From the NCBI GenBank assembly GCA_022826045.1, contig JAJDVQ010000023.1, forward strand, positions 1 to 64,000: a stretch of 64,000 nucleotides of DNA, read 5' to 3'. The stretch is from Acidimicrobiia bacterium (GTDB lineage: Bacteria; Actinomycetota; Acidimicrobiia; Acidimicrobiales; Poriferisodalaceae). Position numbers and translations under genes: made by a program. The notes under the pieces are model-generated. The model was not told where the DNA came from and did not search any database. It saw only the letters and a program-made list of their open reading frames with translations. Below are positions 1-64,000 of this stretch, in pieces (position 1 is the first letter of the stretch; every line of letters starts with the position of its first letter).

Positions 1-1
1 C

Positions 2-361
2 GTGATTGCAGCGATCGTGAGCGTGCTGGGGGCCGGGTTCTTGGCCATGCTGTTCTTCTTCATGCGCGGCATCAGGGCAGACATCGCCGACCTGCGCACC
101 GAGATGCGCGCCGAGATCCGCTCCCTGCGAGCCGAGATGCAAGCCGAGTCTGCTGCCCTGCGTGCCGAGATCGCAGCCGTGCGTGTCGAGATGCAGGCCG
201 AGATCGCAGCCATGCGTGTCGAGATGCAGGCCGAGTTCGCAGCGGTGCGTGCCGAGATGCAGGGCATGCGCAGCGACATCTCCGAGTTGCAGCAGACGGT
301 GGCTCGCCACGACGGCATGCTGTCGCAGATCGGCCGTCGCAACGGCACCGCCGCCGACTAG
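2..361 (+). CDS. membrane-anchored coiled-coil protein
   Basis: The frame encodes 119 residues from a GTG at the very edge of the window, so the true start may lie further left. A hydrophobic segment at about residues 2-21 (AIVSVLGAGFLAMLFFFM) is followed by a charged Ala/Glu/Arg helix with a strong coiled-coil pattern over residues 25-105. Inside it an 11-residue unit, AEIAAVRVEMQ, is repeated almost exactly three times. This is the arrangement of a single-span anchor with a cytoplasmic or periplasmic coiled-coil rod. Function is not recognisable; proteins like this can be scaffold or effector-associated subunits, but nothing here shows which. Confidence 0.6.
   Translation: MIAAIVSVLGAGFLAMLFFFMRGIRADIADLRTEMRAEIRSLRAEMQAESAALRAEIAAVRVEMQAEIAAMRVEMQAEFAAVRAEMQGMRSDISELQQTVARHDGMLSQIGRRNGTAAD
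164..262 (+). repeat. three tandem 33-bp units in coiled-coil gene
   Basis: Units at 164-196, 197-229 and 230-262 differ at only a few bases and each encodes 11 residues of the coiled coil (hendecad-like period). The near identity suggests recent unit duplication, so rod length may vary between strains. Confidence 0.75.
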
Positions 362-468
362 ACAGCAAGCGGCGAGCCGGATTCGCCGGACGATCTCGAA
401 GCGCGCCCGCAGAGCTCTCGCATGCCCCGAACGCTGACCACCAGCCGCGTCCGCGGTAGGTTCGGGCC

Positions 469-1977
469 GTGCCGTGGTGGCTGTGGGGGCTGATCGTCAT
501 CGGGGCGCTCGTCGTGGTCGTATTCGTTCACGACAGCGTCCAGAAGCGGCACTCGATCCTGCGCACCTATCCAGTCATCGGCCATCTGCGCTTCCTGCTG
601 GAGAAGATCGGCCCCGAGCTGCGCCAGTACATCGTCGCGCACAACGAGGAAGAGCGGCCCTTCAACCGGGACGAGCGACGCTGGGTGTACTCGACGGCTA
701 AGCAGCAGAACACCTATTTCGGATTCGGCACCGACGACGAGATCGACAAGCCCGGTCACATCACGTTCCGCCATAGCCCGTTCCCGCTGGGCCGCACCGT
801 GCCGACCGATGCACCCCTGGGGTGCGGCAAGATCATGGGCGCTTGGCGCGACCGCGACCAGGCCTTCCGGCCGGCGTCGATCGTGAACGTGTCGGCTATG
901 AGCTTCGGGTCGCTGTCGGGAACGGCGATCGAAGCGCTGAACCGCGGGGCGGAGCTGGCCGGCTGCATGCACAACACCGGCGAGGGCGGAGTCTCGAAGT
1001 ACCACCGCGCCGGTGGCGACCTGGTCTTCCAGATGGGGACGGGTTACTTCGGGTGCCGCAACCCTGATGGCACGTTCTCGATGGACCGCCTGCTGGAAAC
1101 CGTCGAGGGCGCGCCGGTCCGATCCATCGAGGTGAAGCTGTCCCAGGGGGCGAAGCCCGGCGTGGGCGGTCTGCTGCCCGGGGCAAAGGTGAGCCCCGAG
1201 ATCGCCGAGGCACGCGGCGTGCCGGTCGGCAAAGACGTGGTGAGCCCCAGCCGCCATTCGGCGTTCGGCAGCGTGCCCGAGCTGGTGAGCTTCGTGGAAG
1301 AGGTGGCCGGGGCGACCGGTCTGCCGGTGGGCATCAAGTCGGCGGTGGGCCAGGAGGCCTTCTGGACCGAGCTGGCCCAGCACATGGCCGAGACCCACCG
1401 GGGACCGGACTTTGTGACGGTGGACGGCGCAGAAGGGGGAACAGGTGCAGGACCGCTGGTGTTCACCGATCACGTCGCGCTGCCGTTCTGGCGGGCGTTC
1501 GGCATCGTGCACCGGGCGTTCGGCGAGGCCGGCCTGACCGATCGGATCGTGTTGATCGGCTCGGCCAAACTGGGCTTTCCGGCCCCCGCAGCACTGGCAT
1601 TCAACATCGGAGTCGACATGATCGGTGTGGCTCGCGAGCCGATGATGGCCATCGGCTGCATCCAGGCGCAGCGCTGCCACACCGACCATTGCCCCACCGG
1701 CGTGGCCACGCAGAACAAGTGGCTCTCTCGCGGCTTGGACCCTACGCTCAAGAGCGTGCGGCTCGCCAACTACGTCATCGGGTTGCGCAAGGAGCTGTTC
1801 CGGCTGGCCGACGCCTGCGGAGTCGAGCACCCGGGCCTCATCGGGGGCGACAACGTCAACGTGGTGAGCCCATTCGGCGATCTCGTACCTGCCCACCACG
1901 CCTTCGGCGTGACCCCCGAGCGCACCCACAGCCCAGCCCGCATCGCCGGCCTGCTGGAGGCGGTGAGAGAGCCATGA
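469..1977 (+). CDS. FMN-binding glutamate synthase family protein
   Basis: The 502-residue product has an N-terminal hydrophobic helix (residues 2-20) and then a glutamate-synthase alpha-subunit-like FMN barrel without amidotransferase domain. Visible family signatures are the segment EVKLSQGAKPGVGG and a 3Fe-4S cysteine motif, C397-x5-C403-x4-C408, within CIQAQRCHTDHCPTG. Stand-alone members of this family are membrane-associated oxidoreductases of unclear substrate, so glutamate synthesis should not be assumed. GTG at 469 is the start that keeps the N-terminal helix. The stop overlaps the start of the downstream PhyH gene by 4 bp (ATGA), indicating translational coupling. Confidence 0.88.
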   Translation: MPWWLWGLIVIGALVVVVFVHDSVQKRHSILRTYPVIGHLRFLLEKIGPELRQYIVAHNEEERPFNRDERRWVYSTAKQQNTYFGFGTDDEIDKPGHITFRHSPFPLGRTVPTDAPLGCGKIMGAWRDRDQAFRPASIVNVSAMSFGSLSGTAIEALNRGAELAGCMHNTGEGGVSKYHRAGGDLVFQMGTGYFGCRNPDGTFSMDRLLETVEGAPVRSIEVKLSQGAKPGVGGLLPGAKVSPEIAEARGVPVGKDVVSPSRHSAFGSVPELVSFVEEVAGATGLPVGIKSAVGQEAFWTELAQHMAETHRGPDFVTVDGAEGGTGAGPLVFTDHVALPFWRAFGIVHRAFGEAGLTDRIVLIGSAKLGFPAPAALAFNIGVDMIGVAREPMMAIGCIQAQRCHTDHCPTGVATQNKWLSRGLDPTLKSVRLANYVIGLRKELFRLADACGVEHPGLIGGDNVNVVSPFGDLVPAHHAFGVTPERTHSPARIAGLLEAVREP

Positions 1978-2825
1978 GCCGTCCCCACGGCCACCCGATC
2001 CAGGCCAGCTCGCAGCCGGGCGAGCGCATCACCGACGAGCACAAGGCGGTGTTCGCAGCAGACGGTGTGGTGAAGGTGACCCATGCGGTGCCGGACGCGT
2101 GGGTCGAACGGGTGCTCGGCGTGGCCGACCAGCAGCTGCGCGAGCCCGGCAAGTGGGTGTCGGACACGAATCCGGGAGCGCCGGAGAACCGGCTGTTCAC
2201 CAGCAGGTACCGCTGGGAGATCGACCCGGTCATCGGCGACTTCGTCTTCAACTCGGGCATGGCGCAGATGGCCGCTGCGCTGATGGGCTCGGCGACGGCC
2301 CGCTTCTACTTCGACCACCTGCTCATCAAAGAACCGCGGACTGCCAACCCCACGCCGTGGCATCAGGACATCCCCTACTGGCCCTTCTTGGGCAAGCAGA
2401 TCTGCTCTGCGTGGGTGGCGATGACGTCGGCGACCGTGGCGGAGAGCTCGCTCGAGTTCGTGCGGGGCTCGCACAGCTGGGACGCCTACTACGCACCCGA
2501 GTCCTTCGACGGCAAGAAGGGCTTCATGGCCGACTTCGAGGGTCCCAAGATGCCCGACGTGGAGGCCGACCGGGCTGCGTACGACATCATCGGGTTCGAC
2601 GTCGAGCCCGGAGATGCGCTGTTCTTCTCGTCGTGGATCATCCACGGCTCGCCGGGCAATGCCGGCGATCACCGGCGGGTGGCGCTGTCCACCCGCTGGC
2701 TGGGTGACGACGCGGTGTGGTACCCCCATGCGGGGTGCGATCCCATCGTGGGCGACGACGACACGACATCAGTCGCCGGCGAGTATCCCGGCGACAACGA
2801 CAAGTTCCCGCTCGTCGCCGCGTAG
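1974..2825 (+). CDS. phytanoyl-CoA dioxygenase (PhyH) family protein
   Basis: This 283-residue Fe(II)/2-oxoglutarate-type oxygenase is recognisable from the HxD iron motif in TPWHQDIPYWP and the distal His in SWIIHGSPGN, with the 2-oxoglutarate-binding Arg expected in the following HRRVALSTRW segment. Family members hydroxylate acyl-CoA or small organic substrates; the substrate here is unknown. ATG at 1974 overlaps the preceding gene's stop and is preferred over upstream in-frame starts, which would lie inside that gene. It converges on the Pnkp gene with only 11 bp between the stops. Confidence 0.88.
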   Translation: MSRPHGHPIQASSQPGERITDEHKAVFAADGVVKVTHAVPDAWVERVLGVADQQLREPGKWVSDTNPGAPENRLFTSRYRWEIDPVIGDFVFNSGMAQMAAALMGSATARFYFDHLLIKEPRTANPTPWHQDIPYWPFLGKQICSAWVAMTSATVAESSLEFVRGSHSWDAYYAPESFDGKKGFMADFEGPKMPDVEADRAAYDIIGFDVEPGDALFFSSWIIHGSPGNAGDHRRVALSTRWLGDDAVWYPHAGCDPIVGDDDTTSVAGEYPGDNDKFPLVAA

Positions 2826-2836
2826 CCTCCGGCGGC

Positions 2837-5380
2837 TCAGAGCCGGGGGTCAACCGGTTCGCTCTCCAGCGCGAGCACGGCGAACACGCACTGGTGCACA
2901 CGTGACAGGTGCTCGTTGGCGACGAACCGGTCGAGTGCTTCGATGCCGAGCGCAAACTCCCGCCGCGCCAGCGACGACTTGCGCTTGAGCGATCGCTGGC
3001 GGAGCTGCTGCAGGTTCTCCGGCGCCAGGTACTCGGCGCCGTAGATGAGGCGGAGATACTCCCGGCCGCGGCACTTGACGCCGGGCAGCACGAGGCCCTT
3101 GTCGTTGAACGTGACGGGATCGGCGGGCTTTGCCACCATGCCCTCGCCGCCACGCTCGGTCATCGAATGCCACCAGTCGGTCACATCGGCAATTGACGCA
3201 GCGTCGTCGATCGTGACGTGCCGGCGATCGGTGCGGCACAGCACATCGGGAGCCTCGGCAATCAGCGCGTCGATCTCGTCGAGGTGCCATGCGTGCGGAC
3301 GGCGGGCGAGCACCTCGCCGTGCGCGGCCAGAATCTGGAACGGCGCGATCTCGACGCCCTCGACGCCGTCGGTGTCCCAGCAGTACTGCCGGTATGCGTC
3401 GATGAAGGACCCCAGATGGGAAGCCCGCTCGTCGGTGCGGGCAGCCAGTTCGTCGAGCGCCACGCCGCGCCCGGCGGCAGCGGCGATCAGCTTGCTCGCG
3501 GTGCTCAGGGCGGCCGTGCCCGCTGCTCCCGTCGAGGCATACAGGTCCTGGATCAGCTCGGCGCCCTTCGCCGACCACGGCAGCAGCTCGGCATCGAGCA
3601 CGAGCCAGTCGGTGCCGAGGCGATCCCACAGCCCGGTTCGTTCGGCCGCAGCACGCAGTCGTGCCAGCAGTGAAGCAGTCGCCGCGGACTCGGCAAAGAA
3701 CGCCCGTCCGGTGCGGGTCACGATGACGCCGCCGGCCTCGTTGGCGATGCCGAATCGGGCCTCGGCGGCTCCGACATCGCGCGCCATGACCACCACGGCC
3801 CGCGAGCCCATGTGCTTTTCCTGGCATACGACCTCGCGCACGCCGGCACGCTCGAAATAGGCGAAGGCCTCGTCGGGATGCTCCAGGTACCCGTCACGGG
3901 TGCTGGTGGCGACCGGTGCCATCGTGGGCGGAAGGTAGGCAAGCCAGCGGGGATCCACGGCGAAGCGGCTCATCACCTCCAGCGCAGCGCTGGACTGCTC
4001 GGCCTCGATCGTCACGCGGCCGGCGAGGGACGTGTCCACGATGTGCTTGCCCGCGACATCGCTGATGTCGAGTGCGGTGTGCGCCCGGTCGTCGGCGTGA
4101 GGCTCGGCGTCGAGGGGTCGGACGGGCTCGTAGTACACCTCGGCCGCCTGCACGGACACCAACTCGCGCTCGGGCCAGCGCAGCGCGGTCAGCTCGCCGC
4201 CGAAGACGGCGCCGGTGTCCACGCAGATCGTGTTGTTGACCCATTCCGCGGCCATCACCGGCGTGTGGCCGTACACCACAGCCGCGTCGCCACGGTAGTC
4301 GGCGGCCCACGGGTAGCGGACCGGCAGGCCGTACTCGTCGCTCTCGCCGTCGGTGTCGCCGTAGAGCGCGATGTCTCGCACGCGAGCCGACGCCCGCCCG
4401 TGATACCGCTCGGGAAGGCCCGCATGGGCGACCACCAAGCGGCCGCCGTCGAGCACGTAGTGGCTGATGAGCCCGTCGACGAATACGGCCACCTGATCGC
4501 GGAAGGCGGCGCTGCGCTGTTCGAGCTGGACAAGCGACTCGGCCAGCCCGTGCGTCATCTGCACCTGGCGTCCCGCCAAGGCTCGACCCAGCTTGTTCTC
4601 GTGGTTGCCCGCGATGCACAGCGCGCTGCCGGAATCGACCATCGACATGACCACCTCGAGCACCTCGGCGACGCCTGGCCCACGATCGACAAGGTCGCCC
4701 ACGAACACCGCCCGCCGATTGTCGGGGTGGGTGACAGGGCGCGCGGCGACGTCGTAGCCCAAGCGATCGAGCATCTCGACGAGCTCGGTGTGGCAGCCGT
4801 GAACGTCGCCGATGATGTCGAATGGCCCGACGTCGTCCCGGCGGTCGCACCAGAGCCTGCTGCGCACGATGCGCACCGAGTCCAGCTCGTCGGCAGTGCC
4901 GATCGTGTGGACGCGGGCGAAGCCCTCCTTGCGCAGGCGCCGGGCATTGCGGCGCAGCGTCTCGTGCTGGCGCTTGATGGCATGGCGTGGCGTCTGCCGG
5001 TCGTCGCGTGAACTGTTCCGCTCGACGCACCATGCCAGCGGCAGGTCGAAGACGATGGCCGTGACCATCAGGTCGGCCCGGCGAGCTATCTCCACCAGCG
5101 CCTTGCGGTCGGGCGTCTTGGCATTGGTGGCATCGACCACCGTGAGGCGACCGATCTCGAGCCGCTTGCGCACGATCGTGTGCAGCAGATCGAAGGCCTC
5201 CGCGGTGACGGTCTGGTCGGTCTCGTCGTCGCCGACCATGGCCCGGCATTGATCGCTCGACACGACCTCGGTGGAGGCGAAGTGCCGACGGGCAAAGGTG
5301 GACTTGCCGGATCCCGACGCGCCGCACAGCACGACCAGCCCCGGTTCGGCAATCTCGATCTCGGTCAGCGTGGGCCTCAT
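2837..5380 (-). CDS. pnkp: polynucleotide kinase-phosphatase (bacterial Pnkp RNA repair ligase)
   Basis: The 847-residue protein has the three modules of bacterial Pnkp. The kinase has P-loop GASGSGKST at residues 20-28. The metallophosphatase has GDVHG at 191-195, GDLVDRG at 228-234 and GNHENK at 258-263. The C-terminal adenylyltransferase has EKHMG with the nucleophilic Lys at about 522. It is close to the length of the Clostridium thermocellum enzyme (about 870 residues). Together these heal and seal RNA broken by ribotoxins: 5'-phosphorylation, 2',3'-cyclic phosphate removal and ligase adenylylation. ATG at 5380 is chosen because homology begins there and an upstream start would overlap hen1. 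The gene follows hen1 by 10 bp, so the two form an operon. Confidence 0.95.
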   Translation of the reverse strand: MRPTLTEIEIAEPGLVVLCGASGSGKSTFARRHFASTEVVSSDQCRAMVGDDETDQTVTAEAFDLLHTIVRKRLEIGRLTVVDATNAKTPDRKALVEIARRADLMVTAIVFDLPLAWCVERNSSRDDRQTPRHAIKRQHETLRRNARRLRKEGFARVHTIGTADELDSVRIVRSRLWCDRRDDVGPFDIIGDVHGCHTELVEMLDRLGYDVAARPVTHPDNRRAVFVGDLVDRGPGVAEVLEVVMSMVDSGSALCIAGNHENKLGRALAGRQVQMTHGLAESLVQLEQRSAAFRDQVAVFVDGLISHYVLDGGRLVVAHAGLPERYHGRASARVRDIALYGDTDGESDEYGLPVRYPWAADYRGDAAVVYGHTPVMAAEWVNNTICVDTGAVFGGELTALRWPERELVSVQAAEVYYEPVRPLDAEPHADDRAHTALDISDVAGKHIVDTSLAGRVTIEAEQSSAALEVMSRFAVDPRWLAYLPPTMAPVATSTRDGYLEHPDEAFAYFERAGVREVVCQEKHMGSRAVVVMARDVGAAEARFGIANEAGGVIVTRTGRAFFAESAATASLLARLRAAAERTGLWDRLGTDWLVLDAELLPWSAKGAELIQDLYASTGAAGTAALSTASKLIAAAAGRGVALDELAARTDERASHLGSFIDAYRQYCWDTDGVEGVEIAPFQILAAHGEVLARRPHAWHLDEIDALIAEAPDVLCRTDRRHVTIDDAASIADVTDWWHSMTERGGEGMVAKPADPVTFNDKGLVLPGVKCRGREYLRLIYGAEYLAPENLQQLRQRSLKRKSSLARREFALGIEALDRFVANEHLSRVHQCVFAVLALESEPVDPRL

Positions 5381-5390
5381 CGGACGCTGC

Positions 5391-6794
5391 TCACGGTGCC
5401 CGGCGGAAGACCGCCATCTGGGTCGGCGGCCCGCACTGGGGATCGTCAGGTCCGATGCCGCTGATCTCGCAGCCGTAGCCGTACCTGCCCCCGACTCCGC
5501 GCGCCCAGGCTGTGAATTCGCCGCGCGTCCACTCGAATCGGTGGTCGCCATGGCGCAGCCCGGACTGGCCGAGGTGTTCGAAGCTGACGTTGTACTCGCG
5601 GTTCGGCGTCGTCAGCACGACCGCCGCAGGGGCGGCGCGGCCGAACACGACATCGGCGAACACGTCGAGGCGCTCGGGATCGAGATGCTCGACGACTTCC
5701 ACCAGCGTGACCACGTCAAAGCCGCGCAGGCGCTCGTCGGTGTAGGTGAGGGAGCCCTGTGCCAGCGAGACGCGCTCCCGTCGGCGCTCGGACATCTCAT
5801 CGAGACCGAGGCGCCGCTCGGCACGTTCGAGTGCCCCGATCGAGGTGTCCATGCCCAAGATCGCCGTGACCGCGGCTTCGTCGATGAGCCGCTGCAGCAG
5901 CCGCCCCTCGCCGCAACCCAGGTCGGCGACTCGCCCGGCGCCCGCGCCCCGCACGGCGTCCATGACCGCATCCAGACGCAGCTCCCGCAGGTTCATCCGG
6001 CGCTCGTTCGCCTGCTCCGCATCGTCATGGCGTCGGTCGGCCCGATCGACGTCCTCGCCGGCTTCAGCGAGGCGCGCCAGCGCCTCCCGGGCGAGGGTGC
6101 CGAAGCGCAGGTAGCGGCGCGTGATCAGTTCCGACTCGGGATGCGCAGCCAGCCACTCGCCTCCGCGCCGCATCAGCTTGTCGACCTCGTCGGGACCGAT
6201 CCAGTAGTGCTTGCGGTCGTCAAGCACCGGCAGCATCACGTAGAGATGCTCCAGCGTGCGGCGGACGGTGTGCCGGCCTGCCAGCCGGACCGAGCAGTAG
6301 CGGCTGTCTCCCCAGTCCCCGAACTCCGTGTCGAGCGGGATGGGAGCGCACTCGACGTCGTAGCCCAGCGGTTGGAACAACCGCTGGAGCACGTCCGCGC
6401 CTCCCCGCACCCCCAGCGCCGCCAGCTCGACGGCGAGGTCGAGCGGCCGATCGACGAGTTCGGGCCGGGCATCGCACGTGCCGGCCAGCGCAGTTCGGAA
6501 CAGCCGGCCGATGGCGACGCTCAGCATCGACGATGCCGCGTACGGCCGGTCGTTCACGTAGGGCTCGAGTCCTCCGAGGTGCAGCGACTGCCGACCAGAA
6601 CGCCGCTTTGAGGCCGCAAACGAGTCGACCTCCACGAAAAGCGTGGCCGTGCAGCGGTCGGGTGTCGCCTCGGGGTAGAAGACATGGGCGCGCCCGAAGC
6701 CGACATCGACCGAGCGCACCCGATCGGGATGCTTGTGCAGCAGGAATCCCAGGTCGGTCGCATCGGGTGTCGTCGAGGTCAGCGAGACCAGCAT
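5391..6794 (-). CDS. hen1: 3'-terminal RNA ribose 2'-O-methyltransferase Hen1
   Basis: The 467-residue product has the long N-terminal region of bacterial Hen1 (residues 1 to about 250) and a C-terminal methyltransferase. The SAM motif is DLGCGEG at 291-297. The Hen1 metal site is visible as EVVEH at 366-370 with a downstream His in GLRHGDHRFEW (about 415-418). It 2'-O-methylates the 3'-terminal ribose at the break so that repaired RNA resists a second cleavage, working with Pnkp. ATG at 6794 starts the conserved segment MLVSLTSTT; further upstream in-frame codons read through intergenic-type sequence. It is first in the hen1-pnkp operon. Confidence 0.95.
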   Translation of the reverse strand: MLVSLTSTTPDATDLGFLLHKHPDRVRSVDVGFGRAHVFYPEATPDRCTATLFVEVDSFAASKRRSGRQSLHLGGLEPYVNDRPYAASSMLSVAIGRLFRTALAGTCDARPELVDRPLDLAVELAALGVRGGADVLQRLFQPLGYDVECAPIPLDTEFGDWGDSRYCSVRLAGRHTVRRTLEHLYVMLPVLDDRKHYWIGPDEVDKLMRRGGEWLAAHPESELITRRYLRFGTLAREALARLAEAGEDVDRADRRHDDAEQANERRMNLRELRLDAVMDAVRGAGAGRVADLGCGEGRLLQRLIDEAAVTAILGMDTSIGALERAERRLGLDEMSERRRERVSLAQGSLTYTDERLRGFDVVTLVEVVEHLDPERLDVFADVVFGRAAPAAVVLTTPNREYNVSFEHLGQSGLRHGDHRFEWTRGEFTAWARGVGGRYGYGCEISGIGPDDPQCGPPTQMAVFRRAP

Positions 6795-6872
6795 GAACCG
6801 CCCATTCAATCGGCACGGCGACCTGTCCGGATGGGTCACGGGCGTCGGCGGTGGTGGGTGTAGTTTCAGGGC

Positions 6873-7457
6873 ATGGATTACCCCGCCTCCGTTACCGTCC
6901 AACCGTCAGAGCGCGTGGCGAACTGGCGTCCGCTGGTTCACTGGATCATGCTGATCCCGCACTTCGTGATCCTTGCCGTGTTCCACGTCGTGGCTTGGGC
7001 GCTCGCGCTCCTGACCATGCTCGTGGTGCTCTTCACCGGCAGGCTGCCGGCAGGCATCGCGAGCTTCCAAGTGATGTACATCCGCTACTACACCCGTGTG
7101 CTGTCGTACGTGCACATCATCCACGATCAGTATCCGCCATTCGAATTCGCTTCGTCGGCGGAGGATCCGGGCGGTCTGCCGGTGGCAGTGAATGTCGCGG
7201 TGCCGTCGGGGAACCGCAATCGTCTGGCAGCACTGTTCCGTCCGATCTACGGGCTGCCGCAGATCGTGTTCGTCACCGTCTACTCCTATCTCGTCGTCGC
7301 AGTGGTGACGATCGCCTACTTCATCATCCTGTTCACCGGCCGCTGGCCCGCAGGCATGCGCAATTTCGTGATCGGGTTCTACCGGGCCCACGCGCGCTAC
7401 TTGGCCTTCATGTACATGCTCACCGACAAGTACCCGCCCTTCAGCACCGCCGAATAG
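6873..7457 (+). CDS. DUF4389 domain-containing membrane protein
   Basis: This 194-residue protein has two membrane hairpins, each followed by the phrase LFTGR(L/W)PAG and ending in a (I/L)xD(Q/K)YPPF motif, so the two halves are themselves an internal duplication. This is the DUF4389 pattern, common in actinobacteria and of unknown function. It is followed 66 bp later by a paralogue in the same orientation, and starts 78 bp from the divergently read hen1. Confidence 0.85.
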   Translation: MDYPASVTVQPSERVANWRPLVHWIMLIPHFVILAVFHVVAWALALLTMLVVLFTGRLPAGIASFQVMYIRYYTRVLSYVHIIHDQYPPFEFASSAEDPGGLPVAVNVAVPSGNRNRLAALFRPIYGLPQIVFVTVYSYLVVAVVTIAYFIILFTGRWPAGMRNFVIGFYRAHARYLAFMYMLTDKYPPFSTAE

Positions 7458-7523
7458 AACCCGTTCTCGCCCGCCGCTCGACCATGCATCGAGCGTTCCG
7501 GGCTTCCAAGTAGGTTCGACGGC

Positions 7524-8108
7524 ATGGCTTACCCGGCTTCCGTCACCGTCGAGTCACCGGAGCGGATCGCCAACTGGCGACCCTTGGTGCACTGGCTGCT
7601 GCTGATCCCGCACCTCATCATCTTCGAGATCCTCCAGCACATTGCGTGGCTGCTCAATCTGTTCGGCTGGATCGCCATCGTGTTCACCGGCAAGCTGCCC
7701 AAAGGCTTGGCCGACTTCCAGTCGATGTATCTCCGCTACAGCACCCGGCTGTACGCCTACCTCGACTTCCTGCACGAGCGCTACCCGCCGTTCGAGTTCG
7801 CCATGTCTGCGCCCGAGCCCGGAGGCACACCGGTCGCTGTCGACATCGAGCCTCAGCTCACCGAACGCAACCGGCTCACGGTTGCGTTCCGGCTGATCCT
7901 GGTGATTCCGGCCCTGGTGTTCACCGCGATCACCGGTCTCATCACCGCGGTGCTGGTCGTGCTCGGCTTCTTCGCAGTGCTGTTCACCGGCCGCTGGCCC
8001 GACGGTATGCGCGGGTGGGTCGTCTCGTGGTTCGGCGTGAACCTGCGAATGAACGCGTACCTGCACCTGCTGACCGATCAGTACCCGCCGTTCAGCCTCG
8101 ACGCCTGA
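7524..8108 (+). CDS. DUF4389 domain-containing membrane protein (paralogue)
   Basis: The product is exactly as long as the preceding gene's (194 residues) and begins with the same layout (MAYPASVTVESPERIANWRP against MDYPASVTVQPSERVANWRP). It repeats the FTGRWPDGMR and LLTDQYPPF signatures, so the two genes are a tandem duplication that has diverged. Four or so hydrophobic segments suggest an integral membrane protein. No function can be assigned. Confidence 0.85.
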   Translation: MAYPASVTVESPERIANWRPLVHWLLLIPHLIIFEILQHIAWLLNLFGWIAIVFTGKLPKGLADFQSMYLRYSTRLYAYLDFLHERYPPFEFAMSAPEPGGTPVAVDIEPQLTERNRLTVAFRLILVIPALVFTAITGLITAVLVVLGFFAVLFTGRWPDGMRGWVVSWFGVNLRMNAYLHLLTDQYPPFSLDA

Positions 8109-8221
8109 TCCGTCAGTTGGGCGGCGGACCGCGGCGCCGCCGAACTCGGGCCGTGCCGCACGACGGGCGGTCGGCGCCGCGGCAGGGCTACCGTGCGGGT
8201 GATGAGCGAGGCCCGAGGTGA

Positions 8222-9904
8222 GTGACTGCCATGAGTGAGATGACCGGCGGCGAGGCCGTCGCGGCGACGCTGGCGCGCCTGGGCGTGCGGCACGTGTTCG
8301 GGATCGTCAGCGTCCACAACCTGCCGATGTATGAGGCGCTGTCGGTGCGCGACGACATCGAGGTCGTCAAGGTCCGCCACGAGCAGGCCGCCGCGCACGC
8401 CGCCGACGCCTACTACCGCGCCACCGGTGAGATGGGCGTGCTGCTCACCTCTACCGGCCCCGGCGCCGCCAACGCTGTGCCCGGCCTCTACGAGGCCGCA
8501 TTCACCAGTTCGGCCGTGCTGATGTTGACCGGTCAGACCGAGTCACGGTTCTACGGCAAGGGGAAGGGCTTCCTGCACGAGAACGATCAGCAGGTCGACA
8601 TGCTGCGCTCGGTGTGCCGCAGCGTGGCCTCCGTTCGGCATCCCAGCGAGATCTCTGCCGAGATCGCCCGCGTCGCCGACGACATCCGCACCGGCCGCCC
8701 CCAGCCCGGCGCCGTGGAGATCCCGATCGACTTCCAGTACGCCAAGGCCGGCGACGGGCCGATCTCGGGGTCTCCCGAGGTGTCACGTCTGCGGCCGGAT
8801 GCTGCCCTGCTCGACGATGCGGCCGAGCGATTGGCTGCGGCGCAGCGGCCGCTCATCTGGGCGGGCGGCGGCGTCGTCAGCGCCGATGCCTCGGCCGAGC
8901 TCACCGCGCTGGCCGAGCGTCTCGGTGCGCCGGTGGTCACAACCATCGAGGGCCGCAGCGCACTGAGCGAGCTGCACCCGCTGTCGCTGGGCTTCCGATC
9001 GGACCGTCCCCAGATGGCCGACGTCTTCGCCGAGGCTGACCTCTTGCTGGCCGTGGGCACTCGCTTCCAGAATTACGCCACGCGGGTGTGGGCGCTGCAA
9101 TTGCCCGACGAGCTGATCCACCTCGACGCTGACCCGGGCGTGATCGGCCTCAACTACCCGGCTTCGCTGGCCGTCGTGGGGGACGCGAAGCTCAGCCTGG
9201 CCGGGCTGCTCGAACGGCTGGGTGACGGCGCGCCTACCATCGACGACGGCTACGTCGAGCGGGCCCGCAAGCACCGCTCGTCCGACATGGAGGCGATGCG
9301 GGAGGAGATCGGGCCAGACCACGCGGCGATCTGCGATGCGATCCGCCGGATGCTGCCTGACGAGGCCCGCATCGTGCGTGACACCACCGTGCCCGGCTAC
9401 ATGTGGGGCAACCGGCTGCTGCCGATCGTGGCGCCGCGCACGTCGATCCGGGCAGCAAACGCGGCGATCGGCCCCGGCGTGCCGATGGCGGTGGGTGCGG
9501 CGCTCGCCACCGGCCAGCCGACCGTCGTGATCCAGGGAGACGGCGGCTTGATGCTGTCGGTGGGGGAGATCTCCACGCTTGCCGAGCACGGCCTGCCCGT
9601 CATCGTGTGCGTCTTCAACGACGGCGGCTACGGCGTGCTGCGCATCATCCAGGACGCCCTGTGGGACGAGCACCACGGCACCGAGATCGGCGGCATCGAC
9701 TTCGTTGCTGTGGCTGAGGCCATGAGCGTGCCGGCCCGGCGCGTGCGCAGCGTCGCCGAGTTCGAAACTGCCTTCGGCGAGGCGGTTGCCCGTGCCAGCG
9801 GCGAATCAGGTCCGGTGGGACCGTCGCTGATCGACATCGACCAAACCGCGCTCATCCCGATCACATTCCCGCTCCCCGCGCACCAGCGCCGTCGCGACGA
9901 CTGA
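8222..9904 (+). CDS. thiamine diphosphate-binding enzyme (acetolactate synthase/benzoylformate decarboxylase-like)
   Basis: The 560-residue protein has the three domains of the ThDP decarboxylase/carboligase family. The catalytic Glu is in VKVRHEQAAAHAADAY near residue 50. The central domain binds a nucleotide or is structural. The C-terminal ThDP motif starts GDGGLMLSVGE and ends at VCVFNDGGYG near residue 470. Nothing identifies it as the biosynthetic IlvB, and no small regulatory subunit gene is adjacent, so a decarboxylase or carboligase of another 2-oxoacid is as likely. GTG at 8222 or ATG at 8231 could start it. It converges on the flavoprotein gene (18 bp between ends). Confidence 0.85.
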   Translation: MTAMSEMTGGEAVAATLARLGVRHVFGIVSVHNLPMYEALSVRDDIEVVKVRHEQAAAHAADAYYRATGEMGVLLTSTGPGAANAVPGLYEAAFTSSAVLMLTGQTESRFYGKGKGFLHENDQQVDMLRSVCRSVASVRHPSEISAEIARVADDIRTGRPQPGAVEIPIDFQYAKAGDGPISGSPEVSRLRPDAALLDDAAERLAAAQRPLIWAGGGVVSADASAELTALAERLGAPVVTTIEGRSALSELHPLSLGFRSDRPQMADVFAEADLLLAVGTRFQNYATRVWALQLPDELIHLDADPGVIGLNYPASLAVVGDAKLSLAGLLERLGDGAPTIDDGYVERARKHRSSDMEAMREEIGPDHAAICDAIRRMLPDEARIVRDTTVPGYMWGNRLLPIVAPRTSIRAANAAIGPGVPMAVGAALATGQPTVVIQGDGGLMLSVGEISTLAEHGLPVIVCVFNDGGYGVLRIIQDALWDEHHGTEIGGIDFVAVAEAMSVPARRVRSVAEFETAFGEAVARASGESGPVGPSLIDIDQTALIPITFPLPAHQRRRDD

Positions 9905-9922
9905 GCGCTGCTGACCGACGGT

Positions 9923-11221
9923 CTACAGGCCGGAGGTGTCGGCGTCGGGGTCGAAGAAGGTGCGGCCGGCCAGCTCCATCACCGGCATCGCAACCATGAA
10001 GTGAGCCGACGCCGTCAGGGCATCGCGCAGGTGGCGTTGCAGCGGGGATGCTTCGAAGACAGCCGTGCCCCCGACGGCAGCGTTCATGGACTGGATGACG
10101 CGGAGGCTGGTCTGCATCGCATGGGTGGTCGCGGTGCGCAGGTCACGGCGCAGCTCCAAGTCGGGCAAGCCGTGCTGTGCGCGCTCCCACGCGGCATCGA
10201 TGCACGCGTACAGCAGCGTCCGGGCTGCCCGCACCTCAGTGTCTGCAACCGCTACGGCCGAGTGCAGTGCCGGCCGCTGACCCAGGGTGCGGCGCGAGCC
10301 CTGGGGCACCTTCGACTTGGCCACGTCGATCACTTCGTCCACGCTCGCCCGGGCCATCCCCAGCGCGATAGCTCCGATGGGCAGCGCCAGCAGGCCGAAC
10401 AGCGGCATGCGGTACAGCGGCTCGGCGGCGTACGACGACTTCAGGATCGAGCGCTCGTAGGCGATGCGCGATGCAGGCAGCCAGACATTGTGAGCCTCGA
10501 ATGTGCTCGAACCCGAACCGCGCAGCCCGCTGGTGTACCAGTCGTCGTGCAGATCGATGTCGTCGGGCCGGAAGAACGCCCGGCCGAGCGCCGGCTGGGG
10601 GCCGTCGCCACCGGCTCCGCCATCGCCATCTCGCCCGGTGCCGTCCCAGGTGCCGTCGTCGCCGCGCCCGGCGTCGTCGCCGCTGCCATTGCCTCCGTCG
10701 TCACCATCTCGCCGGGTGCCGTCGTCGCTGTCGATCTGCACGCCTGCGGAGATCCACGCCGCGTTGTGCGATCCCGAAGCCCACGCCCAGCGCCCGCTCA
10801 CGATGTACCCGTCGTCGCCGCTGGGCCCGGATGCAGCCGTGGCTGTCCCTGAGTGCGCGAACACGCCGGCCGTGATGACGTCGGGCTGCTCCAGCACTTC
10901 TGCAAGCTGGGCCGGCTCGAGCGCGGCGAACATGATCTGCGAGGTTGCGCCGATGAAGGTGCACCACGCTGCCGAGGCGTTGCCCCTGGCGAGCACCTCG
11001 CTGATCTCAGCGACCACCGCCGGTGGGAGCCCCAGCCCGCCCAGTTCGGGCGGCACCAGCGTCCGGTAGAAGCCGACGGCCGCCAGCGCTTCGGCCAAGT
11101 CCTGCGGCATCTGTCGCAACGAGTCGATCTCAACGCTGCGCTCCCGCAGTGTCGGTATCCACTCCGCCGCCAGCGCCAGCATCTTGTCGCCCGCGGCCTC
11201 GTCGGCGACTGCGGAGCTCAT
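9923..11221 (-). CDS. acyl-CoA dehydrogenase-like flavoprotein with Gly/Asp insertion
   Basis: The 432-residue product resembles the acyl-CoA dehydrogenase / class D flavin monooxygenase fold: an N-terminal helical domain (LVPPELGGLGLPPAVVAE), a middle beta domain (GYIVSGRWAWASGSHNA) and a C-terminal helical domain. Residues about 164-208 are an unusual low-complexity stretch of Gly and Asp inserted in the middle domain. ATG at 11221 overlaps the stop of the upstream dehydrogenase gene by 4 bp and is preferred over a start 16 codons earlier. Substrate unknown; monooxygenase or dehydrogenase activity cannot be separated by reading alone. Confidence 0.8.
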   Translation of the reverse strand: MSSAVADEAAGDKMLALAAEWIPTLRERSVEIDSLRQMPQDLAEALAAVGFYRTLVPPELGGLGLPPAVVAEISEVLARGNASAAWCTFIGATSQIMFAALEPAQLAEVLEQPDVITAGVFAHSGTATAASGPSGDDGYIVSGRWAWASGSHNAAWISAGVQIDSDDGTRRDGDDGGNGSGDDAGRGDDGTWDGTGRDGDGGAGGDGPQPALGRAFFRPDDIDLHDDWYTSGLRGSGSSTFEAHNVWLPASRIAYERSILKSSYAAEPLYRMPLFGLLALPIGAIALGMARASVDEVIDVAKSKVPQGSRRTLGQRPALHSAVAVADTEVRAARTLLYACIDAAWERAQHGLPDLELRRDLRTATTHAMQTSLRVIQSMNAAVGGTAVFEASPLQRHLRDALTASAHFMVAMPVMELAGRTFFDPDADTSGL

Positions 11222-12375
11222 GACGACGTGTCCTGTGGCCGGGTGGCCGGTGCCAACACTGGCTCGCATTCGAACGGCACGCCCAGTTCGTTGCCGACAC
11301 GGCTCAGCGATCTGACGACCGACGCGGGGTAGCTGACGGTGCCGGCCGCAGTCCGCCGATCCATCTCAAGCTGCTCCAGCTCGCCGGGCAGGTACACGGT
11401 CTGGCCCGGCAGCGCATCCTCTTCTCCGGCGACGCGGATCTGGGCGACCATGTCCTCGATGTCGTCGTAGTAACCCTCGCGGTCGCGGAACACGCCCGGG
11501 TCCATCAGCAGGAAGAACTGCCCCCGCCGACCCACGGCCACATCGCCGGTGTGGGCCGAGCCGCCCAGGATCCCCGCGGCGATGTTCGAGGCCGTGATCA
11601 TGCCGATGCCCTTGTACCCGCCGATCGCCGGCACGATGCCGCGCACCGCCACGTCGGGATCGACCGTGGGGTTGCCGTCGCGGTCCAGGAATCCCCACTC
11701 CACCGGGATCTCCGAGCCCTCGGAGCGGGCCCGCAGCACCTTGCCGAGCGCGACGGGTGTGATGGCCATGTCGAGCACGATCGGCGGCTGGGCGCGGCGG
11801 GGGAACGTCCACACGATCGGGTTGTTGCCGAACAGCTTCCGGCGGCTGCCGAACGGCGCCAGGTTCGGCACCGACGTGGTGGTGCCGTAGCAGACAAAGC
11901 CGGCCTCAGCGGCCTGATACGGGTAGTTCGCGCCGCAGCCCCAATCGTTGGAGTTGCGGATCACGCCGACCACCAGACCGCTCTCGCGGGCGGCGTCAAT
12001 GAGCTGCTCCATGAAGCGGGTGATCACGAGCTGGCCGAGCCCGTGGTGCCCGTCGGCGACCAGCACCGACGGCGTGCGGGTGACGATCTCGCACTGTGCA
12101 GTCGGGTCGGTGGTGCCGTCGCGGAACCAGTTGACATACCAGCTCACCCGCTGGAAGCCGTGCGTGTCGACGCCGCGCCGGTCCGACCAGAGCTGGTTGT
12201 CGACGACGGTCGCCGCGTCGTCGGCAGCCATGCCGGCCGCCACGTACGCCGCAACGCCCCATGGCCGAAGCTCGTCCAGGCGAAACGACACCGGCGCGCT
12301 GTCGTCGCCGTCAGCTGGCCGGTCGTCGGGAATTCCCCGAGGCAGTGTCTCGCCGCGTCCGCTTTGCTCGCTCAT
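11218..12375 (-). CDS. malate/L-lactate dehydrogenase (Ldh_2) family oxidoreductase
   Basis: The 385-residue protein has the NAD(P)-dependent Ldh_2 / YlbC fold seen in malate, ureidoglycolate and sulfolactate dehydrogenases. The region LWSDRRGVDTHGFQRV carries the conserved His of the family, followed by GHHGLGQ and the late GYKGIGM segment. The first 30 residues are polar and may be an extension. Its stop overlaps the flavoprotein start, making an operon of two redox enzymes whose common substrate is not evident. Confidence 0.85.
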   Translation of the reverse strand: MSEQSGRGETLPRGIPDDRPADGDDSAPVSFRLDELRPWGVAAYVAAGMAADDAATVVDNQLWSDRRGVDTHGFQRVSWYVNWFRDGTTDPTAQCEIVTRTPSVLVADGHHGLGQLVITRFMEQLIDAARESGLVVGVIRNSNDWGCGANYPYQAAEAGFVCYGTTTSVPNLAPFGSRRKLFGNNPIVWTFPRRAQPPIVLDMAITPVALGKVLRARSEGSEIPVEWGFLDRDGNPTVDPDVAVRGIVPAIGGYKGIGMITASNIAAGILGGSAHTGDVAVGRRGQFFLLMDPGVFRDREGYYDDIEDMVAQIRVAGEEDALPGQTVYLPGELEQLEMDRRTAAGTVSYPASVVRSLSRVGNELGVPFECEPVLAPATRPQDTSS

Positions 12376-12394
12376 GTCCGACCGTCCCTAGTCC

Positions 12395-12610
12395 TTATCG
12401 ATCCAGCCAGTCTTGGCGTGTGTAGCCAGCCTGCTTGAGCAGTTGCAGCAGGAACGGGGCGGGGATCTCGCGATCCGTCGGTATGACCTGTCGGTGGGTT
12501 CCCTTGATCATGAAGTGGTGATTCCCGCCGGGTCGGGGACCGTCCCAGCCTCGCTCGCTGAGGAACCGGATGAGATCGCGACGTGTGGCTGGGGGAAGCC
12601 GACTCGTCAT
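12395..12610 (-). CDS. hicA: HicA-family toxin
   Basis: The 71-residue protein has the double-stranded RNA-binding-like HicA fold: an N-terminal helix, RGWDGPRPGGNHHFMIKG with the catalytic His, and a C-terminal helix LLQLLKQAGYTRQDW. HicA enzymes cleave mRNA independently of the ribosome and are neutralised by HicB. ATG overlaps the hicB stop by 4 bp. The order is antitoxin first, the reverse of the classical hicAB layout. A second, related copy lies 2.3 kb away. Confidence 0.85.
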   Translation of the reverse strand: MTSRLPPATRRDLIRFLSERGWDGPRPGGNHHFMIKGTHRQVIPTDREIPAPFLLQLLKQAGYTRQDWLDR

Positions 12611-12879
12611 GCAGGTGCGGCGATCTCGCCCTTACGGAGCACGGGGATCGGATGTTCGAGCTCGTGACCCAACTGGACCCATCCGCTGAGCACTTCGCGG
12701 AGCTTCGTGCGAGCTTCCTCGTGGGTGGCACCGTATGCGGCTGCACCGGAGCAGTCTGGGTTCTCGGCCCACCATCCCGCCGGCGAGCCATCGTCATCGA
12801 AGACTTCTTCGACAGTGGCACCGTCGAGCGCAGCGTCGAGCCATTCCTCTGACGGGAACTGCGACGGGGCCTGCACCAT
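12607..12879 (-). CDS. hicB: HicB-family antitoxin
   Basis: This 90-residue protein has the partial RNase-H-like HicB fold (WWAENPDCSGAAAYGATHEEA, then an amphipathic helix KLREVLSGWVQ). No separate DNA-binding helix is obvious after residue 80. It lies immediately upstream of and overlaps hicA. The start is 32 bp from the end of the dehydrogenase fragment on the same strand. Confidence 0.8.
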   Translation of the reverse strand: MVQAPSQFPSEEWLDAALDGATVEEVFDDDGSPAGWWAENPDCSGAAAYGATHEEARTKLREVLSGWVQLGHELEHPIPVLRKGEIAAPA

Positions 12880-12910
12880 GGCCTCAGTGTAGTTCTGGCT
12901 CTCGGAGCGA

Positions 12911-13165
12911 CTACGCGAGCGCGTCGATGACGGCGGTGGCGAAGTCTTCGGTGCCGACGGTGCCGCCTTGGTCGGGCGTCAGGCGTTCGCCCGCTTCGTA
13001 CACGTGGGCAATGGCTCGGTCGAGCCGGTCCGCTGGAGTCTCGGGGCCGAGGTGGCGCGGCATCATCTCGGCCGATTCCAACGTGGCGGTCGGATTGATG
13101 ATGCCTTGGCTGGCAATGCCGGGCGCCGTGCCATGGGCCGATTCGAAATACGCCCAATCATCGCC
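12911..13165 (-). pseudogene. 3' fragment of isocitrate/isopropylmalate dehydrogenase gene
   Basis: The last 84 codons match the C-terminus of the full dehydrogenase at 17601-18671, from GDDWAYFESAHGTAP to the end, with roughly 80% base identity by eye. The nucleotide- and substrate-binding N-terminal three quarters are absent. An open frame continues to a possible start at 13225 (residues YGSMWRQAKRDERAD are unrelated), but such a product could not be an active dehydrogenase. The divergence shows that the fragment is old or came from a related strain rather than from a very recent copy of the local gene. Confidence 0.8.
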
Positions 13166-13317
13166 GTCTGCTCGCTCATCTCGCTTCGCCTGTCTCCACA
13201 TCGAACCGTACGCGAGTGTGTACACCGGCAGCCGCTGCTTCGCGCCGGACGGACACCGGAATCAGCGGGTCGGGAAAATGATGTGGTCCCCGAGCGACGA
13301 TGTGCGATGCTGCCGGA

Positions 13318-13623
13318 GTGAGCCAGTTGCAGCAGGCCCAATTCGCCAACATGGGTGCCATGGCGCAGCCCGATGCTGTGCTCACCCGCTTGGAGGAGCG
13401 GTTTGAAAAGCTTCGATCGACGCTTGCCGCTGACCATCCCGGTCAGTGGGCGCTGCTCATCGACCGCGGTTCAAGACTGGTGCCGCTGCTCCAAGTGTTG
13501 GACGACGAATGGGACGCGATTCGCGCTGGCTATGCCGACCCCGCCGCCCGCCGCTTCTGCGTCAAGCCGATCCTTGAGGCCGACCCAGAGTTGATGGTGA
13601 ATTCGTTGGGGGCCCGGCATTGA
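13318..13623 (+). CDS. hypothetical protein
   Basis: A 101-residue, mostly helical soluble protein (SQLQQAQFANMGAM; RLEERFEKLRSTLAADHPGQW; later ARRFCVKPILEADP). I recognise no family. GTG at 13318 is the likely start; an upstream ATG at 13300 is also possible. Its stop lies just before the open frame of the aspartic-protease-like gene, so the two may be co-transcribed and coupled. Confidence 0.5.
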   Translation: MSQLQQAQFANMGAMAQPDAVLTRLEERFEKLRSTLAADHPGQWALLIDRGSRLVPLLQVLDDEWDAIRAGYADPAARRFCVKPILEADPELMVNSLGARH

Positions 13624-13690
13624 GTCCGCGGCTGCCCCGTGGCCGCTGACGGCCCGCATCACCGGCAGCGGCGCACACGTCGATTTCGAG

Positions 13691-14068
13691 TTGAACGCCA
13701 CGGCCGTCGACGTGCAAGAGCATCGAATGGTCGCGCGCCCGCTGCCGCTGCCAGTCCGCGGCAGGGCACTGATCGACACTGGTACTCAGATGTCACTGAT
13801 AAGCGGCCGCATCGCGCAGGCACTCGGCCTTGACCCGACGCGCACAACGGTGCTGCGCACCGCCGCCGGTCGGACTACCGCTCTCTGCTACGCCGTTGCG
13901 TTCTCATTCGTATCGCACGGAACCGTCATCGGCAAGCCTCAAGACCTGATCGTCGGGCGTGCCGACACGCTGCAAGAAGACATGCTGCTTGGCCTCGACG
14001 TGCTCCGTCGCAGTCGCATGGAATGGAACGGCCCCACCGCCACTGTTCGCATATTCCGGCACGGCTAG
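13691..14068 (+). CDS. retropepsin-like aspartic protease domain protein
   Basis: The 125-residue product carries ALIDTGTQMSLIS, the Asp-Thr-Gly active-site motif of retropepsin-type single-domain aspartic proteases, followed by a hydrophobic strand set and LGLDVLRR, the usual second signature with its hydrophobic-Gly pair. Such domains act as dimers. The only canonical-type start is TTG at 13691, but the frame is open back to 13601 and reads plausible protein (LTARITGSGAHVDFEL), with an ATT that overlaps the upstream stop; the N-terminus is therefore uncertain. It converges on a decayed helicase remnant, whose stop overlaps this one. Confidence 0.65.
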   Translation: MNATAVDVQEHRMVARPLPLPVRGRALIDTGTQMSLISGRIAQALGLDPTRTTVLRTAAGRTTALCYAVAFSFVSHGTVIGKPQDLIVGRADTLQEDMLLGLDVLRRSRMEWNGPTATVRIFRHG

Positions 14069-14805
14069 GCCGTCGGCCCGTCTCCGACGGCCTTGGCCGC
14101 TGCCGTCAGGGCCTCGACTATTCGCCTGCCGAGTCGCTTGAAACCCAACTCGGCGGCAAGTTCCGAGATCAGGTCGGCTTGGGTACGAAGCAGCGTGTCC
14201 CGCTTGATCCAGCGGGCAAGGGATACCAGTTCGGCGTGCGTGTAGTCGGCGATGCTCTGCCTTCCCCTTGAGCGAATGCGCGGAATATCCGGCTTGGCAC
14301 CGCGAGACGCAGGCGAGGTGACAGGCCGTACTGCCGACGAACTCGCCGATCGCTGTGGCTTTCACGGAGCGTCCGCAGCAGAAACCGCCCTGCGCCAGGC
14401 TTCTTCTGCCTTGTCGAGTTCGGCTTCGGAGTCGGTGAACCATGAGGTCGACCAGATGCGGTGAACGCTCCAGCCCTTGTCTTCAAGCACTTGCTGGCGG
14501 ATGCGGTCTCGATCTCTGGCGATCGCGCCGGAGTGGTAGCTGGCGCCGTCGGCCTCAAGAAGGAGCACCATCAGCCCTGGCTTGTCGGGATGAGCGCACG
14601 CGAAATCGACCCGGTAGCCGACGACGGCGAATTGCGGCATGGCGGGAATGCCGCGACGTTGCAGGCCGCGCTGTACCGAGAGTTCGAAAGGGTTGAGCGG
14701 CACATCATGTGCGGCCGAGCCGAGCGCCTCGCATCGGGAGTCGGCGTACTCCAGATACTGACGCAAGAGCTCTACACCCCGCGCCGACGAACGATCCGGT
14801 GCCAT
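14065..14805 (-). pseudogene. decayed C-terminal part of a DUF3320 helicase: REase-like domain plus DUF3320
   Basis: One frame runs from 14805 to 14065 and is interrupted by a single in-frame TGA at 14362-14364. The first part (147 residues) is the Vsr/MTES_1575-type nuclease domain found at the end of large DUF4011/DUF3320 superfamily I helicases: LLLEADGASYHSG, then DRIRQQVLEDKGWSVHRIW. After the stop the same frame continues as a DUF3320 domain: DYTHAELVSLARWIK, LGFKRLGRRIVEALTAA. No helicase motors are present upstream; the homology ends where the hicA frame begins. Loss of the N-terminal 1000 or more residues plus the stop makes this a remnant of a probable defence helicase. Confidence 0.75.
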
Positions 14806-15052
14806 GTCGCGATGACTGAACGACGAGCGTCGGCAACTGGCGGCTCAGCCAGTCTTCGCGTGTGCAGCCGGCCTGTTTCAGAATCCGCAGCAACAAGCCC
14901 GATCCGATCTCGGACAGTGTCGGAAGGACGACATGCCGGGAACCACGAATCATGTGAGCATGATTGGCGCCGGACACGGGACCGTCCCAGCCGCGGTCAC
15001 GCAGCCACCGGCTGAGCTGGCGACGCGATGCGGGACCCAGACGCGGACTCAC
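14705..15052 (-). CDS. hicA: HicA-like toxin with run-on C-terminus
   Basis: Residues 1 to about 70 from GTG at 15052 match the HicA at 12395-12610 closely (RGWDGPVSGANHAHMIRG; LLRILKQAGCTREDW). The usual stop after this point is missing and the frame runs on for about 45 more residues (115 in total) into sequence shared with the helicase remnant, which it overlaps by about 100 bp. The tail is probably an accident of the recombination joint; the toxin may be inactive. hicB lies 37 bp upstream. Confidence 0.65.
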   Translation of the reverse strand: MSPRLGPASRRQLSRWLRDRGWDGPVSGANHAHMIRGSRHVVLPTLSEIGSGLLLRILKQAGCTREDWLSRQLPTLVVQSSRHGTGSFVGAGCRALASVSGVRRLPMRGARLGRT

Positions 15053-15089
15053 CGGGCAGCGACGACACGCAGCCCGCAGAAAACCGGGA

Positions 15090-15365
15090 TCAGAAAACCG
15101 GGATGGAGCGCCCAGCGTCGACCTCTGGCACCACCCAATCCTCGAGTGTCTCGCTGAGCATCTGTCGCGACTGGTCGGGGGTATCACCGAACCCCCATGC
15201 TCCCTGGCACCCCGGAACTTCGGTCCACCATCCTTCGAAGTGCTCCGGATCCTCGTCGCTGTTCACCGCCTCGGTGGTCGATGAGGCGAGCGCAGCCAAG
15301 ATCCAAGAGCCCCGCGAGAGGCCGTCCGTCTTCACATCGGGAAGGTTCGAGGAACTCACTGCCAT
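15090..15365 (-). CDS. hicB: HicB-like antitoxin
   Basis: A 91-residue HicB-type protein: GWWTEVPGCQGAWGFGDTPDQS followed by the helix RQMLSETLEDWVVPEVDAGR, ending IPVF where the other HicB has IPVLRKGEI. The stop falls in a perfect 14-bp direct duplication (15077-15090 and 15091-15104), which may have truncated the C-terminus and separated it from hicA. The first 30 residues are not clearly conserved. Confidence 0.65.
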   Translation of the reverse strand: MAVSSSNLPDVKTDGLSRGSWILAALASSTTEAVNSDEDPEHFEGWWTEVPGCQGAWGFGDTPDQSRQMLSETLEDWVVPEVDAGRSIPVF

Positions 15366-15506
15366 TGCGGAGTCTCTTGATCGTCGCCCACGGTGTTGGC
15401 GCGTGCTGCCGAAGACCGACTCTTTCAGCAGCCGCCCTGTTCATCGCGGGCCTCGCCCGCAGCCAAGGGGTTGCTCAGATGTCGCAACCGACGTCTTCAA
15501 CCGCTT

Positions 15507-15622
15507 GCTACGGGAACAGGGCAGGTTCGCGGGCTCCTCGGGACCGCCTGCCGCTGTGCGCACGGCATCAAGATGCTCGGCGTCGAGCGTCTTGGCTGCT
15601 ACGGGAACAGGGCGGGCTCGCG
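15507..15622. repeat. 25-bp direct repeat of the HNH gene's 3' end
   Basis: The 25 bases at 15598-15622, which encode the last codons and stop of the DUF222-HNH gene, recur at 15507-15531 with two mismatches. The copies are offset by 91 bp. This looks like the trace of a duplication or an exchange between copies of this multi-copy gene family. Confidence 0.7.
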
Positions 15623-17149
15623 AGATAAATCGAGTGTGCGGGTCGGGGCGGCGTCTTGCAGCGGCGCAGGGTTGCGGCGGGGGGTCGGCTTCTTGGATCT
15701 GGCGGGGTTGGGCGCTGACTCCGCGTCCGGCGGTATGAGCCGGTAGCGGTTGTTGTGCTTGATGACCTGCCAGTTGTGGTCGTGGATCTTGTCGTGGCAG
15801 GACCAGCACACCAGCACGAGGTTGTCGATCTTGGTTGGACCACCGCAGAGCCACGGGATGATGTGATGCGCTTCGCAGTCGCCGGGCGGGGCGCCGCAGC
15901 CGATGCAGGCGCCGTCACGGGCGATCAGGGCGCGGCGCTGGGCTGCGGTGGGCGCTCGTGCGGCGACGGCCTCGTAGAGGGGTGTGAGCTGTTTGCCGAA
16001 CAGCACGACGGAGATGTCGGCGTTGCAGCAGAGCCGGTCGATGACGCTGGCGGGCACCGGACCGGCGCCGGCGATCTCTCCGATGCCGCCGTGGTCGTCG
16101 AGCAGGTCTGCGAGGTCGGCTCGCACGATGACCTGAGTCGACTGGGCCTTGTGTTCGCCCGAGCCTGTGCCGCCGCAGGTGGCGTGGCAACAGCCCGTGA
16201 CCGCGCTGTTGACCTCGTTCGCTGTCGCTTCGTCGCAGTTCATGTTGCCGCTGGCCGCTGAATCGTCAGCAGTGATGCCGTTCAGACCGCTGCTGCTGGA
16301 GTGCGCGCAGCCCGTCGTGTTGACAGCAGCGGTGCCGCCTCGAGGGGGTTCGTGGGCAGCCGTGGGCGCGGAGCCAGAGTGGGTCACGATGCCGTCGAGG
16401 GCGTCTGCCATGCGCTGGTCGCGAGTGCGCACGGCACCCTCGCATGCCGTGTCGCCGCCGATGGTGTCGTCTCGCCGTGCGTCGTCGGGGTTCGAGACAG
16501 CGCCGTAACGCTGCAGGCGACGGTCGGCTTGGCGGAGGCGCTCGGCTTCGTCGCGGAGGCGAGCTTGGATGCGGGCGCCCATCTCTGCGTCGAACGCACC
16601 GCGCATCTGCACGGTGCCGTCCTCGCCGCTCCAGAAGCGCACGTTGCGGTTGCGGCGATTGCGACGGTGCCGCTCGGCGAGGTCAGCGGCGCTCTGGTGC
16701 TTCGCAGTCCAGCGCGCTGATGCATGGGCGAACTCGTCAGGCGGAAGCGTCTTGGCCAAGTCCACCAGCTCCGGATCACGCTGCACCGCCTCGGGGCTGG
16801 TCTGGCGCGCGGCGCGGGCCAGACGGGCGGCGTTGGCCATGCACATCTCGCCGTCAGCCAGCGCGATCCGGGCCTCGCGCACCTGTGCGAGCTCGGCGGC
16901 TGCACGCACGTTGCGTGCTGCATCGGAACGCGGGACTGCGGCGATCTGGTGCAGTACACCCGCGCCGCCGTCGCCGTGCCGCTCTCGCGACGCGATCTGC
17001 GACGCAACGGCTGTCTCCAGCATCTCGAGCCGGGCGCGCAGCGGCTTGGCCAGCCCCAGCGCCTCGTGCAGCTCGGCGGTGGGCGCACCCTCGACACCGT
17101 CGAGGGCCGCTGCGAGCGAGTCGAGCGCCGACTGCACCTGAGAGAACAT
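15599..17149 (-). CDS. DUF222 domain HNH endonuclease
   Basis: This 516-residue member of the actinobacterial DUF222-HNH ('13E12 repeat') family has an N-terminal helical DUF222 region (residues 1 to about 220), a Ser/Gly/Cys-rich linker (about 245-330) and a C-terminal HNH finger. The finger reads CIGCGAPPGDCEAHHIIPW, then CWSCHDKIHDHNW with the metal-binding cysteine pairs and the catalytic His. The family is repeated in many actinobacterial genomes and behaves like a mobile or recombinogenic gene; its biological role is not settled. The linker is longer and more Cys-rich than usual. Confidence 0.88.
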   Translation of the reverse strand: MFSQVQSALDSLAAALDGVEGAPTAELHEALGLAKPLRARLEMLETAVASQIASRERHGDGGAGVLHQIAAVPRSDAARNVRAAAELAQVREARIALADGEMCMANAARLARAARQTSPEAVQRDPELVDLAKTLPPDEFAHASARWTAKHQSAADLAERHRRNRRNRNVRFWSGEDGTVQMRGAFDAEMGARIQARLRDEAERLRQADRRLQRYGAVSNPDDARRDDTIGGDTACEGAVRTRDQRMADALDGIVTHSGSAPTAAHEPPRGGTAAVNTTGCAHSSSSGLNGITADDSAASGNMNCDEATANEVNSAVTGCCHATCGGTGSGEHKAQSTQVIVRADLADLLDDHGGIGEIAGAGPVPASVIDRLCCNADISVVLFGKQLTPLYEAVAARAPTAAQRRALIARDGACIGCGAPPGDCEAHHIIPWLCGGPTKIDNLVLVCWSCHDKIHDHNWQVIKHNNRYRLIPPDAESAPNPARSKKPTPRRNPAPLQDAAPTRTLDLSREPALFP

Positions 17150-17274
17150 GCGTTCACTCTAGCGGCGCGGTGTGACAAACGAACGTTTATATGCCGTGCG
17201 GCACATTGCAGTTATGTGACACCTGATCTCGTAGTCGAGAACCGGCTCTTGATGACTTCCAGTGCTAGCCCCGA

Positions 17275-17517
17275 TCAGGGCGAGAGCGGTGCGACGACAA
17301 GCGGCTCACCGAGGCCCGCTAGGAGCTCATCGGCCTCAAGAGCCCACGCGCTGTCGCCCGCGATGATGCCAGCGCGTGGTGCCGGACGGGTCACAGCCTC
17401 GGCGATGGCCTGCCGGATGAACTCGGCCTCCGAGCAGGACCGGAGTCGGGCTTCGCGCTCGACGCCGGACTTGATCTCATCGGGCAGGTAGACGGTCGTC
17501 TTCCGCATGCCACACAT
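17275..17517 (-). CDS. ribbon-helix-helix antitoxin-like protein
   Basis: Translation from ATG 17517 or 17508 gives 77-80 residues. TTVYLPDEIKSGVEREAR and EAEFIRQAIAEAV are the strand and helices of an RHH (CopG/VapB-like) DNA-binding domain, with a short C-terminal tail that could bind a toxin. No toxin gene adjoins it; a PIN partner would normally follow downstream, where instead there is 125 bp of non-coding sequence and then the HNH gene. Confidence 0.65.
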   Translation of the reverse strand: MCGMRKTTVYLPDEIKSGVEREARLRSCSEAEFIRQAIAEAVTRPAPRAGIIAGDSAWALEADELLAGLGEPLVVAPLSP

Positions 17518-17600
17518 GGTGCCACTACCACCCACCACAGCCGGAGCGGGTGCGAGATGGACGAGATGGAGTAGTGAAGAGGGCAGTTGCAGATTGCGGA

Positions 17601-18671
<1,071 letters not shown>

Positions 18672-18727
18672 CGACGCTACGAGCCGACCGTGCCGACGAC
18701 GTGCATCTCATCGGCAGGATCCGATGC

Positions 18728-18733
18728 TATAAA
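18728..18733 (+). promoter_or_regulatory. possible -10 element of the collagen operon
   Basis: TATAAA stands out in the GC-rich 134-bp gap between the divergent dehydrogenase and the first collagen-like gene, 72 bp before its ATG. No convincing -35 element is visible, so this is a weak call. Confidence 0.25.
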
Positions 18734-18805
18734 TGCCAGTCGATTGCGCCTATCGGCCGCAATGGCGCGCCGAAAAGTACGACCAAGACGTTGGGGCACT
18801 GATTC

Positions 18806-20152
18806 ATGAGTTGCGACGGCGGACACATTCCGAACTGCGGGGGGGGGGGGGGTCTGCGCGGGCGTGTCTCGATCCTCGGCGGCGCGTTGGCGTTGCTTGC
18901 CGTCTTGGCTGGATGCGGCGACAGCGAGGAAACAGCCGACGCTGAGCTTCCCCCGGCTTCGTCGCCGGCCGACGACGCTTTTGCAACTACGACAACTCCG
19001 GTTGCTGACACCGCTGCAACGGCGTCACCCTTGTCGGTGTCGGCCAGCCGGGCCCACACCGAGACGCTTGCCTCTCGCGACGACGGCCAAGCTGACCTGC
19101 CCGGTTCTGCCGACGAGTCTGGGCCTTCGATTTCGCAGCAGGACGCTGACGCTTCCGACAGTGTCGGCGTGTCGGGCAGTTCAGACTCATCTGTGGTGCC
19201 AGGACCACCGGGTCCTCCGGGTCCCAGGGGCGAGGTCGGCCCGCCCGGTCCACCCGGTCCGAACGGACTGACCGGCCCGCCCGGTTCGCGCGGCGCCCGC
19301 GGGCAGACCGGCGAGGCGGGACCGGCGGGCCCGCAGGGAGAACAGGGCGTCATCGGCGCAGCAGGCCCGCCGGGACCTTCGGGATCTGATGACACTGGCC
19401 CGCCTGGCCCCCCCGGCCCCCCCGGCCCTCGCGGTTTTTCGGGATCAGGTCCTCCCGGTCCTCCTGGTCCTCCCGGTTCGGGCGGCGGCGGAGGCGACGG
19501 CACGCCGGGTCCTCCGGGTCCCCGGGGCGTAAAGGGCGACACCGGTCCGCAAGGTCCGCCTGGCCCCACCGGTCCTCCGGGTCCGCAGGGTTCGGGCGGT
19601 GCCGGCGCGCTTGGTCCTCCGGGTCCTCCGGGTCCGCAGGGCTCGGGCAACCCCGGTCCTCCCGGTCCTCCCGGTCCGACCGGCCCGCCGGGTACCGCTT
19701 CGACACAAGGTCCGCCTGGTCCGACGGGTCCTCCGGGTCCTCCGGGTGCCTCGACGGGCGGCCCGACCGGTCCTCCCGGTCCGACCGGTCCGCCTGGTCC
19801 GACCGGTCCTCCCGGTCTTCCCGGCCCAGGCGGCAGCATCGGCGGTTCCGGTCCTCCCGGTCCGCCCGGTCCCACCGGCCCGCCGGGCCTGACTGGTCCG
19901 CCCGGCCCCCCCGGCCCGCAGGGCACAAGTGGCGGTACTAGTTCGAGCGACAGTTGGTCGGCGCCGCAATGGGTGACTCAGCGCCCTTCGGACGACGCGC
20001 TGGAAATCCACTTCGGCGAAGGTCCGCCGCCCTCGACGGGCAGCTTCGCTGAAGGCATGGTGTACATCTCCCGCCAAGGCACCGTGTGCAAGCTCTATGA
20101 GCACAGCGACAGGGCTTGGGTGCCACGGGCATCGTTCGCATGCGCCGACTGA
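18806..20152 (+). CDS. collagen-like lipoprotein with G14 tract
   Basis: The 448-residue product starts at ATG 18806, runs through a poly-Gly stretch encoded by 14 consecutive G, then an export signal ending in the lipobox VLAGC (Cys near residue 37). A Ser/Thr/Asp-rich stalk (about 40-130) leads to about 80 Gly-X-Y triplets dominated by GPP (about 131-372), with short interruptions such as SGSDDTG and GSGGGGGDG. The C-terminal cap has [20 protein letters not shown] and a final Cys. It should be a surface-anchored, trimer-forming filament. The tail overlaps the next gene by 13 bp. A change in G number would separate the start codon from the lipoprotein frame. Confidence 0.8.
18839..18852 (+). 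repeat. homopolymeric G14 tract inside the lipoprotein leader
   Basis: Fourteen consecutive G lie 33 bp after the ATG and before the signal peptide. In the sequenced length the frame is open. Tracts of this length slip during replication, so this is a candidate contingency (phase-variation) switch. It is also a place where sequencing error is likely. Confidence 0.8.
19199..19923 (+). repeat. Gly-X-Y collagen-like repeat region 1
   Basis: About 240 codons of Gly-X-Y, rich in GPPGPP and GPTGPP. At base level these are imperfect 9- and 18-bp repeats. The reverse strand also reads without stops because the complement of GPP codons gives GGP-type codons; that is an artefact of composition. Confidence 0.85.
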
Positions 20153-21498
20153 GGCTCGCCCGCCTGCGCCGGCGGCCTGTGGGGATGATCGCGTCGGCAG
20201 CAGTGCTGGCGCTGCTTGCAAGCGGAGTGTGGTTCTACGGCGCTGTCGGCATCGCGACAGCGCAGACCGGCCCGGATGACGCTGCAGGCCCGCCCGGCCC
20301 GCCCGGCCCGCCGGGCGATCAGGGGCCAGAAGGCGATCGCGGCGACCCGGGCTATCCCGGGCCTGACGGCCCACGAGGACCACGCGGCCTTCCAGGTACT
20401 CCAGGAGCGTCCGGCCCTCCCGGTGACCCGGGCGAGCTCGGCCCTCCCGGTCCCCCCGGCCCGGATGGCGTCGGCCCGCCCGGCCCGCCCGGCCCCCCCG
20501 GTGCGCGAGGACCGGCCGGTTTCGGCGCGCCTGGTCCGCTTGGCCCGCCCGGTCCGGCCGGCACGGGCGGCGGTGCAGGCCCCCCCGGCCCGCGAGGTCC
20601 GCAGGGACAGGTGGGCGACGCCGGTCCAGCGGGTGCCCAGGCAGGTCCGCCTGGTCCCCCAGGCCCAGCCGGCAGCGGCGTGCCCGGCCCGCCCGGCCCG
20701 CCTGGTCCTCCCGGTCCGTCCGGCAGCGGCCCTCCTGGTCCACCAGGTCCACCCGGCTCGCAGGGTTCAGGCGGCGTCGGCGCGCCTGGTCCGCTTGGTC
20801 CAGAAGGTCCACCCGGTCCGACTGGCCCGCCGGCCGCTCAACAAGGCCCGCCTGGTCCGCCCGGTCCCAACGGCCCGCCCGGCCCTACGGGCCCGTCCGG
20901 CAGCGGCCCGCCTGGTCCGCCCGGTCCCGCGGGTCCTCCCGGCGTCACTGCGCCCCCTGGCCCGCCCGGTCCGCCCGGCCCGACCGGTCCGCCCGGTCCC
21001 AACGGCCCGCCAGGCCCTCTCGGCCCCAAGGGCCCGCCCGGCCCGACCAGCTCTCAACAAGGCCCGCCTGGTCCGCCCGGCCCGCCCGGCCCGCCCGGCC
21101 CGTTCGGCCCGCCCGGTCCGCCGGGTCCGCCCGCCATGTCCACATCGATCAGCTTCGGCTCGAGCGGCTCGGCTGTCGTTGCGCTGTCGATCCCAGCGCC
21201 ACGCGCGCGCAGCCTGTTCTCTGCATTCGCCACGCCGGCCTCGGATCGAGCAGAGCGGCCCAAGGACGTTCGCATCGGCGCTGCTGATCCGCCGACTGAC
21301 ACCGCTCGCATCGGCGCCGTCTACTTCTCGATCACTGGTGCAGGCAGTTCGGGCGACTGCAAGATCTATCTCTACACCGGCTCGCAATGGGCACTATGGG
21401 GCGTGCTCGACTGCGAAGTGCTCAACGCGCCGAGCGCGGTCACAGTGTCGCCTGCATCCGTCGGCGACTGGGGGTCGCCCGTGCTGGGCTTGCTGTAG
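20140..21498 (+). CDS. secreted collagen-like protein
   Basis: This 452-residue protein begins with a basic leader and a hydrophobic signal ([20 protein letters not shown]) ending near IATAQT, so it is either cleaved and secreted or held by one membrane span. About 94 Gly-X-Y triplets follow (residues about 49-332). The C-terminal cap contains [10 protein letters not shown], then [15 protein letters not shown] and another Cys, the same Tyr/Cys-Lys/Trp/Cys pattern as the cap of the preceding protein. The two may form mixed trimers; that is inference. ATG 20140 lies inside the preceding gene's end. Its TAG stop overlaps the next GTG start by one base. Confidence 0.8.
20285..21135 (+). repeat. 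Gly-X-Y collagen-like repeat region 2
   Basis: About 283 codons of Gly-X-Y with GPP, GPA and GPS triplets and few interruptions (for example QAGPPG and AQQGPPG). Longer than region 1 and with a higher share of GPP. Confidence 0.85.
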
Positions 21499-22955
21499 TG
21501 GGGGCGCCGGCAGCACGCTCGCCGGAGCCGCGCTTCGGCAACCGGACGCGAAGCCGCTGGAAGCGGTCGGCAGCGATGCTGCTGTTCGTGTCGGCGTGCA
21601 GCGTGCCCGGCAACGACTCGACGACCAGCGCTCCGCTGGCCGGCGCAGACGCAGCCCTCGAGGGCCAGGCTTCTGCTGAGAGCCTCACCGCGTTGCTGGC
21701 CGAGCCACTTCACACTCATCGGCACCCCGAGATCGACGCTGCACTGCAAGCACTCGCCGGCGCAGATGCCGTGGACTCCGCGGCGAGCGGCACGGTCGCG
21801 CGTGCTGACGCTCCGGCAGCGCCGCGGACAGTGCCCGACGCCGCTGCTCCGCCCGCCGACGAGCGTGCCTCTGCGGGAGGCGAAGATGCCGCCGACACCG
21901 GCACCGCGCCGCTGCTGCTGGCGGTCGACGTGCCGGCATTCGCGCCAGTGCCCGCAGGCGTCGACGGCGAGGTGCTGATGGACGACCGGGCAGAGCTCGA
22001 GCGCTTCGTCCTGTCCCACGGCCCGGCGGCGACGGTTGTGGCGCTCAAGGAGGTCGAACTGGCGACCGGGCGCGATTGCCACGACACGGCGCATGAGGTG
22101 GGGCACATCGCCTGGGAGCATTTCGGAGCGGCTGCCTTCGCGGCCGTCGGCCACGACTGTCATGCGGGAGCGCTCCACGGCACGATCGAATCGATGTTCG
22201 CGCAGCGCGGCACGGCGAGGCTCGCCCAGGACGTGTCGGCTGTGTGTGCTGGCCCCAACCCGTTTCTCGTGCATCAGTGCCTGCACGGCGTGGGCCACGG
22301 CCTGATGGCGTGGACGTCGTACGAGCTGCCCGAAGCGCTCGGGCTCTGCGACCTCCTTCCCACGGCGCAGAACCGCGACTCCTGCTATGGCGGGGTGTAC
22401 ATGGAGAACGGGATCGGCGGCGTGTCGGGCCGCATGGGCCATACGACCGAGTACATCAGCACGACAGACCCGCATTTCCCCTGCAACGTGCTCGCTGAGC
22501 AGTACTGGCCGGGCTGCTACTTCTGGCAGTCGAGCAATCTGTTCTATTTCGGCTGGAGCACCGATGCGGTCATGGAGGTCTGCGGCGAGGCCGCATGGAA
22601 CTCGACGCAGGCGTGCTTCATGTCCACCGGGCGCGACCTGGGTTCCATCCACCGCGCGGATCCGGCCGTGGCCGCCGCCGACTGCCGCCTCGCAGCGACC
22701 GAGGAACGGATCGCCTGGTGCTTCCAGGGCGCGGCGCTGAGCCGCTTCACCGAGCCGGCCAACGCACCGTTCTCAGCGCAGCTCTGCACGCTGGCCGACA
22801 GGGCCGACGGCGAGTTCGTCGCGGACAGCTGCTGGGAGATGCTGCTGCGAGACGCACCGCATATCTTCCCCGATGAAGCAGGACTGCGGGAGTTCTGCGA
22901 CACCATCGAGATCGCCGGGCGCCGTCAGGCCTGCCATGGGAGGGCGGATGCGTGA
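21498..22955 (+). CDS. lipoprotein with novel Cys/His-rich domain
   Basis: From GTG 21498 (overlapping the previous TAG) the product has 485 residues. A basic leader and AMLLFVSAC form a lipobox with Cys near residue 35. A disordered Ala/Pro/Asp linker leads to a domain of about 300 residues starting near 180. Its motifs are CHDTAHEVGH (Cys 194), GHDCHAGALHG, HQCLHGVGHGLMAW, CYGGVYMEN and several later paired Cys. The spacing of Cys and His suggests a metal-binding or disulfide-rich exported domain. I cannot name the family. The paralogous domain in the next gene conserves all these motifs except some His (VGR for VGH). Confidence 0.75.
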   Translation: MGAPAARSPEPRFGNRTRSRWKRSAAMLLFVSACSVPGNDSTTSAPLAGADAALEGQASAESLTALLAEPLHTHRHPEIDAALQALAGADAVDSAASGTVARADAPAAPRTVPDAAAPPADERASAGGEDAADTGTAPLLLAVDVPAFAPVPAGVDGEVLMDDRAELERFVLSHGPAATVVALKEVELATGRDCHDTAHEVGHIAWEHFGAAAFAAVGHDCHAGALHGTIESMFAQRGTARLAQDVSAVCAGPNPFLVHQCLHGVGHGLMAWTSYELPEALGLCDLLPTAQNRDSCYGGVYMENGIGGVSGRMGHTTEYISTTDPHFPCNVLAEQYWPGCYFWQSSNLFYFGWSTDAVMEVCGEAAWNSTQACFMSTGRDLGSIHRADPAVAAADCRLAATEERIAWCFQGAALSRFTEPANAPFSAQLCTLADRADGEFVADSCWEMLLRDAPHIFPDEAGLREFCDTIEIAGRRQACHGRADA

Positions 22956-24736
22956 GGCGCTCCGGCTTCGGACGCCTCGGTGTCCCGCGACGGTCTCGAA
23001 CCGAACCGCAGGATGACCAGCCCACCGCACGGCAGGGCAGGAATGCGGCGGCGGGCTGGCTCGCGTACGGGCTGTTCGCCGCAGCGGTTGTCGGCGGCGT
23101 GGCCGCGATCTTGTGGTGGCAGACCCGCGCCGGTGACGATGCGGCGGCGGACCTCGTGGCACCGCCGGAATCGCTCGACATCGCCTACAGCCACAGCCAT
23201 GCTCACCGCCATGCTGACGGGGTGACCCACAGCCATCCTCATGCGCACGTGTACGGCATTCCGTCGCCGGACACAGCGTCGGCGCCGGCTTCGGTGCCCG
23301 CAGCAGCGCCCGCGAGGACCAACGCCGATGCTGCCACCGGCGCCGGTACTGCGGAAGGCGTCGCCGCGCCGACAGCCGTCGGCGGGCCGTCGGGCCGAGT
23401 GCGGACGGTGGTCTACGGCGACGACGGCGCGTTCGCGCCCGAGCGTGTGGAGATCACGACCGGCGACACGGTGAGGTTCGTGAACGAGTCGGCAGTGCCG
23501 GTGTGGCCGGCGTCGAACATCCATCCCACGCACGAGATCCTGCCCGAGTTCGACCCGCTCGAGGCCATCCCGCCAGGGGAGAGCTGGTCGTTCACGTTCA
23601 CCGAGAACGGCTGGTGGCGCTACCACAACCACATCGACGCGTCCCAGACCGGCACCGTGGTCGCGACCGGCGCCGCAGACGCCGGCGGCGGCGTTGCGCC
23701 GCTGCTTGCCGACATGACGGTGCCGGAGTTCCCGCCGTTCCCGGCCGAAGTCGACGGCGAAGCGCTCTTCGACGACGCCGTGATGCTCGCGGAGTTCGTG
23801 GAGCGCTTCGGGCCGGCCGGCACCACGGCGGCGCTCAAGGAGGCGGAGCAGCGCACCGGCCGCTACTGCCACGACACGGCGCACGACGTCGGCCGGATCG
23901 CCTATGAGATCTTCGGGCCGATCGCCTTCTCCATCGCCGGTCACGAATGCCAGTCGGGGGCGCTTCACGGCGCGACCGAGGCCATGTTCGCCGACCGCGG
24001 CACTGCCCGTCTCGCCGAGGACACCAACGCGCTCTGCGGGCCCGCGGACAACAAGTTCGTGCGTCATCAGTGCTTCCACGGCGTAGGCCACGGCCTGATG
24101 GCGTGGACGTCCTATGAGATCCACGAGGCGCTGGGGCTCTGCGACCAGGTGCGCGAAGACGACGCGCCGTCGTGCTATTCGGGCGTGTTCATGGAGAACG
24201 TGGTGGGAGGGCTCTCGGGCCTGATGGGGCACATCACCGAGTACCTGCGCAGCGACGACCCGCACTACCCCTGCGACGTGGTCGGCGAGCGATATCGGGC
24301 CGACTGCTACTACTACCAGACCACCCACATGTGGCGGGTCTTCGACGGCGACATGGCCGCAATCGCCGCCACATGCGCCACGCTCGACGGCAGGTCCAAG
24401 GAGCTGTGCTTCTCGTCGTACGGCCGCGATGTCGGGAACCTGACCCGCGGCGATCCCGCGGCGGCCGTCGAGCTCTGCGGCCACGCGCCCGCCGGGGCAG
24501 ATCGCGTGGAATGCCTCGCCGGGGCGGCGCAGGACCGCTTCTGGGAGGCCTCCGGTTCCGACGAGGCGATCGTGATGTGCTCGCTGCTGAGCGATGCCGA
24601 CGAGGCCGACGCGTGCTGGTGGACGATCATCGACCGTGCCGGCGACGTGTACACCGAGCCGTCAGGCCGCCGAGGCTTCTGCGACCGCCTGCCCGAGGAG
24701 TGGCGTGCCCGATGCGAGTCGCAGATCGCCGCCTGA
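22952..24736 (+). CDS. membrane-anchored His-rich, cupredoxin-like and Cys/His-domain protein
   Basis: This 594-residue protein overlaps the previous gene by 4 bp (GTGA). Order of parts: cytoplasmic tail; membrane span at about 35-55 (LAYGLFAAAVVGGVAAILWW); a His-rich stretch near 79-102 (SHSHAHRHADGVTHSHPHAH); an Ala-rich linker; a cupredoxin-like domain at about 149-241 (GDDGAFAPERVEITTGDTV, then HPTH and WRYHNHIDASQTG with candidate copper ligands); and the Cys/His-rich domain of the upstream protein (CHDTAHDVGR at Cys 306, HQCFHGVGHGLMAW, CYSGVFMEN). It looks like an extracytoplasmic metal-binding, probably copper-binding, protein. The metal and any enzymatic activity are inferred. Confidence 0.78.
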   Translation: MRRSGFGRLGVPRRSRTEPQDDQPTARQGRNAAAGWLAYGLFAAAVVGGVAAILWWQTRAGDDAAADLVAPPESLDIAYSHSHAHRHADGVTHSHPHAHVYGIPSPDTASAPASVPAAAPARTNADAATGAGTAEGVAAPTAVGGPSGRVRTVVYGDDGAFAPERVEITTGDTVRFVNESAVPVWPASNIHPTHEILPEFDPLEAIPPGESWSFTFTENGWWRYHNHIDASQTGTVVATGAADAGGGVAPLLADMTVPEFPPFPAEVDGEALFDDAVMLAEFVERFGPAGTTAALKEAEQRTGRYCHDTAHDVGRIAYEIFGPIAFSIAGHECQSGALHGATEAMFADRGTARLAEDTNALCGPADNKFVRHQCFHGVGHGLMAWTSYEIHEALGLCDQVREDDAPSCYSGVFMENVVGGLSGLMGHITEYLRSDDPHYPCDVVGERYRADCYYYQTTHMWRVFDGDMAAIAATCATLDGRSKELCFSSYGRDVGNLTRGDPAAAVELCGHAPAGADRVECLAGAAQDRFWEASGSDEAIVMCSLLSDADEADACWWTIIDRAGDVYTEPSGRRGFCDRLPEEWRARCESQIAA

Positions 24737-24876
24737 GTTCCTGCGGGCTCCAGCAGAGGGAAGCCGCGGCCTGAGGCGTCGGCGCCGGGACATTCCGGGT
24801 GCAGCAATGAAGCCCTGCAGCCTGCGCGCCCGCTCCGAAGCTGCGAGGACGATGGGCTTCGCGCGTCGAAAGCCGG

Positions 24877-25416
24877 TCAGAGGCCGGGCTTGGTCACCAT
24901 CACGGCAATGGCGGCCACGATCACCAGATTGCTTGCCGTCGACCACAGCTCGGCCCGCTTCCGCAGCCGTTCCGCATCGCCGACCCGTTCGGAACCCGCA
25001 TCCATGGCCTCGGCCAGCTTGGCGCTGGTCGGCCGCAGTGCGCCATGGGCCATGCCTAGCCAGACGAAGTACAAAATGAACGCAGTTGTGACCCAGCCTT
25101 GCCGGAACGTCCAGCGGTCATCGATGAGCACCGCCACCACGCCGGCAACACCGGCGAGATATGCCGCCATGTCCGTCAAGCGGTTCGACGCAAATTCGAA
25201 CGAGCGCCGGACGGCAGCAGCAGCGTCAGGACCATCAGCCCATGCCCGTCTCAGCATGACGGTGCCCAAGGCGCTGCCGCCGAATCCCACCACCGCACTC
25301 ACCAAGTGAACGACAAGCACAGCCTGATACCAGCCGGAATTGAAGCTCGCCGCCGCTAACGGGCCGCCGATGCCGAAGCCAAGCGCCATGCCCGCGAGTA
25401 TGGCCGCCAGAGGCAC
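24877..25416 (-). CDS. DUF2269-like integral membrane protein
   Basis: About 179 residues from GTG 25416, with four or five hydrophobic segments: LAAILAGMALGFGIGGPLAAA, AVLVVHLVSAVVGFGGSALG, AAYLAGVAGVVAVL, GWVTTAFILYFVWLGMAHG and NLVIVAAIAVMV. The second segment, with its His and Gly pattern, is the DUF2269 style of predicted membrane protein. The frame is open further upstream to 25650, but that would overlap the start of the divergent small gene. Function unknown. Confidence 0.65.
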   Translation of the reverse strand: MPLAAILAGMALGFGIGGPLAAASFNSGWYQAVLVVHLVSAVVGFGGSALGTVMLRRAWADGPDAAAAVRRSFEFASNRLTDMAAYLAGVAGVVAVLIDDRWTFRQGWVTTAFILYFVWLGMAHGALRPTSAKLAEAMDAGSERVGDAERLRKRAELWSTASNLVIVAAIAVMVTKPGL

Positions 25417-25537
25417 AGATGCCGGAGCGGGCGCACCAAACCGGCGCGACGAGTGACTTCGTTCGGAGCGCCGCGACGGGCAGTGGTAAGTTCGCTGTGC
25501 CGCAGGCACGGCCGCATCTCCGGGGGAAGGGGAGTCC

Positions 25538-25792
25538 ATGCCGATCGAGTCATCGGGCCACAGCGCAGGCAACCCGAGGATGTACGAAGTGATCGAGGGC
25601 GCACCCAAGGAGGGTGCGAGCCCGACGGTCTGGGCCTGGCCGCAGCTCATCGACTATCTCAAGGTCGCCGGTCAGCCAGTTCAGGGGCCATGGCCGCCAC
25701 ACCAGGAGCGACGGCCCGATCCCGACGCCGACGCGATGCCGCGAGCTGTGCCCGATCCGCAAGGTCCCGGCGGGCCGTCGACAGGGGGCTGA
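25538..25792 (+). CDS. small hypothetical protein preceding coxM
   Basis: An 84-residue polar protein (YEVIEGAPKEGASPTVWAW; a Pro/Asp-rich C-terminus) whose stop lies 3 bp before the coxM ATG, so it is the first gene of the CO dehydrogenase operon. A purine-rich GGGGAAGGGGA sequence precedes its ATG as a good ribosome site. No family recognised; being soluble, short and co-transcribed, it could be an accessory or maturation factor, but this is only positional inference. Confidence 0.6.
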   Translation: MPIESSGHSAGNPRMYEVIEGAPKEGASPTVWAWPQLIDYLKVAGQPVQGPWPPHQERRPDPDADAMPRAVPDPQGPGGPSTGG

Positions 25793-25795
25793 CGC

Positions 25796-26671
25796 ATGTA
25801 TCCATCCCGCTTCCGGTACGAAGCGCCCTCGACCGTCGCCGAGGCAGTAGCGATGCTCGCCGCAGCAGACGGCGAGGCCAAGATCCTGGCGGGCGGCCAG
25901 AGCCTCATCCCGATGATGAAACTGCGATTCGCAGCGCCCGCGATGATCGTGGACATCAACGGCATCGGCGGTCTCGACTACCACCGGTCCGATCCCGACG
26001 GCACCTATCGCATCGGGGCGCTGTGCCGGCACGCCGATCTCGAGAAGTCCGCTGCGCTCGCCGATGCCCAGCCCACCATCGCTGCGGCGGCCCCCCTCGT
26101 GGCCGACCCGCTCGTGCGCACGCGGGGAACGCTGGTCGGCTCGGTGTGCCACGCAGATCCGCAGGGCGACTGGGCCTCGGTGATGGTGTCGCTGGAAGGC
26201 GCCATCGTGGCCCAGGGCCCCAATGGGCACCGGAGCATTCAGGTGGCTGATCTCATCGACGGCCCGTTCCAGACGGTGCTCGCTCCCGACGAGATCGCCG
26301 TCGAAGCAGTGATTCCCGCAGCACGCGGCGCCCGCGTCGGCGGTTATCTCAAGCTCGAACGTCGGGTCGGCGATTTCGCCACCGTCGGCGTCGCGGTCTC
26401 GGTCGAGATGTCGGGCGGCAGCGTTGCTCGGGCGGGCATCGGGCTGACCGGAGTCGGGCCTGCCACCATCAACGCTTCGGATGCCGCGGCGGCGCTGGTC
26501 GGCACGGTGCTCGGTGCAGACGCCGTCGACGCGGCAGCCCAGCTCGCGGCCGAGGCGGCTCAGCCACGCTCTGACCACCGGGGAAGCGCCGATTACAAGC
26601 GCCACGTCGTCGCCACCTTCGTGCGGCGCATCGGCGCTCAGATCCAGCGATCAGAACACGAGGCGGCCTGA
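25796..26671 (+). CDS. coxM: CO dehydrogenase medium (FAD) subunit
   Basis: The 291-residue FAD-binding subunit has [13 protein letters not shown] (32-44), the flavin-binding loop of the xanthine-oxidase-family medium subunits, and the second loop [19 protein letters not shown]. It passes electrons from the 2Fe-2S clusters of CoxS through FAD to the acceptor. Order M-S-L and 1-bp gaps to coxS are the classic form I arrangement. Confidence 0.93.
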
Positions 26672-26672
26672 C

Positions 26673-27254
26673 ATGAGCACATTGTTCGAAGAGGTCCGTC
26701 CGAGCGACGGCGGCGCCGGCGACGCAGTGCCGGTTCGCCGTGTGGAGCTGACCGTGAACGGCGAGCGCCGTGCGGCCGACGTGGAGCCGCGGCTGTTGCT
26801 GGCGCACCTGCTGCGCAACGGCTTCCGGCTGACGGGAACTCACACCGGTTGCGACACCACCAACTGCGGCGCATGCACGGTGCTGTACGACGGCGTGCCC
26901 GTCAAGAGCTGCACGATGTTCGCCGTCCAGGCCGACGGCCACGAGGTGCTCACCGTCGAAGGCCTGGCGACGGCGAGCGAGCTGCACCCGATCCAGGAGG
27001 GCTTCAAGGACGAGCACGGCCTGCAGTGCGGTTTCTGCACCCCGGGCATGATGCTCGCCGCGAAGGCGTTGCTGGACGAGAACCCGAACCCCAGCGAGGA
27101 CGAGATCCGCTGGGCGCTGTCGGGGAATCTCTGCCGCTGCACCGGCTACCAGAACATCGTCAAGGCCGTGATGTGGGCCGCCGAGAAGCTAGGCGCCAAC
27201 GCCGAGAGCGACGGTGCGGACGATGCCGGCGATGACGCAGGCGGGGAGGGCTGA
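26673..27254 (+). CDS. coxS: CO dehydrogenase small (2Fe-2S) subunit
   Basis: The 193-residue iron-sulfur subunit has the plant-type cluster motif C60-x4-C65-x2-C68-x11-C80 and the second cluster C119-x2-C122 ... C154-x-C156 ([21 protein letters not shown]). Compared with typical CoxS there is an N-terminal extension of about 20 residues and an acidic C-terminal tail. ATG 26673 follows the coxM stop by one base. Confidence 0.93.
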
Positions 27255-27255
27255 G

Positions 27256-29637
27256 ATGGCGCTCGACGAGATCAAGATCGGCGGCCTCGGCGCCAGCCGG
27301 CGGCGGGTGGAGGACAACCGCTTCATTCGCGGCAAGGGCAACTACATCGACGACATCGCCCTGCCCGGGATGCTGCACATGGAGATCCTGCGCAGCCCGC
27401 TGGCTCACGCCCGCATCCGTTCCATTGACGTCAGCGCTGCCTGGGCCGTCCCCGGCGTTCGCATGGTGCTCACCGGCGACATGCTGGCCGCCCGGAATCT
27501 GGCGTGGATGCCGACGCTGTCGTACGACACCCAGGCTGTACTCGCCACCGACAAGGTCCGGTTCCAGGGCCAGGAAGTGGCCTGCGTCGTCGCCGACGAC
27601 CCCTACATCGCAAAGGACGGCTGCGAGGCGATCGTGGTCGACTACGAACCGCTGCCGCCCATCGTCAACCCGACCCAGGCAAAGGCACCCGGCGCGCCGC
27701 TGATCCGCGACGACAAGACCGGCCAGGACTCCAACGTCGTGTTCGACTGGGAGGTCGGCGACCGTGAGGGCACCGATCGGGCCTTCGCGCAGGCCGATGT
27801 GGTCTCGACCATCGACATGCACTACCCGCGCTCGCACCCGTCGCCCATCGAGGCGTGCGGCTCGATCGCCGATTTCGACCGGGCGACCTCGAAGCTCACC
27901 GTGTACATGACCACCCAGGCGCCGCACATCATCCGCGCCGCGGTGGCCCTGGTAGCCGAGCTGCCCGAGCACATGATCCGCATCGTGTCCCCCGACCTCG
28001 GCGGCGGCTTCGGGAACAAGGTGCCGGTGTACCCGGGCTACGTCGTGTCGATCCTGGCGTCGATCCTGCTCGAGTGCCCCGTCAAGTGGATCGAGGACAA
28101 GAGCGGCAACCTCATCTCGACGGGGTTCGGCCGCGACATCTACCTCAAGGGCGAGATGGCGCTGCGCAACGACGGCCGCATTCTCGGCGTGCGGATGCAC
28201 ACCGACTCCGACCACGGCGCCTTCTTCTCCGATGCCCAGCCGAGCAAGTTCAAGATCGGCCTGATGCACTCGGCCTTCAGCTGTTACGACATTCCCGTCG
28301 CGCATCTCACCGCCCAGGGCGTCTACACCAACAAGGCACCCGGCGGCGTCGCGTATCGCTGCTCATTCCGGGTCACCGAGGCCATGTACTTCCAGGAGCG
28401 CATGGTGCAGGCGGCCGCCGCCGACCTGGGCATGGACCAGGCCGAGTTCCGCCGCATCAACCTGGTGCGCGACGACGACTTCCCCCATCGCACACCATGG
28501 GGGTTCCTCACCGACTCGGGCCAGTACGGCAAATGCCTCGACCTCGGGCTCGAAGCGATCGGCTACGAGGACTTCCTGCGCCAGAAGGAGGAGGCGCGCC
28601 AGCGGGGACGGCTGCTGGGCATCGGCATCTCGACCATGACCGAGCCGCTGGGGGCGGGCAACAGCCGGGAGTACGACATCTTGGGCATCAAGATGTTCGA
28701 CTCCGCCGAGCTGAAGGTCCACATGACCGGCAAGGCGCTGCTGCGCACCGGCGCCAAGACACAGGGCCAGGGCCACGAGACCACCTGGGCGCAGATCGTC
28801 GCCCACGAGCTGGGCATACCGGCCGAGGATGTTTTGGTCGAAGAGGGCGACACCGACACGGCCCCGTTCGGCATGGGCACCTACGCGTCACGCAGCACCC
28901 CGGTGGCCGGGGCGGCGGTGGCCATGGTGTCGCGCAAGATCCGCGCCAAGGCTCGCAAGATCGCCGCGCACCTGCTCGAGGTCTCCGAGGAGGACATCGA
29001 ATGGGAGCTGGGCCGGTTCTCGGTGCGGGGCGCTCCCGACCGGGGCGTGACCATCCAGGAATGCGCGATTGCTGCCTACAGCAACATGCCCGACGGAATG
29101 GAGCCGGGCCTGGAGAACAACGCCTACTACGACCCGCCGAACCTGACGTGGCCGTTCGCTTGCTACATCGCGACCGTCGAGGTCGATCCCGAGACCGGGG
29201 TGTGGGACGTGCTGCGGGTGGTGGCGGTGGACGACTGCGGCGTGCGCATCAACCCGATGATCGTCGAGGGCCAGATCATGGGAGGGCTCACCGAGGCCTA
29301 CGCCATGGCCAACATGCAGTTCATCACCTTCGACGAGGACGGCAACTGCATCGGCTCCAACTACATGGACTACCTGCTGCCGACCGCGTGGGAGACACCG
29401 GGCTTTGAGCTCCACGAGGTGGTGACGCCGTGCCCGCACCACCCCATCGGTGCGAAGGGCATCGGCGAGTGCGCCACCGTCGGCGGCCCGGCGGCGTTCG
29501 TCAACGCGGTGATCGATGCCATCGGCGACAGCGGTGTGCGCAATATCGACATGCCGCTGCTGCCCGATCGGGTGCATGAGGCCATCACGCAGGGCCACGA
29601 TGTCTCCGGCGCTCCGCCGGTGAAGACGGAGCCATGA
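27256..29637 (+). CDS. coxL: CO dehydrogenase large (Mo-Cu) subunit, form I
   Basis: The 793-residue catalytic subunit carries the form I active-site loop AYRCSFR at residues 366-372, with Cys 369 as the copper ligand. This distinguishes true aerobic CO dehydrogenase from form II homologues (AYRGAGR). The molybdenum-site Glu is E738 in IGECATVGGP. The enzyme oxidises CO with water to CO2 and feeds electrons to quinone, allowing scavenging of trace CO. ATG 27256 follows coxS by one base; the stop overlaps the next gene by 4 bp. Confidence 0.96.
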   Translation: MALDEIKIGGLGASRRRVEDNRFIRGKGNYIDDIALPGMLHMEILRSPLAHARIRSIDVSAAWAVPGVRMVLTGDMLAARNLAWMPTLSYDTQAVLATDKVRFQGQEVACVVADDPYIAKDGCEAIVVDYEPLPPIVNPTQAKAPGAPLIRDDKTGQDSNVVFDWEVGDREGTDRAFAQADVVSTIDMHYPRSHPSPIEACGSIADFDRATSKLTVYMTTQAPHIIRAAVALVAELPEHMIRIVSPDLGGGFGNKVPVYPGYVVSILASILLECPVKWIEDKSGNLISTGFGRDIYLKGEMALRNDGRILGVRMHTDSDHGAFFSDAQPSKFKIGLMHSAFSCYDIPVAHLTAQGVYTNKAPGGVAYRCSFRVTEAMYFQERMVQAAAADLGMDQAEFRRINLVRDDDFPHRTPWGFLTDSGQYGKCLDLGLEAIGYEDFLRQKEEARQRGRLLGIGISTMTEPLGAGNSREYDILGIKMFDSAELKVHMTGKALLRTGAKTQGQGHETTWAQIVAHELGIPAEDVLVEEGDTDTAPFGMGTYASRSTPVAGAAVAMVSRKIRAKARKIAAHLLEVSEEDIEWELGRFSVRGAPDRGVTIQECAIAAYSNMPDGMEPGLENNAYYDPPNLTWPFACYIATVEVDPETGVWDVLRVVAVDDCGVRINPMIVEGQIMGGLTEAYAMANMQFITFDEDGNCIGSNYMDYLLPTAWETPGFELHEVVTPCPHHPIGAKGIGECATVGGPAAFVNAVIDAIGDSGVRNIDMPLLPDRVHEAITQGHDVSGAPPVKTEP

Positions 29638-30677
29638 GCCGCACCCGCGCGGTCGAGGGCTGGGGCGTGCTCGAGCACGCCACCGAGCTCGCACGCAGCG
29701 GCGAGCCATTCGTGCTGGCTACGGTGGTCTGGCGCGAAGGACCGAGTTCGGGTCAGCAGGGCTCGCGTGCCATCTACACGGCGTCCGGCGAGATGTACGG
29801 GTGGATCGGCGGTGCTTGCGCTGAGCCCACGTTCATCCGCGAGGCCATCGCCACACTCGAAACTGGCGCACCGCGCCTGCTGGCGCTGGGAGCGAGCGAC
29901 CGGTTCGGCGACCTGCCGCCAGAGGCCGAGCCGGCAGGCGAGGCCGTGGCCCGAGCGGCCCGTGAGCGCAGCGAACAAGAGCGGGAGACAACTGGCGAGC
30001 ACGCTGGAAGGAGCGCATCTCTTCCATTGCTCCCCGGCACCACTGCCGTCGCCATGTCATGCCAGAGCGAAGGCGCCTTGCAGATCTACTTGGAGCCCGT
30101 CGTGGCCGTGCCTCACTTGGTGATCGTCGGAAGCTCGCCGATGGCAGCAACGCTGGCGTCGCTGGCCCACGAACTCGACTGGCGTGTCGAGCAGGTCAGC
30201 GGCCCGGATTTCAGCGAGGGACTGCTCACGCCCCAGTCGATGGTGGTCGTGGCCACCCAGGGCCACGGCGACGAGGATGTGCTGGCAGCTGCGCTGAAGG
30301 CGGCGCCGGCATATGTGGGCCTCGTCGCGTCCAGCCGGAGGGGCGACTCCGTGCGTTCTGTGCTGGCGGCCCAAGGCGTGCACGAGGACCGACTGGCCTC
30401 GTTGCGGGTGCCCGCGGGACTGGATCTCGGCAGCACCACCCACAAAGAGGTCGCCGTATCGATCCTGGCCGAGCTGGTGCAACTGCGGGCGCAGGGTGCA
30501 TTCGCTGCCCCGGTCACCGTGCCGCCGCCCGAGGTCTCGCTGGCCGTCGACCCTGTCTGCGGCATGACCGTCCAGATCGATCCGGCGACGCCGTCGCTGG
30601 AGATCGGCGACGAGGTCTACTACTTCTGCTGCGCGGGGTGCCGCACAACCTTCGCACGTGAGCGGGGAGTCGCTTGA
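29634..30677 (+). CDS. XdhC/CoxI-family maturation protein with C-terminal YHS domain
   Basis: This 347-residue protein has the XdhC/CoxI N-terminal domain (VVWREGPSSGQQGSRA; GWIGGACAEP) and the XdhC Rossmann domain (LVIVGSSPMAATLASLA; YVGLVASSRRGDSV), which take part in building or loading the molybdenum cofactor of CoxL. At about residues 302-345 it ends in a YHS-type metal domain (DPVCGMTVQID; YYFCCAGCRTTF) with several Cys. The fusion would place a metal-binding module, perhaps for the active-site copper, on the maturation factor; that is inference. It overlaps coxL and coxG. Confidence 0.85.
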   Translation: MSRTRAVEGWGVLEHATELARSGEPFVLATVVWREGPSSGQQGSRAIYTASGEMYGWIGGACAEPTFIREAIATLETGAPRLLALGASDRFGDLPPEAEPAGEAVARAARERSEQERETTGEHAGRSASLPLLPGTTAVAMSCQSEGALQIYLEPVVAVPHLVIVGSSPMAATLASLAHELDWRVEQVSGPDFSEGLLTPQSMVVVATQGHGDEDVLAAALKAAPAYVGLVASSRRGDSVRSVLAAQGVHEDRLASLRVPAGLDLGSTTHKEVAVSILAELVQLRAQGAFAAPVTVPPPEVSLAVDPVCGMTVQIDPATPSLEIGDEVYYFCCAGCRTTFARERGVA

Positions 30678-31261
30678 TGCAGATCACCAACCAGTTCCAG
30701 GTCGCGCAGCCGCTGGAGGCTGTATGGAGCTTCTTCGGCGACGTGCCGCAGGTGGCGGCGTGTCTGCCGGGCACCGAGCTGACCACCGAGCTAGGCGACG
30801 ACCGCTACGGCGGCACCGTGTCCATCGGCCTCGGCCCCATCAAGCTCGACTTCGACGGCGGTGCCGAGATCACGCAGCGGGACGAGGAGAACCGGACGAT
30901 CTCTGTCGCTGCCAGCGGCGCCGATCGCAAGGGCCGGGGCCAAGCCACGCTCGAACTCAACGCCAGCCTCGCTGACGCTGCGGGCGGCACGAGCGTGGAG
31001 GTGGCCATGGACCTGCAGCTCTCCGGGCCCGCAGCACTGTACGGGCGCGGCCTGGTGAGCGACATCACCGCTGTGCTGCTGAATGACTTCGCCGCCAACG
31101 TCCAGAACCGGCTCGCCGCGATGGCAGAGGGCCGCGATCCAGACCAAGTCGAACAGGTTCAAGCCGCCGGTGGCCTCGCCATCGGTCTGCGTGCCGCGGG
31201 CATGGGCCTCGCCCGCGTCGTGCGCCGACTTGCCCTTCCGTACCGACCCGAGGCCGTGTGA
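30677..31261 (+). CDS. coxG: CoxG family SRPBCC protein
   Basis: The 194-residue protein has an N-terminal SRPBCC/START-like cavity domain (QITNQFQVAQPLEAVWSFF; VAACLPGTEL; IKLDFDGGAE) characteristic of CoxG, and a C-terminal amphipathic tail. In mycobacteria CoxG mediates contact of CO dehydrogenase with the membrane quinone pool. Its ATG overlaps the preceding TGA (TGATG). It leads directly into five small membrane protein genes. Confidence 0.88.
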   Translation: MQITNQFQVAQPLEAVWSFFGDVPQVAACLPGTELTTELGDDRYGGTVSIGLGPIKLDFDGGAEITQRDEENRTISVAASGADRKGRGQATLELNASLADAAGGTSVEVAMDLQLSGPAALYGRGLVSDITAVLLNDFAANVQNRLAAMAEGRDPDQVEQVQAAGGLAIGLRAAGMGLARVVRRLALPYRPEAV

Positions 31262-31271
31262 GGAGGCGCTC

Positions 31272-31523
31272 GTGCTCTGGTGGATAGGAAACCTGATACT
31301 GCTCCTGGTGGTCGTGCCGGTCGCGCTTGCGCTGCTGAACCGAGTGCTCGCTGCGATCGAGCGCATTCGCAAGGCCAGCGACGACATCCTGGCCGGCGGC
31401 GTGGGGATCATCGGCGAGCTCGACACCACGCAGGACTTGCTCGCAACTACTGACGAGACGATTGAAGAAGTGGCGGACGGTGCTGTCCGCTACGCCGGTT
31501 CGGTCGGAAAGCTCCTGGGCTGA
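31272..31523 (+). CDS. small single-span membrane protein 1 of cox operon
   Basis: GTG 31272 has a strong ribosome site (AGGAGG at 31261-31266) 5 bp upstream. The 83 residues comprise a membrane span (WWIGNLILLLVVVPVALALL) and a charged helical tail (IERIRKASDDILAGG, then TTDETIEEV). No known family. It begins 10 bp after coxG and is clearly in the same operon. Confidence 0.7.
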   Translation: MLWWIGNLILLLVVVPVALALLNRVLAAIERIRKASDDILAGGVGIIGELDTTQDLLATTDETIEEVADGAVRYAGSVGKLLG

Positions 31524-31534
31524 AAGGGGACGTG

Positions 31535-31762
31535 ATGCCTGTTGTTGCCTGGGTCACTGTCATCATCGGCGGCTTGATCATCCTGGCGGCCGCGGTGGGC
31601 CTGCTGCGGGTGGTGCTGCACTTGGTTGCGGTGCATCGCACGCTCGCCCAAGTGGCCGGCGGCGTTCGCGTCATCGCCGAACAGACCTCGACGGTGCCCA
31701 CCGTGCTGCCGTCGGTCAACTCGACGCTGATGCCTGTCCACGACTTCTGCGAATCGATCTGA
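31535..31762 (+). CDS. small single-span membrane protein 2 of cox operon
   Basis: The 75-residue protein starts with a membrane span (VAWVTVIIGGLIILAAAVGLL), followed by a short helical tail (AVHRTLAQVAGGVRVIAEQT) and the C-terminal PVHDFCESI with one Cys. GAAAGGGGA precedes the start (GTG 31532 or ATG 31535). Unknown family. Confidence 0.68.
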   Translation: MPVVAWVTVIIGGLIILAAAVGLLRVVLHLVAVHRTLAQVAGGVRVIAEQTSTVPTVLPSVNSTLMPVHDFCESI

Positions 31763-31775
31763 GGGAGGCGCCGCC

Positions 31776-32054
31776 ATGCTGCAGTTGCTCGCCCAGAGTT
31801 CGGACGCCGGATCCACGACGGGATGGGTCATCGGCATCGTCATCGGCATCGTCGTCGTTATCGCTGTGGTCGCCCTCGTCGTGCCCATCCTCATGCTGGC
31901 CCGTTCGATCGGCAATCGGGCCACCGAGATCAACGACGGACTGGAAGACGCCGTCACCAACACGGCGGCGCTCGGGGAGCTGAACACGACGATCGCTGCG
32001 GCAACGGTGATCGTCGACGGCCTCAAACGCGGCCGGAACCGGTTAGGAGGCTGA
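31776..32054 (+). CDS. small single-span membrane protein 3 of cox operon
   Basis: The 92-residue protein has its span at about 17-42 (WVIGIVIGIVVVIAVVALVV) and a polar helix (SIGNRATEINDGLEDAVTNT) ending in a basic RGRNRLGG. The tail resembles those of proteins 1 and 4. AGGGAGG lies just before the ATG. Confidence 0.68.
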   Translation: MLQLLAQSSDAGSTTGWVIGIVIGIVVVIAVVALVVPILMLARSIGNRATEINDGLEDAVTNTAALGELNTTIAAATVIVDGLKRGRNRLGG

Positions 32055-32055
32055 C

Positions 32056-32346
32056 ATGAACCTGCTGGCTCTCACCGACACCCAAGAGAACCTGTGGTGG
32101 GGGGTCGTCATCGGCGGCTTCGTGGTGATCGTGGCCGTGGTGGTGCTGCTCACCATGCTGGTGCTGCTGGTGCGCACGATCGAGCGCCGGGTGGAGACCA
32201 TCAAAGGCACGCTCGAGCGGGCCGCCGCCAACACCTCTGACACCGCCCTGATCGCCGACACCGCCGACGGGGTCGATGCGGTGCTGTCCGAAGGCCTCGA
32301 ACATCACCTGTTCCTCGGCCGAGTACTCGACAAGGTGCGCTCATGA
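32056..32346 (+). CDS. small single-span membrane protein 4 of cox operon
   Basis: The 96-residue protein has its span at about 15-40 (VVIGGFVVIVAVVVLLTMLV) and the tail TIERRVETIKGTLERAAANT then EHHLFLGRVLDKV. The pattern ExIxxxLExAxxNT is shared with protein 3. ATG is one base after the previous stop; the stop overlaps protein 5 by 4 bp. Confidence 0.7.
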   Translation: MNLLALTDTQENLWWGVVIGGFVVIVAVVVLLTMLVLLVRTIERRVETIKGTLERAAANTSDTALIADTADGVDAVLSEGLEHHLFLGRVLDKVRS

Positions 32347-32705
32347 CGACGCTCGTAGTTCTCTCCGTCATCCTGATCGGCCTGTTCATCGCCGGGCTCG
32401 CGTTCTACCTGTTCGTGGTGGGCAGCCAGCTCACCCGGATCGCCGGCCTGCTCGAGGAGTGCTCGCAGATCGTGTGGAAGATCAAGTCCGATGCCGAGGC
32501 TGTCGAGCCGGGCGTCGAGCGCATCAACAACACGGCCGGCGTCATCGCGGGCGCACTGCCGCTGCTGTACGGCATGGCCGAAGGCATCGTGACCGGCGCC
32601 ACATACGAGCCCGAGCCCGAGCCTCGCGAGCCGTCGCCGGCCCGGCCTGCGATGGGCACGCGCCGCAGCCGGCTTCACGAAGCAGTCGGCTATCACCCCG
32701 AATAG
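32343..32705 (+). CDS. small single-span membrane protein 5 of cox operon
   Basis: The 120-residue protein has an N-terminal span (LVVLSVILIGLFIAGLAFYLF), a helical region (QLTRIAGLLEECSQIVWKIK; VERINNTAGVIAGALPLLYG) and a disordered tail rich in Pro and Glu. Last gene of the run; no terminator hairpin with a T-run is visible in the 108 bp before the convergent gene. Confidence 0.7.
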   Translation: MTTLVVLSVILIGLFIAGLAFYLFVVGSQLTRIAGLLEECSQIVWKIKSDAEAVEPGVERINNTAGVIAGALPLLYGMAEGIVTGATYEPEPEPREPSPARPAMGTRRSRLHEAVGYHPE

Positions 32706-32813
32706 TCGCCTGCGCTCAGCTTGAGTCTGACTCAGACGCTCATGGCGCGGAGTGTGATAGCGCTGGTGCACGCAGATCTGTCTGGCTGCCGTGTCATGGG
32801 GCAGTCTCAGCGG

Positions 32814-34241
32814 TCAGCAGTTTCGGGCCCTCTGGCCGCGGGCTGGCAGGCACAGGCTGTGCGGTTCTGGTGCCGTGCCGGGCGATTCATCAATCTCCCG
32901 GAGGGTCCATTGATCTGACCACACGCGCGGGTCTTGCCTTGCGAAGGGATCGAAGACTCCGATTCCCGAGGTGAAGTGACCGGGTCGGGCGCCTCGCGGC
33001 CGCACGCTGTAGCCGATTCGTGATGGGTTGTTCTCGGCACTGCCCGTAATGGACAGTTCTGTGTCATCGTTGGCGCGGTGGATGACTTCACGGTAAACGG
33101 GCGGGTCGGTGCCGATCGTCCAGCAAACGATCATGGCGAAGTCTGGGGTATCGCCGCAAACGAATCCTGCCGCGCCCTCGAGATAACTGAATGCAGTGCG
33201 CTCGGGAGCGCGCGCTGGACGGGGTGACACGTCTCTGCTCCATTCCCAGCATCGGGCGCTCCCGCCATCGGCCAGTGAGCACAGATATCCCGGGCCAAGA
33301 AAGATCTGCTGGATGGCCTCGGGCTCACCAGAGTTCCAGTGCAGTCCACCAATGGACTCGAGATCGCAGTAGATGACACCGTCGTCGTGCCAGCAGACAT
33401 CCCCGTCCGGGCCCGTCCAGAAGCGGTACCGGTTATTGGCCCTGACCTGCTCGTCGTAGAGGTCCAGTTCGTTGTCAGTTATGAAGTCAAACAAGTACGC
33501 GCCCGCTGCCGCCGCGGCGCCAGCGCCGAGGGATGCTGCTGCGATGAGCATTGCTGCGACCGGTTTGCGTAGCGTGGGTATCGCCGGGGGTTCGGGGGGA
33601 AGCCCATCGGGTTTGTCGTCGCGTGGTTCGGCGATGACCACGGTGCCTGCTGCGCGGTCGTGCCAGCCGCGGCGCTCGCCGTCAAGCAGCACAGATGCAT
33701 ACACCGCCGTCCACGCCGCCATGCCTGTGGCTGCTGCGCCGATGAGCCCACTGTCCCATTTCGATCCGATTCCCCATCCGACTGCCGCGCCTGCCGCCAG
33801 AGCGCCGTGGGGCACCGCCCAGCGGACCCAGCAGCCCGCCTTGGTCAACCCGACGCTGCCGTCGCGCGGATGAGCCACCACGGCCAGATAGGCCATCTGC
33901 TTGCCGGCGGTCTGACGGCCTCGAAACACCTGCAACGCCTCATAACGCGCCGGCACGCCTGCTGCCGCCGCGATCATCAGCACCGTCGCGACGCCGAACA
34001 CGCCGCTGCCCCCAGATGACGCCGACGACTGCCCCCACGATTGCGCGAACCCCTGCGCCAACGCGGCCAGCAGCAACGGCGACAGCACCAGCATCACCGC
34101 CAGCACAGCCGCGCCTGCCAGCACTGCCGTCACCACCGCATCAATCGCCCTGGCTGCGGACCGTGTCCCCAGACCGGCCACCGGCCCGCAGCCGCGCCGA
34201 CCGCTGGCGTCGCCGCCCCGGGTCTCGGTCGGTTCGCTCAT
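32814..34241 (-). CDS. RDD family membrane protein with extracytoplasmic C-terminal domain
   Basis: The 475-residue protein has an N-terminal RDD domain with three or four spans (RSAARAIDAVVTAVLAGAAV; GRQTAGKQMAYLAVV; RRGWHDRAAGTVVI carrying the Arg-Asp of the name), then a further span near 240-265 and a Cys/Trp-rich C-terminal region of about 200 residues (GPDGDVCWHDDGVIYCDLE; GYLCSLADGGSARCWEW) reminiscent of RCC1-like repeats. RDD proteins are little understood; some affect salt tolerance. It overlaps the stop of the large RTX gene by 4 bp, so it is its operon partner and may serve its export or anchoring. Confidence 0.8.
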   Translation of the reverse strand: MSEPTETRGGDASGRRGCGPVAGLGTRSAARAIDAVVTAVLAGAAVLAVMLVLSPLLLAALAQGFAQSWGQSSASSGGSGVFGVATVLMIAAAAGVPARYEALQVFRGRQTAGKQMAYLAVVAHPRDGSVGLTKAGCWVRWAVPHGALAAGAAVGWGIGSKWDSGLIGAAATGMAAWTAVYASVLLDGERRGWHDRAAGTVVIAEPRDDKPDGLPPEPPAIPTLRKPVAAMLIAAASLGAGAAAAAGAYLFDFITDNELDLYDEQVRANNRYRFWTGPDGDVCWHDDGVIYCDLESIGGLHWNSGEPEAIQQIFLGPGYLCSLADGGSARCWEWSRDVSPRPARAPERTAFSYLEGAAGFVCGDTPDFAMIVCWTIGTDPPVYREVIHRANDDTELSITGSAENNPSRIGYSVRPRGARPGHFTSGIGVFDPFARQDPRVWSDQWTLREIDESPGTAPEPHSLCLPARGQRARNC

Positions 34242-37200
34242 TCGCAGTCTGCGCGGGTGCGTGCGTTTCGGCAGGTGTCGGTGTCGGGGCCGCCGTCGAG
34301 GTGGTCGTCGCCGTGGCTGCCGTTGAGGGTGTCGTCGCCGTCGCCGCCCCAGAGCCGATCGTCGCCGTGGCTGCCGTTGAGGGTGTCGTCGCCGTCGCCG
34401 CCCCAGATGGTGTCGTGGTGTTTGAGGCCGTCGAGTGAGTCGTTTCCGGGACCGCCGTACAGGGTGTCGTTGCCTGCGCCGCCGCGGATCGCGTCGTTTC
34501 CGGGGCCGCCCCAGAGAGTGTCGCTGTCATTGCCGCCGTACAGCGTGTCGCCGCCGGGGCCGCCCCAGACGGCGTCGTCGCCGCTGTTGGCGATGAGACT
34601 GTCCGCGCCCGGGCCGCCCCAGATGCGGTCCGAGCCGTCACCGCCTGTGACGGCGTCATGTCCCGTGCCGCCCGACAGTCGGTCCGCGCCCGGTCCGCCA
34701 GCGAGGATGTCGTGGCCGGGGCCGCCCCAGACGGCGTCGTCGCCACTGTCGCCGTGCGCGGTGTCGCCGCCGGGGCCGCCCCAGATGGTGTCGTCGCCCG
34801 TGCCGCCGCGGATCGTGTCGCGCCCCGCGCCGCCGACGATGATGTCGTCGCCGTCGAGGCCCCAGATGTCGTCATTGCCGTCGAGGCCGCAGATCACGTC
34901 GTCGCCGGGCGTGCCGCGCAGGACGTCGCGCCCGGCGGTGCCGACGATCGTGCAGTCCGCAGTGCCGACCATCACCGTCGCCGTCGCCGTCGAGCACCGC
35001 GCCGACGCGTCGCAGACCTCATACGAGAACGACACCGTGCCGCCGACGCTCGCAGCCCCGAACCTGACTACCGAGCGGCCGTCCGCAGCGAGCACCACCG
35101 CTGCAGCACCCGAAGCGGGCGGCGCGGCGATCCGCAGCGTGGACGGGTCGAGGTCGCCGTCGGGATCGTGGTCGTTGCCCAGCACATCGAGATCGACAGT
35201 GTGCGACACGCCCACCCACGCCCAGTCGGGCCCCGCCGCCGGGCCGCTTGGAGCAACCGACTCCGCGGACAGGACGGTCTCGAAGCCGCCATCGCTGTCG
35301 ATCACGCGATCGGCGAGATCCGCGCTGTACACATAGTCCACGCCCGGCCCGCCGTAGACCGTGTCAGCGCCCGAGCCCGCAACGATCCGGTCATCGCCGC
35401 CGTTGCCGTACACCACATCGGCCCCCGCGCCGCCGTAGATCCACTCCACGCCAGCGCCACCCAGAACAACGTCGTCGCCGCCCTTCGCATCGATGACATA
35501 AAACGCCCGCCAGTCATCCCGGTCCGGCACACAGATCACGTCGTCGCCGTCGGTGCCCTCGATCAGCACCACATCCACGGTTCCCGTGATCGTGCATCCC
35601 GGATCCACGGTGATCGTCAGATTGGCCTCGACGCCGACCCCCCAGCCGTCGAACACCGAATACGACGTCTCCACCGTCCCCCAGAACCCCCCATCAGGCA
35701 CGAACGACACCGAACCCGAAACAGCGTCCACCGAGAACGAACCGCCCGCAGCACCACGCACCCGCACCGAACCCGCATCCAACAAGCCGCCCGACGCAGC
35801 AACGTCATTGGCCAGCACATCAACCCGCACCGCACTGCCCAACGACGTCGACATAGCATCCGCCACCGCACACGGCACCACACCCGGATACACCACCAAC
35901 GGCAGGCCCGGCCGCGCCGTGTGGGCACCGCCACTGGGGTTCACACCCGAAGCCTCGATCCCGAATGAGCGCGGTGCAGCGTCGGCTGACACGTCGGGCA
36001 CGGCTGGCACCGTCCATATCACACTGATCCTGCCGTCGGCGTCCGCGGTCGTGGCCTCCAACGCTGGCGCTGCCACAGCCGCTGCGTCCAGCGATCCTGC
36101 CCGTGTGGCGAAGGTCACCGTCGCGCCGGCTGCGAAGCCGCCTGCGGTGAGAGCGACCTGCTCGCCGGGCGACACGAACGCAGCGCCGCACCCAGATGCC
36201 GAACTCGCGCGCCGCTGAATCAGAAAGCCGACTGTGTCCGACGCCATGGCGGCAGCCGAGTCCGCGGTGGCACTCACGACCTGGTCGGGGCTGTGCTGGG
36301 TGCCTTGCTCCTGCACGTCAGCTGGGCTGCGCAGCCCGGCACCCGGCCGCGGCGGTGGGTTGGCCGGCAGGCCCGCCTCCGTAAGCGGCGCGCCGGCCGC
36401 AACCCGGGTGCGGATATCCAGTTCCAGCATCCGTGCCATCTCCCGATGGCCCTGCGCGCTGGGATGAAAACTCGCTCCCGAAGTCGCATTGGGCTCTCGG
36501 TCGTCGACCACGACACCGTGCACCCAAGGCGCGTCATCGCAGGGCGAGTGGCTCCCAAAGCTCGACCCGCGCTCGGCCGTCGCGGCGACGTCGAGCACTT
36601 CCACGAAATGCACTCCAGCAGAACCAGCTGCGTCCCGCAGCGCATTGTTGAGACCGACCGCCGCCGCTCTCAGGTGAATCGCCTCGACGGCGTCGACATG
36701 GAGATTGTCGCCGAACAAGAACGCCAGCGCGTCCCGCAGGGCCGCGGACCAGCCCTCCGATGCGTGAAAGGCCCGTCCCGCGTCCAGTGGTTCGCACTGC
36801 CGGATCCTCTCGACGTAGTCAGCGATCGCTGACACGCATGCTTCGGAGAGTCCGAAGGACAAGAAAGCGTCGCTTCGCCCGGTCCGCTCAAAGGCGTCGA
36901 TCATCGCGGTTGTCGCTGCCGGGCAGCCCTCGAACGCCGGCGTCACCGCCGGATATCCCAGTAAGAAGATCGAAGCATTCGGCGCTGCCGTCCTCAGATG
37001 CGCCAGCACAGCGGCCACCCGGTTGCCGATGTGCTCGAACACTTCGGAACCGACAGCGCCGCACCCGATCGTCACACAGCGCACGACGGTCGGCGCGAAC
37101 CCGGCATCGTTGCCGCCGACGGTAACCGTGACCAAGTCCACATCGCTCATCGACTGAGCATCTGCCAGAGACACGGCCTGGCGTGGTTCCCATCCAGTGG

Positions 37201-38680
37201 GCGGTGTGAGCAGCACGCCGGTGTCCGAGTCGTATCGGAGGCTCGGCACAACATGCGAGGGTTTGTTTGTTTCGACTAGATCGCCTTGGGTGACGTCGCT
37301 GCTGGGTCCCCGTGGGTCGTGGATGTTGTGGGTGACGGCGCCGGTGCAGGCGAATGTCTGGAAGGCGACGTCTGTGCCGAGCGTGTCGTCGCCGAGGAAT
37401 TGCTCGGCGAGGATTGCGGGGTAGGCCTTGCTCCAGCGTCGGCAGTGGTCGTCGGCTGGGCTGGTCTGGGTTTGGTACTTGCCTTGGAAGCCGGGGCGGC
37501 CGGAGCGGCCGGCCTCGCCCGATGAGTAGGAGTCGCCGAGTGCGACGTAGTTGATCTTCTTGGCGACGCCGATGTCGACCGCCGCGGCGGGCTCGTGGCC
37601 AACGCGACCCGGACGGTGGTCGAGAACGCCGTCGCGGTCGCGGTCCTCGAAGACCACCAGCGTGTAGCGTCCGCTGCGCAACGCGTGTCCTGCGGCGGCG
37701 GGCACCATGTAGCGCAGCGTGATCCGCCCGTCAGGGTCGGTCAGACACACGCTCGAATTGCCAGGATCGTCTGTGCGGCTGGCGGGAGGCGCCAAGCACA
37801 TGACGGGCGCACCTGCGCCGGGGCCGTGCGTGACAGCAGCACCGACCGGCACACCCGACAGCGGTACCGTGACCGGCACCGGCTCCGCGCTGCCGCGGAA
37901 CACCAGCGCCCCCGTCGCGCGGCGCAGACCCAGCGTCAGCTCGGTGTGGGAGCCGGCGCGGCTGATCGGGTCGCTGCCCGGCAGCACGCGGACATCGAAG
38001 TCGTCGGGCCGCAGCGGGACCGACGCCATGCCGCCCGCCTCGGCCATGTCAGCCAAGCTCGCCTCGCACACCCTCACGTCATGCCAGATGTCGTCATGGC
38101 GGTCGCTCGGCGGCCAGTCGTCGACCCGGAACACCTCATGCGCAGCGCACGTCACCGCCACCGTCGCGCTGAACCGACCTTGGGTGCCGCTCCACACACC
38201 CGACTCAACTGCCGCGTCGGGGCCGAATATCAGCCACACCGTGGCGGACCTGCGATCGAAGTACATCGGCACCGCGTCGCCCGACAGGTAACTGCCCCCA
38301 GCGGTGCCCGTGCGCGCCCAGAACAACTCAGCCCACGTGCAATGTCCCGCACTCGTGTGCGACCCCGTACACGCAGAAGCAACTCCCAGGCCGCCCGCGG
38401 TCATCCAGTAATAGCGATCGAAACCTGCCGCCACAGAACCCCCGCGGCCCAAGTACACAAACCCGAACTCGGCCGCAACGCCGCCGCCCTGCCCGCGCAC
38501 GGCACGCTCAAATCCGGCGGCGTCGCCGGCCGACGGCGGCGCGCTGGTCACGGGACCATCCGCCGCAATCTCGCCACCCGCATCCGCGCCCGCCACAACC
38601 GGAACCACCGACACAGCGGCCGCGACCGCAAGCGCTGCCGCGCCCAGCCATCCACGGCCAATTGTCTGCCGACCCGACAT
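34238..38680 (-). CDS. secreted SGNH hydrolase with Ig-like and RTX calcium-binding repeats
   Basis: This 1480-residue exported protein starts at ATG 38680 with a signal peptide (LGAAALAVAAAVSVVPVVAG). An N-terminal region of about 340 residues of unknown fold comes first. The SGNH/GDSL hydrolase follows, with nucleophile GDSYSSGE (Ser 384) and the late catalytic His in SFHPSAQGHREM. Next come an Ig-like region, a first RTX block (about 1033-1130; GGDDVVLGGAG, YGNGGDDRIVAGSG), a cadherin-like tandem domain (DVLGNDHDPDGDL), and a second RTX block (about 1245-1475) with many GGxGxDxLx nonapeptides. It probably acts on lipids or esters outside the cell and folds on calcium. No type I secretion genes are nearby. 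Confidence 0.85.
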   Translation of the reverse strand: MSGRQTIGRGWLGAAALAVAAAVSVVPVVAGADAGGEIAADGPVTSAPPSAGDAAGFERAVRGQGGGVAAEFGFVYLGRGGSVAAGFDRYYWMTAGGLGVASACTGSHTSAGHCTWAELFWARTGTAGGSYLSGDAVPMYFDRRSATVWLIFGPDAAVESGVWSGTQGRFSATVAVTCAAHEVFRVDDWPPSDRHDDIWHDVRVCEASLADMAEAGGMASVPLRPDDFDVRVLPGSDPISRAGSHTELTLGLRRATGALVFRGSAEPVPVTVPLSGVPVGAAVTHGPGAGAPVMCLAPPASRTDDPGNSSVCLTDPDGRITLRYMVPAAAGHALRSGRYTLVVFEDRDRDGVLDHRPGRVGHEPAAAVDIGVAKKINYVALGDSYSSGEAGRSGRPGFQGKYQTQTSPADDHCRRWSKAYPAILAEQFLGDDTLGTDVAFQTFACTGAVTHNIHDPRGPSSDVTQGDLVETNKPSHVVPSLRYDSDTGVLLTPPTGWEPRQAVSLADAQSMSDVDLVTVTVGGNDAGFAPTVVRCVTIGCGAVGSEVFEHIGNRVAAVLAHLRTAAPNASIFLLGYPAVTPAFEGCPAATTAMIDAFERTGRSDAFLSFGLSEACVSAIADYVERIRQCEPLDAGRAFHASEGWSAALRDALAFLFGDNLHVDAVEAIHLRAAAVGLNNALRDAAGSAGVHFVEVLDVAATAERGSSFGSHSPCDDAPWVHGVVVDDREPNATSGASFHPSAQGHREMARMLELDIRTRVAAGAPLTEAGLPANPPPRPGAGLRSPADVQEQGTQHSPDQVVSATADSAAAMASDTVGFLIQRRASSASGCGAAFVSPGEQVALTAGGFAAGATVTFATRAGSLDAAAVAAPALEATTADADGRISVIWTVPAVPDVSADAAPRSFGIEASGVNPSGGAHTARPGLPLVVYPGVVPCAVADAMSTSLGSAVRVDVLANDVAASGGLLDAGSVRVRGAAGGSFSVDAVSGSVSFVPDGGFWGTVETSYSVFDGWGVGVEANLTITVDPGCTITGTVDVVLIEGTDGDDVICVPDRDDWRAFYVIDAKGGDDVVLGGAGVEWIYGGAGADVVYGNGGDDRIVAGSGADTVYGGPGVDYVYSADLADRVIDSDGGFETVLSAESVAPSGPAAGPDWAWVGVSHTVDLDVLGNDHDPDGDLDPSTLRIAAPPASGAAAVVLAADGRSVVRFGAASVGGTVSFSYEVCDASARCSTATATVMVGTADCTIVGTAGRDVLRGTPGDDVICGLDGNDDIWGLDGDDIIVGGAGRDTIRGGTGDDTIWGGPGGDTAHGDSGDDAVWGGPGHDILAGGPGADRLSGGTGHDAVTGGDGSDRIWGGPGADSLIANSGDDAVWGGPGGDTLYGGNDSDTLWGGPGNDAIRGGAGNDTLYGGPGNDSLDGLKHHDTIWGGDGDDTLNGSHGDDRLWGGDGDDTLNGSHGDDHLDGGPDTDTCRNARTRADCE
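34305..34412. repeat. tandem 54-bp duplication in RTX block
   Basis: Two adjacent 54-bp units (34305-34358, 34359-34412) are almost identical and encode two RTX nonapeptides each. They mark recent expansion of the calcium-binding array near the C-terminus. Confidence 0.75.
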
Positions 38681-38847
38681 GCCGTTCACCCCAGTGCGAC
38701 GCTTCAGTCCTAGTCTCGCGGTCTGCAGGGCACATGAGCACGGTAGCTCCCCCTCTGAGGCGCCCAAGACGCGCTCAGGCCGTGAGGATTCTGGCCTCGG
38801 CAGGGTCCGCTGTGCCGTCGGCTATTGCCCAGAGCAGTCGCTTGCGG

Positions 38848-39315
38848 TCAGTTCGGGCCTGACTCAGACGCCGACCCAGCCGAACCGCTCGGATCTCGCG
38901 TGGTGGTGAGCGGGCCTGCGGTGGGGGCCCGGTAGCTGCCGATCCATTCGTCCTCCCACACCCGGTCGAACTGGTCGGGCGCGCAGCCGGGCCGGTAGAT
39001 GGCGACGAGCTCCTGAACGATCTGCTCGCGATGCGAGCGCAGCCCGCCCGGCACCTCGTAGGTGCAGATGTGGAGGTTCCACTTGTTGCCGACGCGCCGT
39101 TCCCAGCACTTGGCGCGGGGATGGCCGAACGGCAGCCCCGCTGCAGCCAGGTTGTCCGCGTGGTCGACATCGAGCACGGCGTAGTCGTACGGCTTGCCGT
39201 CGGGGTCGGCTCGGTACAGGACCGCGAACACGGCGGCACCCCTCGGCGGCGTCCAGCCGCCGAGCACCCGTGGTCCCTCGAACGGGTAGCCGGCGAGCGA
39301 ACCGAGCCGAATCAT
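38848..39315 (-). CDS. conserved hypothetical protein
   Basis: A 155-residue soluble protein: MIRLGSLAGYPFEGPRVLGG at the start, YDYAVLDVDHADNLAAAGLP, KWNLHICTYEVPGGLRSHRE, AIYRPGCAPDQFD. I recall similar uncharacterised bacterial proteins but know no function; the layout hints at a small enzyme or nuclease-like fold. The last codons overlap a 13-bp sequence also present at 32727-32739. Confidence 0.65.
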   Translation of the reverse strand: MIRLGSLAGYPFEGPRVLGGWTPPRGAAVFAVLYRADPDGKPYDYAVLDVDHADNLAAAGLPFGHPRAKCWERRVGNKWNLHICTYEVPGGLRSHREQIVQELVAIYRPGCAPDQFDRVWEDEWIGSYRAPTAGPLTTTRDPSGSAGSASESGPN

Positions 39316-39339
39316 TGGGGCCGAATCATCGGGGCCGCG

Positions 39340-39624
39340 TCACTCGTCGAACTCCAGCTCGTCCTCGCCGATCACTTCGGCACGGGTCATCGGCCAAGCG
39401 GGGAGGTCTGCTGTCTCGACAGCAGTAGCGAACGCCGCCATGGCCGCTTCGACGGCTTGGTCGGAACTCTCAGCCTCCACAACGATCTGGGCGCCGTAGG
39501 CCATCGCACCGACGCCGGATGCGATGCCTTCGAGCGGTGCGACAGCATCGGCCAGCGCGACCACCTCGTCCAGCTCGACGGGCCGATCGCCCTCGGCCTG
39601 GATGGAAACGCTCCACTTGGCCAT
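39340..39624 (-). CDS. small hypothetical protein
   Basis: A 94-residue acidic protein (SVSIQAEGDRPVELDEVV; QIVVEAESSDQAVEAAMAAF; ending ELEFDE) with a ferredoxin-like beta-alpha-beta pattern. It lies 24 bp before the start of the gene above on the same strand, so the two are probably co-transcribed. No function known. Confidence 0.6.
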   Translation of the reverse strand: MAKWSVSIQAEGDRPVELDEVVALADAVAPLEGIASGVGAMAYGAQIVVEAESSDQAVEAAMAAFATAVETADLPAWPMTRAEVIGEDELEFDE

Positions 39625-39726
39625 GTGCTCGCATCCGTTCAGTCGCCGCTGGTGTGCTGTGCCCAGCGAGTCCGATCAGTCTCGGCCGTCGGCACTTCGA
39701 GCTTGGTTTGAGGTGCTGACCACGGT

Positions 39727-40902
39727 CTAGCCGACATGGGGCAGCGTGCCGGCGAAACGCTCCAGGCTGGCGAGATCGTGGCCCGACTCGAGGCTGTCGA
39801 TGAACGGGCCGGCAGCCATCATGCCGAGCGTGTTCGGCAGTGTCTCGACATCGTCGCCGACGAGCGGGTTCATCCAGATGGTCCGGTGGCAGAGCCGGCT
39901 GAGTCGTTCCATCGCATCGGCCAGGGCGGCAGGCTCGCCCCGGTCCAGCCCGTCGGAACAGATGATGACCGTGGCGCCCCGGCTGAGCCCCTTGCGGCCC
40001 CACCTGCGGATGAAGCTGTCCAGCGATGCGCCGATCCGGGTGCCGCCGTCCCAGTCCAGCACCTGCTCGGCGGCCAGCTTCATGGCGTCGTTGGGGTTGC
40101 GCCGGTCGAGTGCTGGGGTGATGCGCGTCAACCGGGTGCCGAAGCAGAACACCTCCACCTTCTGGGCCGCCCTGCGCATCGAGTATGCGAACTGCAGCAG
40201 GTTGCGGGAGTAGTCGGCCATCGACCCCGATATGTCGAGGATCAGCACGAGCGGGCGGGCCCGCTCGGCTCGCGTCACGCGATGCAGGACCGGGGCGGCG
40301 TGGCTGAGACGCATGGCGTCGCGGGCCATGCGGCGGATGTCGAGGCGTGCCCCCGACGGGTCGGTGCGACGCCGCCGGGTGCGACGACGGGGCGGTTCGA
40401 GTCGAACCTGCACCATGATGCGCCGCAGCGCAGCCAGCTCGCCGGGCGTGCACTCGGCAAAGCGCTTGTCGCGCTGAATCTCGACGCCGGAGGCCTGCCG
40501 CCCGAGCACCATCGGCCGATCGTCGCCCGACTCGGCGCCGGGCTCGCTGTCGGGCACGTTCAGGGTGCCGCTCTGGCCCTGCGCGATCGGCTCGGCGGAG
40601 GAAGTATCGGGGTCGGCCGGGGCCCTGTGTCCCATGAAGTAGCGGCGGAACACCTCGTCGTAGAGCGGCAGGTGGTCCCGACGATGGACCAGCGTCGTGC
40701 GGCCGCCCCAGTAGACGTCTTCGAGATCGCTCGGCGTGAGCTCCGAGACCGCGGAGCAGAACGTGACCACGTCATCGGAGCCGACGGGAAGGCCCTCGTC
40801 TCGCAGCGCCTGGCCGAAGCCGACGAGCCTCGCCACGAATTGGCCTTCCGGCAGAGCCTCTGAGCCAGCATCGTCGCCGGGCGCAGGCACTCCCTCAGGC
40901 AT
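39727..40902 (-). CDS. coxE: VWA-domain protein CoxE
   Basis: The 391-residue protein has an N-terminal helical part and a C-terminal von Willebrand A domain with MIDAS motif D223-I-S225-G-S227 (VLILDISGSM) and SDGLDRGE later. CoxE works with the MoxR ATPase CoxD in post-translational copper/sulfur maturation of CoxL. ATG 40902 is the start consistent with the family; it lies 38 bp after the coxD stop. On the opposite strand from coxMSL and 9 kb away from coxL. Confidence 0.88.
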   Translation of the reverse strand: MPEGVPAPGDDAGSEALPEGQFVARLVGFGQALRDEGLPVGSDDVVTFCSAVSELTPSDLEDVYWGGRTTLVHRRDHLPLYDEVFRRYFMGHRAPADPDTSSAEPIAQGQSGTLNVPDSEPGAESGDDRPMVLGRQASGVEIQRDKRFAECTPGELAALRRIMVQVRLEPPRRRTRRRRTDPSGARLDIRRMARDAMRLSHAAPVLHRVTRAERARPLVLILDISGSMADYSRNLLQFAYSMRRAAQKVEVFCFGTRLTRITPALDRRNPNDAMKLAAEQVLDWDGGTRIGASLDSFIRRWGRKGLSRGATVIICSDGLDRGEPAALADAMERLSRLCHRTIWMNPLVGDDVETLPNTLGMMAAGPFIDSLESGHDLASLERFAGTLPHVG

Positions 40903-40940
40903 ATGCGATGACCCTGTCAAGGTCGGGCTCGATGCCTGTG

Positions 40941-41834
40941 TCAGGCATCGGCGACGACCCTGTCGAGTTCGGTTTCGACCAGTTCGAGGTCGTCGCGGTC
41001 CTTGATGACCGCACCGATCGTGTCGGCTGCGGCCGCCGCATCGAGATCGTCGGTGCCCAGCACGCCCAGCGCATCCACCCAGTCCAGCGTCTCGGCGATG
41101 CCCGGCGGCTTGGCGAGATCCATGTCGCGCAGGCGCTGAACGGCAGCAACCACCTTGTGGGCGAGGGTCGCGACGGCATCGGGCGCACGCAAGCGCACGA
41201 TCTCGATCTCCTCCTCGAAGCTGGGATAGCCGATCCAGTGATACAGGCATCGGCGCTTGAGGGCGTCGTGCAGTTCCCGCGTTCGATTCGAGGTCAGCAC
41301 CACCATCGGCCGGCTGTCCGCGGTGACGGTGCCGATCTCGGGGATCGTGATCTGGAATTCCGACAGCAGCTCCAGCAGGAACGCCTCGAACTCGTCGTCG
41401 GCACGGTCGATCTCGTCGATGAGCAGCACTGCACTGCTGCCGGCCTTGATCGCCGACAGCAGCGGTCGCTCGATGAGGAAGTCAGGGCCGTACAGCGCGC
41501 TGACGGCCTCAGCGTCGGTCAGCTCGCTCTCCGACAGCGCCCTCACGTGCAGCATCTGCCGTGCGTAGTCCCACTCGTAGAGCGCCTGGTAGGTGTCGAT
41601 GCCCTCGTAGCACTGCAGGCGGATGAGCTCGTGCCCGCCGATCTGAGCGAGGCACTTGGCCATCTCGGTCTTGCCGACGCCGACCTCTCCTTCGAGCAGG
41701 ATCGGCCGGCCCAGCCGCATCCCGATGAGCGTTGCGGTAGCCAGGCCTCGGCTCGCGAGGTAGCCGGCCGAGCGAAGCTGTGCCTGAAGGTCGGCGACGC
41801 TCGCCGGTGTCTCGTTGCGGGGCTGTTCGCTCAC
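40941..41834 (-). CDS. coxD: MoxR-type AAA+ ATPase CoxD
   Basis: The 297-residue protein has Walker A GEVGVGKT (49-56), Walker B LLIDEID (137-143) and the sensor segment VVLTSNRTRELHDALKRRCL. In Oligotropha, CoxD is the chaperone-like ATPase needed to build the Mo-Cu site. GTG 41834 is chosen as the family start; the frame is open upstream. Pairing with coxE is the normal MoxR/VWA arrangement. Confidence 0.9.
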   Translation of the reverse strand: MSEQPRNETPASVADLQAQLRSAGYLASRGLATATLIGMRLGRPILLEGEVGVGKTEMAKCLAQIGGHELIRLQCYEGIDTYQALYEWDYARQMLHVRALSESELTDAEAVSALYGPDFLIERPLLSAIKAGSSAVLLIDEIDRADDEFEAFLLELLSEFQITIPEIGTVTADSRPMVVLTSNRTRELHDALKRRCLYHWIGYPSFEEEIEIVRLRAPDAVATLAHKVVAAVQRLRDMDLAKPPGIAETLDWVDALGVLGTDDLDAAAAADTIGAVIKDRDDLELVETELDRVVADA

Positions 41835-41860
41835 CGTTCGAGCTCGGGACGCCGCCGGCC

Positions 41861-42142
41861 TCAGTCGCCTGGCGTCGGACCGAGGATCAGGTCGCGCACT
41901 GAGGTGCCGTCGGGCGATGACTTGCCCTCGCGTTCGAGCAGCTTTCGCCACGACGTGGCGATGTCCTCGTCGCCTTCAGCAAAGCCGTCGAAGGTGAAAT
42001 GGCGCGCGTTGCGGCAGATCTTGACGTTGCTGCGCTCAGCCTCGAAGCCGTCGCCGCCGTCGCCCTGCCAGACATCTGTCAGGACGGGCTGCGGCTCGGT
42101 GCGGGCATCTGTCTGTGCAGGCGCCGGATCGGTCGATGTCAC
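41861..42142 (-). CDS. small hypothetical protein upstream of coxD
   Basis: A 93-residue protein with a disordered acidic N-terminus and a conserved-looking core (ICRNARHFTFDGFAEGDED; ATSWRKLLEREG). It lies 26 bp upstream of coxD on the same strand and so heads that operon. Family not recognised. Confidence 0.55.
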   Translation of the reverse strand: MTSTDPAPAQTDARTEPQPVLTDVWQGDGGDGFEAERSNVKICRNARHFTFDGFAEGDEDIATSWRKLLEREGKSSPDGTSVRDLILGPTPGD

Positions 42143-42308
42143 CGCCTCGATAGTAGCCGCAGGCGCCTAATCCCGATCAGCGCCTTCGCCGAGAGCCGCC
42201 ACCGGCTCACTTGGCAATCAGCTGCAAGAGCGGGCGGTTGCACGTGCTCGGGTCGTAATCTCGGAGGAGCCCGGGGTACCTCGGGCATGCCGCGAGAAAA
42301 GGGCCCGC

Positions 42309-44519
42309 ATGACCGACCGCCAGATTCATATCCGAAGCTGCTCATTGTGCGAGGCGATGTGCGGGCTCGAGGTGCATCACGCCGACGGCGAAGTGAAGCT
42401 GATCAGGCCGAACCGCGACGATGTCTGGTCGAAGGGCTACATCTGTCCCAAGGGCACCGTGCTCGGGCACATGTACGCCGATCCCGATCGGGTGCGCAGG
42501 CCGCTGGTTCGCAACGCAGCGGGCGACTTGGCCGAGGCCAGCTGGGATGTCGCCCTCGAGCGCTGCGCCGAGCTGCTCGGCGGCGTGCGGGACACCTACG
42601 GCATCGAAGCGATCACCGCCTACTTCGGCAACGCCACTGGCTTCAACTACTCGATCAGCCGCTACGCAGGCATGTTCCTGCAGCTCGCCGGGATACCCAC
42701 GGTGTATACGTCTGGCACCGTCGACACGTGGTCGAAGAATGTGGCCTGCCAGCTGATGTACGGCCACTCATGGCGCATCCCGGTGCCCGACATCGACCGC
42801 ACTGACTTCATGGTGGTCCAGGGCGCCAACCCGTCCGCCAGCCAGGGCAGCTTCATGGGCTGCCCCGATGTTTCGGGTGCGCTGGACCTCGTGCGCGAGC
42901 GAGGCAAGGTGGTGGTGATCGACCCTCGCCGCAGCGAAACCTGCGCCCATGCCGACCAGTGGCTGCCGGTTCGGCCGGGCACCGATGCGCTGCTGCAGCT
43001 CGCCGTAGTGAACGTGCTGTTCGACGAAGGGCTCGTGCGGCTGGGCCACTTGGCTGATCGGCTCAAGGGTGTGGACGAGGTGCGGGCCATTGCTGCTGAG
43101 TTCCCGCCGGAGCGGGTGGCCGACGCGTGCGGTGCGGACGCCGGGACGATCCGCACCCTCGCGCGCGAGTTCGCCGCCGCCGAGCGCGCTGTGTGGTACG
43201 CCCGCATCGGCACCTGCAATCAGGAGTTCGGCACGCTGGCGTCGTGGCTGCCTGATGTCATCTGCGCGCTCACCGGCAACCTGGACGCGGTCGGCGGGAT
43301 GATGTGGGCGAAGCCGGTGGCGTGGTCGATGCTGCAGCAGGACTGGGGCTTCGAAGGCGGGTTTGACCGCTGGCGGAGCAGGGTTCGCGACATTCCCGAG
43401 GTGCTCGGCCAGTTCCCGATGGGCTGCCTCGCCGAGGAGATCGACACACCGGGCGAGGGGCAGCTCAAGGGACTGATCGTGGTGGGCGGCAACCCGGTGC
43501 TGTCGGCCCCCAATTCCGAGCGCCTCGACAGCGCCTTGCCGCTGCTGGAAGCGATGATCTCGGTGGACAATGCGCTGAACGAGACCTCCCGCCACGCTCA
43601 CGTCGTCCTGCCGGGGCTGGCCGCGCTGGAGCAACACTTCTACTCCGAGATGCTGTGGGGCTGGGCCAAGCGGTCCGCGGCGAAGTATGCGCCGCCGCTG
43701 TTCCCGCCCGCCGACGACCGACCCGACGAATGGGAGATCCTCACCCGGCTCGGAGCGATGTGTGCCGGCATGGGAGACGTGAATGCGGCGGAGTTCGACG
43801 ACCTGTACTTCTCAGCGCTCGCCGAACTGGCCGGCGCGGATCCGGCGATGGCGCTGGAGACGTCGCCCGAGCCTGGACCCGAGCGGCTGAACGATCTGGC
43901 CATCCGGACCGGTCCGTGGGGCGACCGCTACGGCGAGAATCCCGACGGCTTGAACCTCGACAAGCTCAAGGAGCTGCCGAACGGGCTCGACATGGGTCCG
44001 ATGGTCCCCCAAGTCGACGACATCGTGGTGAACGCCGACGGCAAGATCGACCTGGCCCCAGAGCGCATCACTTCGGATATCGGGCGCCTGGAGGCGAGTC
44101 TCGAGCGGCCCGATGCGTCGCTGGTGCTCACCAGCCGGCGCCACGTGCGCTCGAACAACTCGTGGATGCACAACGTGGAGGTCTTGGTGCGCGGCAAGGA
44201 TCGCTGCACGCTGCTCATCCATCCCGACGATGCCGCGAACGCGGGCGTGACCGACGGGGAACTGGCCCGGGTCGCGTCGTCGAGCGGTGCCGTCGAGGTG
44301 CCGGTGGAAGTCAGCGATCAGATGTACCCGGGCGTGGTGTCGCTGCCTCACGGATGGGGGCACGACAAGCCGGGCACCCGCCAGTCAGTGGCGAGCAGGT
44401 ACGCCGGCGTCAACTACAACGTGCTCGTCCCGCCCGACTTCGTGGACGTACCGTCGGGCAACGCCGCCGTCAACGGCGTGCCGGTGACCGTCGCCCCGGC
44501 ATCTGCGGTTCCCGCCTGA
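42309..44519 (+). CDS. molybdopterin-dependent oxidoreductase (DMSO reductase family)
   Basis: The 736-residue protein has an N-terminal 4Fe-4S motif C11-x2-C14-x3-C18-x27-C46 and the Mo/W-bisMGD domains (GATVVDPRR-like VVVIDPRRSETCAHAD; GGNPVLSAPN), ending in a dinucleotide-binding domain (SLPHGWGHDKPG). No twin-arginine signal is seen, so it is cytoplasmic. No electron-transfer or membrane subunit gene adjoins it, so its partner and substrate (formate-like, nitrate-like or other) cannot be told. Start ATG 42309. Confidence 0.85.
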   Translation: MTDRQIHIRSCSLCEAMCGLEVHHADGEVKLIRPNRDDVWSKGYICPKGTVLGHMYADPDRVRRPLVRNAAGDLAEASWDVALERCAELLGGVRDTYGIEAITAYFGNATGFNYSISRYAGMFLQLAGIPTVYTSGTVDTWSKNVACQLMYGHSWRIPVPDIDRTDFMVVQGANPSASQGSFMGCPDVSGALDLVRERGKVVVIDPRRSETCAHADQWLPVRPGTDALLQLAVVNVLFDEGLVRLGHLADRLKGVDEVRAIAAEFPPERVADACGADAGTIRTLAREFAAAERAVWYARIGTCNQEFGTLASWLPDVICALTGNLDAVGGMMWAKPVAWSMLQQDWGFEGGFDRWRSRVRDIPEVLGQFPMGCLAEEIDTPGEGQLKGLIVVGGNPVLSAPNSERLDSALPLLEAMISVDNALNETSRHAHVVLPGLAALEQHFYSEMLWGWAKRSAAKYAPPLFPPADDRPDEWEILTRLGAMCAGMGDVNAAEFDDLYFSALAELAGADPAMALETSPEPGPERLNDLAIRTGPWGDRYGENPDGLNLDKLKELPNGLDMGPMVPQVDDIVVNADGKIDLAPERITSDIGRLEASLERPDASLVLTSRRHVRSNNSWMHNVEVLVRGKDRCTLLIHPDDAANAGVTDGELARVASSSGAVEVPVEVSDQMYPGVVSLPHGWGHDKPGTRQSVASRYAGVNYNVLVPPDFVDVPSGNAAVNGVPVTVAPASAVPA

Positions 44520-44578
44520 TCTGTCAGCGGGCAGAGGAAGATACGCCGACCAGCGCGCCCTCGTAGGATGCCGCGCTG

Positions 44579-46015
44579 ATGCGCAGGGGTGCGGCAGTCA
44601 GTGGGGTGCCGCGCCTTGAGCCCGAGGTCCGCGGCGGTGGGGCATTCTCGGCACGCGGGTTCGCCCCATTGTGGTTCAGCGGGTTGTGCTGGCATTGGGG
44701 ACGCTGGGCGATCGCGTTCCTTGCGAGCTATCACGTCAACCAGATCACCGGCTCGCCACGGATGGTGCAGCTGACTGGGGCCATCATGTGGGCGCCTCTG
44801 CTGCTCGGCGGGGCCATCGGCGGGGTGGTCTCGGATCGCTTCGACCGTCGGCGCACCGTGCGATTGCAGACGGCGCTTCTGGTGCCGTTCGTGGCCGTGG
44901 TAGGGCTGGCCGAGCGGGCCGGGCAACTGGGCATCGCACTGCTGTATCCGTTCTTGTTGTTCGCGGGCATCGGCTGGGTGGTGGACATGACCAGCCGTCG
45001 AGCGCTGGTGCTCGACATCGTGGGGCCGCATCGGCTGCACAGGGCAATGGCGTGGGAGACGATGGCGCTCGCCTCAGGCGTGGCGGCGGGGCAGCTGCTG
45101 GGTGGCGCAGTTGCTGACCGGGCTGGCGTTGGGGCTGCCTTCCTGGGCGTGGCCGCCATGCTGGGCCTCGGCTTGGTACTCCTCATGTGGGTACCGCACG
45201 TGCCGCCTTCGATGCCCGCCCAGTCGCAACGCATGACCGAGCGCAGCCGTGCCGACCTCGGGCTGGCCGGATTGCGACTGGCTCACCCGCGCTGGGCACG
45301 GTCGATGGCCGAGCGGGTGTTCGAACTGGTGCCCTCGGGCTCTGCGCCGCACGAGATGATCGATGACTCCTCGCCAGAAGCGACAGCCTCAGGCCAGCCC
45401 CGGCGAACATCGCCGCTGACCGAATTGCGTGACGGATTGCGCCTGGCGCGGACCAATCGGAGCCTGCTCAGCATCCTGGGCGTCACCGTGATGGCGAACT
45501 TCTTCATGTTCGCCTACTTCCCGGCTGTCCAGCTCATCGGCGATCAGGTCAATGCCACGGCATCGCAGATCGGGATCATCGGCTCGATGACCGGCTTCGG
45601 CATGATCACCGGATCGCTGGTCACCGCCAGGTGGGGCGACGGTCGCTGGGGGATCGCCTACTCGTTCGGCGTGTTCGTGGCGATGGCGATGCTCATCGTG
45701 TGGGCGCTGTCGCCGAATGTCCTGATCGCCGTGATCACGCTGTACGTCGCCAGTTGCGGCAGCGGGCTCTTCGCTGCCACGCAGTCGACCCTGGTGCTCA
45801 CGACAGTGTCAGAGGAGATGCGGGGCCGTGCGATGGGCCTGCTGAGCATGGCGATCGGTGCGCTGCCGCTGGGCACCTACGTGCTCGGCGAGGTGGCGCA
45901 GCAGCTCGGCGCCCGCGCCGCGGTCATCTTGATGGCCTCATTGGGGCTCGCCGGCATGACGCTGTGGCTGCTGATCCGGCCGGAAGTGCTCCGGCGCGGA
46001 GGCCCGACACCGTGA
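44579..46015 (+). CDS. MFS transporter (enterobactin-exporter-like)
   Basis: A 478-residue, 12-span permease of the MFS_3 type: the loop DRFDRRRTVRLQT between helices 2 and 3, the second-half equivalent GDGRWG, and a long hydrophilic central loop of about 80 residues (residues about 215-290). It probably exports a small molecule. Starts 59 bp after the molybdoenzyme gene, possibly in the same transcript. Confidence 0.8.
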   Translation: MRRGAAVSGVPRLEPEVRGGGAFSARGFAPLWFSGLCWHWGRWAIAFLASYHVNQITGSPRMVQLTGAIMWAPLLLGGAIGGVVSDRFDRRRTVRLQTALLVPFVAVVGLAERAGQLGIALLYPFLLFAGIGWVVDMTSRRALVLDIVGPHRLHRAMAWETMALASGVAAGQLLGGAVADRAGVGAAFLGVAAMLGLGLVLLMWVPHVPPSMPAQSQRMTERSRADLGLAGLRLAHPRWARSMAERVFELVPSGSAPHEMIDDSSPEATASGQPRRTSPLTELRDGLRLARTNRSLLSILGVTVMANFFMFAYFPAVQLIGDQVNATASQIGIIGSMTGFGMITGSLVTARWGDGRWGIAYSFGVFVAMAMLIVWALSPNVLIAVITLYVASCGSGLFAATQSTLVLTTVSEEMRGRAMGLLSMAIGALPLGTYVLGEVAQQLGARAAVILMASLGLAGMTLWLLIRPEVLRRGGPTP

Positions 46016-46102
46016 GGTTTCCTGCAGCATTCTGAGGGTGAGTACGCTGCGGCGTGGCCGAGTCGCGCCGCTGGAGTGCGTGACAGGAGAGGGGAGCCGA
46101 TC

Positions 46103-47194
46103 ATGAAAGCTGCAGTGCTCAACGAGATTCCGGGCGAACTCGACATCGAGGACATCTCTATCGATGCGCCCGCTCCCGACGAGGTCGTGTTGCGGGTGGT
46201 GCATGCGGGCCTGTGCCACAGTGACCTGCACTTCATGGATGCCCACTGGCCCTACGAGCTCCCCGCTGTGATGGGCCACGAGAGCGCCGGGGTGGTCCAA
46301 GCAGTCGGCGCGAACGTCGCCTACGTGAAGCCCGGCGACCACGTCATCTCCTGTCTGTCGGTTTTCTGCGGTCAATGCGAGCGCTGCCTGACCGGCCGCC
46401 CGAACATCTGCGCCAACCCCGCGGCTGTCGCTCGGCCGTCCGGTGCCGCACCGCGGCTGGCCAAGAAGGACGGCACCGAGGTGGGCCAGTTCGCCCGTCT
46501 GGGCGGATTCGCCGAGGAGATGCTGATCCACCAGAACGCTGTCGTGAAGATCCGCGACGACATGCCGCTCGACCGTGCGGCCCTCATCGGCTGCGGCGTC
46601 ACCACGGGACTCGGCGCGGTGTTCAAGACGGCCCGCGTCGAGCCCGGCGCAACCGTGGCCGTCTACGGCGCGGGCGGCATCGGCCTGTCGGCTGTGCAGG
46701 GCGCACGCATCGCCGGGGCCGGCCGGGTCATCTCGGTGGATGTCGAGAACGACAAGCTGGAGACGGCCCGCCAAGTGGGCGCCACCGACACAGTCAACGC
46801 CTCTGAAGGCGACCCTGTCGAGGCCATCAAGGAGCTCACGAGCGGTGGCGTCGACTACGCCTTCGAGTGCATCGGGCTGAAGCAGACCTGCGAGCAGGCC
46901 TGGTCGTCGTCGCGGCCGGGCGGCACCACGGTCATCGTCGGCATGATGCCGTTCGGCGAGAAGATCGAGATCACCGGCTATGAGGTGTTCATGCTCGAGA
47001 AGCGGCTGCAGGGCTCGATGATGGGCTCGAATGCCTTCCGGGTGGACATGCCGCGCTACGTCGACATGTATCTCGACGGCCGCCTCATGCTCGACGAGAT
47101 GATCTCGGCGCACATGCCGCTGGAGGACATCAACGTCGGCTACGAGCAGATGCGCCAGCGCGTCGGCACCCGCACCGTCATCGACTTCGACTAG
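46103..47194 (+). CDS. zinc-dependent alcohol dehydrogenase
   Basis: The 363-residue MDR enzyme has the catalytic zinc ligands in AGLCHSDLH and MGHESAG, the structural zinc lobe CGQCERCLTGRPNIC, and the NAD-binding GAGGIGLSAVQGA. The pattern is that of class III-like / NDMA-type bacterial alcohol dehydrogenases. ATG 46103 is preceded by a purine-rich GGAGAGGGGAGC ribosome site; an upstream in-frame start at 46076 is less likely. Confidence 0.87.
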   Translation: MKAAVLNEIPGELDIEDISIDAPAPDEVVLRVVHAGLCHSDLHFMDAHWPYELPAVMGHESAGVVQAVGANVAYVKPGDHVISCLSVFCGQCERCLTGRPNICANPAAVARPSGAAPRLAKKDGTEVGQFARLGGFAEEMLIHQNAVVKIRDDMPLDRAALIGCGVTTGLGAVFKTARVEPGATVAVYGAGGIGLSAVQGARIAGAGRVISVDVENDKLETARQVGATDTVNASEGDPVEAIKELTSGGVDYAFECIGLKQTCEQAWSSSRPGGTTVIVGMMPFGEKIEITGYEVFMLEKRLQGSMMGSNAFRVDMPRYVDMYLDGRLMLDEMISAHMPLEDINVGYEQMRQRVGTRTVIDFD

Positions 47195-47334
47195 CCCGCC
47201 ATTGCGCCGAGGCCAGGCGGACACAGGGCGCTCGGGACTGCCCGGGAGGAGTCGCGAACAGGCGGACCGTCTGGTCGTGCACCTGTCACACATCCAAGCC
47301 AGAATGACCGCACGAGCGACAGAGCGGAGGGGCC

Positions 47335-48159
47335 ATGGAGGTCGAGGGCAGAGTTGCCGTGGTGACAGGCGCGGCGAGCGGCATGGGCCGTGCCATGGCC
47401 GACACGCTCGCGGCGGCGGGCATGAATGTGGTGCTGGCCGATATCGAGGAAGCGCCGCTGAACGACGCCGCGGCCGAGGTGCGTGCGACTGGCGCGGAAG
47501 CCATCGCGGTGCGCACCGACGTATCGCAGCTGGCGCAGATCGAGGCGCTCGCCGAGGCTGCTGTGGATCGGTTCGGTGCCGTGCACGTGCTGTGCAACAA
47601 CGCTGGTGTCGGCATCCCGGGACCCGTCGGGGATATGTCGCTCGAGGACTGGCGCTGGACCCTCGACATCAACCTGTGGGGTCCGATCTACGGCTGTCAC
47701 GTGTTCCTGCCCATCATCGAGGCGACCGGCGAGGGCCACATCAACTCGACTGCATCGGTGGCCGGGCTGTACGGCGGCGCCTCGCTGGGTGCGTACAACG
47801 TGTCCAAGCACGGCGTGGTGGCGCTGATGGCCACGCTGGAACGCGACCTTCGGCTGCGGAATTCGCCGGTGCATGCCTCGGTGCTGTGCCCGGGGCCGAT
47901 CAACACCAACATCGTGTACAGCCAGCGCAATCGCGACCCCGAAGATGCCGCCCACCACATGCGCACCGATCAGGGCGACAAGTTCTGGGACATGCTCAAG
48001 GGCTACCTGGCCGAGGGCATGGACCCGGCCGATGTGGGGCCGATGGTGCTGGATGCTGTCCGCACCAACCGTTTCTGGGTGCTGACCCATCCCGAGATGG
48101 GCAAGATCGCCCGCTACCAGACCGATGCCATGCTCGACGACGGTCACCTCACGCGCTGA
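47335..48159 (+). CDS. short-chain dehydrogenase/reductase
   Basis: The 274-residue classical SDR has the cofactor motif TGAASGMG (12-19), NNAGV near 90, catalytic Ser in INSTASVAG and YNVSK as the Tyr/Lys pair. An Asp-containing loop (LADIEEA) favours NAD. It follows the alcohol dehydrogenase by 140 bp in the same direction; both may act on related alcohol substrates. Confidence 0.87.
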   Translation: MEVEGRVAVVTGAASGMGRAMADTLAAAGMNVVLADIEEAPLNDAAAEVRATGAEAIAVRTDVSQLAQIEALAEAAVDRFGAVHVLCNNAGVGIPGPVGDMSLEDWRWTLDINLWGPIYGCHVFLPIIEATGEGHINSTASVAGLYGGASLGAYNVSKHGVVALMATLERDLRLRNSPVHASVLCPGPINTNIVYSQRNRDPEDAAHHMRTDQGDKFWDMLKGYLAEGMDPADVGPMVLDAVRTNRFWVLTHPEMGKIARYQTDAMLDDGHLTR

Positions 48160-48360
48160 GCGCCCGTCGCGTGTCGCCGTAACGTGACGCATGTGCCGAG
48201 TGCAGGCTGCCCCGGCTGCGTCCAGCGCACGGCGGCGCGCCCGGTCTGCAACCGCAACGATGCTGAGGCAAACGGCGCGGGAAGGCGTTTACTGAACCCG
48301 TGACACTGATCCCGCCGCTCTCGGTGAAGTGCGTGAAGTGCTCGCCTGACGCACTGCTCG

Positions 48361-49974
48361 GTGCGTCGTCCTGCTGGTCTTGAACACGTGAAACCCGCAG
48401 GAACGAGTGTGCGTGCCTCGACGCGGGCGGCTGCAGGGCGCCCGTCGGTCTTCGCCGTCATTCCGCAGGCCCTCGATGCCGCCGGTCGGCCGCTCGCTGA
48501 GTCAGCGGCGCCCGTCGCCACGCGTCCGGCGCTGCCTCCTGATGCGCCCGTCGACCGCTCGGCTGTGACGGCCGAATCGCCGCCGCATGGGCCGAAGTAC
48601 CGCTGGCGTCTGCTGTTGGTCATCGGCTTGGCCGTGCTGGGCTTCGGCTCCTTGATGACCTTGGTGACTGCCTCGCTGAGCGACATCGCCGATGACATGG
48701 GTACCTCGACGGCTGCTGCGGGTTGGGTGCTGACCGGCCTGATGCTGTCGATGGCTGTCACCACGCCGATGGGCGGCAAGCTGGCGGACCGGTTCGGGCA
48801 CCGGCGGATCTTCCTGATCGGGCTGGGCGGCATGGTTACGACGATGTTCGCGAATGTGTGGGTGCCGAGCATCGGCTGGTTCATCGTGGTGCGCGTCCTG
48901 TTCGGTGTGTGCGGCGGAATGCTCATGCCGTCCGCGATGGCCCTGCTGATGCATGCGTTCGGACCTGCCGAGCGCGCTCGGGCTGTGGGGTGGTTCCAGT
49001 TCGCCATGACCGGGGCGCCGACCATCGGCGTCGTCATCGGCGGTCCGCTGCTCGACTTGACCGGCTGGCGTGGCGTCTTCGCCATTTTCGGCGGCGTCGG
49101 GCTGGCGGCGCTGATCATGGCGGCATCGGTGGTGAAGGCAATCCCGCGCGGGCCTCGTGTGCCGATCGACTTCCTGGGCATTGCACTGCTGGGCGGCGGC
49201 ACGCTACTGGTGCTGTGGGCCATCACGAGGCTTCCGGCGCTCGTGTCGTCGGATGCAGCGTTGATGTCGGACTCGGCGCTGTTGGCAATGCTCGCCGGCT
49301 CGGCGGTCTGCTACGCGCTGTTCGTTCCTTGGGAGAGACGAGCGTCGGCGCCGCTGCTTGACCTGCGGCTGTTCGGGCGTGCCAGTTTCTCGCTGCCGCT
49401 CCTATCGGCAGCGTGCAACCAGTTCGCCTACATGGGCGCCTTCGCGATTGTGCCGGCGATGCTGCAGTTGGAGCATGGCTACGCCTATTCGGTGGGCGTG
49501 GCTGCGTTGTTGATGGTGCCGCGGCCCGGAGCGTTCGCGGCCGCTTCACCGCTGGGGGGCACTGCGGTCACCAGACTGGGGCCTCGCGTGCCGATGCTCG
49601 TCGGCACTACTGCGATGATCGGTTCGATGGCGGCGTTCGCGCTGGGCAGCGACCCCGGCGTCTGGGGCCTCGCGGCGGTCGTCGTGGGCTTGGTGCTGTC
49701 CGGCGTTTCTGCGGGTATCGGCTCGCCCGCGTACCAAGTGCTGGTCGCGAACTCGGTCGAAGACAAAGACCTCGGCGTCGCCAACGGCATGAATCAGATG
49801 TTTATGTGGATGGGCATCATCATGGGCATCCAGTCGATGCTGGCGTTTGCCGGCGACGACGCCGACTGGACTGTCGGTCGGCTGCGAGCCACGTTCCTGT
49901 TCGGCGCCGCAGTGGCGGCGATCGGTTTCGTGGCGCCCCTCTTCGCCACCAGACGCGCCACCCGCCTGGCCTGA
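48361..49974 (+). CDS. MFS transporter (DHA2/EmrB-type, 14 spans)
   Basis: The 537-residue permease has a long N-terminal cytoplasmic tail of about 75 residues, then the 14-span DHA2 layout: GGKLADRFGHRRIFLIG between helices 2 and 3 and GLMLSMAVTTPMGG in motif position. Family members export drugs or metabolites by proton antiport. The start (GTG 48361) is uncertain because of the unusual tail; internal starts are possible. 48160-48360 shows no other gene. Confidence 0.8.
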   Translation: MRRPAGLEHVKPAGTSVRASTRAAAGRPSVFAVIPQALDAAGRPLAESAAPVATRPALPPDAPVDRSAVTAESPPHGPKYRWRLLLVIGLAVLGFGSLMTLVTASLSDIADDMGTSTAAAGWVLTGLMLSMAVTTPMGGKLADRFGHRRIFLIGLGGMVTTMFANVWVPSIGWFIVVRVLFGVCGGMLMPSAMALLMHAFGPAERARAVGWFQFAMTGAPTIGVVIGGPLLDLTGWRGVFAIFGGVGLAALIMAASVVKAIPRGPRVPIDFLGIALLGGGTLLVLWAITRLPALVSSDAALMSDSALLAMLAGSAVCYALFVPWERRASAPLLDLRLFGRASFSLPLLSAACNQFAYMGAFAIVPAMLQLEHGYAYSVGVAALLMVPRPGAFAAASPLGGTAVTRLGPRVPMLVGTTAMIGSMAAFALGSDPGVWGLAAVVVGLVLSGVSAGIGSPAYQVLVANSVEDKDLGVANGMNQMFMWMGIIMGIQSMLAFAGDDADWTVGRLRATFLFGAAVAAIGFVAPLFATRRATRLA

Positions 49975-50030
49975 TGCCGTGCCTGGCTGGGTCTGCTTAT
50001 GCGTCTGGAGTTCTCAGTAACAATTGTTGA

Positions 50031-50071
50031 GAATTTTAGTGTCTGTTCTCTTGTCCATAAAGCTAAAATTC
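50031..50071. promoter_or_regulatory. AT-rich inverted repeat 1 upstream of AlbA-type gene
   Basis: GAATTTTAG (50031-50039) is perfectly mirrored by CTAAAATTC (50063-50071) across 23 bp. The segment lies in an AT-rich island in otherwise GC-rich DNA. Half-site spacing of about three helical turns fits a dimeric or tetrameric repressor, or a looped structure. Same half-sites recur next to the start codon. Confidence 0.55.
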
Positions 50072-50185
50072 TTGCAAGCGGCCATGCTGGCACCCGATTC
50101 GCCGCTTGCCCTGCTATTTTGATGCCAATATGGGTTGCTGCAACATCGGACGCAGCCCGAGCGAATTTGTTCGACGACCTCTAGG

Positions 50186-50222
50186 ATTTTAGTCTTATCG
50201 AATTCTCTGTTAAGCTAAAATT
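50186..50222. promoter_or_regulatory. AT-rich inverted repeat 2 abutting the start codon
   Basis: ATTTTAG (50186-50192) and CTAAAAT (50215-50221) flank 22 bp, and the right arm touches the ATG at 50223. Binding here would block transcription or translation initiation, which suggests autoregulation by the DNA-binding protein encoded just downstream. Arms and spacing match the first repeat. Confidence 0.55.
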
Positions 50223-51917
50223 ATGGCAACAGAGCGCATGCCGGACGAGGTGCTTGAGGCCTTCGAGGCGATCGGGCGCGGGACCATTGCCGGGGAGCTC
50301 GAGTCGGAGACCTTGGAGTTCAAGTCGGCCCGCGGGGGAGCACGGCGGACGCGCATGGCGCTGGCTGAAGCCGCCGCGTGCCTGGCCAACGGTCATGGCG
50401 GCGCCGTCGTGCTGGGCATCGACGACGACCAGAGCGGCGCTGTGGCGTTCTCGGGCACGGATCTTGACGATCTGGAGGCGCGCCGCCACATCTTCGAGAC
50501 GGTGACGCCGGGTCTCACGGTGAGTGTGACGGTGCATCGGCACCACGAGGCGAGGCTGCTGGTCGTTCAGGTGCCGGCTGGCGCGACCGTGCATGGCGTC
50601 GCTGGCAGAGTCACGCGGCGCATCGGGCGCAGCTGCCTTCCCTTGGCACCTGACGAGATCGCTGCACTGCACAGCGAGCGGCAAGGGATCGATCCGTCCG
50701 AGGCACGCAGCGGCCGGACCGTCGACGATCTCGATCCGGCAGCGATGGACCTTGCCCGCGGGGAGTTGAGGCGCCTCGGCGGAGACCGTCGAAGATGGGC
50801 AGATCTGCCTGACGACGAATTGTGCTCAGCGATGGGTCTGGCTTCATCCGATGGAGAGCTGTACGCAGCAGGCGAGCAGATGTTCTGCGCGACCGGCGAC
50901 GAGATCATCGTCTACCAGCACCGTCTGAGCGCAGGCAGCCCAACCGACGCAACAGAGCGCATCGCCATGCCGTTGCTGCCGGCATTCGGCCGTGTGCTCG
51001 AGCTCGTCGCCGCCCGGAACCCCTTCGAGGCATTGCTCTTGCCGAACGGCCAGCAGCTGCAGATGCACCGATACCCGCCCGGCTCGATACGCGAAGCCGT
51101 CGCCAACGCGCTCGTGCATCGTCGCCTCGACGTTGCCGAACCGGCACGGGTCGAGCACTTCGACGATTCGCTGTCGGTCATATCGATGGGACCGTTCGTC
51201 AGCGGCGTCACTGAGCACAACATCCTCTCGACCACCTCTCGGCCTCGCAATCGGCTGCTTGCGCGTGCTTTTCGAGCGCTTGGCCTCATCGAGGAGCTCG
51301 GCACCGGTGTCGCCCGTATGTATCGGTCAATGCTGAGCCTCGGCAAGCCGCCTCCCGCGATCTCGGGCACCGTGGAATCCGTGCGCGTGCAGTTCGATGG
51401 CGGTCCGGCTGGGGCCGAATTCGCTTCGTTCGTGGCCCAACTGGAGGACGTTCAGCGCGACGACGTCGAATCACTGCTGGTGCTGCGTCGGCTCTGCGAG
51501 TCCGGCACGGTTGCGCCGACCCAGATGGCTCCCGTCTTCCAGCGCCCTGAAGGCGAAGCGGCCCGAGCAATGGCACGAATGGCGCTCGAAGCTCGACCGC
51601 TCATCGAACCGTCGCGAGGCAGGCCGAACGGAGCGTCGACTCGCTACCGCCTCACACCCGAGACAGAGCGCAGCTTGGGCCCGGCCGCCCGACGTTCCGG
51701 GCGAGACCGCAACGAGATCGAACGCGCCGTTGTCGCGCATGTCAACCGGCACGGTCGCATTGTCAATCAGGTCATCCGCAACCTGTTCGGAGTCGGCACT
51801 CCGAGGGCATCGGCCATCCTGCGCGAGCTCGTCGATAGCGGCGTGCTCGAACGGATCACCGACGCCCCCCGCGGCCCCGGCGTCGCCTACGGCCCCGGCC
51901 CCCGCTTCGACACGTGA
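50223..51917 (+). CDS. AlbA_2 / HATPase_c_4 ATP-binding DNA-binding protein
   Basis: The 564-residue protein has an N-terminal Schlafen-AlbA_2 domain (ESETLEFKSARGG; GGAVVLGIDDD), a GHKL ATPase-like module (SIREAVANALVHRRLDV; LGLIEELGTGVARMYRSM) as in RecG-like ATP-binding proteins, and C-terminal winged-helix segments (RIVNQVIRNLFGVGTPRASA). Proteins of this type are predicted transcription regulators or parts of defence systems. It sits behind two matching AT-rich inverted repeats, the second touching its start codon, so autoregulation is likely. Confidence 0.8.
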   Translation: MATERMPDEVLEAFEAIGRGTIAGELESETLEFKSARGGARRTRMALAEAAACLANGHGGAVVLGIDDDQSGAVAFSGTDLDDLEARRHIFETVTPGLTVSVTVHRHHEARLLVVQVPAGATVHGVAGRVTRRIGRSCLPLAPDEIAALHSERQGIDPSEARSGRTVDDLDPAAMDLARGELRRLGGDRRRWADLPDDELCSAMGLASSDGELYAAGEQMFCATGDEIIVYQHRLSAGSPTDATERIAMPLLPAFGRVLELVAARNPFEALLLPNGQQLQMHRYPPGSIREAVANALVHRRLDVAEPARVEHFDDSLSVISMGPFVSGVTEHNILSTTSRPRNRLLARAFRALGLIEELGTGVARMYRSMLSLGKPPPAISGTVESVRVQFDGGPAGAEFASFVAQLEDVQRDDVESLLVLRRLCESGTVAPTQMAPVFQRPEGEAARAMARMALEARPLIEPSRGRPNGASTRYRLTPETERSLGPAARRSGRDRNEIERAVVAHVNRHGRIVNQVIRNLFGVGTPRASAILRELVDSGVLERITDAPRGPGVAYGPGPRFDT

Positions 51918-51939
51918 GCCAGATCGTCGTGACTGTGCG

Positions 51940-52959
51940 CTAGAGCGCGGCGAGGAAGTCGAGCAGTTCGGCGTTGAGCTCGTCCGCGGCTTCCTGCTGG
52001 ACCCAGTGGCCGATGCCGTCGAGGATCACCGATTTGTGCAGGTTGGGCATCGTCTCGCCGAACTTGGCGATGGAGCCGGCGCCCCACACGGTCGGCCCGT
52101 CGACCTCGCCGCCGACGAACAGGCTCGGCTGGGTGATGGCTGCGCCGTCGAAGGCGGCCATGTCCTCCCAGTCGCGGTCCACGTTGCGGTAGCGGTTCAG
52201 CCCGCCCGACATGCCGGTGCGGGTGAACTCCGAGGTGTAGTAGCCGAAGTCGGCCTCCGACATCCAGCGGGGCCAGGAGCCTTCCTCGGGCCAGATGAAG
52301 TTGTCCGAGAGCTTGCCGCCGGGCGCGACGCCGAAGCCCCCGCCGGATGAGTCGCCCGATGCCTGCCGGGCCCGCACGCCGTCGCCCGAGGCGGAGAAGT
52401 ACATGCCCAGCAGCCAGTGGGGAAGGTCGACCTCCATCTCGGTCTCGGCACGGCCCGGTTCCTGGAAGTACTCGATGTAGAACTCCTTGTCGCCTCCCAT
52501 CATGCGGAAGGCGGCACTGGGCTTGAAGTCGCTGCGGGCGTTGTAGGGCACGCTCACGAGGCCGAGCGCGGTGAAGATGTCGGGCCGCAGCAGGGCTGAG
52601 CTCCAGGCGATAGGTGCGCCCCAGTCGTGGCCCACGATGACGGCGGTGTCCTCGCCGAGCGCCCGCACGACGCCCACGTTGTCGGCGACGTGGCGCACCA
52701 TGCGGTAATCGTCGACCGCTGTGGGAGCAGAGGAGCGTCCATATCCGCGCACATCGATCGCCACCGCCCGATACCCAGTTGCAGCCACCGCAGGCAGTTG
52801 GTGCCGCCACGAGTACCACGACTCCGGAAAGCCATGGACGAACAGCACCATCGGCCCCTCGCCCACCTCCGCCACATGAATCCGCGTGCCCAGCGCATCC
52901 ACGTCGTAGTGCTTCACCCCGGACAGGTCGGGGGTGGATGTTCCATTGCTCTCACTCAT
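51940..52959 (-). CDS. alpha/beta hydrolase, epoxide hydrolase-like
   Basis: The 339-residue hydrolase has the oxyanion segment HGFPESWYSW, nucleophile Asp in VGHDWGAPIAW, and catalytic His in GIGHWVQQEA. The Asp nucleophile and HGFPESW point to epoxide hydrolase or haloalkane dehalogenase rather than esterase. ATG 52959 or 52968 could start it. It converges on the AlbA-type gene. Confidence 0.85.
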   Translation of the reverse strand: MSESNGTSTPDLSGVKHYDVDALGTRIHVAEVGEGPMVLFVHGFPESWYSWRHQLPAVAATGYRAVAIDVRGYGRSSAPTAVDDYRMVRHVADNVGVVRALGEDTAVIVGHDWGAPIAWSSALLRPDIFTALGLVSVPYNARSDFKPSAAFRMMGGDKEFYIEYFQEPGRAETEMEVDLPHWLLGMYFSASGDGVRARQASGDSSGGGFGVAPGGKLSDNFIWPEEGSWPRWMSEADFGYYTSEFTRTGMSGGLNRYRNVDRDWEDMAAFDGAAITQPSLFVGGEVDGPTVWGAGSIAKFGETMPNLHKSVILDGIGHWVQQEAADELNAELLDFLAAL

Positions 52960-53110
52960 GGCCGACATTCTGGCCCTCAATTGCATTGGCCGGCGTGTGG
53001 CAGTTGAAACTGAGTTGCGTGGGATCGACGCATTGCGCCAGGTTCAGCAGATGTGCGCTGGTCAAAGAGCTGTGCTTGCAGAATGCTGGCAACGCAGGCA
53101 AAATGCTGGC

Positions 53111-53347
53111 ATGGCAGTGCAGATCACAATCCGAAACGTGCCGGACCATGTACGCGACGAGATTGCTGCTCAGGCCGCGGAACGGCGTCAGTCCATGCAG
53201 GAGTACCTGCGGGGAGAACTGGAGCGTCTCGCTGCTCGGCCGTCGGTGGCGTCGTGGCTAGCGGAGACCAGGCGTCGAGTCGAAGCTGCGGGCACCCATG
53301 TATCGGCTGAGGAGATTCTTGCTGCGCGTGATGCCGACCGTCGATGA
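53111..53347 (+). CDS. vapB: VapB/FitA-type antitoxin
   Basis: The 78-residue ribbon-helix-helix antitoxin has VQITIRNVPDHVRDEIAAQA for the strand and first helix, and a C-terminal toxin-binding tail (SAEEILAARDADRR). Two copies of AATGCTGGCA (53092-53101 and 53103-53112) lie directly before and over the start and may be the autoregulatory operator. Overlaps the toxin start by 4 bp. Confidence 0.82.
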   Translation: MAVQITIRNVPDHVRDEIAAQAAERRQSMQEYLRGELERLAARPSVASWLAETRRRVEAAGTHVSAEEILAARDADRR

Positions 53348-53757
53348 CATCGGTCATTGACTCATCGGTGCTGGTGGCGGTGCTCACTGACGCCGGCAGC
53401 GACGGCCGCTGGGCGAGAGTCCAGCTCGCACGGACACCATTGGCGGCACCATCCATGGTGATGGCCGAGGTTGCAAACGTCCTGCGACGTCTTGAGGGTG
53501 GCCCGACGCTCTCACGGTCAGAGTCGACGGTGGCGCTTCGGAGCCTTCGCCGGCTCGATATCGAGCTGTTCCCGTTCGCGCCGCTGACAGATCGAGTTTG
53601 GGAGCTTCGTTTCAATCTCTCTGCCTACGACGCCTGGCACGTCGCGCTGGCTGAATCGCTCGGCTGGCCGCTGGCCACGCTTGACCGCAAGATGGCCGGT
53701 GCCAGCGGTACGCGGTGCGAATTCCGGGTCCCGCCGCAGCGCGAACAGTCTGAGTGA
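53344..53757 (+). CDS. vapC: PIN-domain toxin VapC
   Basis: The 137-residue PIN nuclease has the first acidic residue in VIDSSVLVAVL (Asp 6), Glu in MAEVANVLRR, and the later Asp pair in YDAWHVALAESLG and ATLDRKM. VapC toxins cut tRNA or rRNA. The overlapping VapB upstream completes the module. Confidence 0.87.
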   Translation: MTSVIDSSVLVAVLTDAGSDGRWARVQLARTPLAAPSMVMAEVANVLRRLEGGPTLSRSESTVALRSLRRLDIELFPFAPLTDRVWELRFNLSAYDAWHVALAESLGWPLATLDRKMAGASGTRCEFRVPPQREQSE

Positions 53758-54104
53758 TGCCTGAGGTCGGAGAGGCCAGCGTTCGAGCGGCAAAGATGGG
53801 TCGCATGAAGCCGGCAGTCGCAACAAAACCAGAGGCGGAAGCTGACGATCTCTACGAGAACCGCTACGACCCTGACGAATGGGACGACTTGTCCGTTCAG
53901 ATCGAAGTGCGACCGACGGGCAGCGAGGTGGTGTCGTTCCGACTCCCCGCCGATGAACTGGACCGCATCGTGGATGCCGCCGACGCCGCGGGCGAGAGCT
54001 TGTCGGAGTTCGTGCGGGGGGCGCTGCGAGACCGGCTTGAGCCATCGGGGCGAGCACTCGCGCCCACGATCACCGGCGGGCCTAGGACCGCCGACCGTGG
54101 TTGA
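53757..54104 (+). CDS. ribbon-helix-helix protein (orphan antitoxin-like)
   Basis: About 115 residues; ATG 53757 overlaps the vapC stop. A charged N-terminus leads to VVSFRLPADELDRIVDAAD and ESLSEFVRGALRDRL, a ribbon-helix-helix DNA-binding domain. It is the fourth short gene in a run that looks like antitoxins, and no toxin follows it. Confidence 0.65.
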   Translation: MPEVGEASVRAAKMGRMKPAVATKPEAEADDLYENRYDPDEWDDLSVQIEVRPTGSEVVSFRLPADELDRIVDAADAAGESLSEFVRGALRDRLEPSGRALAPTITGGPRTADRG

Positions 54105-54270
54105 AGTGCTGCCTTTCTCAGAAGCGGAGACCCGCCTGTCGGAGTTGGCCGACCGGATCGAGCGCCTGCACGAGCGCATCGTCGTGACCCGTGACGGCCG
54201 GCCGTCGTTCGTGCTCATGAGCCTCGACGAAATGGAATCCGATGGGCGGCATGAGCTTGTTGTCGTTTGA
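54097..54270 (+). CDS. Phd/YefM-family antitoxin (orphan)
   Basis: From GTG 54097 a 57-residue protein: LPFSEAETRLSELADRIERL, IVVTRDGRPSFVLMSLDEM, which is the DNA-binding N-terminal half of a Phd/YefM antitoxin. It is shorter than usual (about 80) and no RelE/Doc toxin follows; an enoyl-CoA hydratase gene begins inside its last codons. Either a degenerate module or a stand-alone regulator. Confidence 0.65.
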   Translation: MVEVLPFSEAETRLSELADRIERLHERIVVTRDGRPSFVLMSLDEMESDGRHELVVV

Positions 54271-55033
54271 GCTGCCTTCGTTGGAGACGATTGAGCTGGA
54301 GCCTGACGGGGAGACGCTTCGGGTGTGGCTGAACCGGCCGGAGTCGCGCAATGCGCACAACCAGCTGATGATCCGCGAGGTGGGGGATCTGTTTCTGGCC
54401 CTGAATGGGCAGACGCGGCACCGGGTGATTGTGCTGGGCGGGCGCGGGAAGTCGTTTTGTGCCGGTGCGGATCGCAAGGAGCAGCCACCGACTGCCGCGA
54501 ACGACCGGGAGGCTCGCTACATCAACCAGCTGGGGCGGCGGGCGGCCCGGGCTATCGAGGACTGCGAAGCGGTCACAATCGCACGGGTACACGGGCATGC
54601 CATCGGCGGCGGGTGCTGCTTCGCCACGAGCTGCGACTTCCGCATCAGCGAAGCCGATGCGATGTGGTACGTGCCCGAGGTGGAACTGGGCGTGCCGCTG
54701 CCGTGGGGCGCCACGCCGCGGCTGATCGCAGAACTCGGCATGGCGCGTGCGCGCCAGTTCGTCATGACCAGCGAGCGCATCGACGGGCGCAAGGCGGCCG
54801 AATGGGGCTTGGCACATGAAGTGTGCGAAGGCCTCGAAGACCTGGATGCGGCTGTCGAGCGCTGGGTCGCACGCCTGCTTGACCTGCCGTCGCTGTCTGT
54901 GCAGATGGCCAAGCACCAGCTACGGGGCTACGCCCAGATCACCCGACTCGGCGATCTGTCTGAGTTCGACGGCGATGCCTCGGCCCGGTCAATCACCAGC
55001 GAAGACGCCCAAGCCCGCTTCGGCACCTTCTGA
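54251..55033 (+). CDS. enoyl-CoA hydratase/isomerase family protein
   Basis: The 260-residue crotonase-fold protein has the oxyanion-hole segments GKSFCAGADRKE and HGHAIGGGCCFATSCDFRI and PEVELGVPLPWGATPRL. A Glu in EVELG sits at a catalytic position of the hydratases, but the other acid is not certain, so isomerase, hydratase or hydrolase are all possible. Start at ATG 54251 or 54242, either inside the end of the Phd-like gene. Confidence 0.82.
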   Translation: MSLLSFELPSLETIELEPDGETLRVWLNRPESRNAHNQLMIREVGDLFLALNGQTRHRVIVLGGRGKSFCAGADRKEQPPTAANDREARYINQLGRRAARAIEDCEAVTIARVHGHAIGGGCCFATSCDFRISEADAMWYVPEVELGVPLPWGATPRLIAELGMARARQFVMTSERIDGRKAAEWGLAHEVCEGLEDLDAAVERWVARLLDLPSLSVQMAKHQLRGYAQITRLGDLSEFDGDASARSITSEDAQARFGTF

Positions 55034-55112
55034 ATCGATCAGAACTGGACGCTTCAAACCAAGCGCTTACAACGGCGTAGCTGCTCATGCGGTGACCCCG
55101 CTCAGCGATCGG

Positions 55113-56414
55113 TCAGGGGCCGAGAGCGAAGAGGGGTACCACTGACACGCCGTCGGGGCGCTCATAGGAGAATCCGTCGGCAGCGGTGACCACTACGAGC
55201 TTCGCAGCGAGGCCCATCTTGGTCTCATCGACCTTGCGCTGCACGGCGAGGAGTGAGCGAGCCGCTTGTTCGATCTGCTCGTTGCCGCCGAGCTTGACCT
55301 CGACGGCGATCCAGCGGGCGTATCCGCCATCGACGATGGCATCGGCTTCGGTGCCCGCCGTGTCGCTGAACGCGAACACCCGTGCTCCGCTCGCTTGGGC
55401 GTAGACGCGCAAGTCCCGGATGACGAGCGATTCGAACAGCAGGCCGAGCGTTTCGGGGTCGGCCAGGAGGCGCTGGGGGTCGGCGCGCAAGGCAGCAACA
55501 GCCAACGACGGATCGGTGAAGTGATGCTTGGAGCTGGTCAGCAGGGGCGATCGGGAGCGAAGATGGGTTGGCCATGCCTTGAGCGGCTCGAGCACGTGAA
55601 GCCGTTCGAGAGCGTCGAGGTATGAGCGAACCGAGTGCCGCCCGAGCGGCGCGTCAGCACTTGTCTCGACAGCGAGCTTCTTGAGGCTCGCCGCAGTGCT
55701 GACGTTGCGCGCCAGAGAGTGCAGCAGCGCTCGGACACGTACCGGGTCGCGAGCAACGCCGTCCACTTGGCGGATGTCCGTTCGCGCGATGTCGTCGAGG
55801 TAGTTCTGCAGCGCATCGATGACGTCTTGTGCGGGCACATCGGCCTCGAACCCGGGCCAGCCTCCGCGGCAGATTGCGTCAACTGCGTCTGGCACACCGC
55901 GCCCGGTGCGACGTGCTGTGGCGGGTTCGCCGCTCAGTAGTGCCGCGAGCGAGACCTCCTGCGTGGAGGTCCCTTGTTCGGCGAGTGACATGGTCCTCAG
56001 AGCAAGCCGCTGTATCCGCAGCGCACCCGAATGCCTGGTGATGTCATCTGCGGGCGTGGCCGACCCGGTCAGGATGAACTGTCCGGCCTGGGCACGGGCG
56101 TCGCATTCGCCACGAACGGCGCCCCACAAGGCCGAAACACGCTGCCATTCGTCGATGAGTCGAGGCGTTGGGCCCTCGAGCACCCTGTGGGGCTCAGCTT
56201 GGGCGAGCGCGAACGCCCCAGGATCCTGTTCGAGCAGAACTTCGCTGCGCGCGAAGTGTTTCCCGAACCAGGTCTTGCCGCATCCTTTCGGCCCCTCGAT
56301 GAGCAAGGCCCGAGCAGTTCGCAGCATTTGGGTCGCAGTGGTTTCGGCGATACGAGTGCGGTAGCCGTCAGGTGAGAGCGACGAGGCCGCTGGCGTTGGG
56401 CTGTGGACATCCAC
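55113..56414 (-). CDS. AAA ATPase with DUF4143 domain
   Basis: The 433-residue protein has Walker A GPKGCGKT (41-48), LIDEWQRV as Walker B, sensor ILTGSATPA, then the DUF4143 nuclease-like C-terminal region (AIVDGGYARWIAVEVKLGG, with the D...ExK pattern of the restriction-enzyme fold). Function of these widespread ATPases is unknown. The stop codon lies 79 bp from the enoyl-CoA hydratase end. Its promoter region carries four AT-rich direct repeats. Confidence 0.82.
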   Translation of the reverse strand: MDVHSPTPAASSLSPDGYRTRIAETTATQMLRTARALLIEGPKGCGKTWFGKHFARSEVLLEQDPGAFALAQAEPHRVLEGPTPRLIDEWQRVSALWGAVRGECDARAQAGQFILTGSATPADDITRHSGALRIQRLALRTMSLAEQGTSTQEVSLAALLSGEPATARRTGRGVPDAVDAICRGGWPGFEADVPAQDVIDALQNYLDDIARTDIRQVDGVARDPVRVRALLHSLARNVSTAASLKKLAVETSADAPLGRHSVRSYLDALERLHVLEPLKAWPTHLRSRSPLLTSSKHHFTDPSLAVAALRADPQRLLADPETLGLLFESLVIRDLRVYAQASGARVFAFSDTAGTEADAIVDGGYARWIAVEVKLGGNEQIEQAARSLLAVQRKVDETKMGLAAKLVVVTAADGFSYERPDGVSVVPLFALGP

Positions 56415-56424
56415 AGGCTCGAAA

Positions 56425-56506
56425 CTACCAGATTCAAATAGTTTGATCTACAAAAATTGACAATTTGTTCTACAGAAATCAACTGTATTGATCTACCAAA
56501 TTTGAT
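56425..56506. promoter_or_regulatory. four direct repeats at 22-23 bp spacing upstream of AAA/DUF4143 gene
   Basis: CTACCAGATTCAA (56425), CTACAAAAATTGA (56448), CTACAGAAATCAA (56470) and CTACCAAATTTGA (56493) are phased at 23, 22 and 23 bp, about two turns of helix, so all face one side of the DNA. The first lies 11 bp upstream of the start codon of the minus-strand gene. This looks like an operator array for cooperative binding. A palindrome AAATTGACAATTT straddles 56454-56466. Confidence 0.6.
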
Positions 56507-56564
56507 TCATGCGACTTGCCGAATCGGATAACTGTGCGGCATGCCGAACCCGACCGCCGCGGCG

Positions 56565-56783
56565 TCAGCCGCGAGCGTCGATTTTGTCGTAGGCCCTTTT
56601 CATCGCCTGGTAGCCCTCGACGGCGCGGGGGATGCCGCCGTAGATCGTCATCTGCATCATGATCTCCTTGATCTCGGTGCGCGTCAGGCCGTGATTCAGC
56701 CCGACCTCGGTGTGCAGCGACAGCTCCTCGCTCGAACCGATCGTGGCGAGCACGGTGATCACGATCAGGCTGCGGTACCGTCG
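56565..56783 (-). pseudogene. truncated carboxymuconolactone decarboxylase-family gene
   Basis: The frame reads RYRSLIVITVLATIGSSEEL and GLNHGLTRTEIKEIMMQM, the core of a CMD/AhpD-like domain, and ends IYGGIPRAVEGYQAMKRA at TGA. The N-terminal half of the domain is missing; upstream codons are not similar and end at a stop near 56874. The only available starts (such as GTG 56762) would give a 65-residue product. It is most likely the remnant of a longer gene. Confidence 0.55.
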
Positions 56784-56873
56784 TCCCGCCGCCCATTGTG
56801 AATTCGGACGCTCGTGGCTATGCCTCTCGACAGAGCCTGATGTTCTCGGCGCGCGGCAGCGCCCAGAGTCCGA

Positions 56874-57638
56874 CTACAGCTCGCCGGGCTCCTTGCCGGG
56901 CAGGTACGTCACCGGCAGGTTCGTGAGGCGGCGCACCCGAGACGGCAGGTCGGCGCCGACCAGTCGTGAGGCCCCCGCCGGCAGGGTCGACAGGATGATG
57001 CCGTCGAAGCTGGAGCGTGACAGCACCGCCTGGATCGCCCGCAGCGGATCAGGGTCGCCGAGCTCACCGGTGGCGGCGTAGGACGCAGCCGCGATCTTCG
57101 CAAGCTGGGCGTCGAGACGCTTCTGCGCCTGCTCCATGCCCAGCGTGTCGGGCCCCAGGTAGTCCGCCGCGGGCACATGCTCGGACGGGATCCCCGTCAC
57201 GGGGTCGGCTGCGAGCATCGAGAGCCGGCGCGCCCGCGCGTAGCTCTTCGAATGCGTCATCGGCACCAGCAGGTGGAACTCGCACGGGCCGTGGGAATTC
57301 AGCCGGTCGATCTCGGCAACGACCTCGCCGGTGCCCAGCGTCTGGTTGGCCACGATGAGCCAGCGCGTCACCTCCACATCGGGCGCGCCCGGTGTCAGGC
57401 CAGGCCGCATGCGGTCGACGCGGAACGCCACCCGCAGCTTGATGCGGTAGAGAGCGATCTCGCCGTCCACGATCATCACGTCGCGCTCTTCGACGTGGGC
57501 CACCGACAGATCGCGGATCGTCTTGGTGGCCTCGGCAACCCCTCGACGTGCCGCGTCCTCCCAGGAAATCCGGCTCGCCGCGACCAGCGTGATGACCTTC
57601 TCGACAGCGTTGCGGTTGCGCTGAGGTGATTCGTTCAA
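56874..57638 (-). CDS. dodecin-like domain fused to universal-stress-type domain
   Basis: From TTG 57638 the product has 254 residues. The first about 70 match dodecin (ISWEDAARRGVAEATKTI; AHVEERDVMIVDGEIALYRI), the small flavin-storing fold. Residues about 90-250 have a Rossmann-like stress-protein fold ending SSFDGIILSTLPAGASRLVG and LTNLPVTYLPGK. Start uncertain because upstream codons are open. It is divergent from a stand-alone dodecin 121 bp away, so the pair probably comes from a dodecin duplication and fusion. Confidence 0.72.
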   Translation of the reverse strand: MNESPQRNRNAVEKVITLVAASRISWEDAARRGVAEATKTIRDLSVAHVEERDVMIVDGEIALYRIKLRVAFRVDRMRPGLTPGAPDVEVTRWLIVANQTLGTGEVVAEIDRLNSHGPCEFHLLVPMTHSKSYARARRLSMLAADPVTGIPSEHVPAADYLGPDTLGMEQAQKRLDAQLAKIAAASYAATGELGDPDPLRAIQAVLSRSSFDGIILSTLPAGASRLVGADLPSRVRRLTNLPVTYLPGKEPGEL

Positions 57639-57758
57639 GGTGCCGACCTGTTCGGTGTGGGGCTCGTTCCTGCGAGCGATCCAGTGTGCTCCGGTGGGGC
57701 AGACTGTAGGGCACACCACGTTCGTGCGGCACACAGCGCGCCGCCGGGGGAGAATCCA

Positions 57759-57968
57759 ATGAGCAGCGTTTACAACGTGATCGAGCTGATCGGCACCAGC
57801 GAGGAGTCGTGGGAGAAGGCGACGCAGAACGCGATCACTGAGGCCTCCAAGACTCTGCGAGATCTCCGGGTCGCCGAGGTGGTCGAGCAGGACGTCGTGA
57901 TCGAGGGTGGCGCGATCGCCGCCTTCCGCACCAAGGTCCGGCTGTCGTTCAAGCACGAGTCGCCTTGA
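57759..57968 (+). CDS. dodecin
   Basis: The 69-residue protein has the dodecin pattern: ELIGTSEESWEKATQNAI with the flavin-stacking Trp, then TLRDLRVAEVVEQDVVIEGG and the final strand AAFRTKVRLSFKHE. Dodecins form 12-mers that sequester flavins or CoA. ATG 57759 is preceded by GGGGGAGA. Confidence 0.88.
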   Translation: MSSVYNVIELIGTSEESWEKATQNAITEASKTLRDLRVAEVVEQDVVIEGGAIAAFRTKVRLSFKHESP

Positions 57969-58038
57969 GCCGCCGCAGCGCTAGCAGGCGGTCATCAGGC
58001 ACGCCCGGGAACCGAGTCCGCGAAGGCCGTACGCTTCG

Positions 58039-60489
58039 ATGACCGCGCGCGGTCTCGACGGCATCCGTGTCGTCGAGCTGGGACAGATGGTGGCGGCCCC
58101 GTGGACGGCCAAGCTGCTCGCCGACCTCGGCGCCGACGTCATCAAGGTCGAGCTGCCGGAGGGCGATGCCGCGCGCCGCCGCGGGCCGTTTGCTGCTGAC
58201 CGTGGGCACCCCGATTCCCAGATCGTCCCCGATGCCGGCTCTGAGCTGACGGCCGGTCTGTTCGCTGCCATCAACACGAACAAACGCGGCGCCGTGGTGG
58301 ACCTCGACCGGCCGGACGGCCGCGCAGCATTGCAACAGCTGCTCGCCGACGCAGACCTGTTCATCCACGATCTGGCGCCGGCAACAGCGGCTGCGCACGG
58401 CCTGACAGCAGAACCGCTGCGGGCGCAGCACCCGTCGCTGGTGACGCTGTCGATCACGCCATTCGGGCAGACCGGTCCGTATGCGGACTGGCGAGCGACC
58501 GAGCTGCAAGTCGTTCACGGCGGCGGCTGGGGCTGGCTTACCCCCGGCTGCGTGGCCGATCCCGAGCTGCCCCCGCTGAAGCCCCACGGCCACCAAGCTG
58601 CCTTCCAGTCGGGCTTCGCGGCTGCATGCGCATCGCTCGCCGCCGTCGACCGTGCACAGCGCACCGGTCGCGGCGAGCACATCGACTTCGCCCAGATGTC
58701 CTACGTGGTCGGGATGCTGGAAGCTGCATTCATCAGCTGGTCGTACCGGGGCGAGAACCCCAGCCGCCTCGGTGCTCGCATCCTCAACCCGTGGGGGATA
58801 TTCCCGACCAGCGACGGGCACATCTTCCTGGTGTGCGTCGAGGCCGACCAGTGGGAGCGGCTGAAGGACTTCATGGGCCGGCCGGAGTGGGCCGACATGG
58901 ACATCTTCGAGACGCTCGAGGGTCGCTTCGAGAACGAAGACCTGCTGCGCATGTGGCTCGGCGAGTGGATCGCGGCGCAGCCGGTGACGGAGCTGTTCCA
59001 TCGGGGCCAGGCAGAGCGCCTGGCGTTTGCCCCCGTGAACACGGTGGCACAGATGGCCGCCGACCCGCACCTGGCTGCCCGCGACTTCCTCGTCACCTAC
59101 GACCAGCCGGGGCTGGGAGACATCACCGTGCCGGGCGCGCCGTCGCGGCTCACGAATTCGTGGTGGTCCATCCGCCGACCGGCGCCGTCGCTGGGCGAGC
59201 ACAGCGGCGCTTCGTTTGCCACAGCTGACACTGCGACGGCATCACTGCCAGCACCTTCACCTGCATCTTCGGCCACACCGTCGAGCCGCCCGCTCGACGG
59301 CGTCACGGTGGCGGACTTCACCTGGGTCTGGGCGGGCCCCTACTGCACGCTGCACCTGGCACATCTCGGTGCCACGGTGATCAAGGTGGAGTCGTCGGCC
59401 CGGCCCGATCTCGGTCGCCGTCTGCCGACGCAGTCGGGCCGTCACACGCCGACGCTCGACACCAACGGCTACTTCAACCAGTACGGCCAGGGCAAGCAGA
59501 GCATCACCATCGACCTGGGCACGGCCGAGGGCCGTGCGCTGGCGAAGCGTCTGGCACTGTCGTGCGACCTGGTGGTGTCCAACTACGCCACCGGCGTCAT
59601 GGACGAATGGGGTCTCGGCTACGAGGCGCTGGCCGCAGAGCGTCCCGACGTGATCGTGGGCGCCATCAGCGGCTACGGCCACCAGGGGCCGTACCGGTCG
59701 TACATGGGCTACGGGCCGACGACCGGGCCGCTGTCGGGACTGGCGTCCATGACCGGCTATCCCGGGACGGATGCAGACGAGCTCGGGGTGTCGCTCGGCG
59801 ACCCGGCAGCCGGGATTGCCACGGCGTATGCGCTGGTCGCCGCGCTCGTGGCGCGGCGACGCACCGGCGAGGGTCAGTTCATCGACACGTCGATGTGGGA
59901 GGCCACCACGGCGTGCACGGTCGAGGGTTGGATGGAATGGGTGATGCGGGGCACGCAGCCAGATCCGATCGGCAACCTCGACCCCCTGTGGTCTCCGCAC
60001 AACCTGTATCGCTGTGCCGGCAACGACGACTGGGTTGCCGTCTGCTGTGTCGACGAAGCCGAGTGGGCCGCGCTGGCGAGGATCACCGGCATCGACCCCG
60101 ACGATGATCGATTCGCCACTGCGGCCGACCGCAAGGCCAACGAGGCTGAGCTCGACAAGCTCATCGGCGCGTGGACCCGTGAGCGTGACCAGTGGGACAT
60201 CACCGAGCTGCTGCAAGCCGCTGGTGTGCCCGCCTTCCCGTCGCTCAGCTCCCGCTCACTCGAGGTCAACCCGCACCTCGTCGAGCGCGGGCTGATCGAA
60301 CGCCTGGATCACCCGGTCGTGGGCCGGATGAGCCACGTCGGCATCCCGTGGCTCCTCTCCGACGGCACCAATGGCGTGCGCTCGCCCGCTCCCACGCTCG
60401 GCCAGCACACGCACGAGGTGCTCAGCGGCCTGCTCGGGCTCAGCTCCGACGAGATCGCAGCGCTCGAAGCAGCCGGTGCCCTGCGCTGA
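58039..60489 (+). CDS. tandem CaiB/BaiF (class III) CoA-transferase
   Basis: The 816-residue protein contains two complete class III CoA-transferase units, about 1-390 and 425-816, joined by an Ala/Pro/Ser linker (near 395-420). Each starts with a GIRVVELGQMVAAPW-type segment and each has its own candidate catalytic Asp (HIDFAQMSYVVG in the first, FIDTSMWEATTA in the second). Enzymes of this family move CoA between carboxylic acids as homodimers with interlocked chains; a fused pair suggests a monomeric or pseudo-heterodimeric version. Substrate unknown. Confidence 0.88.
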   Translation: MTARGLDGIRVVELGQMVAAPWTAKLLADLGADVIKVELPEGDAARRRGPFAADRGHPDSQIVPDAGSELTAGLFAAINTNKRGAVVDLDRPDGRAALQQLLADADLFIHDLAPATAAAHGLTAEPLRAQHPSLVTLSITPFGQTGPYADWRATELQVVHGGGWGWLTPGCVADPELPPLKPHGHQAAFQSGFAAACASLAAVDRAQRTGRGEHIDFAQMSYVVGMLEAAFISWSYRGENPSRLGARILNPWGIFPTSDGHIFLVCVEADQWERLKDFMGRPEWADMDIFETLEGRFENEDLLRMWLGEWIAAQPVTELFHRGQAERLAFAPVNTVAQMAADPHLAARDFLVTYDQPGLGDITVPGAPSRLTNSWWSIRRPAPSLGEHSGASFATADTATASLPAPSPASSATPSSRPLDGVTVADFTWVWAGPYCTLHLAHLGATVIKVESSARPDLGRRLPTQSGRHTPTLDTNGYFNQYGQGKQSITIDLGTAEGRALAKRLALSCDLVVSNYATGVMDEWGLGYEALAAERPDVIVGAISGYGHQGPYRSYMGYGPTTGPLSGLASMTGYPGTDADELGVSLGDPAAGIATAYALVAALVARRRTGEGQFIDTSMWEATTACTVEGWMEWVMRGTQPDPIGNLDPLWSPHNLYRCAGNDDWVAVCCVDEAEWAALARITGIDPDDDRFATAADRKANEAELDKLIGAWTRERDQWDITELLQAAGVPAFPSLSSRSLEVNPHLVERGLIERLDHPVVGRMSHVGIPWLLSDGTNGVRSPAPTLGQHTHEVLSGLLGLSSDEIAALEAAGALR

Positions 60490-60532
60490 GCGAACGCAGC
60501 CACCTTGGTCGCTTCCTCCGACACCTGCCGCC

Positions 60533-60570
60533 GCCACACCTATTGAGTGAAATTGCTCAATAGGTGTGGC
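60533..60570. promoter_or_regulatory. 15-bp-arm palindrome 1 (8-bp centre)
   Basis: GCCACACCTATTGAG at 60533-60547 and its exact complement CTCAATAGGTGTGGC at 60556-60570 enclose TGAAATTG. Core CTATTGAG/CTCAATAG is shared with palindrome 2. It lies 43 bp after the CaiB stop; with no T-run it is not an ordinary terminator. Confidence 0.75.
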
Positions 60571-60624
60571 AGACATCGTCTCGGCACGTCTGACGCCAAG
60601 TAGCGCACACCAGTCAAATGGGGC

Positions 60625-60662
60625 AGTGATGCTATTGAGTAATTTTGCTCAATAGCATCACT
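60625..60662. promoter_or_regulatory. 15-bp-arm palindrome 2 (8-bp centre)
   Basis: AGTGATGCTATTGAG at 60625-60639 and CTCAATAGCATCACT at 60648-60662 enclose TAATTTTG. The inner 8 bp of each arm equal those of palindrome 1 and the outer 7 bp differ but remain perfectly complementary. It ends 20 bp before the GTG of the ATPase gene. Confidence 0.78.
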
Positions 60663-60682
60663 AAAGCCTGTATGCTGCTTCT

Positions 60683-61966
60683 GTGGCGGGATACAGGCGA
60701 CCGTTGGTCAGGACGATCGTAGAGCGGCTCAACGAGCCACCCGAGCGGCTGATCGCGGTGTTCGGGCCTCGACAGTCAGGCAAGACAACCGCCGTCAGGC
60801 AGGCGCTCGACGAGATCCAGCACGGATGGCGGATGGTCGCGATGGAGCCGGGCGGTGCCGATGGGACATCCGATTCGGCGAGGCCGTTCGATTCCGACCC
60901 AGTCGAGGCCAGCCAAGCGCGACTGCCATCTGCGCCACGCGATTTGCAATGGCTCGTCGACGTGTGGGACCAATGCCGCGACCGCGCCTTGTCATCGTCG
61001 CAGGGCTACGTCTTGGTTTTGGACGAGATCCAAGAGCTGCCAGATTGGTCTGCTGCCATCAAGGGCTTGTGGGATGCAGACCGTCTGACTGGTTGCCCGC
61101 TGCACGTCGTCATTCTCGGCTCAGCACCCCTCCAGATGCAGACCGGGCTCAACGAGAGCCTGATGGGTCGCTTCGAGCCGCTGGTGTCCCCTCATTGGTC
61201 ATTCACCGAGATGGCCTCGGCGTTTGGCATCACCCTTGACGAGTACGTGTTCTACGGCGGCTATCCGGGCGCCATGCGAGACATGTCTGTGCACGAGGAT
61301 TGGCATCGGTACGTCCGCAGCGGCCTCGTGGTACCCACGATTGAGCGTGATGTCGTCAGTATGACGAGCATCCGGAAGCCGGCCCTCATGCGGCGTCTCT
61401 TCGAGGTAGGGGCTCGCTACTCCGGGCAGATCCTCTCGTACACCAAGATGCTCGGCCAGTTGCAGGACGCTGGCAACACCACGACGCTGACCGGCTACTT
61501 GCAGTTGCTCTCACAGGTCGGACTGCTCACAGGTCTGGACAAGCACGTCAATCGTGCTGTCTCAGCCAAGGCGTCAACACCGAAATTGAATGTGATCAAC
61601 ACCGGGCTCATGTCGATGGTGTCGGGTTACAGGTTTGACGAGGCCCGTGCTGATCGAAGTTTCTGGGGCCGGCTGGTCGAGAGCGCCGTCGGGGCGCACC
61701 TCATCAACACGATGCCGTCGAGCGGCAATCTCAAGTACTGGCGCGACCGGCGCGGCCAAACCGTGGTCGAGGTCGATTTCGTCGTGCAGCGAGGACCTCG
61801 CTTGTTGGGGATCGAGGTCAAGACCGGACCGACTCGTGAATCGTTGTCGGGTCTCGAAGAGTTCCAGAATCGATTTGATGCCCGCACCCTCGTCGTGGGC
61901 GAAGGTGGCGTACCGCTGGATGAGTTTCTGTCAGTGCCAGCGAGCGAGTGGGTTGAGGACTCATGA
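60683..61966 (+). CDS. AAA ATPase with DUF4143 domain
   Basis: The 427-residue protein has Walker A GPRQSGKTT (28-36), VLVLDEIQELPDWS as Walker B and sensor, VILGSAPLQMQ, then the DUF4143 region ending in the nuclease-like EVDFVVQRGPRLLGIEVKTG. It belongs to the same family as the protein at 55113-56414 but is not closely related. GTG 60683 is the start. The stop overlaps the next ATG (ATGA), so it is coupled to a large STAND-like NTPase. Confidence 0.85.
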   Translation: MAGYRRPLVRTIVERLNEPPERLIAVFGPRQSGKTTAVRQALDEIQHGWRMVAMEPGGADGTSDSARPFDSDPVEASQARLPSAPRDLQWLVDVWDQCRDRALSSSQGYVLVLDEIQELPDWSAAIKGLWDADRLTGCPLHVVILGSAPLQMQTGLNESLMGRFEPLVSPHWSFTEMASAFGITLDEYVFYGGYPGAMRDMSVHEDWHRYVRSGLVVPTIERDVVSMTSIRKPALMRRLFEVGARYSGQILSYTKMLGQLQDAGNTTTLTGYLQLLSQVGLLTGLDKHVNRAVSAKASTPKLNVINTGLMSMVSGYRFDEARADRSFWGRLVESAVGAHLINTMPSSGNLKYWRDRRGQTVVEVDFVVQRGPRLLGIEVKTGPTRESLSGLEEFQNRFDARTLVVGEGGVPLDEFLSVPASEWVEDS

Positions 61967-64000
61967 GCGAGACTTACGTCGAACGCACCTGTACCCACCT
62001 CGGAGGCGGAGTCGCAGCGCTTGAGGCGCAGGGTCACGACTCCTCGGCGGAGCCAAGAGTGCTCAGCGATTTCAGAAGCGAGCACGCATACGTGCTCCTG
62101 GGCGATGCAGGCCTCGGCAAGACAACCGAGTTTCGCAACGAACGCGCTCAGCTTGGCGACAGCGCGACGTACGTCAGCGCCCGCGATCTCGTGACGCTCG
62201 AGATCAAGCCCGAATGGCGTGACAAGACGCTGTTCATCGATGGTCTTGATGAGATCAGGGCTGGTACGGCCGATGGTCGGACGTCTCTGGACCAGATCCG
62301 CAACCGACTTGATCAACTCGGCTGGCCGAGTTACCGCATTTCCTGCCGCGAAGCTGACTGGCTCGGCGGCAACGACCGACGAAGTCTTGAGAGCGCCACT
62401 CCTGGCGGCACCGTGGCCGTGCTGCGCCTCGACCCTCTAGACCACCGCGCCAAACATGAACTTGTGGCGTCCCACCTCGAAATCGATAACACCTCGGCGT
62501 TCTTCGATGAGGCCGCACAGCGTGGACTCGGCGGCATGTTGGACAATCCGCTGACGTTGGAATTGCTCACCGGTGCCTTCGTTCACGGGGGCGAAACGTG
62601 GCCGGAGAGCCGGCGCGAGACTTTCGAGCTTGCCTGTGAGCGCATGGCTCGTGAGCACAACGACGAACACGTCGCCGCCGCGGGTGCCATACCACCGCTT
62701 GAGGTCGTGCTTGCAGCGGTCGGCAGACTCGCCGCCCTTCAGTTGCTCGCAGGTGTCGAAGGCTTCTCGCTTGGGCCTGAAGACGACGACTCGCCCTACG
62801 TCGCGCTCGACAGGATCCAACTATCGCCGGCCGAGTCCTTCGACGGAGATGCTCACTCTCTTCGGCACGTGCTTGGCACCAAGCTCTTCTCGGCAACTCC
62901 CGATTCGGATGCCGCGGTTGGCTGGCCGCGCAGAACGCCGTTTCACCGGCGTATCGCAGAATTCCTCGGCGGCCGATACCTGGCACGACTGGTCAAGCGT
63001 GGTCTACCTGCACGACGTGTGGTCGCGCTCATGACCAGTCCACACGACGGACGAGTCGTGACATCGCTGCGCGGATTGTCGGCTTGGTTCGCAGCGCACT
63101 CTGACGAGGCACTCGACCGACTCATCGACGCTGATCCCGTCGGCATTGGCCTGTATGGCGACATCGCATGGCTCACCGGCGAGCAGAAAATTCAGCTACT
63201 GCGAGCCATTGCGGAATATGCAACCGACGGTCCGCTCCTCGGCCACGAATGGCGAGACGGCCGGGAAGTTGGCTATCGAGAGTTGACAGCGTGGGCGTTC
63301 CGTTCGATCGTCGAGAACGGGACCGTCGAGGCCATCGCTGAGCTGCTTCGCGCAACACCCGGTGACGCTCCGAGTGATCGGATCGCAGACTTTCTGCTTC
63401 GGGTTCTCGCTGAAACGGAGGCGCTGAGCGCAGATGCTGCCGAGCCGCTGTCGACGTTGGCGCTGGCCGTTGCACGCGAACCGATCTGGTCGGCGCAGAC
63501 CCGTCGTGCCGCGCTTGGCGCATTCATTCGGCTCGAATCCAAACGCGAAACGCGCGACGACGCGTTGGCGGCGCTGCTCACCGACATCGCAGAACGTCGG
63601 CTCACCGATCCCAAAGATGACCTCGCGGGACTCACGTTGCGCGAGCTGTATCCCCATCGGGTGCGGCCTGACGAAATCTGGTCCTACCTGGAGATCCGCA
63701 CTCGCGAGAGCTACCACGGTGCCTTCGCTTCGTTCTGGAACCGTGCCATCGTCAATCAGTCGTCGGCTCACGATGCGGCGGACGCACTGGACGCGCTATG
63801 GGCGAATCTGCGGCAAGAGGGCCTTCGGTTCGGCATCGACGAAGTGCTCCGTCGTCGAGCACAGGACATGATGCCCGTCGATCTGCTCGTGAAAGCACTT
63901 GACGAACTCGGTGACGACGTCGACGTCGCCCGTCTCTTCGGCTGGCTAGCGGCGGCCGCTATTTGCGGAAGAGACATTCGGCCCCATGCACGCCAAGGGC
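61963..64000 (+). CDS. large STAND/NACHT-like NTPase, runs off the window
   Basis: The frame is open from ATG 61963 to the window edge (679 codons, no stop). A short N-terminal segment leads to Walker A GDAGLGKTT (47-55), a NACHT-type Walker B LFIDGLDE (90-97) with the small residue after Asp, RISCREADWLGG, and DNPLTLELLTGAF, all signatures of STAND NTPases. The remainder is helical and repeat-like, as expected for a sensor region. STAND proteins of this shape occur in bacterial phage defence; coupling to an AAA/DUF4143 ATPase makes a two-gene system. Confidence 0.78.
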   Translation, partial: MSETYVERTCTHLGGGVAALEAQGHDSSAEPRVLSDFRSEHAYVLLGDAGLGKTTEFRNERAQLGDSATYVSARDLVTLEIKPEWRDKTLFIDGLDEIRAGTADGRTSLDQIRNRLDQLGWPSYRISCREADWLGGNDRRSLESATPGGTVAVLRLDPLDHRAKHELVASHLEIDNTSAFFDEAAQRGLGGMLDNPLTLELLTGAFVHGGETWPESRRETFELACERMAREHNDEHVAAAGAIPPLEVVLAAVGRLAALQLLAGVEGFSLGPEDDDSPYVALDRIQLSPAESFDGDAHSLRHVLGTKLFSATPDSDAAVGWPRRTPFHRRIAEFLGGRYLARLVKRGLPARRVVALMTSPHDGRVVTSLRGLSAWFAAHSDEALDRLIDADPVGIGLYGDIAWLTGEQKIQLLRAIAEYATDGPLLGHEWRDGREVGYRELTAWAFRSIVENGTVEAIAELLRATPGDAPSDRIADFLLRVLAETEALSADAAEPLSTLALAVAREPIWSAQTRRAALGAFIRLESKRETRDDALAALLTDIAERRLTDPKDDLAGLTLRELYPHRVRPDEIWSYLEIRTRESYHGAFASFWNRAIVNQSSAHDAADALDALWANLRQEGLRFGIDEVLRRRAQDMMPVDLLVKALDELGDDVDVARLFGWLAAAAICGRDIRPHARQG

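Follow-up and report, generated by a model that had tools for sequence, protein, structure and literature searches.

Among the described systems that come closest to the locus reported here is the copper importer YcnJ of B. subtilis, a CopC-CopD-YtkA protein whose YtkA part is tied to CuA assembly (PMC13344008). Further comparisons are offered by the chaperones SCO1 and PCu(A)C, by type-1 blue-copper cupredoxins, by alpha-solenoids of the TPR and Sel1 kind, and, for the collagen-like proteins, by SclA, SclB and Lcl. The locus lies in a window of 64,000 nucleotides (the whole stretch of DNA that was analysed) from an Acidimicrobiia bacterium, and it consists of four ORFs on the plus strand, G1 to G4, at positions 18806-24736, which overlap successively by 13, 1 and 4 bp. 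A reading made from the sequence only had proposed this four-gene operon, the collagen-like nature of G1 and G2, a Cys/His-rich domain common to G3 and G4, a His-rich stretch and a cupredoxin-like domain in G4, and the placement of G1 and G3 as lipoproteins and of G4 as a membrane protein. All of these are borne out by the results described below, the cupredoxin-like domain through weak sequence matches.

The starts used are ATG 20140 for G2, GTG 21498 for G3 and GTG 22952 for G4, those of G2 and G3 being presumed ones because further upstream starts are open for both. The relative L032 has the identical three overlaps, and dN/dS against this relative is 0.32 for G1, 0.24 for G2, 0.25 for G3 and 0.20 for G4; all four genes are under purifying selection. 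Terminator-like sites within 18500-25000 number 0 against 1.4 expected, a difference that carries little weight.

G1 (18806-20152) encodes a collagen-like lipoprotein of 448 aa with its lipobox Cys at 18914-18916, and G2 (20140-21498) a collagen-like secreted protein of 452 aa, counted from the ATG given above. Both exceed the Pfam Collagen (PF01391) cut-off of 27.2 bits, G1 with 85 bits (E 3e-24) and G2 with 98.2 bits (E 2e-28). The Gly-X-Y region of G1 (19202-19939) comprises 77 triplets in runs of at least 4 with short interruptions, and that of G2 (20287-21132) 86 triplets in runs of at least 4. The longest run in G1/G2 has 21 triplets, compared with at most 8 in 1000 shuffles per protein. 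By their PF01391 matches G1 and G2 are collagen-like proteins, for which a triple helix is predicted. Sequence comparison also places their C-terminal caps (19961-20149 in G1, with two conserved Cys, and 21220-21444 in G2) in one family, which recurs on one collagen each in the related loci L046 and L086. SclA/SclB and Lcl share with this pair the exported Gly-X-Y architecture and a Pfam Collagen score above cut-off. However, G1 stays far below the cut-offs of the respective NCBIfam adhesin models (78.5 of 325 bits for SclB, 50.8 of 400 for SclA and 46.5 of 500 for Lcl), G2 is likewise well under them, and here a lipid-anchored and a secreted protein, both ending in a two-Cys cap, share their operon with proteins of copper type.

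G3 (21498-22955) encodes a lipoprotein, its lipobox Cys being located at 21597-21599; the lipobox-like motifs of G1 and G3 were recognized by eye in the translations. It carries a single copy (21972-22952) of the Cys/His-rich domain that it has in common with G4 (23762-24733) and that we name CHGH, the two copies being 47-49% identical. In the alignment (A2), 14 Cys are conserved and five His invariant, and G3 and G4 have them all. The five His are retained in 94 of 94, 94 of 94, 95 of 95, 95 of 95 and 95 of 95 rows, counted after 18 of 113 rows had been removed as short or duplicate, and the Cys come in pairs spaced every 34-44 residues. AlphaFold predicts an alpha-alpha superhelix, with a mean pLDDT of 87.6 for the G4 domain. 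The modelled fold with its recurring units would resemble TPR/Sel1-like alpha-solenoids; in contrast to these, each unit of CHGH bears a conserved Cys pair and the domain has conserved His as well, and a Pfam scan of 13 CHGH members up to E 1 gave no Sel1 or TPR match. A Foldseek search of the model against the PDB yielded only generic solenoids and no fold match at E <= 0.001. Neither Pfam nor NCBIfam nor the PDB sequences gave a significant match to CHGH, the last of these returning nothing up to E 10. The domain is widespread, with 304 related stretches found. Judged by these searches, CHGH is an undescribed domain with a large family. Searches of the open literature (5.39 million papers, preprints excluded) for collagen with cupredoxin or copper-binding showed no description of such a domain or system among the papers listed, and the same holds within that scope for CHGH or the system in searches for CopC or cupredoxin in Patescibacteria.

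G4 (22952-24736) combines an N-terminal membrane helix (23054-23119, read by eye from the translation), a His-rich stretch (23189-23251), a cupredoxin-like domain (23390-23686) and CHGH. His-rich sequence is present as well in L032, L033 and L034, which belong to the same clade as the window. The Pfam scan found no cupredoxin in G4 itself or in L033, and the NCBIfam model TIGR02656 matches G4 with E 0.002, under its cut-off. In PDB sequences, this part of G4 finds a laccase (best) and plastocyanin with E of about 1e-4 to 3e-4, and the profile of the cupredoxin alignment A5 finds nitrite reductase (best, E 3e-8) and amicyanin (E 6e-7). Pfam Cupredoxin_1 is above cut-off in the relatives L061, L096, L027 and L016. 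This profile similarity to solved cupredoxins assigns the G4 domain to the cupredoxin fold. It shares the fold family with plastocyanin, amicyanin and nitrite reductase, but it differs from these type-1 blue-copper proteins in its conserved residues, which are four His and one Asp (H216, H219, D226, H250 and H252, with the motifs HPTH and HxH), while the position of the type-1 Cys is occupied by Asp or Asn in the alignment to 9cck. No Cys or Met is conserved at 85% or more of the 54 rows left after removal of 7 of 61 as short or duplicate. The conservation of H216 and H219 is partly by construction, since both are included in the seed motif WPAS..HPTH/HPMH of the profile, which 48 of the 54 rows fit; D226, H250 and H252 lie outside it.

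As the G4 cupredoxin is devoid of the type-1 Cys, it is not a blue-copper protein. A blue-copper or electron-carrying head was rejected for the missing Cys, and the copper-oxidising head that the sequence-only reading had envisaged as one possibility finds no support; nor do the head and either of the collagens form a fusion protein. Many cupredoxins are electron carriers, and one locus (L012) joins CHGH in a single protein with a c-type cytochrome (Pfam Cytochrome_CBB3, E 9e-9), so CHGH and its cupredoxin might carry electrons at the cell surface. We consider this very unlikely, as the type-1 Cys position holds Asp or Asn, no Met is conserved, and the cytochrome fusion is the only one among the loci read. 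Still further from what we would expect is a copper enzyme G4 that oxidises and cross-links the collagens as animal lysyl oxidase does. A copper-type domain is indeed encoded alongside collagens, and a laccase heads the PDB matches of the G4 cupredoxin part, but G1 contains 2 and G2 3 Lys, and CHGH proteins are found mostly without collagen.

The copper theme of a surface process, which had been suggested from the window alone, gains support from many other genomes, where CHGH is fused to CopC/CopD or to a cupredoxin, besides the cytochrome c fusion mentioned above; these fusions to copper-handling domains establish the copper link outside the window. CHGH and a cupredoxin share one ORF at 46 of 80 loci, and a cupredoxin is present at 49 of the 80, tallies that come from a biased sample, since L032-L110 were chosen as the top 79 among 304 CHGH relatives. 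Weak cupredoxin-like stretches in L059, L063, L064 and L067 (E 4e-4 to 4e-3) fell under the threshold. Of the CopC-like ORFs scanned, 7 of 7 reach the Pfam CopC cut-off and 3 of 7 that of CopD. L046 reaches both cut-offs. In the CopC-CopD fusions of other actinobacteria CHGH sits C-terminally, i.e. in the place that YtkA has in YcnJ, and an extracytoplasmic copper theme is common to both. In contrast to YcnJ, the operon in the window shows no CopC or CopD in the Pfam scan of G1-G4, so that an importer of the YcnJ type is indicated in relatives only, and CHGH has no significant Pfam match. The search for CopC in the genome of the window (G000) also found none, and no known importer of the CopC kind would therefore be available there to receive copper. 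A role in extracytoplasmic copper delivery might liken the module to SCO1 and PCu(A)C, to which CHGH, however, has no sequence relation that we found. A SCO1-like protein is present in G000 and G007, and therefore the module is no simple SCO1 replacement in these; 12 of 13 other CHGH genomes had no match to either SCO1 or PCu(A)C.

Instead of supplying copper, the module could sequester an excess of it outside the membrane as a defence, the collagens forming a matrix that binds metal. Metal buffering by the His-rich stretch and by several conserved His is conceivable, and there is a weak NCBIfam match to the copper-resistance protein CopI (E 0.086, well under cut-off). We nevertheless regard defence as unlikely. 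The CopC-CopD protein YcnJ serves copper supply under limitation (PMC12362106, PMC13344008), and in a survey of 130 near neighbours of CHGH the 25 most frequent families include none for efflux or resistance. Nor did this survey reveal another recurrent partner, any other family being present in at most 3 of the 130. The scan covers chiefly nearest neighbours (124 of 135, together with 6 further rows that include one repeat); 11 were dropped as CHGH or cupredoxin paralogues, antisense frames or one near-duplicate, and the remaining second neighbours of the 116 lie outside the scan.

The linkage of collagen to CHGH, which the earlier reading had put forward as a check, holds in part. Collagen lies near CHGH at 6 of 80 loci (L032-L110 again being the best 79 of 304 relatives), all of them in Acidimicrobiia. 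Two collagen ORFs are found beside CHGH in each of the window, L032, L046 and L086, whereas L047 retains one end of a collagen that is truncated where the contig stops, and L034 a collagen remnant. At the other 74 loci no collagen was found in the available DNA, which does not prove its absence where contigs stop near CHGH, as several do; the home-made gene caller misses collagen ORFs. Since none was found there, CHGH appears to work mostly without collagen. All collagen matches listed for G000 and for the genomes of L032, L046 and L086 (G565, G573 and G578) are at the CHGH locus, while those in G568 and G447 are unlinked to it. The similarity of L034 to an XdhC-like gene was discarded as shared synteny, as it is a dispersed repeat.

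These 74 loci would also suit another reading, in which G1 and G2 form a conventional pair of adhesins or host-contact proteins whose adjacency to copper-type genes is incidental. Within the class, 102 of 247 genomes have a collagen match, and so common a feature is not telling by its mere presence in a genome; in L046 as well as in L086 the second collagen has a different, unrelated cap. Against this improbable reading stand the overlapping genes, with overlaps identical in L032, and the recurrence of collagen beside CHGH, differently oriented, in a further clade of Acidimicrobiia. In addition, the G1/G2-type cap is otherwise nearly absent from the class, as it was found in 2 of 247 genomes, the window's own and G521, in searches that score only some first-look candidates (24 of 45 for the cap in G000); the protein in G521 is no collagen and was not accepted as such a case. 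Two collagen-linked clades are a small number, and they possibly go back to one origin with losses, or to transfer. The branches of the tree are long and its deeper forks uncertain; only its well-supported tip groups were used.

In the reading that we favour, the operon would encode a module for extracytoplasmic copper capture and relay on a collagen scaffold, to which we assign a rough probability of 0.46; the metal is deduced from the partners of CHGH and the role of the collagens from their linkage. The His-rich stretch and the four-His cupredoxin of the membrane-anchored G4 would capture the metal, presumably copper, and hand it over to the five-His site of the CHGH domain in the same protein, with G3, a lipoprotein with CHGH alone, as second acceptor or carrier. 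The lipid-anchored G1 and the secreted G2 would form collagen triple helices, and their Cys-bearing caps might gather or space G3 and G4 at the surface by a putative contact with CHGH. The direction of transfer would be that of supply rather than detoxification. To be held against the scaffold are the CHGH loci that mostly have no collagen, the unlinked collagens of G568 and G447, the cap that is found on one of two collagens in L046 and in L086, and the further gene that separates CHGH from the collagen in L086 and L047. The missing CopC match in G000 and the small number of collagen-linked clades likewise speak against the proposal.

Beyond this locus, CHGH may be a widespread extracellular copper-receptor or copper-chaperone domain that extends from candidate-phyla bacteria to actinobacteria and in many cases shares a protein with a four-His cupredoxin of the non-blue kind, and some Acidimicrobiia would mount it on dedicated capped collagens as a surface copper antenna. 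Sponge-associated UBA5794 actinobacteria are reported to have neither SCO1 nor PCu(A)C, and hypothetical proteins may move copper in them (PMC12008989). In genomes without these two chaperones CHGH may be the copper-trafficking protein suspected there, a wider proposal that we rate as tentative and somewhat doubtful as a whole. The CHGH proteins would give a concrete candidate for such copper movement. A second putative metal site lies in the cupredoxin, which is not blue but conserves the HPTH and HxH motifs. If the proposal is true, a large family without significant match in Pfam, NCBIfam or the PDB would turn out to be a new extracytoplasmic copper domain, and bacterial collagen would carry metal-handling apparatus, beyond adhesion.

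The four genes of the operon lie on the same strand and encode a collagen-like lipoprotein (G1, 18806-20152), a collagen-like secreted protein (G2, 20140-21498, with the start ATG at 20140), a lipoprotein with a Cys/His-rich domain (G3, 21498-22955, GTG at 21498) and a membrane-anchored protein with a His-rich stretch, a cupredoxin-like domain and the same Cys/His-rich domain (G4, 22952-24736, GTG at 22952). With these starts the overlaps of 13, 1 and 4 bp claimed in the sequence-only reading are exact, and they are unchanged in L032 (JAJDTF010000136, genome G565), a related locus that has in common with the window the flanking isocitrate/isopropylmalate dehydrogenase-like gene and the flanking opposite-strand DUF2269 gene. 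The pairwise dN/dS values of G1-G4, 0.32, 0.24, 0.25 and 0.20, indicate that these are real genes under purifying selection.

The Cys/His-rich domain, named CHGH from its motifs CHxxxH and CxHGxGHG, gave no significant match in Pfam, NCBIfam or PHROGs, and its profile had no match in the PDB up to E 10. Fourteen Cys and five His are invariant in an alignment of 13 sequences. Over 95 rows the five His are kept in 94/94, 94/94, 95/95, 95/95 and 95/95, six Cys are kept in 95/95, the first Cys pair in 83/94 and 84/95, and the remaining six in 94/95, 94/95, 89/90, 90/90, 89/89 and 88/88. The Cys pairs, spaced by 11-12, repeat every 34-44 residues. AlphaFold models the domain as an all-alpha superhelix (mean pLDDT 87.6, pTM 0.85), for which Foldseek returned generic solenoids only, none at E <= 0.001. 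We infer that the His residues cluster and that the Cys residues form disulfides.

CHGH was found in 15 of 296 genomes in the phylum survey and in 3 of 247 in the class survey, the window's own genome being counted in both. A scan of genome contigs gave 304 related stretches, the best 79 of which were kept as loci, from Acidimicrobiia, Chloroflexota, Patescibacteria, Acidobacteriota and others. With the window counted in, 46 of 80 loci encode CHGH and the cupredoxin in a single ORF. The cupredoxin precedes CHGH in 48 of the 50 ORFs having both (the order is reversed in L061 and L068), and in L072, L073 and L096 the two are found in adjoining genes. CHGH also forms the C-terminal end of CopC-CopD proteins in actinobacteria: seven scanned CHGH ORFs that looked CopC-like all scored above cut-off for CopC and three of them also for CopD. 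The protein of L046 (genome G573) likewise passes both. In L012 the domain is fused to a c-type cytochrome. These partners elsewhere are the main evidence for copper and are independent of the window. One Patescibacteria-group contig (L102, 7359-16800) carries seven CHGH ORFs within 9.5 kb, with a cupredoxin on the first and the last.

In the G4-type cupredoxin (frame numbering), H216, H250 and H252 are each kept in 52 of 54 rows and H219 and D226 each in 52 of 53, the conservation of H216 and H219 being partly by construction, as both belong to the seed motif of the profile. No Cys or Met is conserved at 85% or more in the 54 rows, and in an alignment to the nitrite reductase 9cck the type-1 Cys lines up with the central residue of the HxH motif, an Asp or Asn. 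A blue-copper identity was therefore rejected; judged from its sequence, the domain is a cupredoxin by descent and not a blue-copper protein.

Both G1 and G2 match Pfam Collagen above cut-off, with 77 and 86 Gly-X-Y triplets, respectively, in runs of at least four, and both end in a C-terminal cap with two conserved Cys. The two caps are homologues, and one collagen in L046 and one in L086 (genome G578) carry a cap homologous to them. A search of only 19 sequences with the G1 cap alone as query recovered these (1e-6 to 7e-6), and their match to the G1/G2-cap profile is by construction, since it was built partly from them. L046 and L086 each have a second collagen with another type of cap, which is common to those two and was not detected in G1 or G2. 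Among the 247 class genomes the G1/G2-cap profile matched in two, that of the window and G521, the protein hit in G521 being no collagen; collagen matches as such are common in the class (102 of 247 genomes, 71 above cut-off).

Counted at six or more triplets, collagen sequence lies near CHGH in 6 of the 80 loci (the window, L032, L034, L046, L047 and L086), and none was found in the available sequence of the other 74. Two overlapping collagen ORFs each are present in the window, L032, L046 and L086, while in L047 the contig edge leaves only the end of a collagen, and in L034 a remnant of 80 residues stands immediately upstream. The collagens of L046, L047 and L086 are oriented opposite to the cupredoxin-CHGH gene and point at it, with one other gene in between in L086 and L047. 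Upstream in L046 are the CopC-CopD-CHGH gene and a cyclophilin gene. The latter (4475-6103, prolyl isomerase type, two matched stretches, Pfam E 5.5e-56) lies between the CopC-CopD-CHGH and cupredoxin-CHGH genes, near the collagen pair, and a shorter gene takes its position in L047; prolyl isomerases assist collagen folding. No other recurrent partner was seen among near neighbours of CHGH, any one Pfam family occurring in at most 3 of 130. Of the 15 CHGH genomes searched, 10 had a collagen match, 8 above cut-off; those of G565, G573, G578 and G567 lie at a CHGH locus and those of G568 and G447 away from one, whereas in G566, G572, G574 and G577 they are sub-cut-off, interrupted by stops or carried by other contigs. 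The collagen-linked loci form two groups in the tree, separated by collagen-free relatives, and the available sequence of L033, a member of the window's group, has no collagen; the linkage therefore arose either twice, or once with later losses or transfer. It looks real, but limited to a few Acidimicrobiia.

Beyond the DUF2269 gene, about 1 kb past G4, begin aerobic CO dehydrogenase genes (25796-30677). The large subunit matches TIGR02416 with 1103 bits (cut-off 991) and bears the AYRCSFR motif, found among the 80 loci only in the window and L032; we take it to be form I of this molybdenum-copper enzyme. Within an XdhC-like ORF (29634-30677) lies a 34-bp dispersed repeat (29953-29986) that looks REP-like. 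With two mismatches allowed it has 38 copies in the window's genome, 58 in G565, 265 in G566 (several near contig starts), 118 in G567, 201 in G572 and 120 in G576, and none in G573 or in the reversed control; CHGH domains of genomes sharing it are 53-94% identical to that of G4. The C-terminal part of a minus-strand ORF (15599-17149) weakly matches IscB (37.8 bits vs the cut-off of 175), and it is probably an ordinary HNH protein.

Among the 15 CHGH genomes, CopC was matched in 8, the window's genome having no match, SCO1 in 3 (the window's genome, G007 and G568) and PCu(A)C in G568 alone; of nine same-genus genomes without detected CHGH, taken as a control, 8 had SCO1 and not one had PCu(A)C. 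A report on sponge-associated UBA5794 describes these bacteria as lacking SCO1 and PCu(A)C and names hypothetical proteins as possible participants in copper trafficking (PMC12008989). The scarcity of both in CHGH genomes fits that account, but the control is an unmatched one, and the window's own genome does have an SCO1-like protein. In Bacillus subtilis YcnJ, YtkA occupies the C-terminal place that CHGH takes in CopC-CopD proteins of other actinobacteria. YtkA is reported to support CuA assembly (PMC13344008), and YcnI and the YcnJ CopC domain to exchange Cu(II), which that domain binds (PMC12362106).

Our literature search found no description of the CHGH domain or of a collagen-copper operon. 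In the arrangement that we propose, G4 would hold metal near the membrane through its His-rich stretch, four-His cupredoxin and CHGH site, G3 would provide a second, lipid-anchored CHGH, and G1 and G2 would form collagen rods carrying or spacing G3/G4. The module may bind metal and transfer it, and G3/G4 may be in contact with the collagens. We consider copper supply or relay likelier than detoxification, given that CopC-CopD partners are components of import systems.
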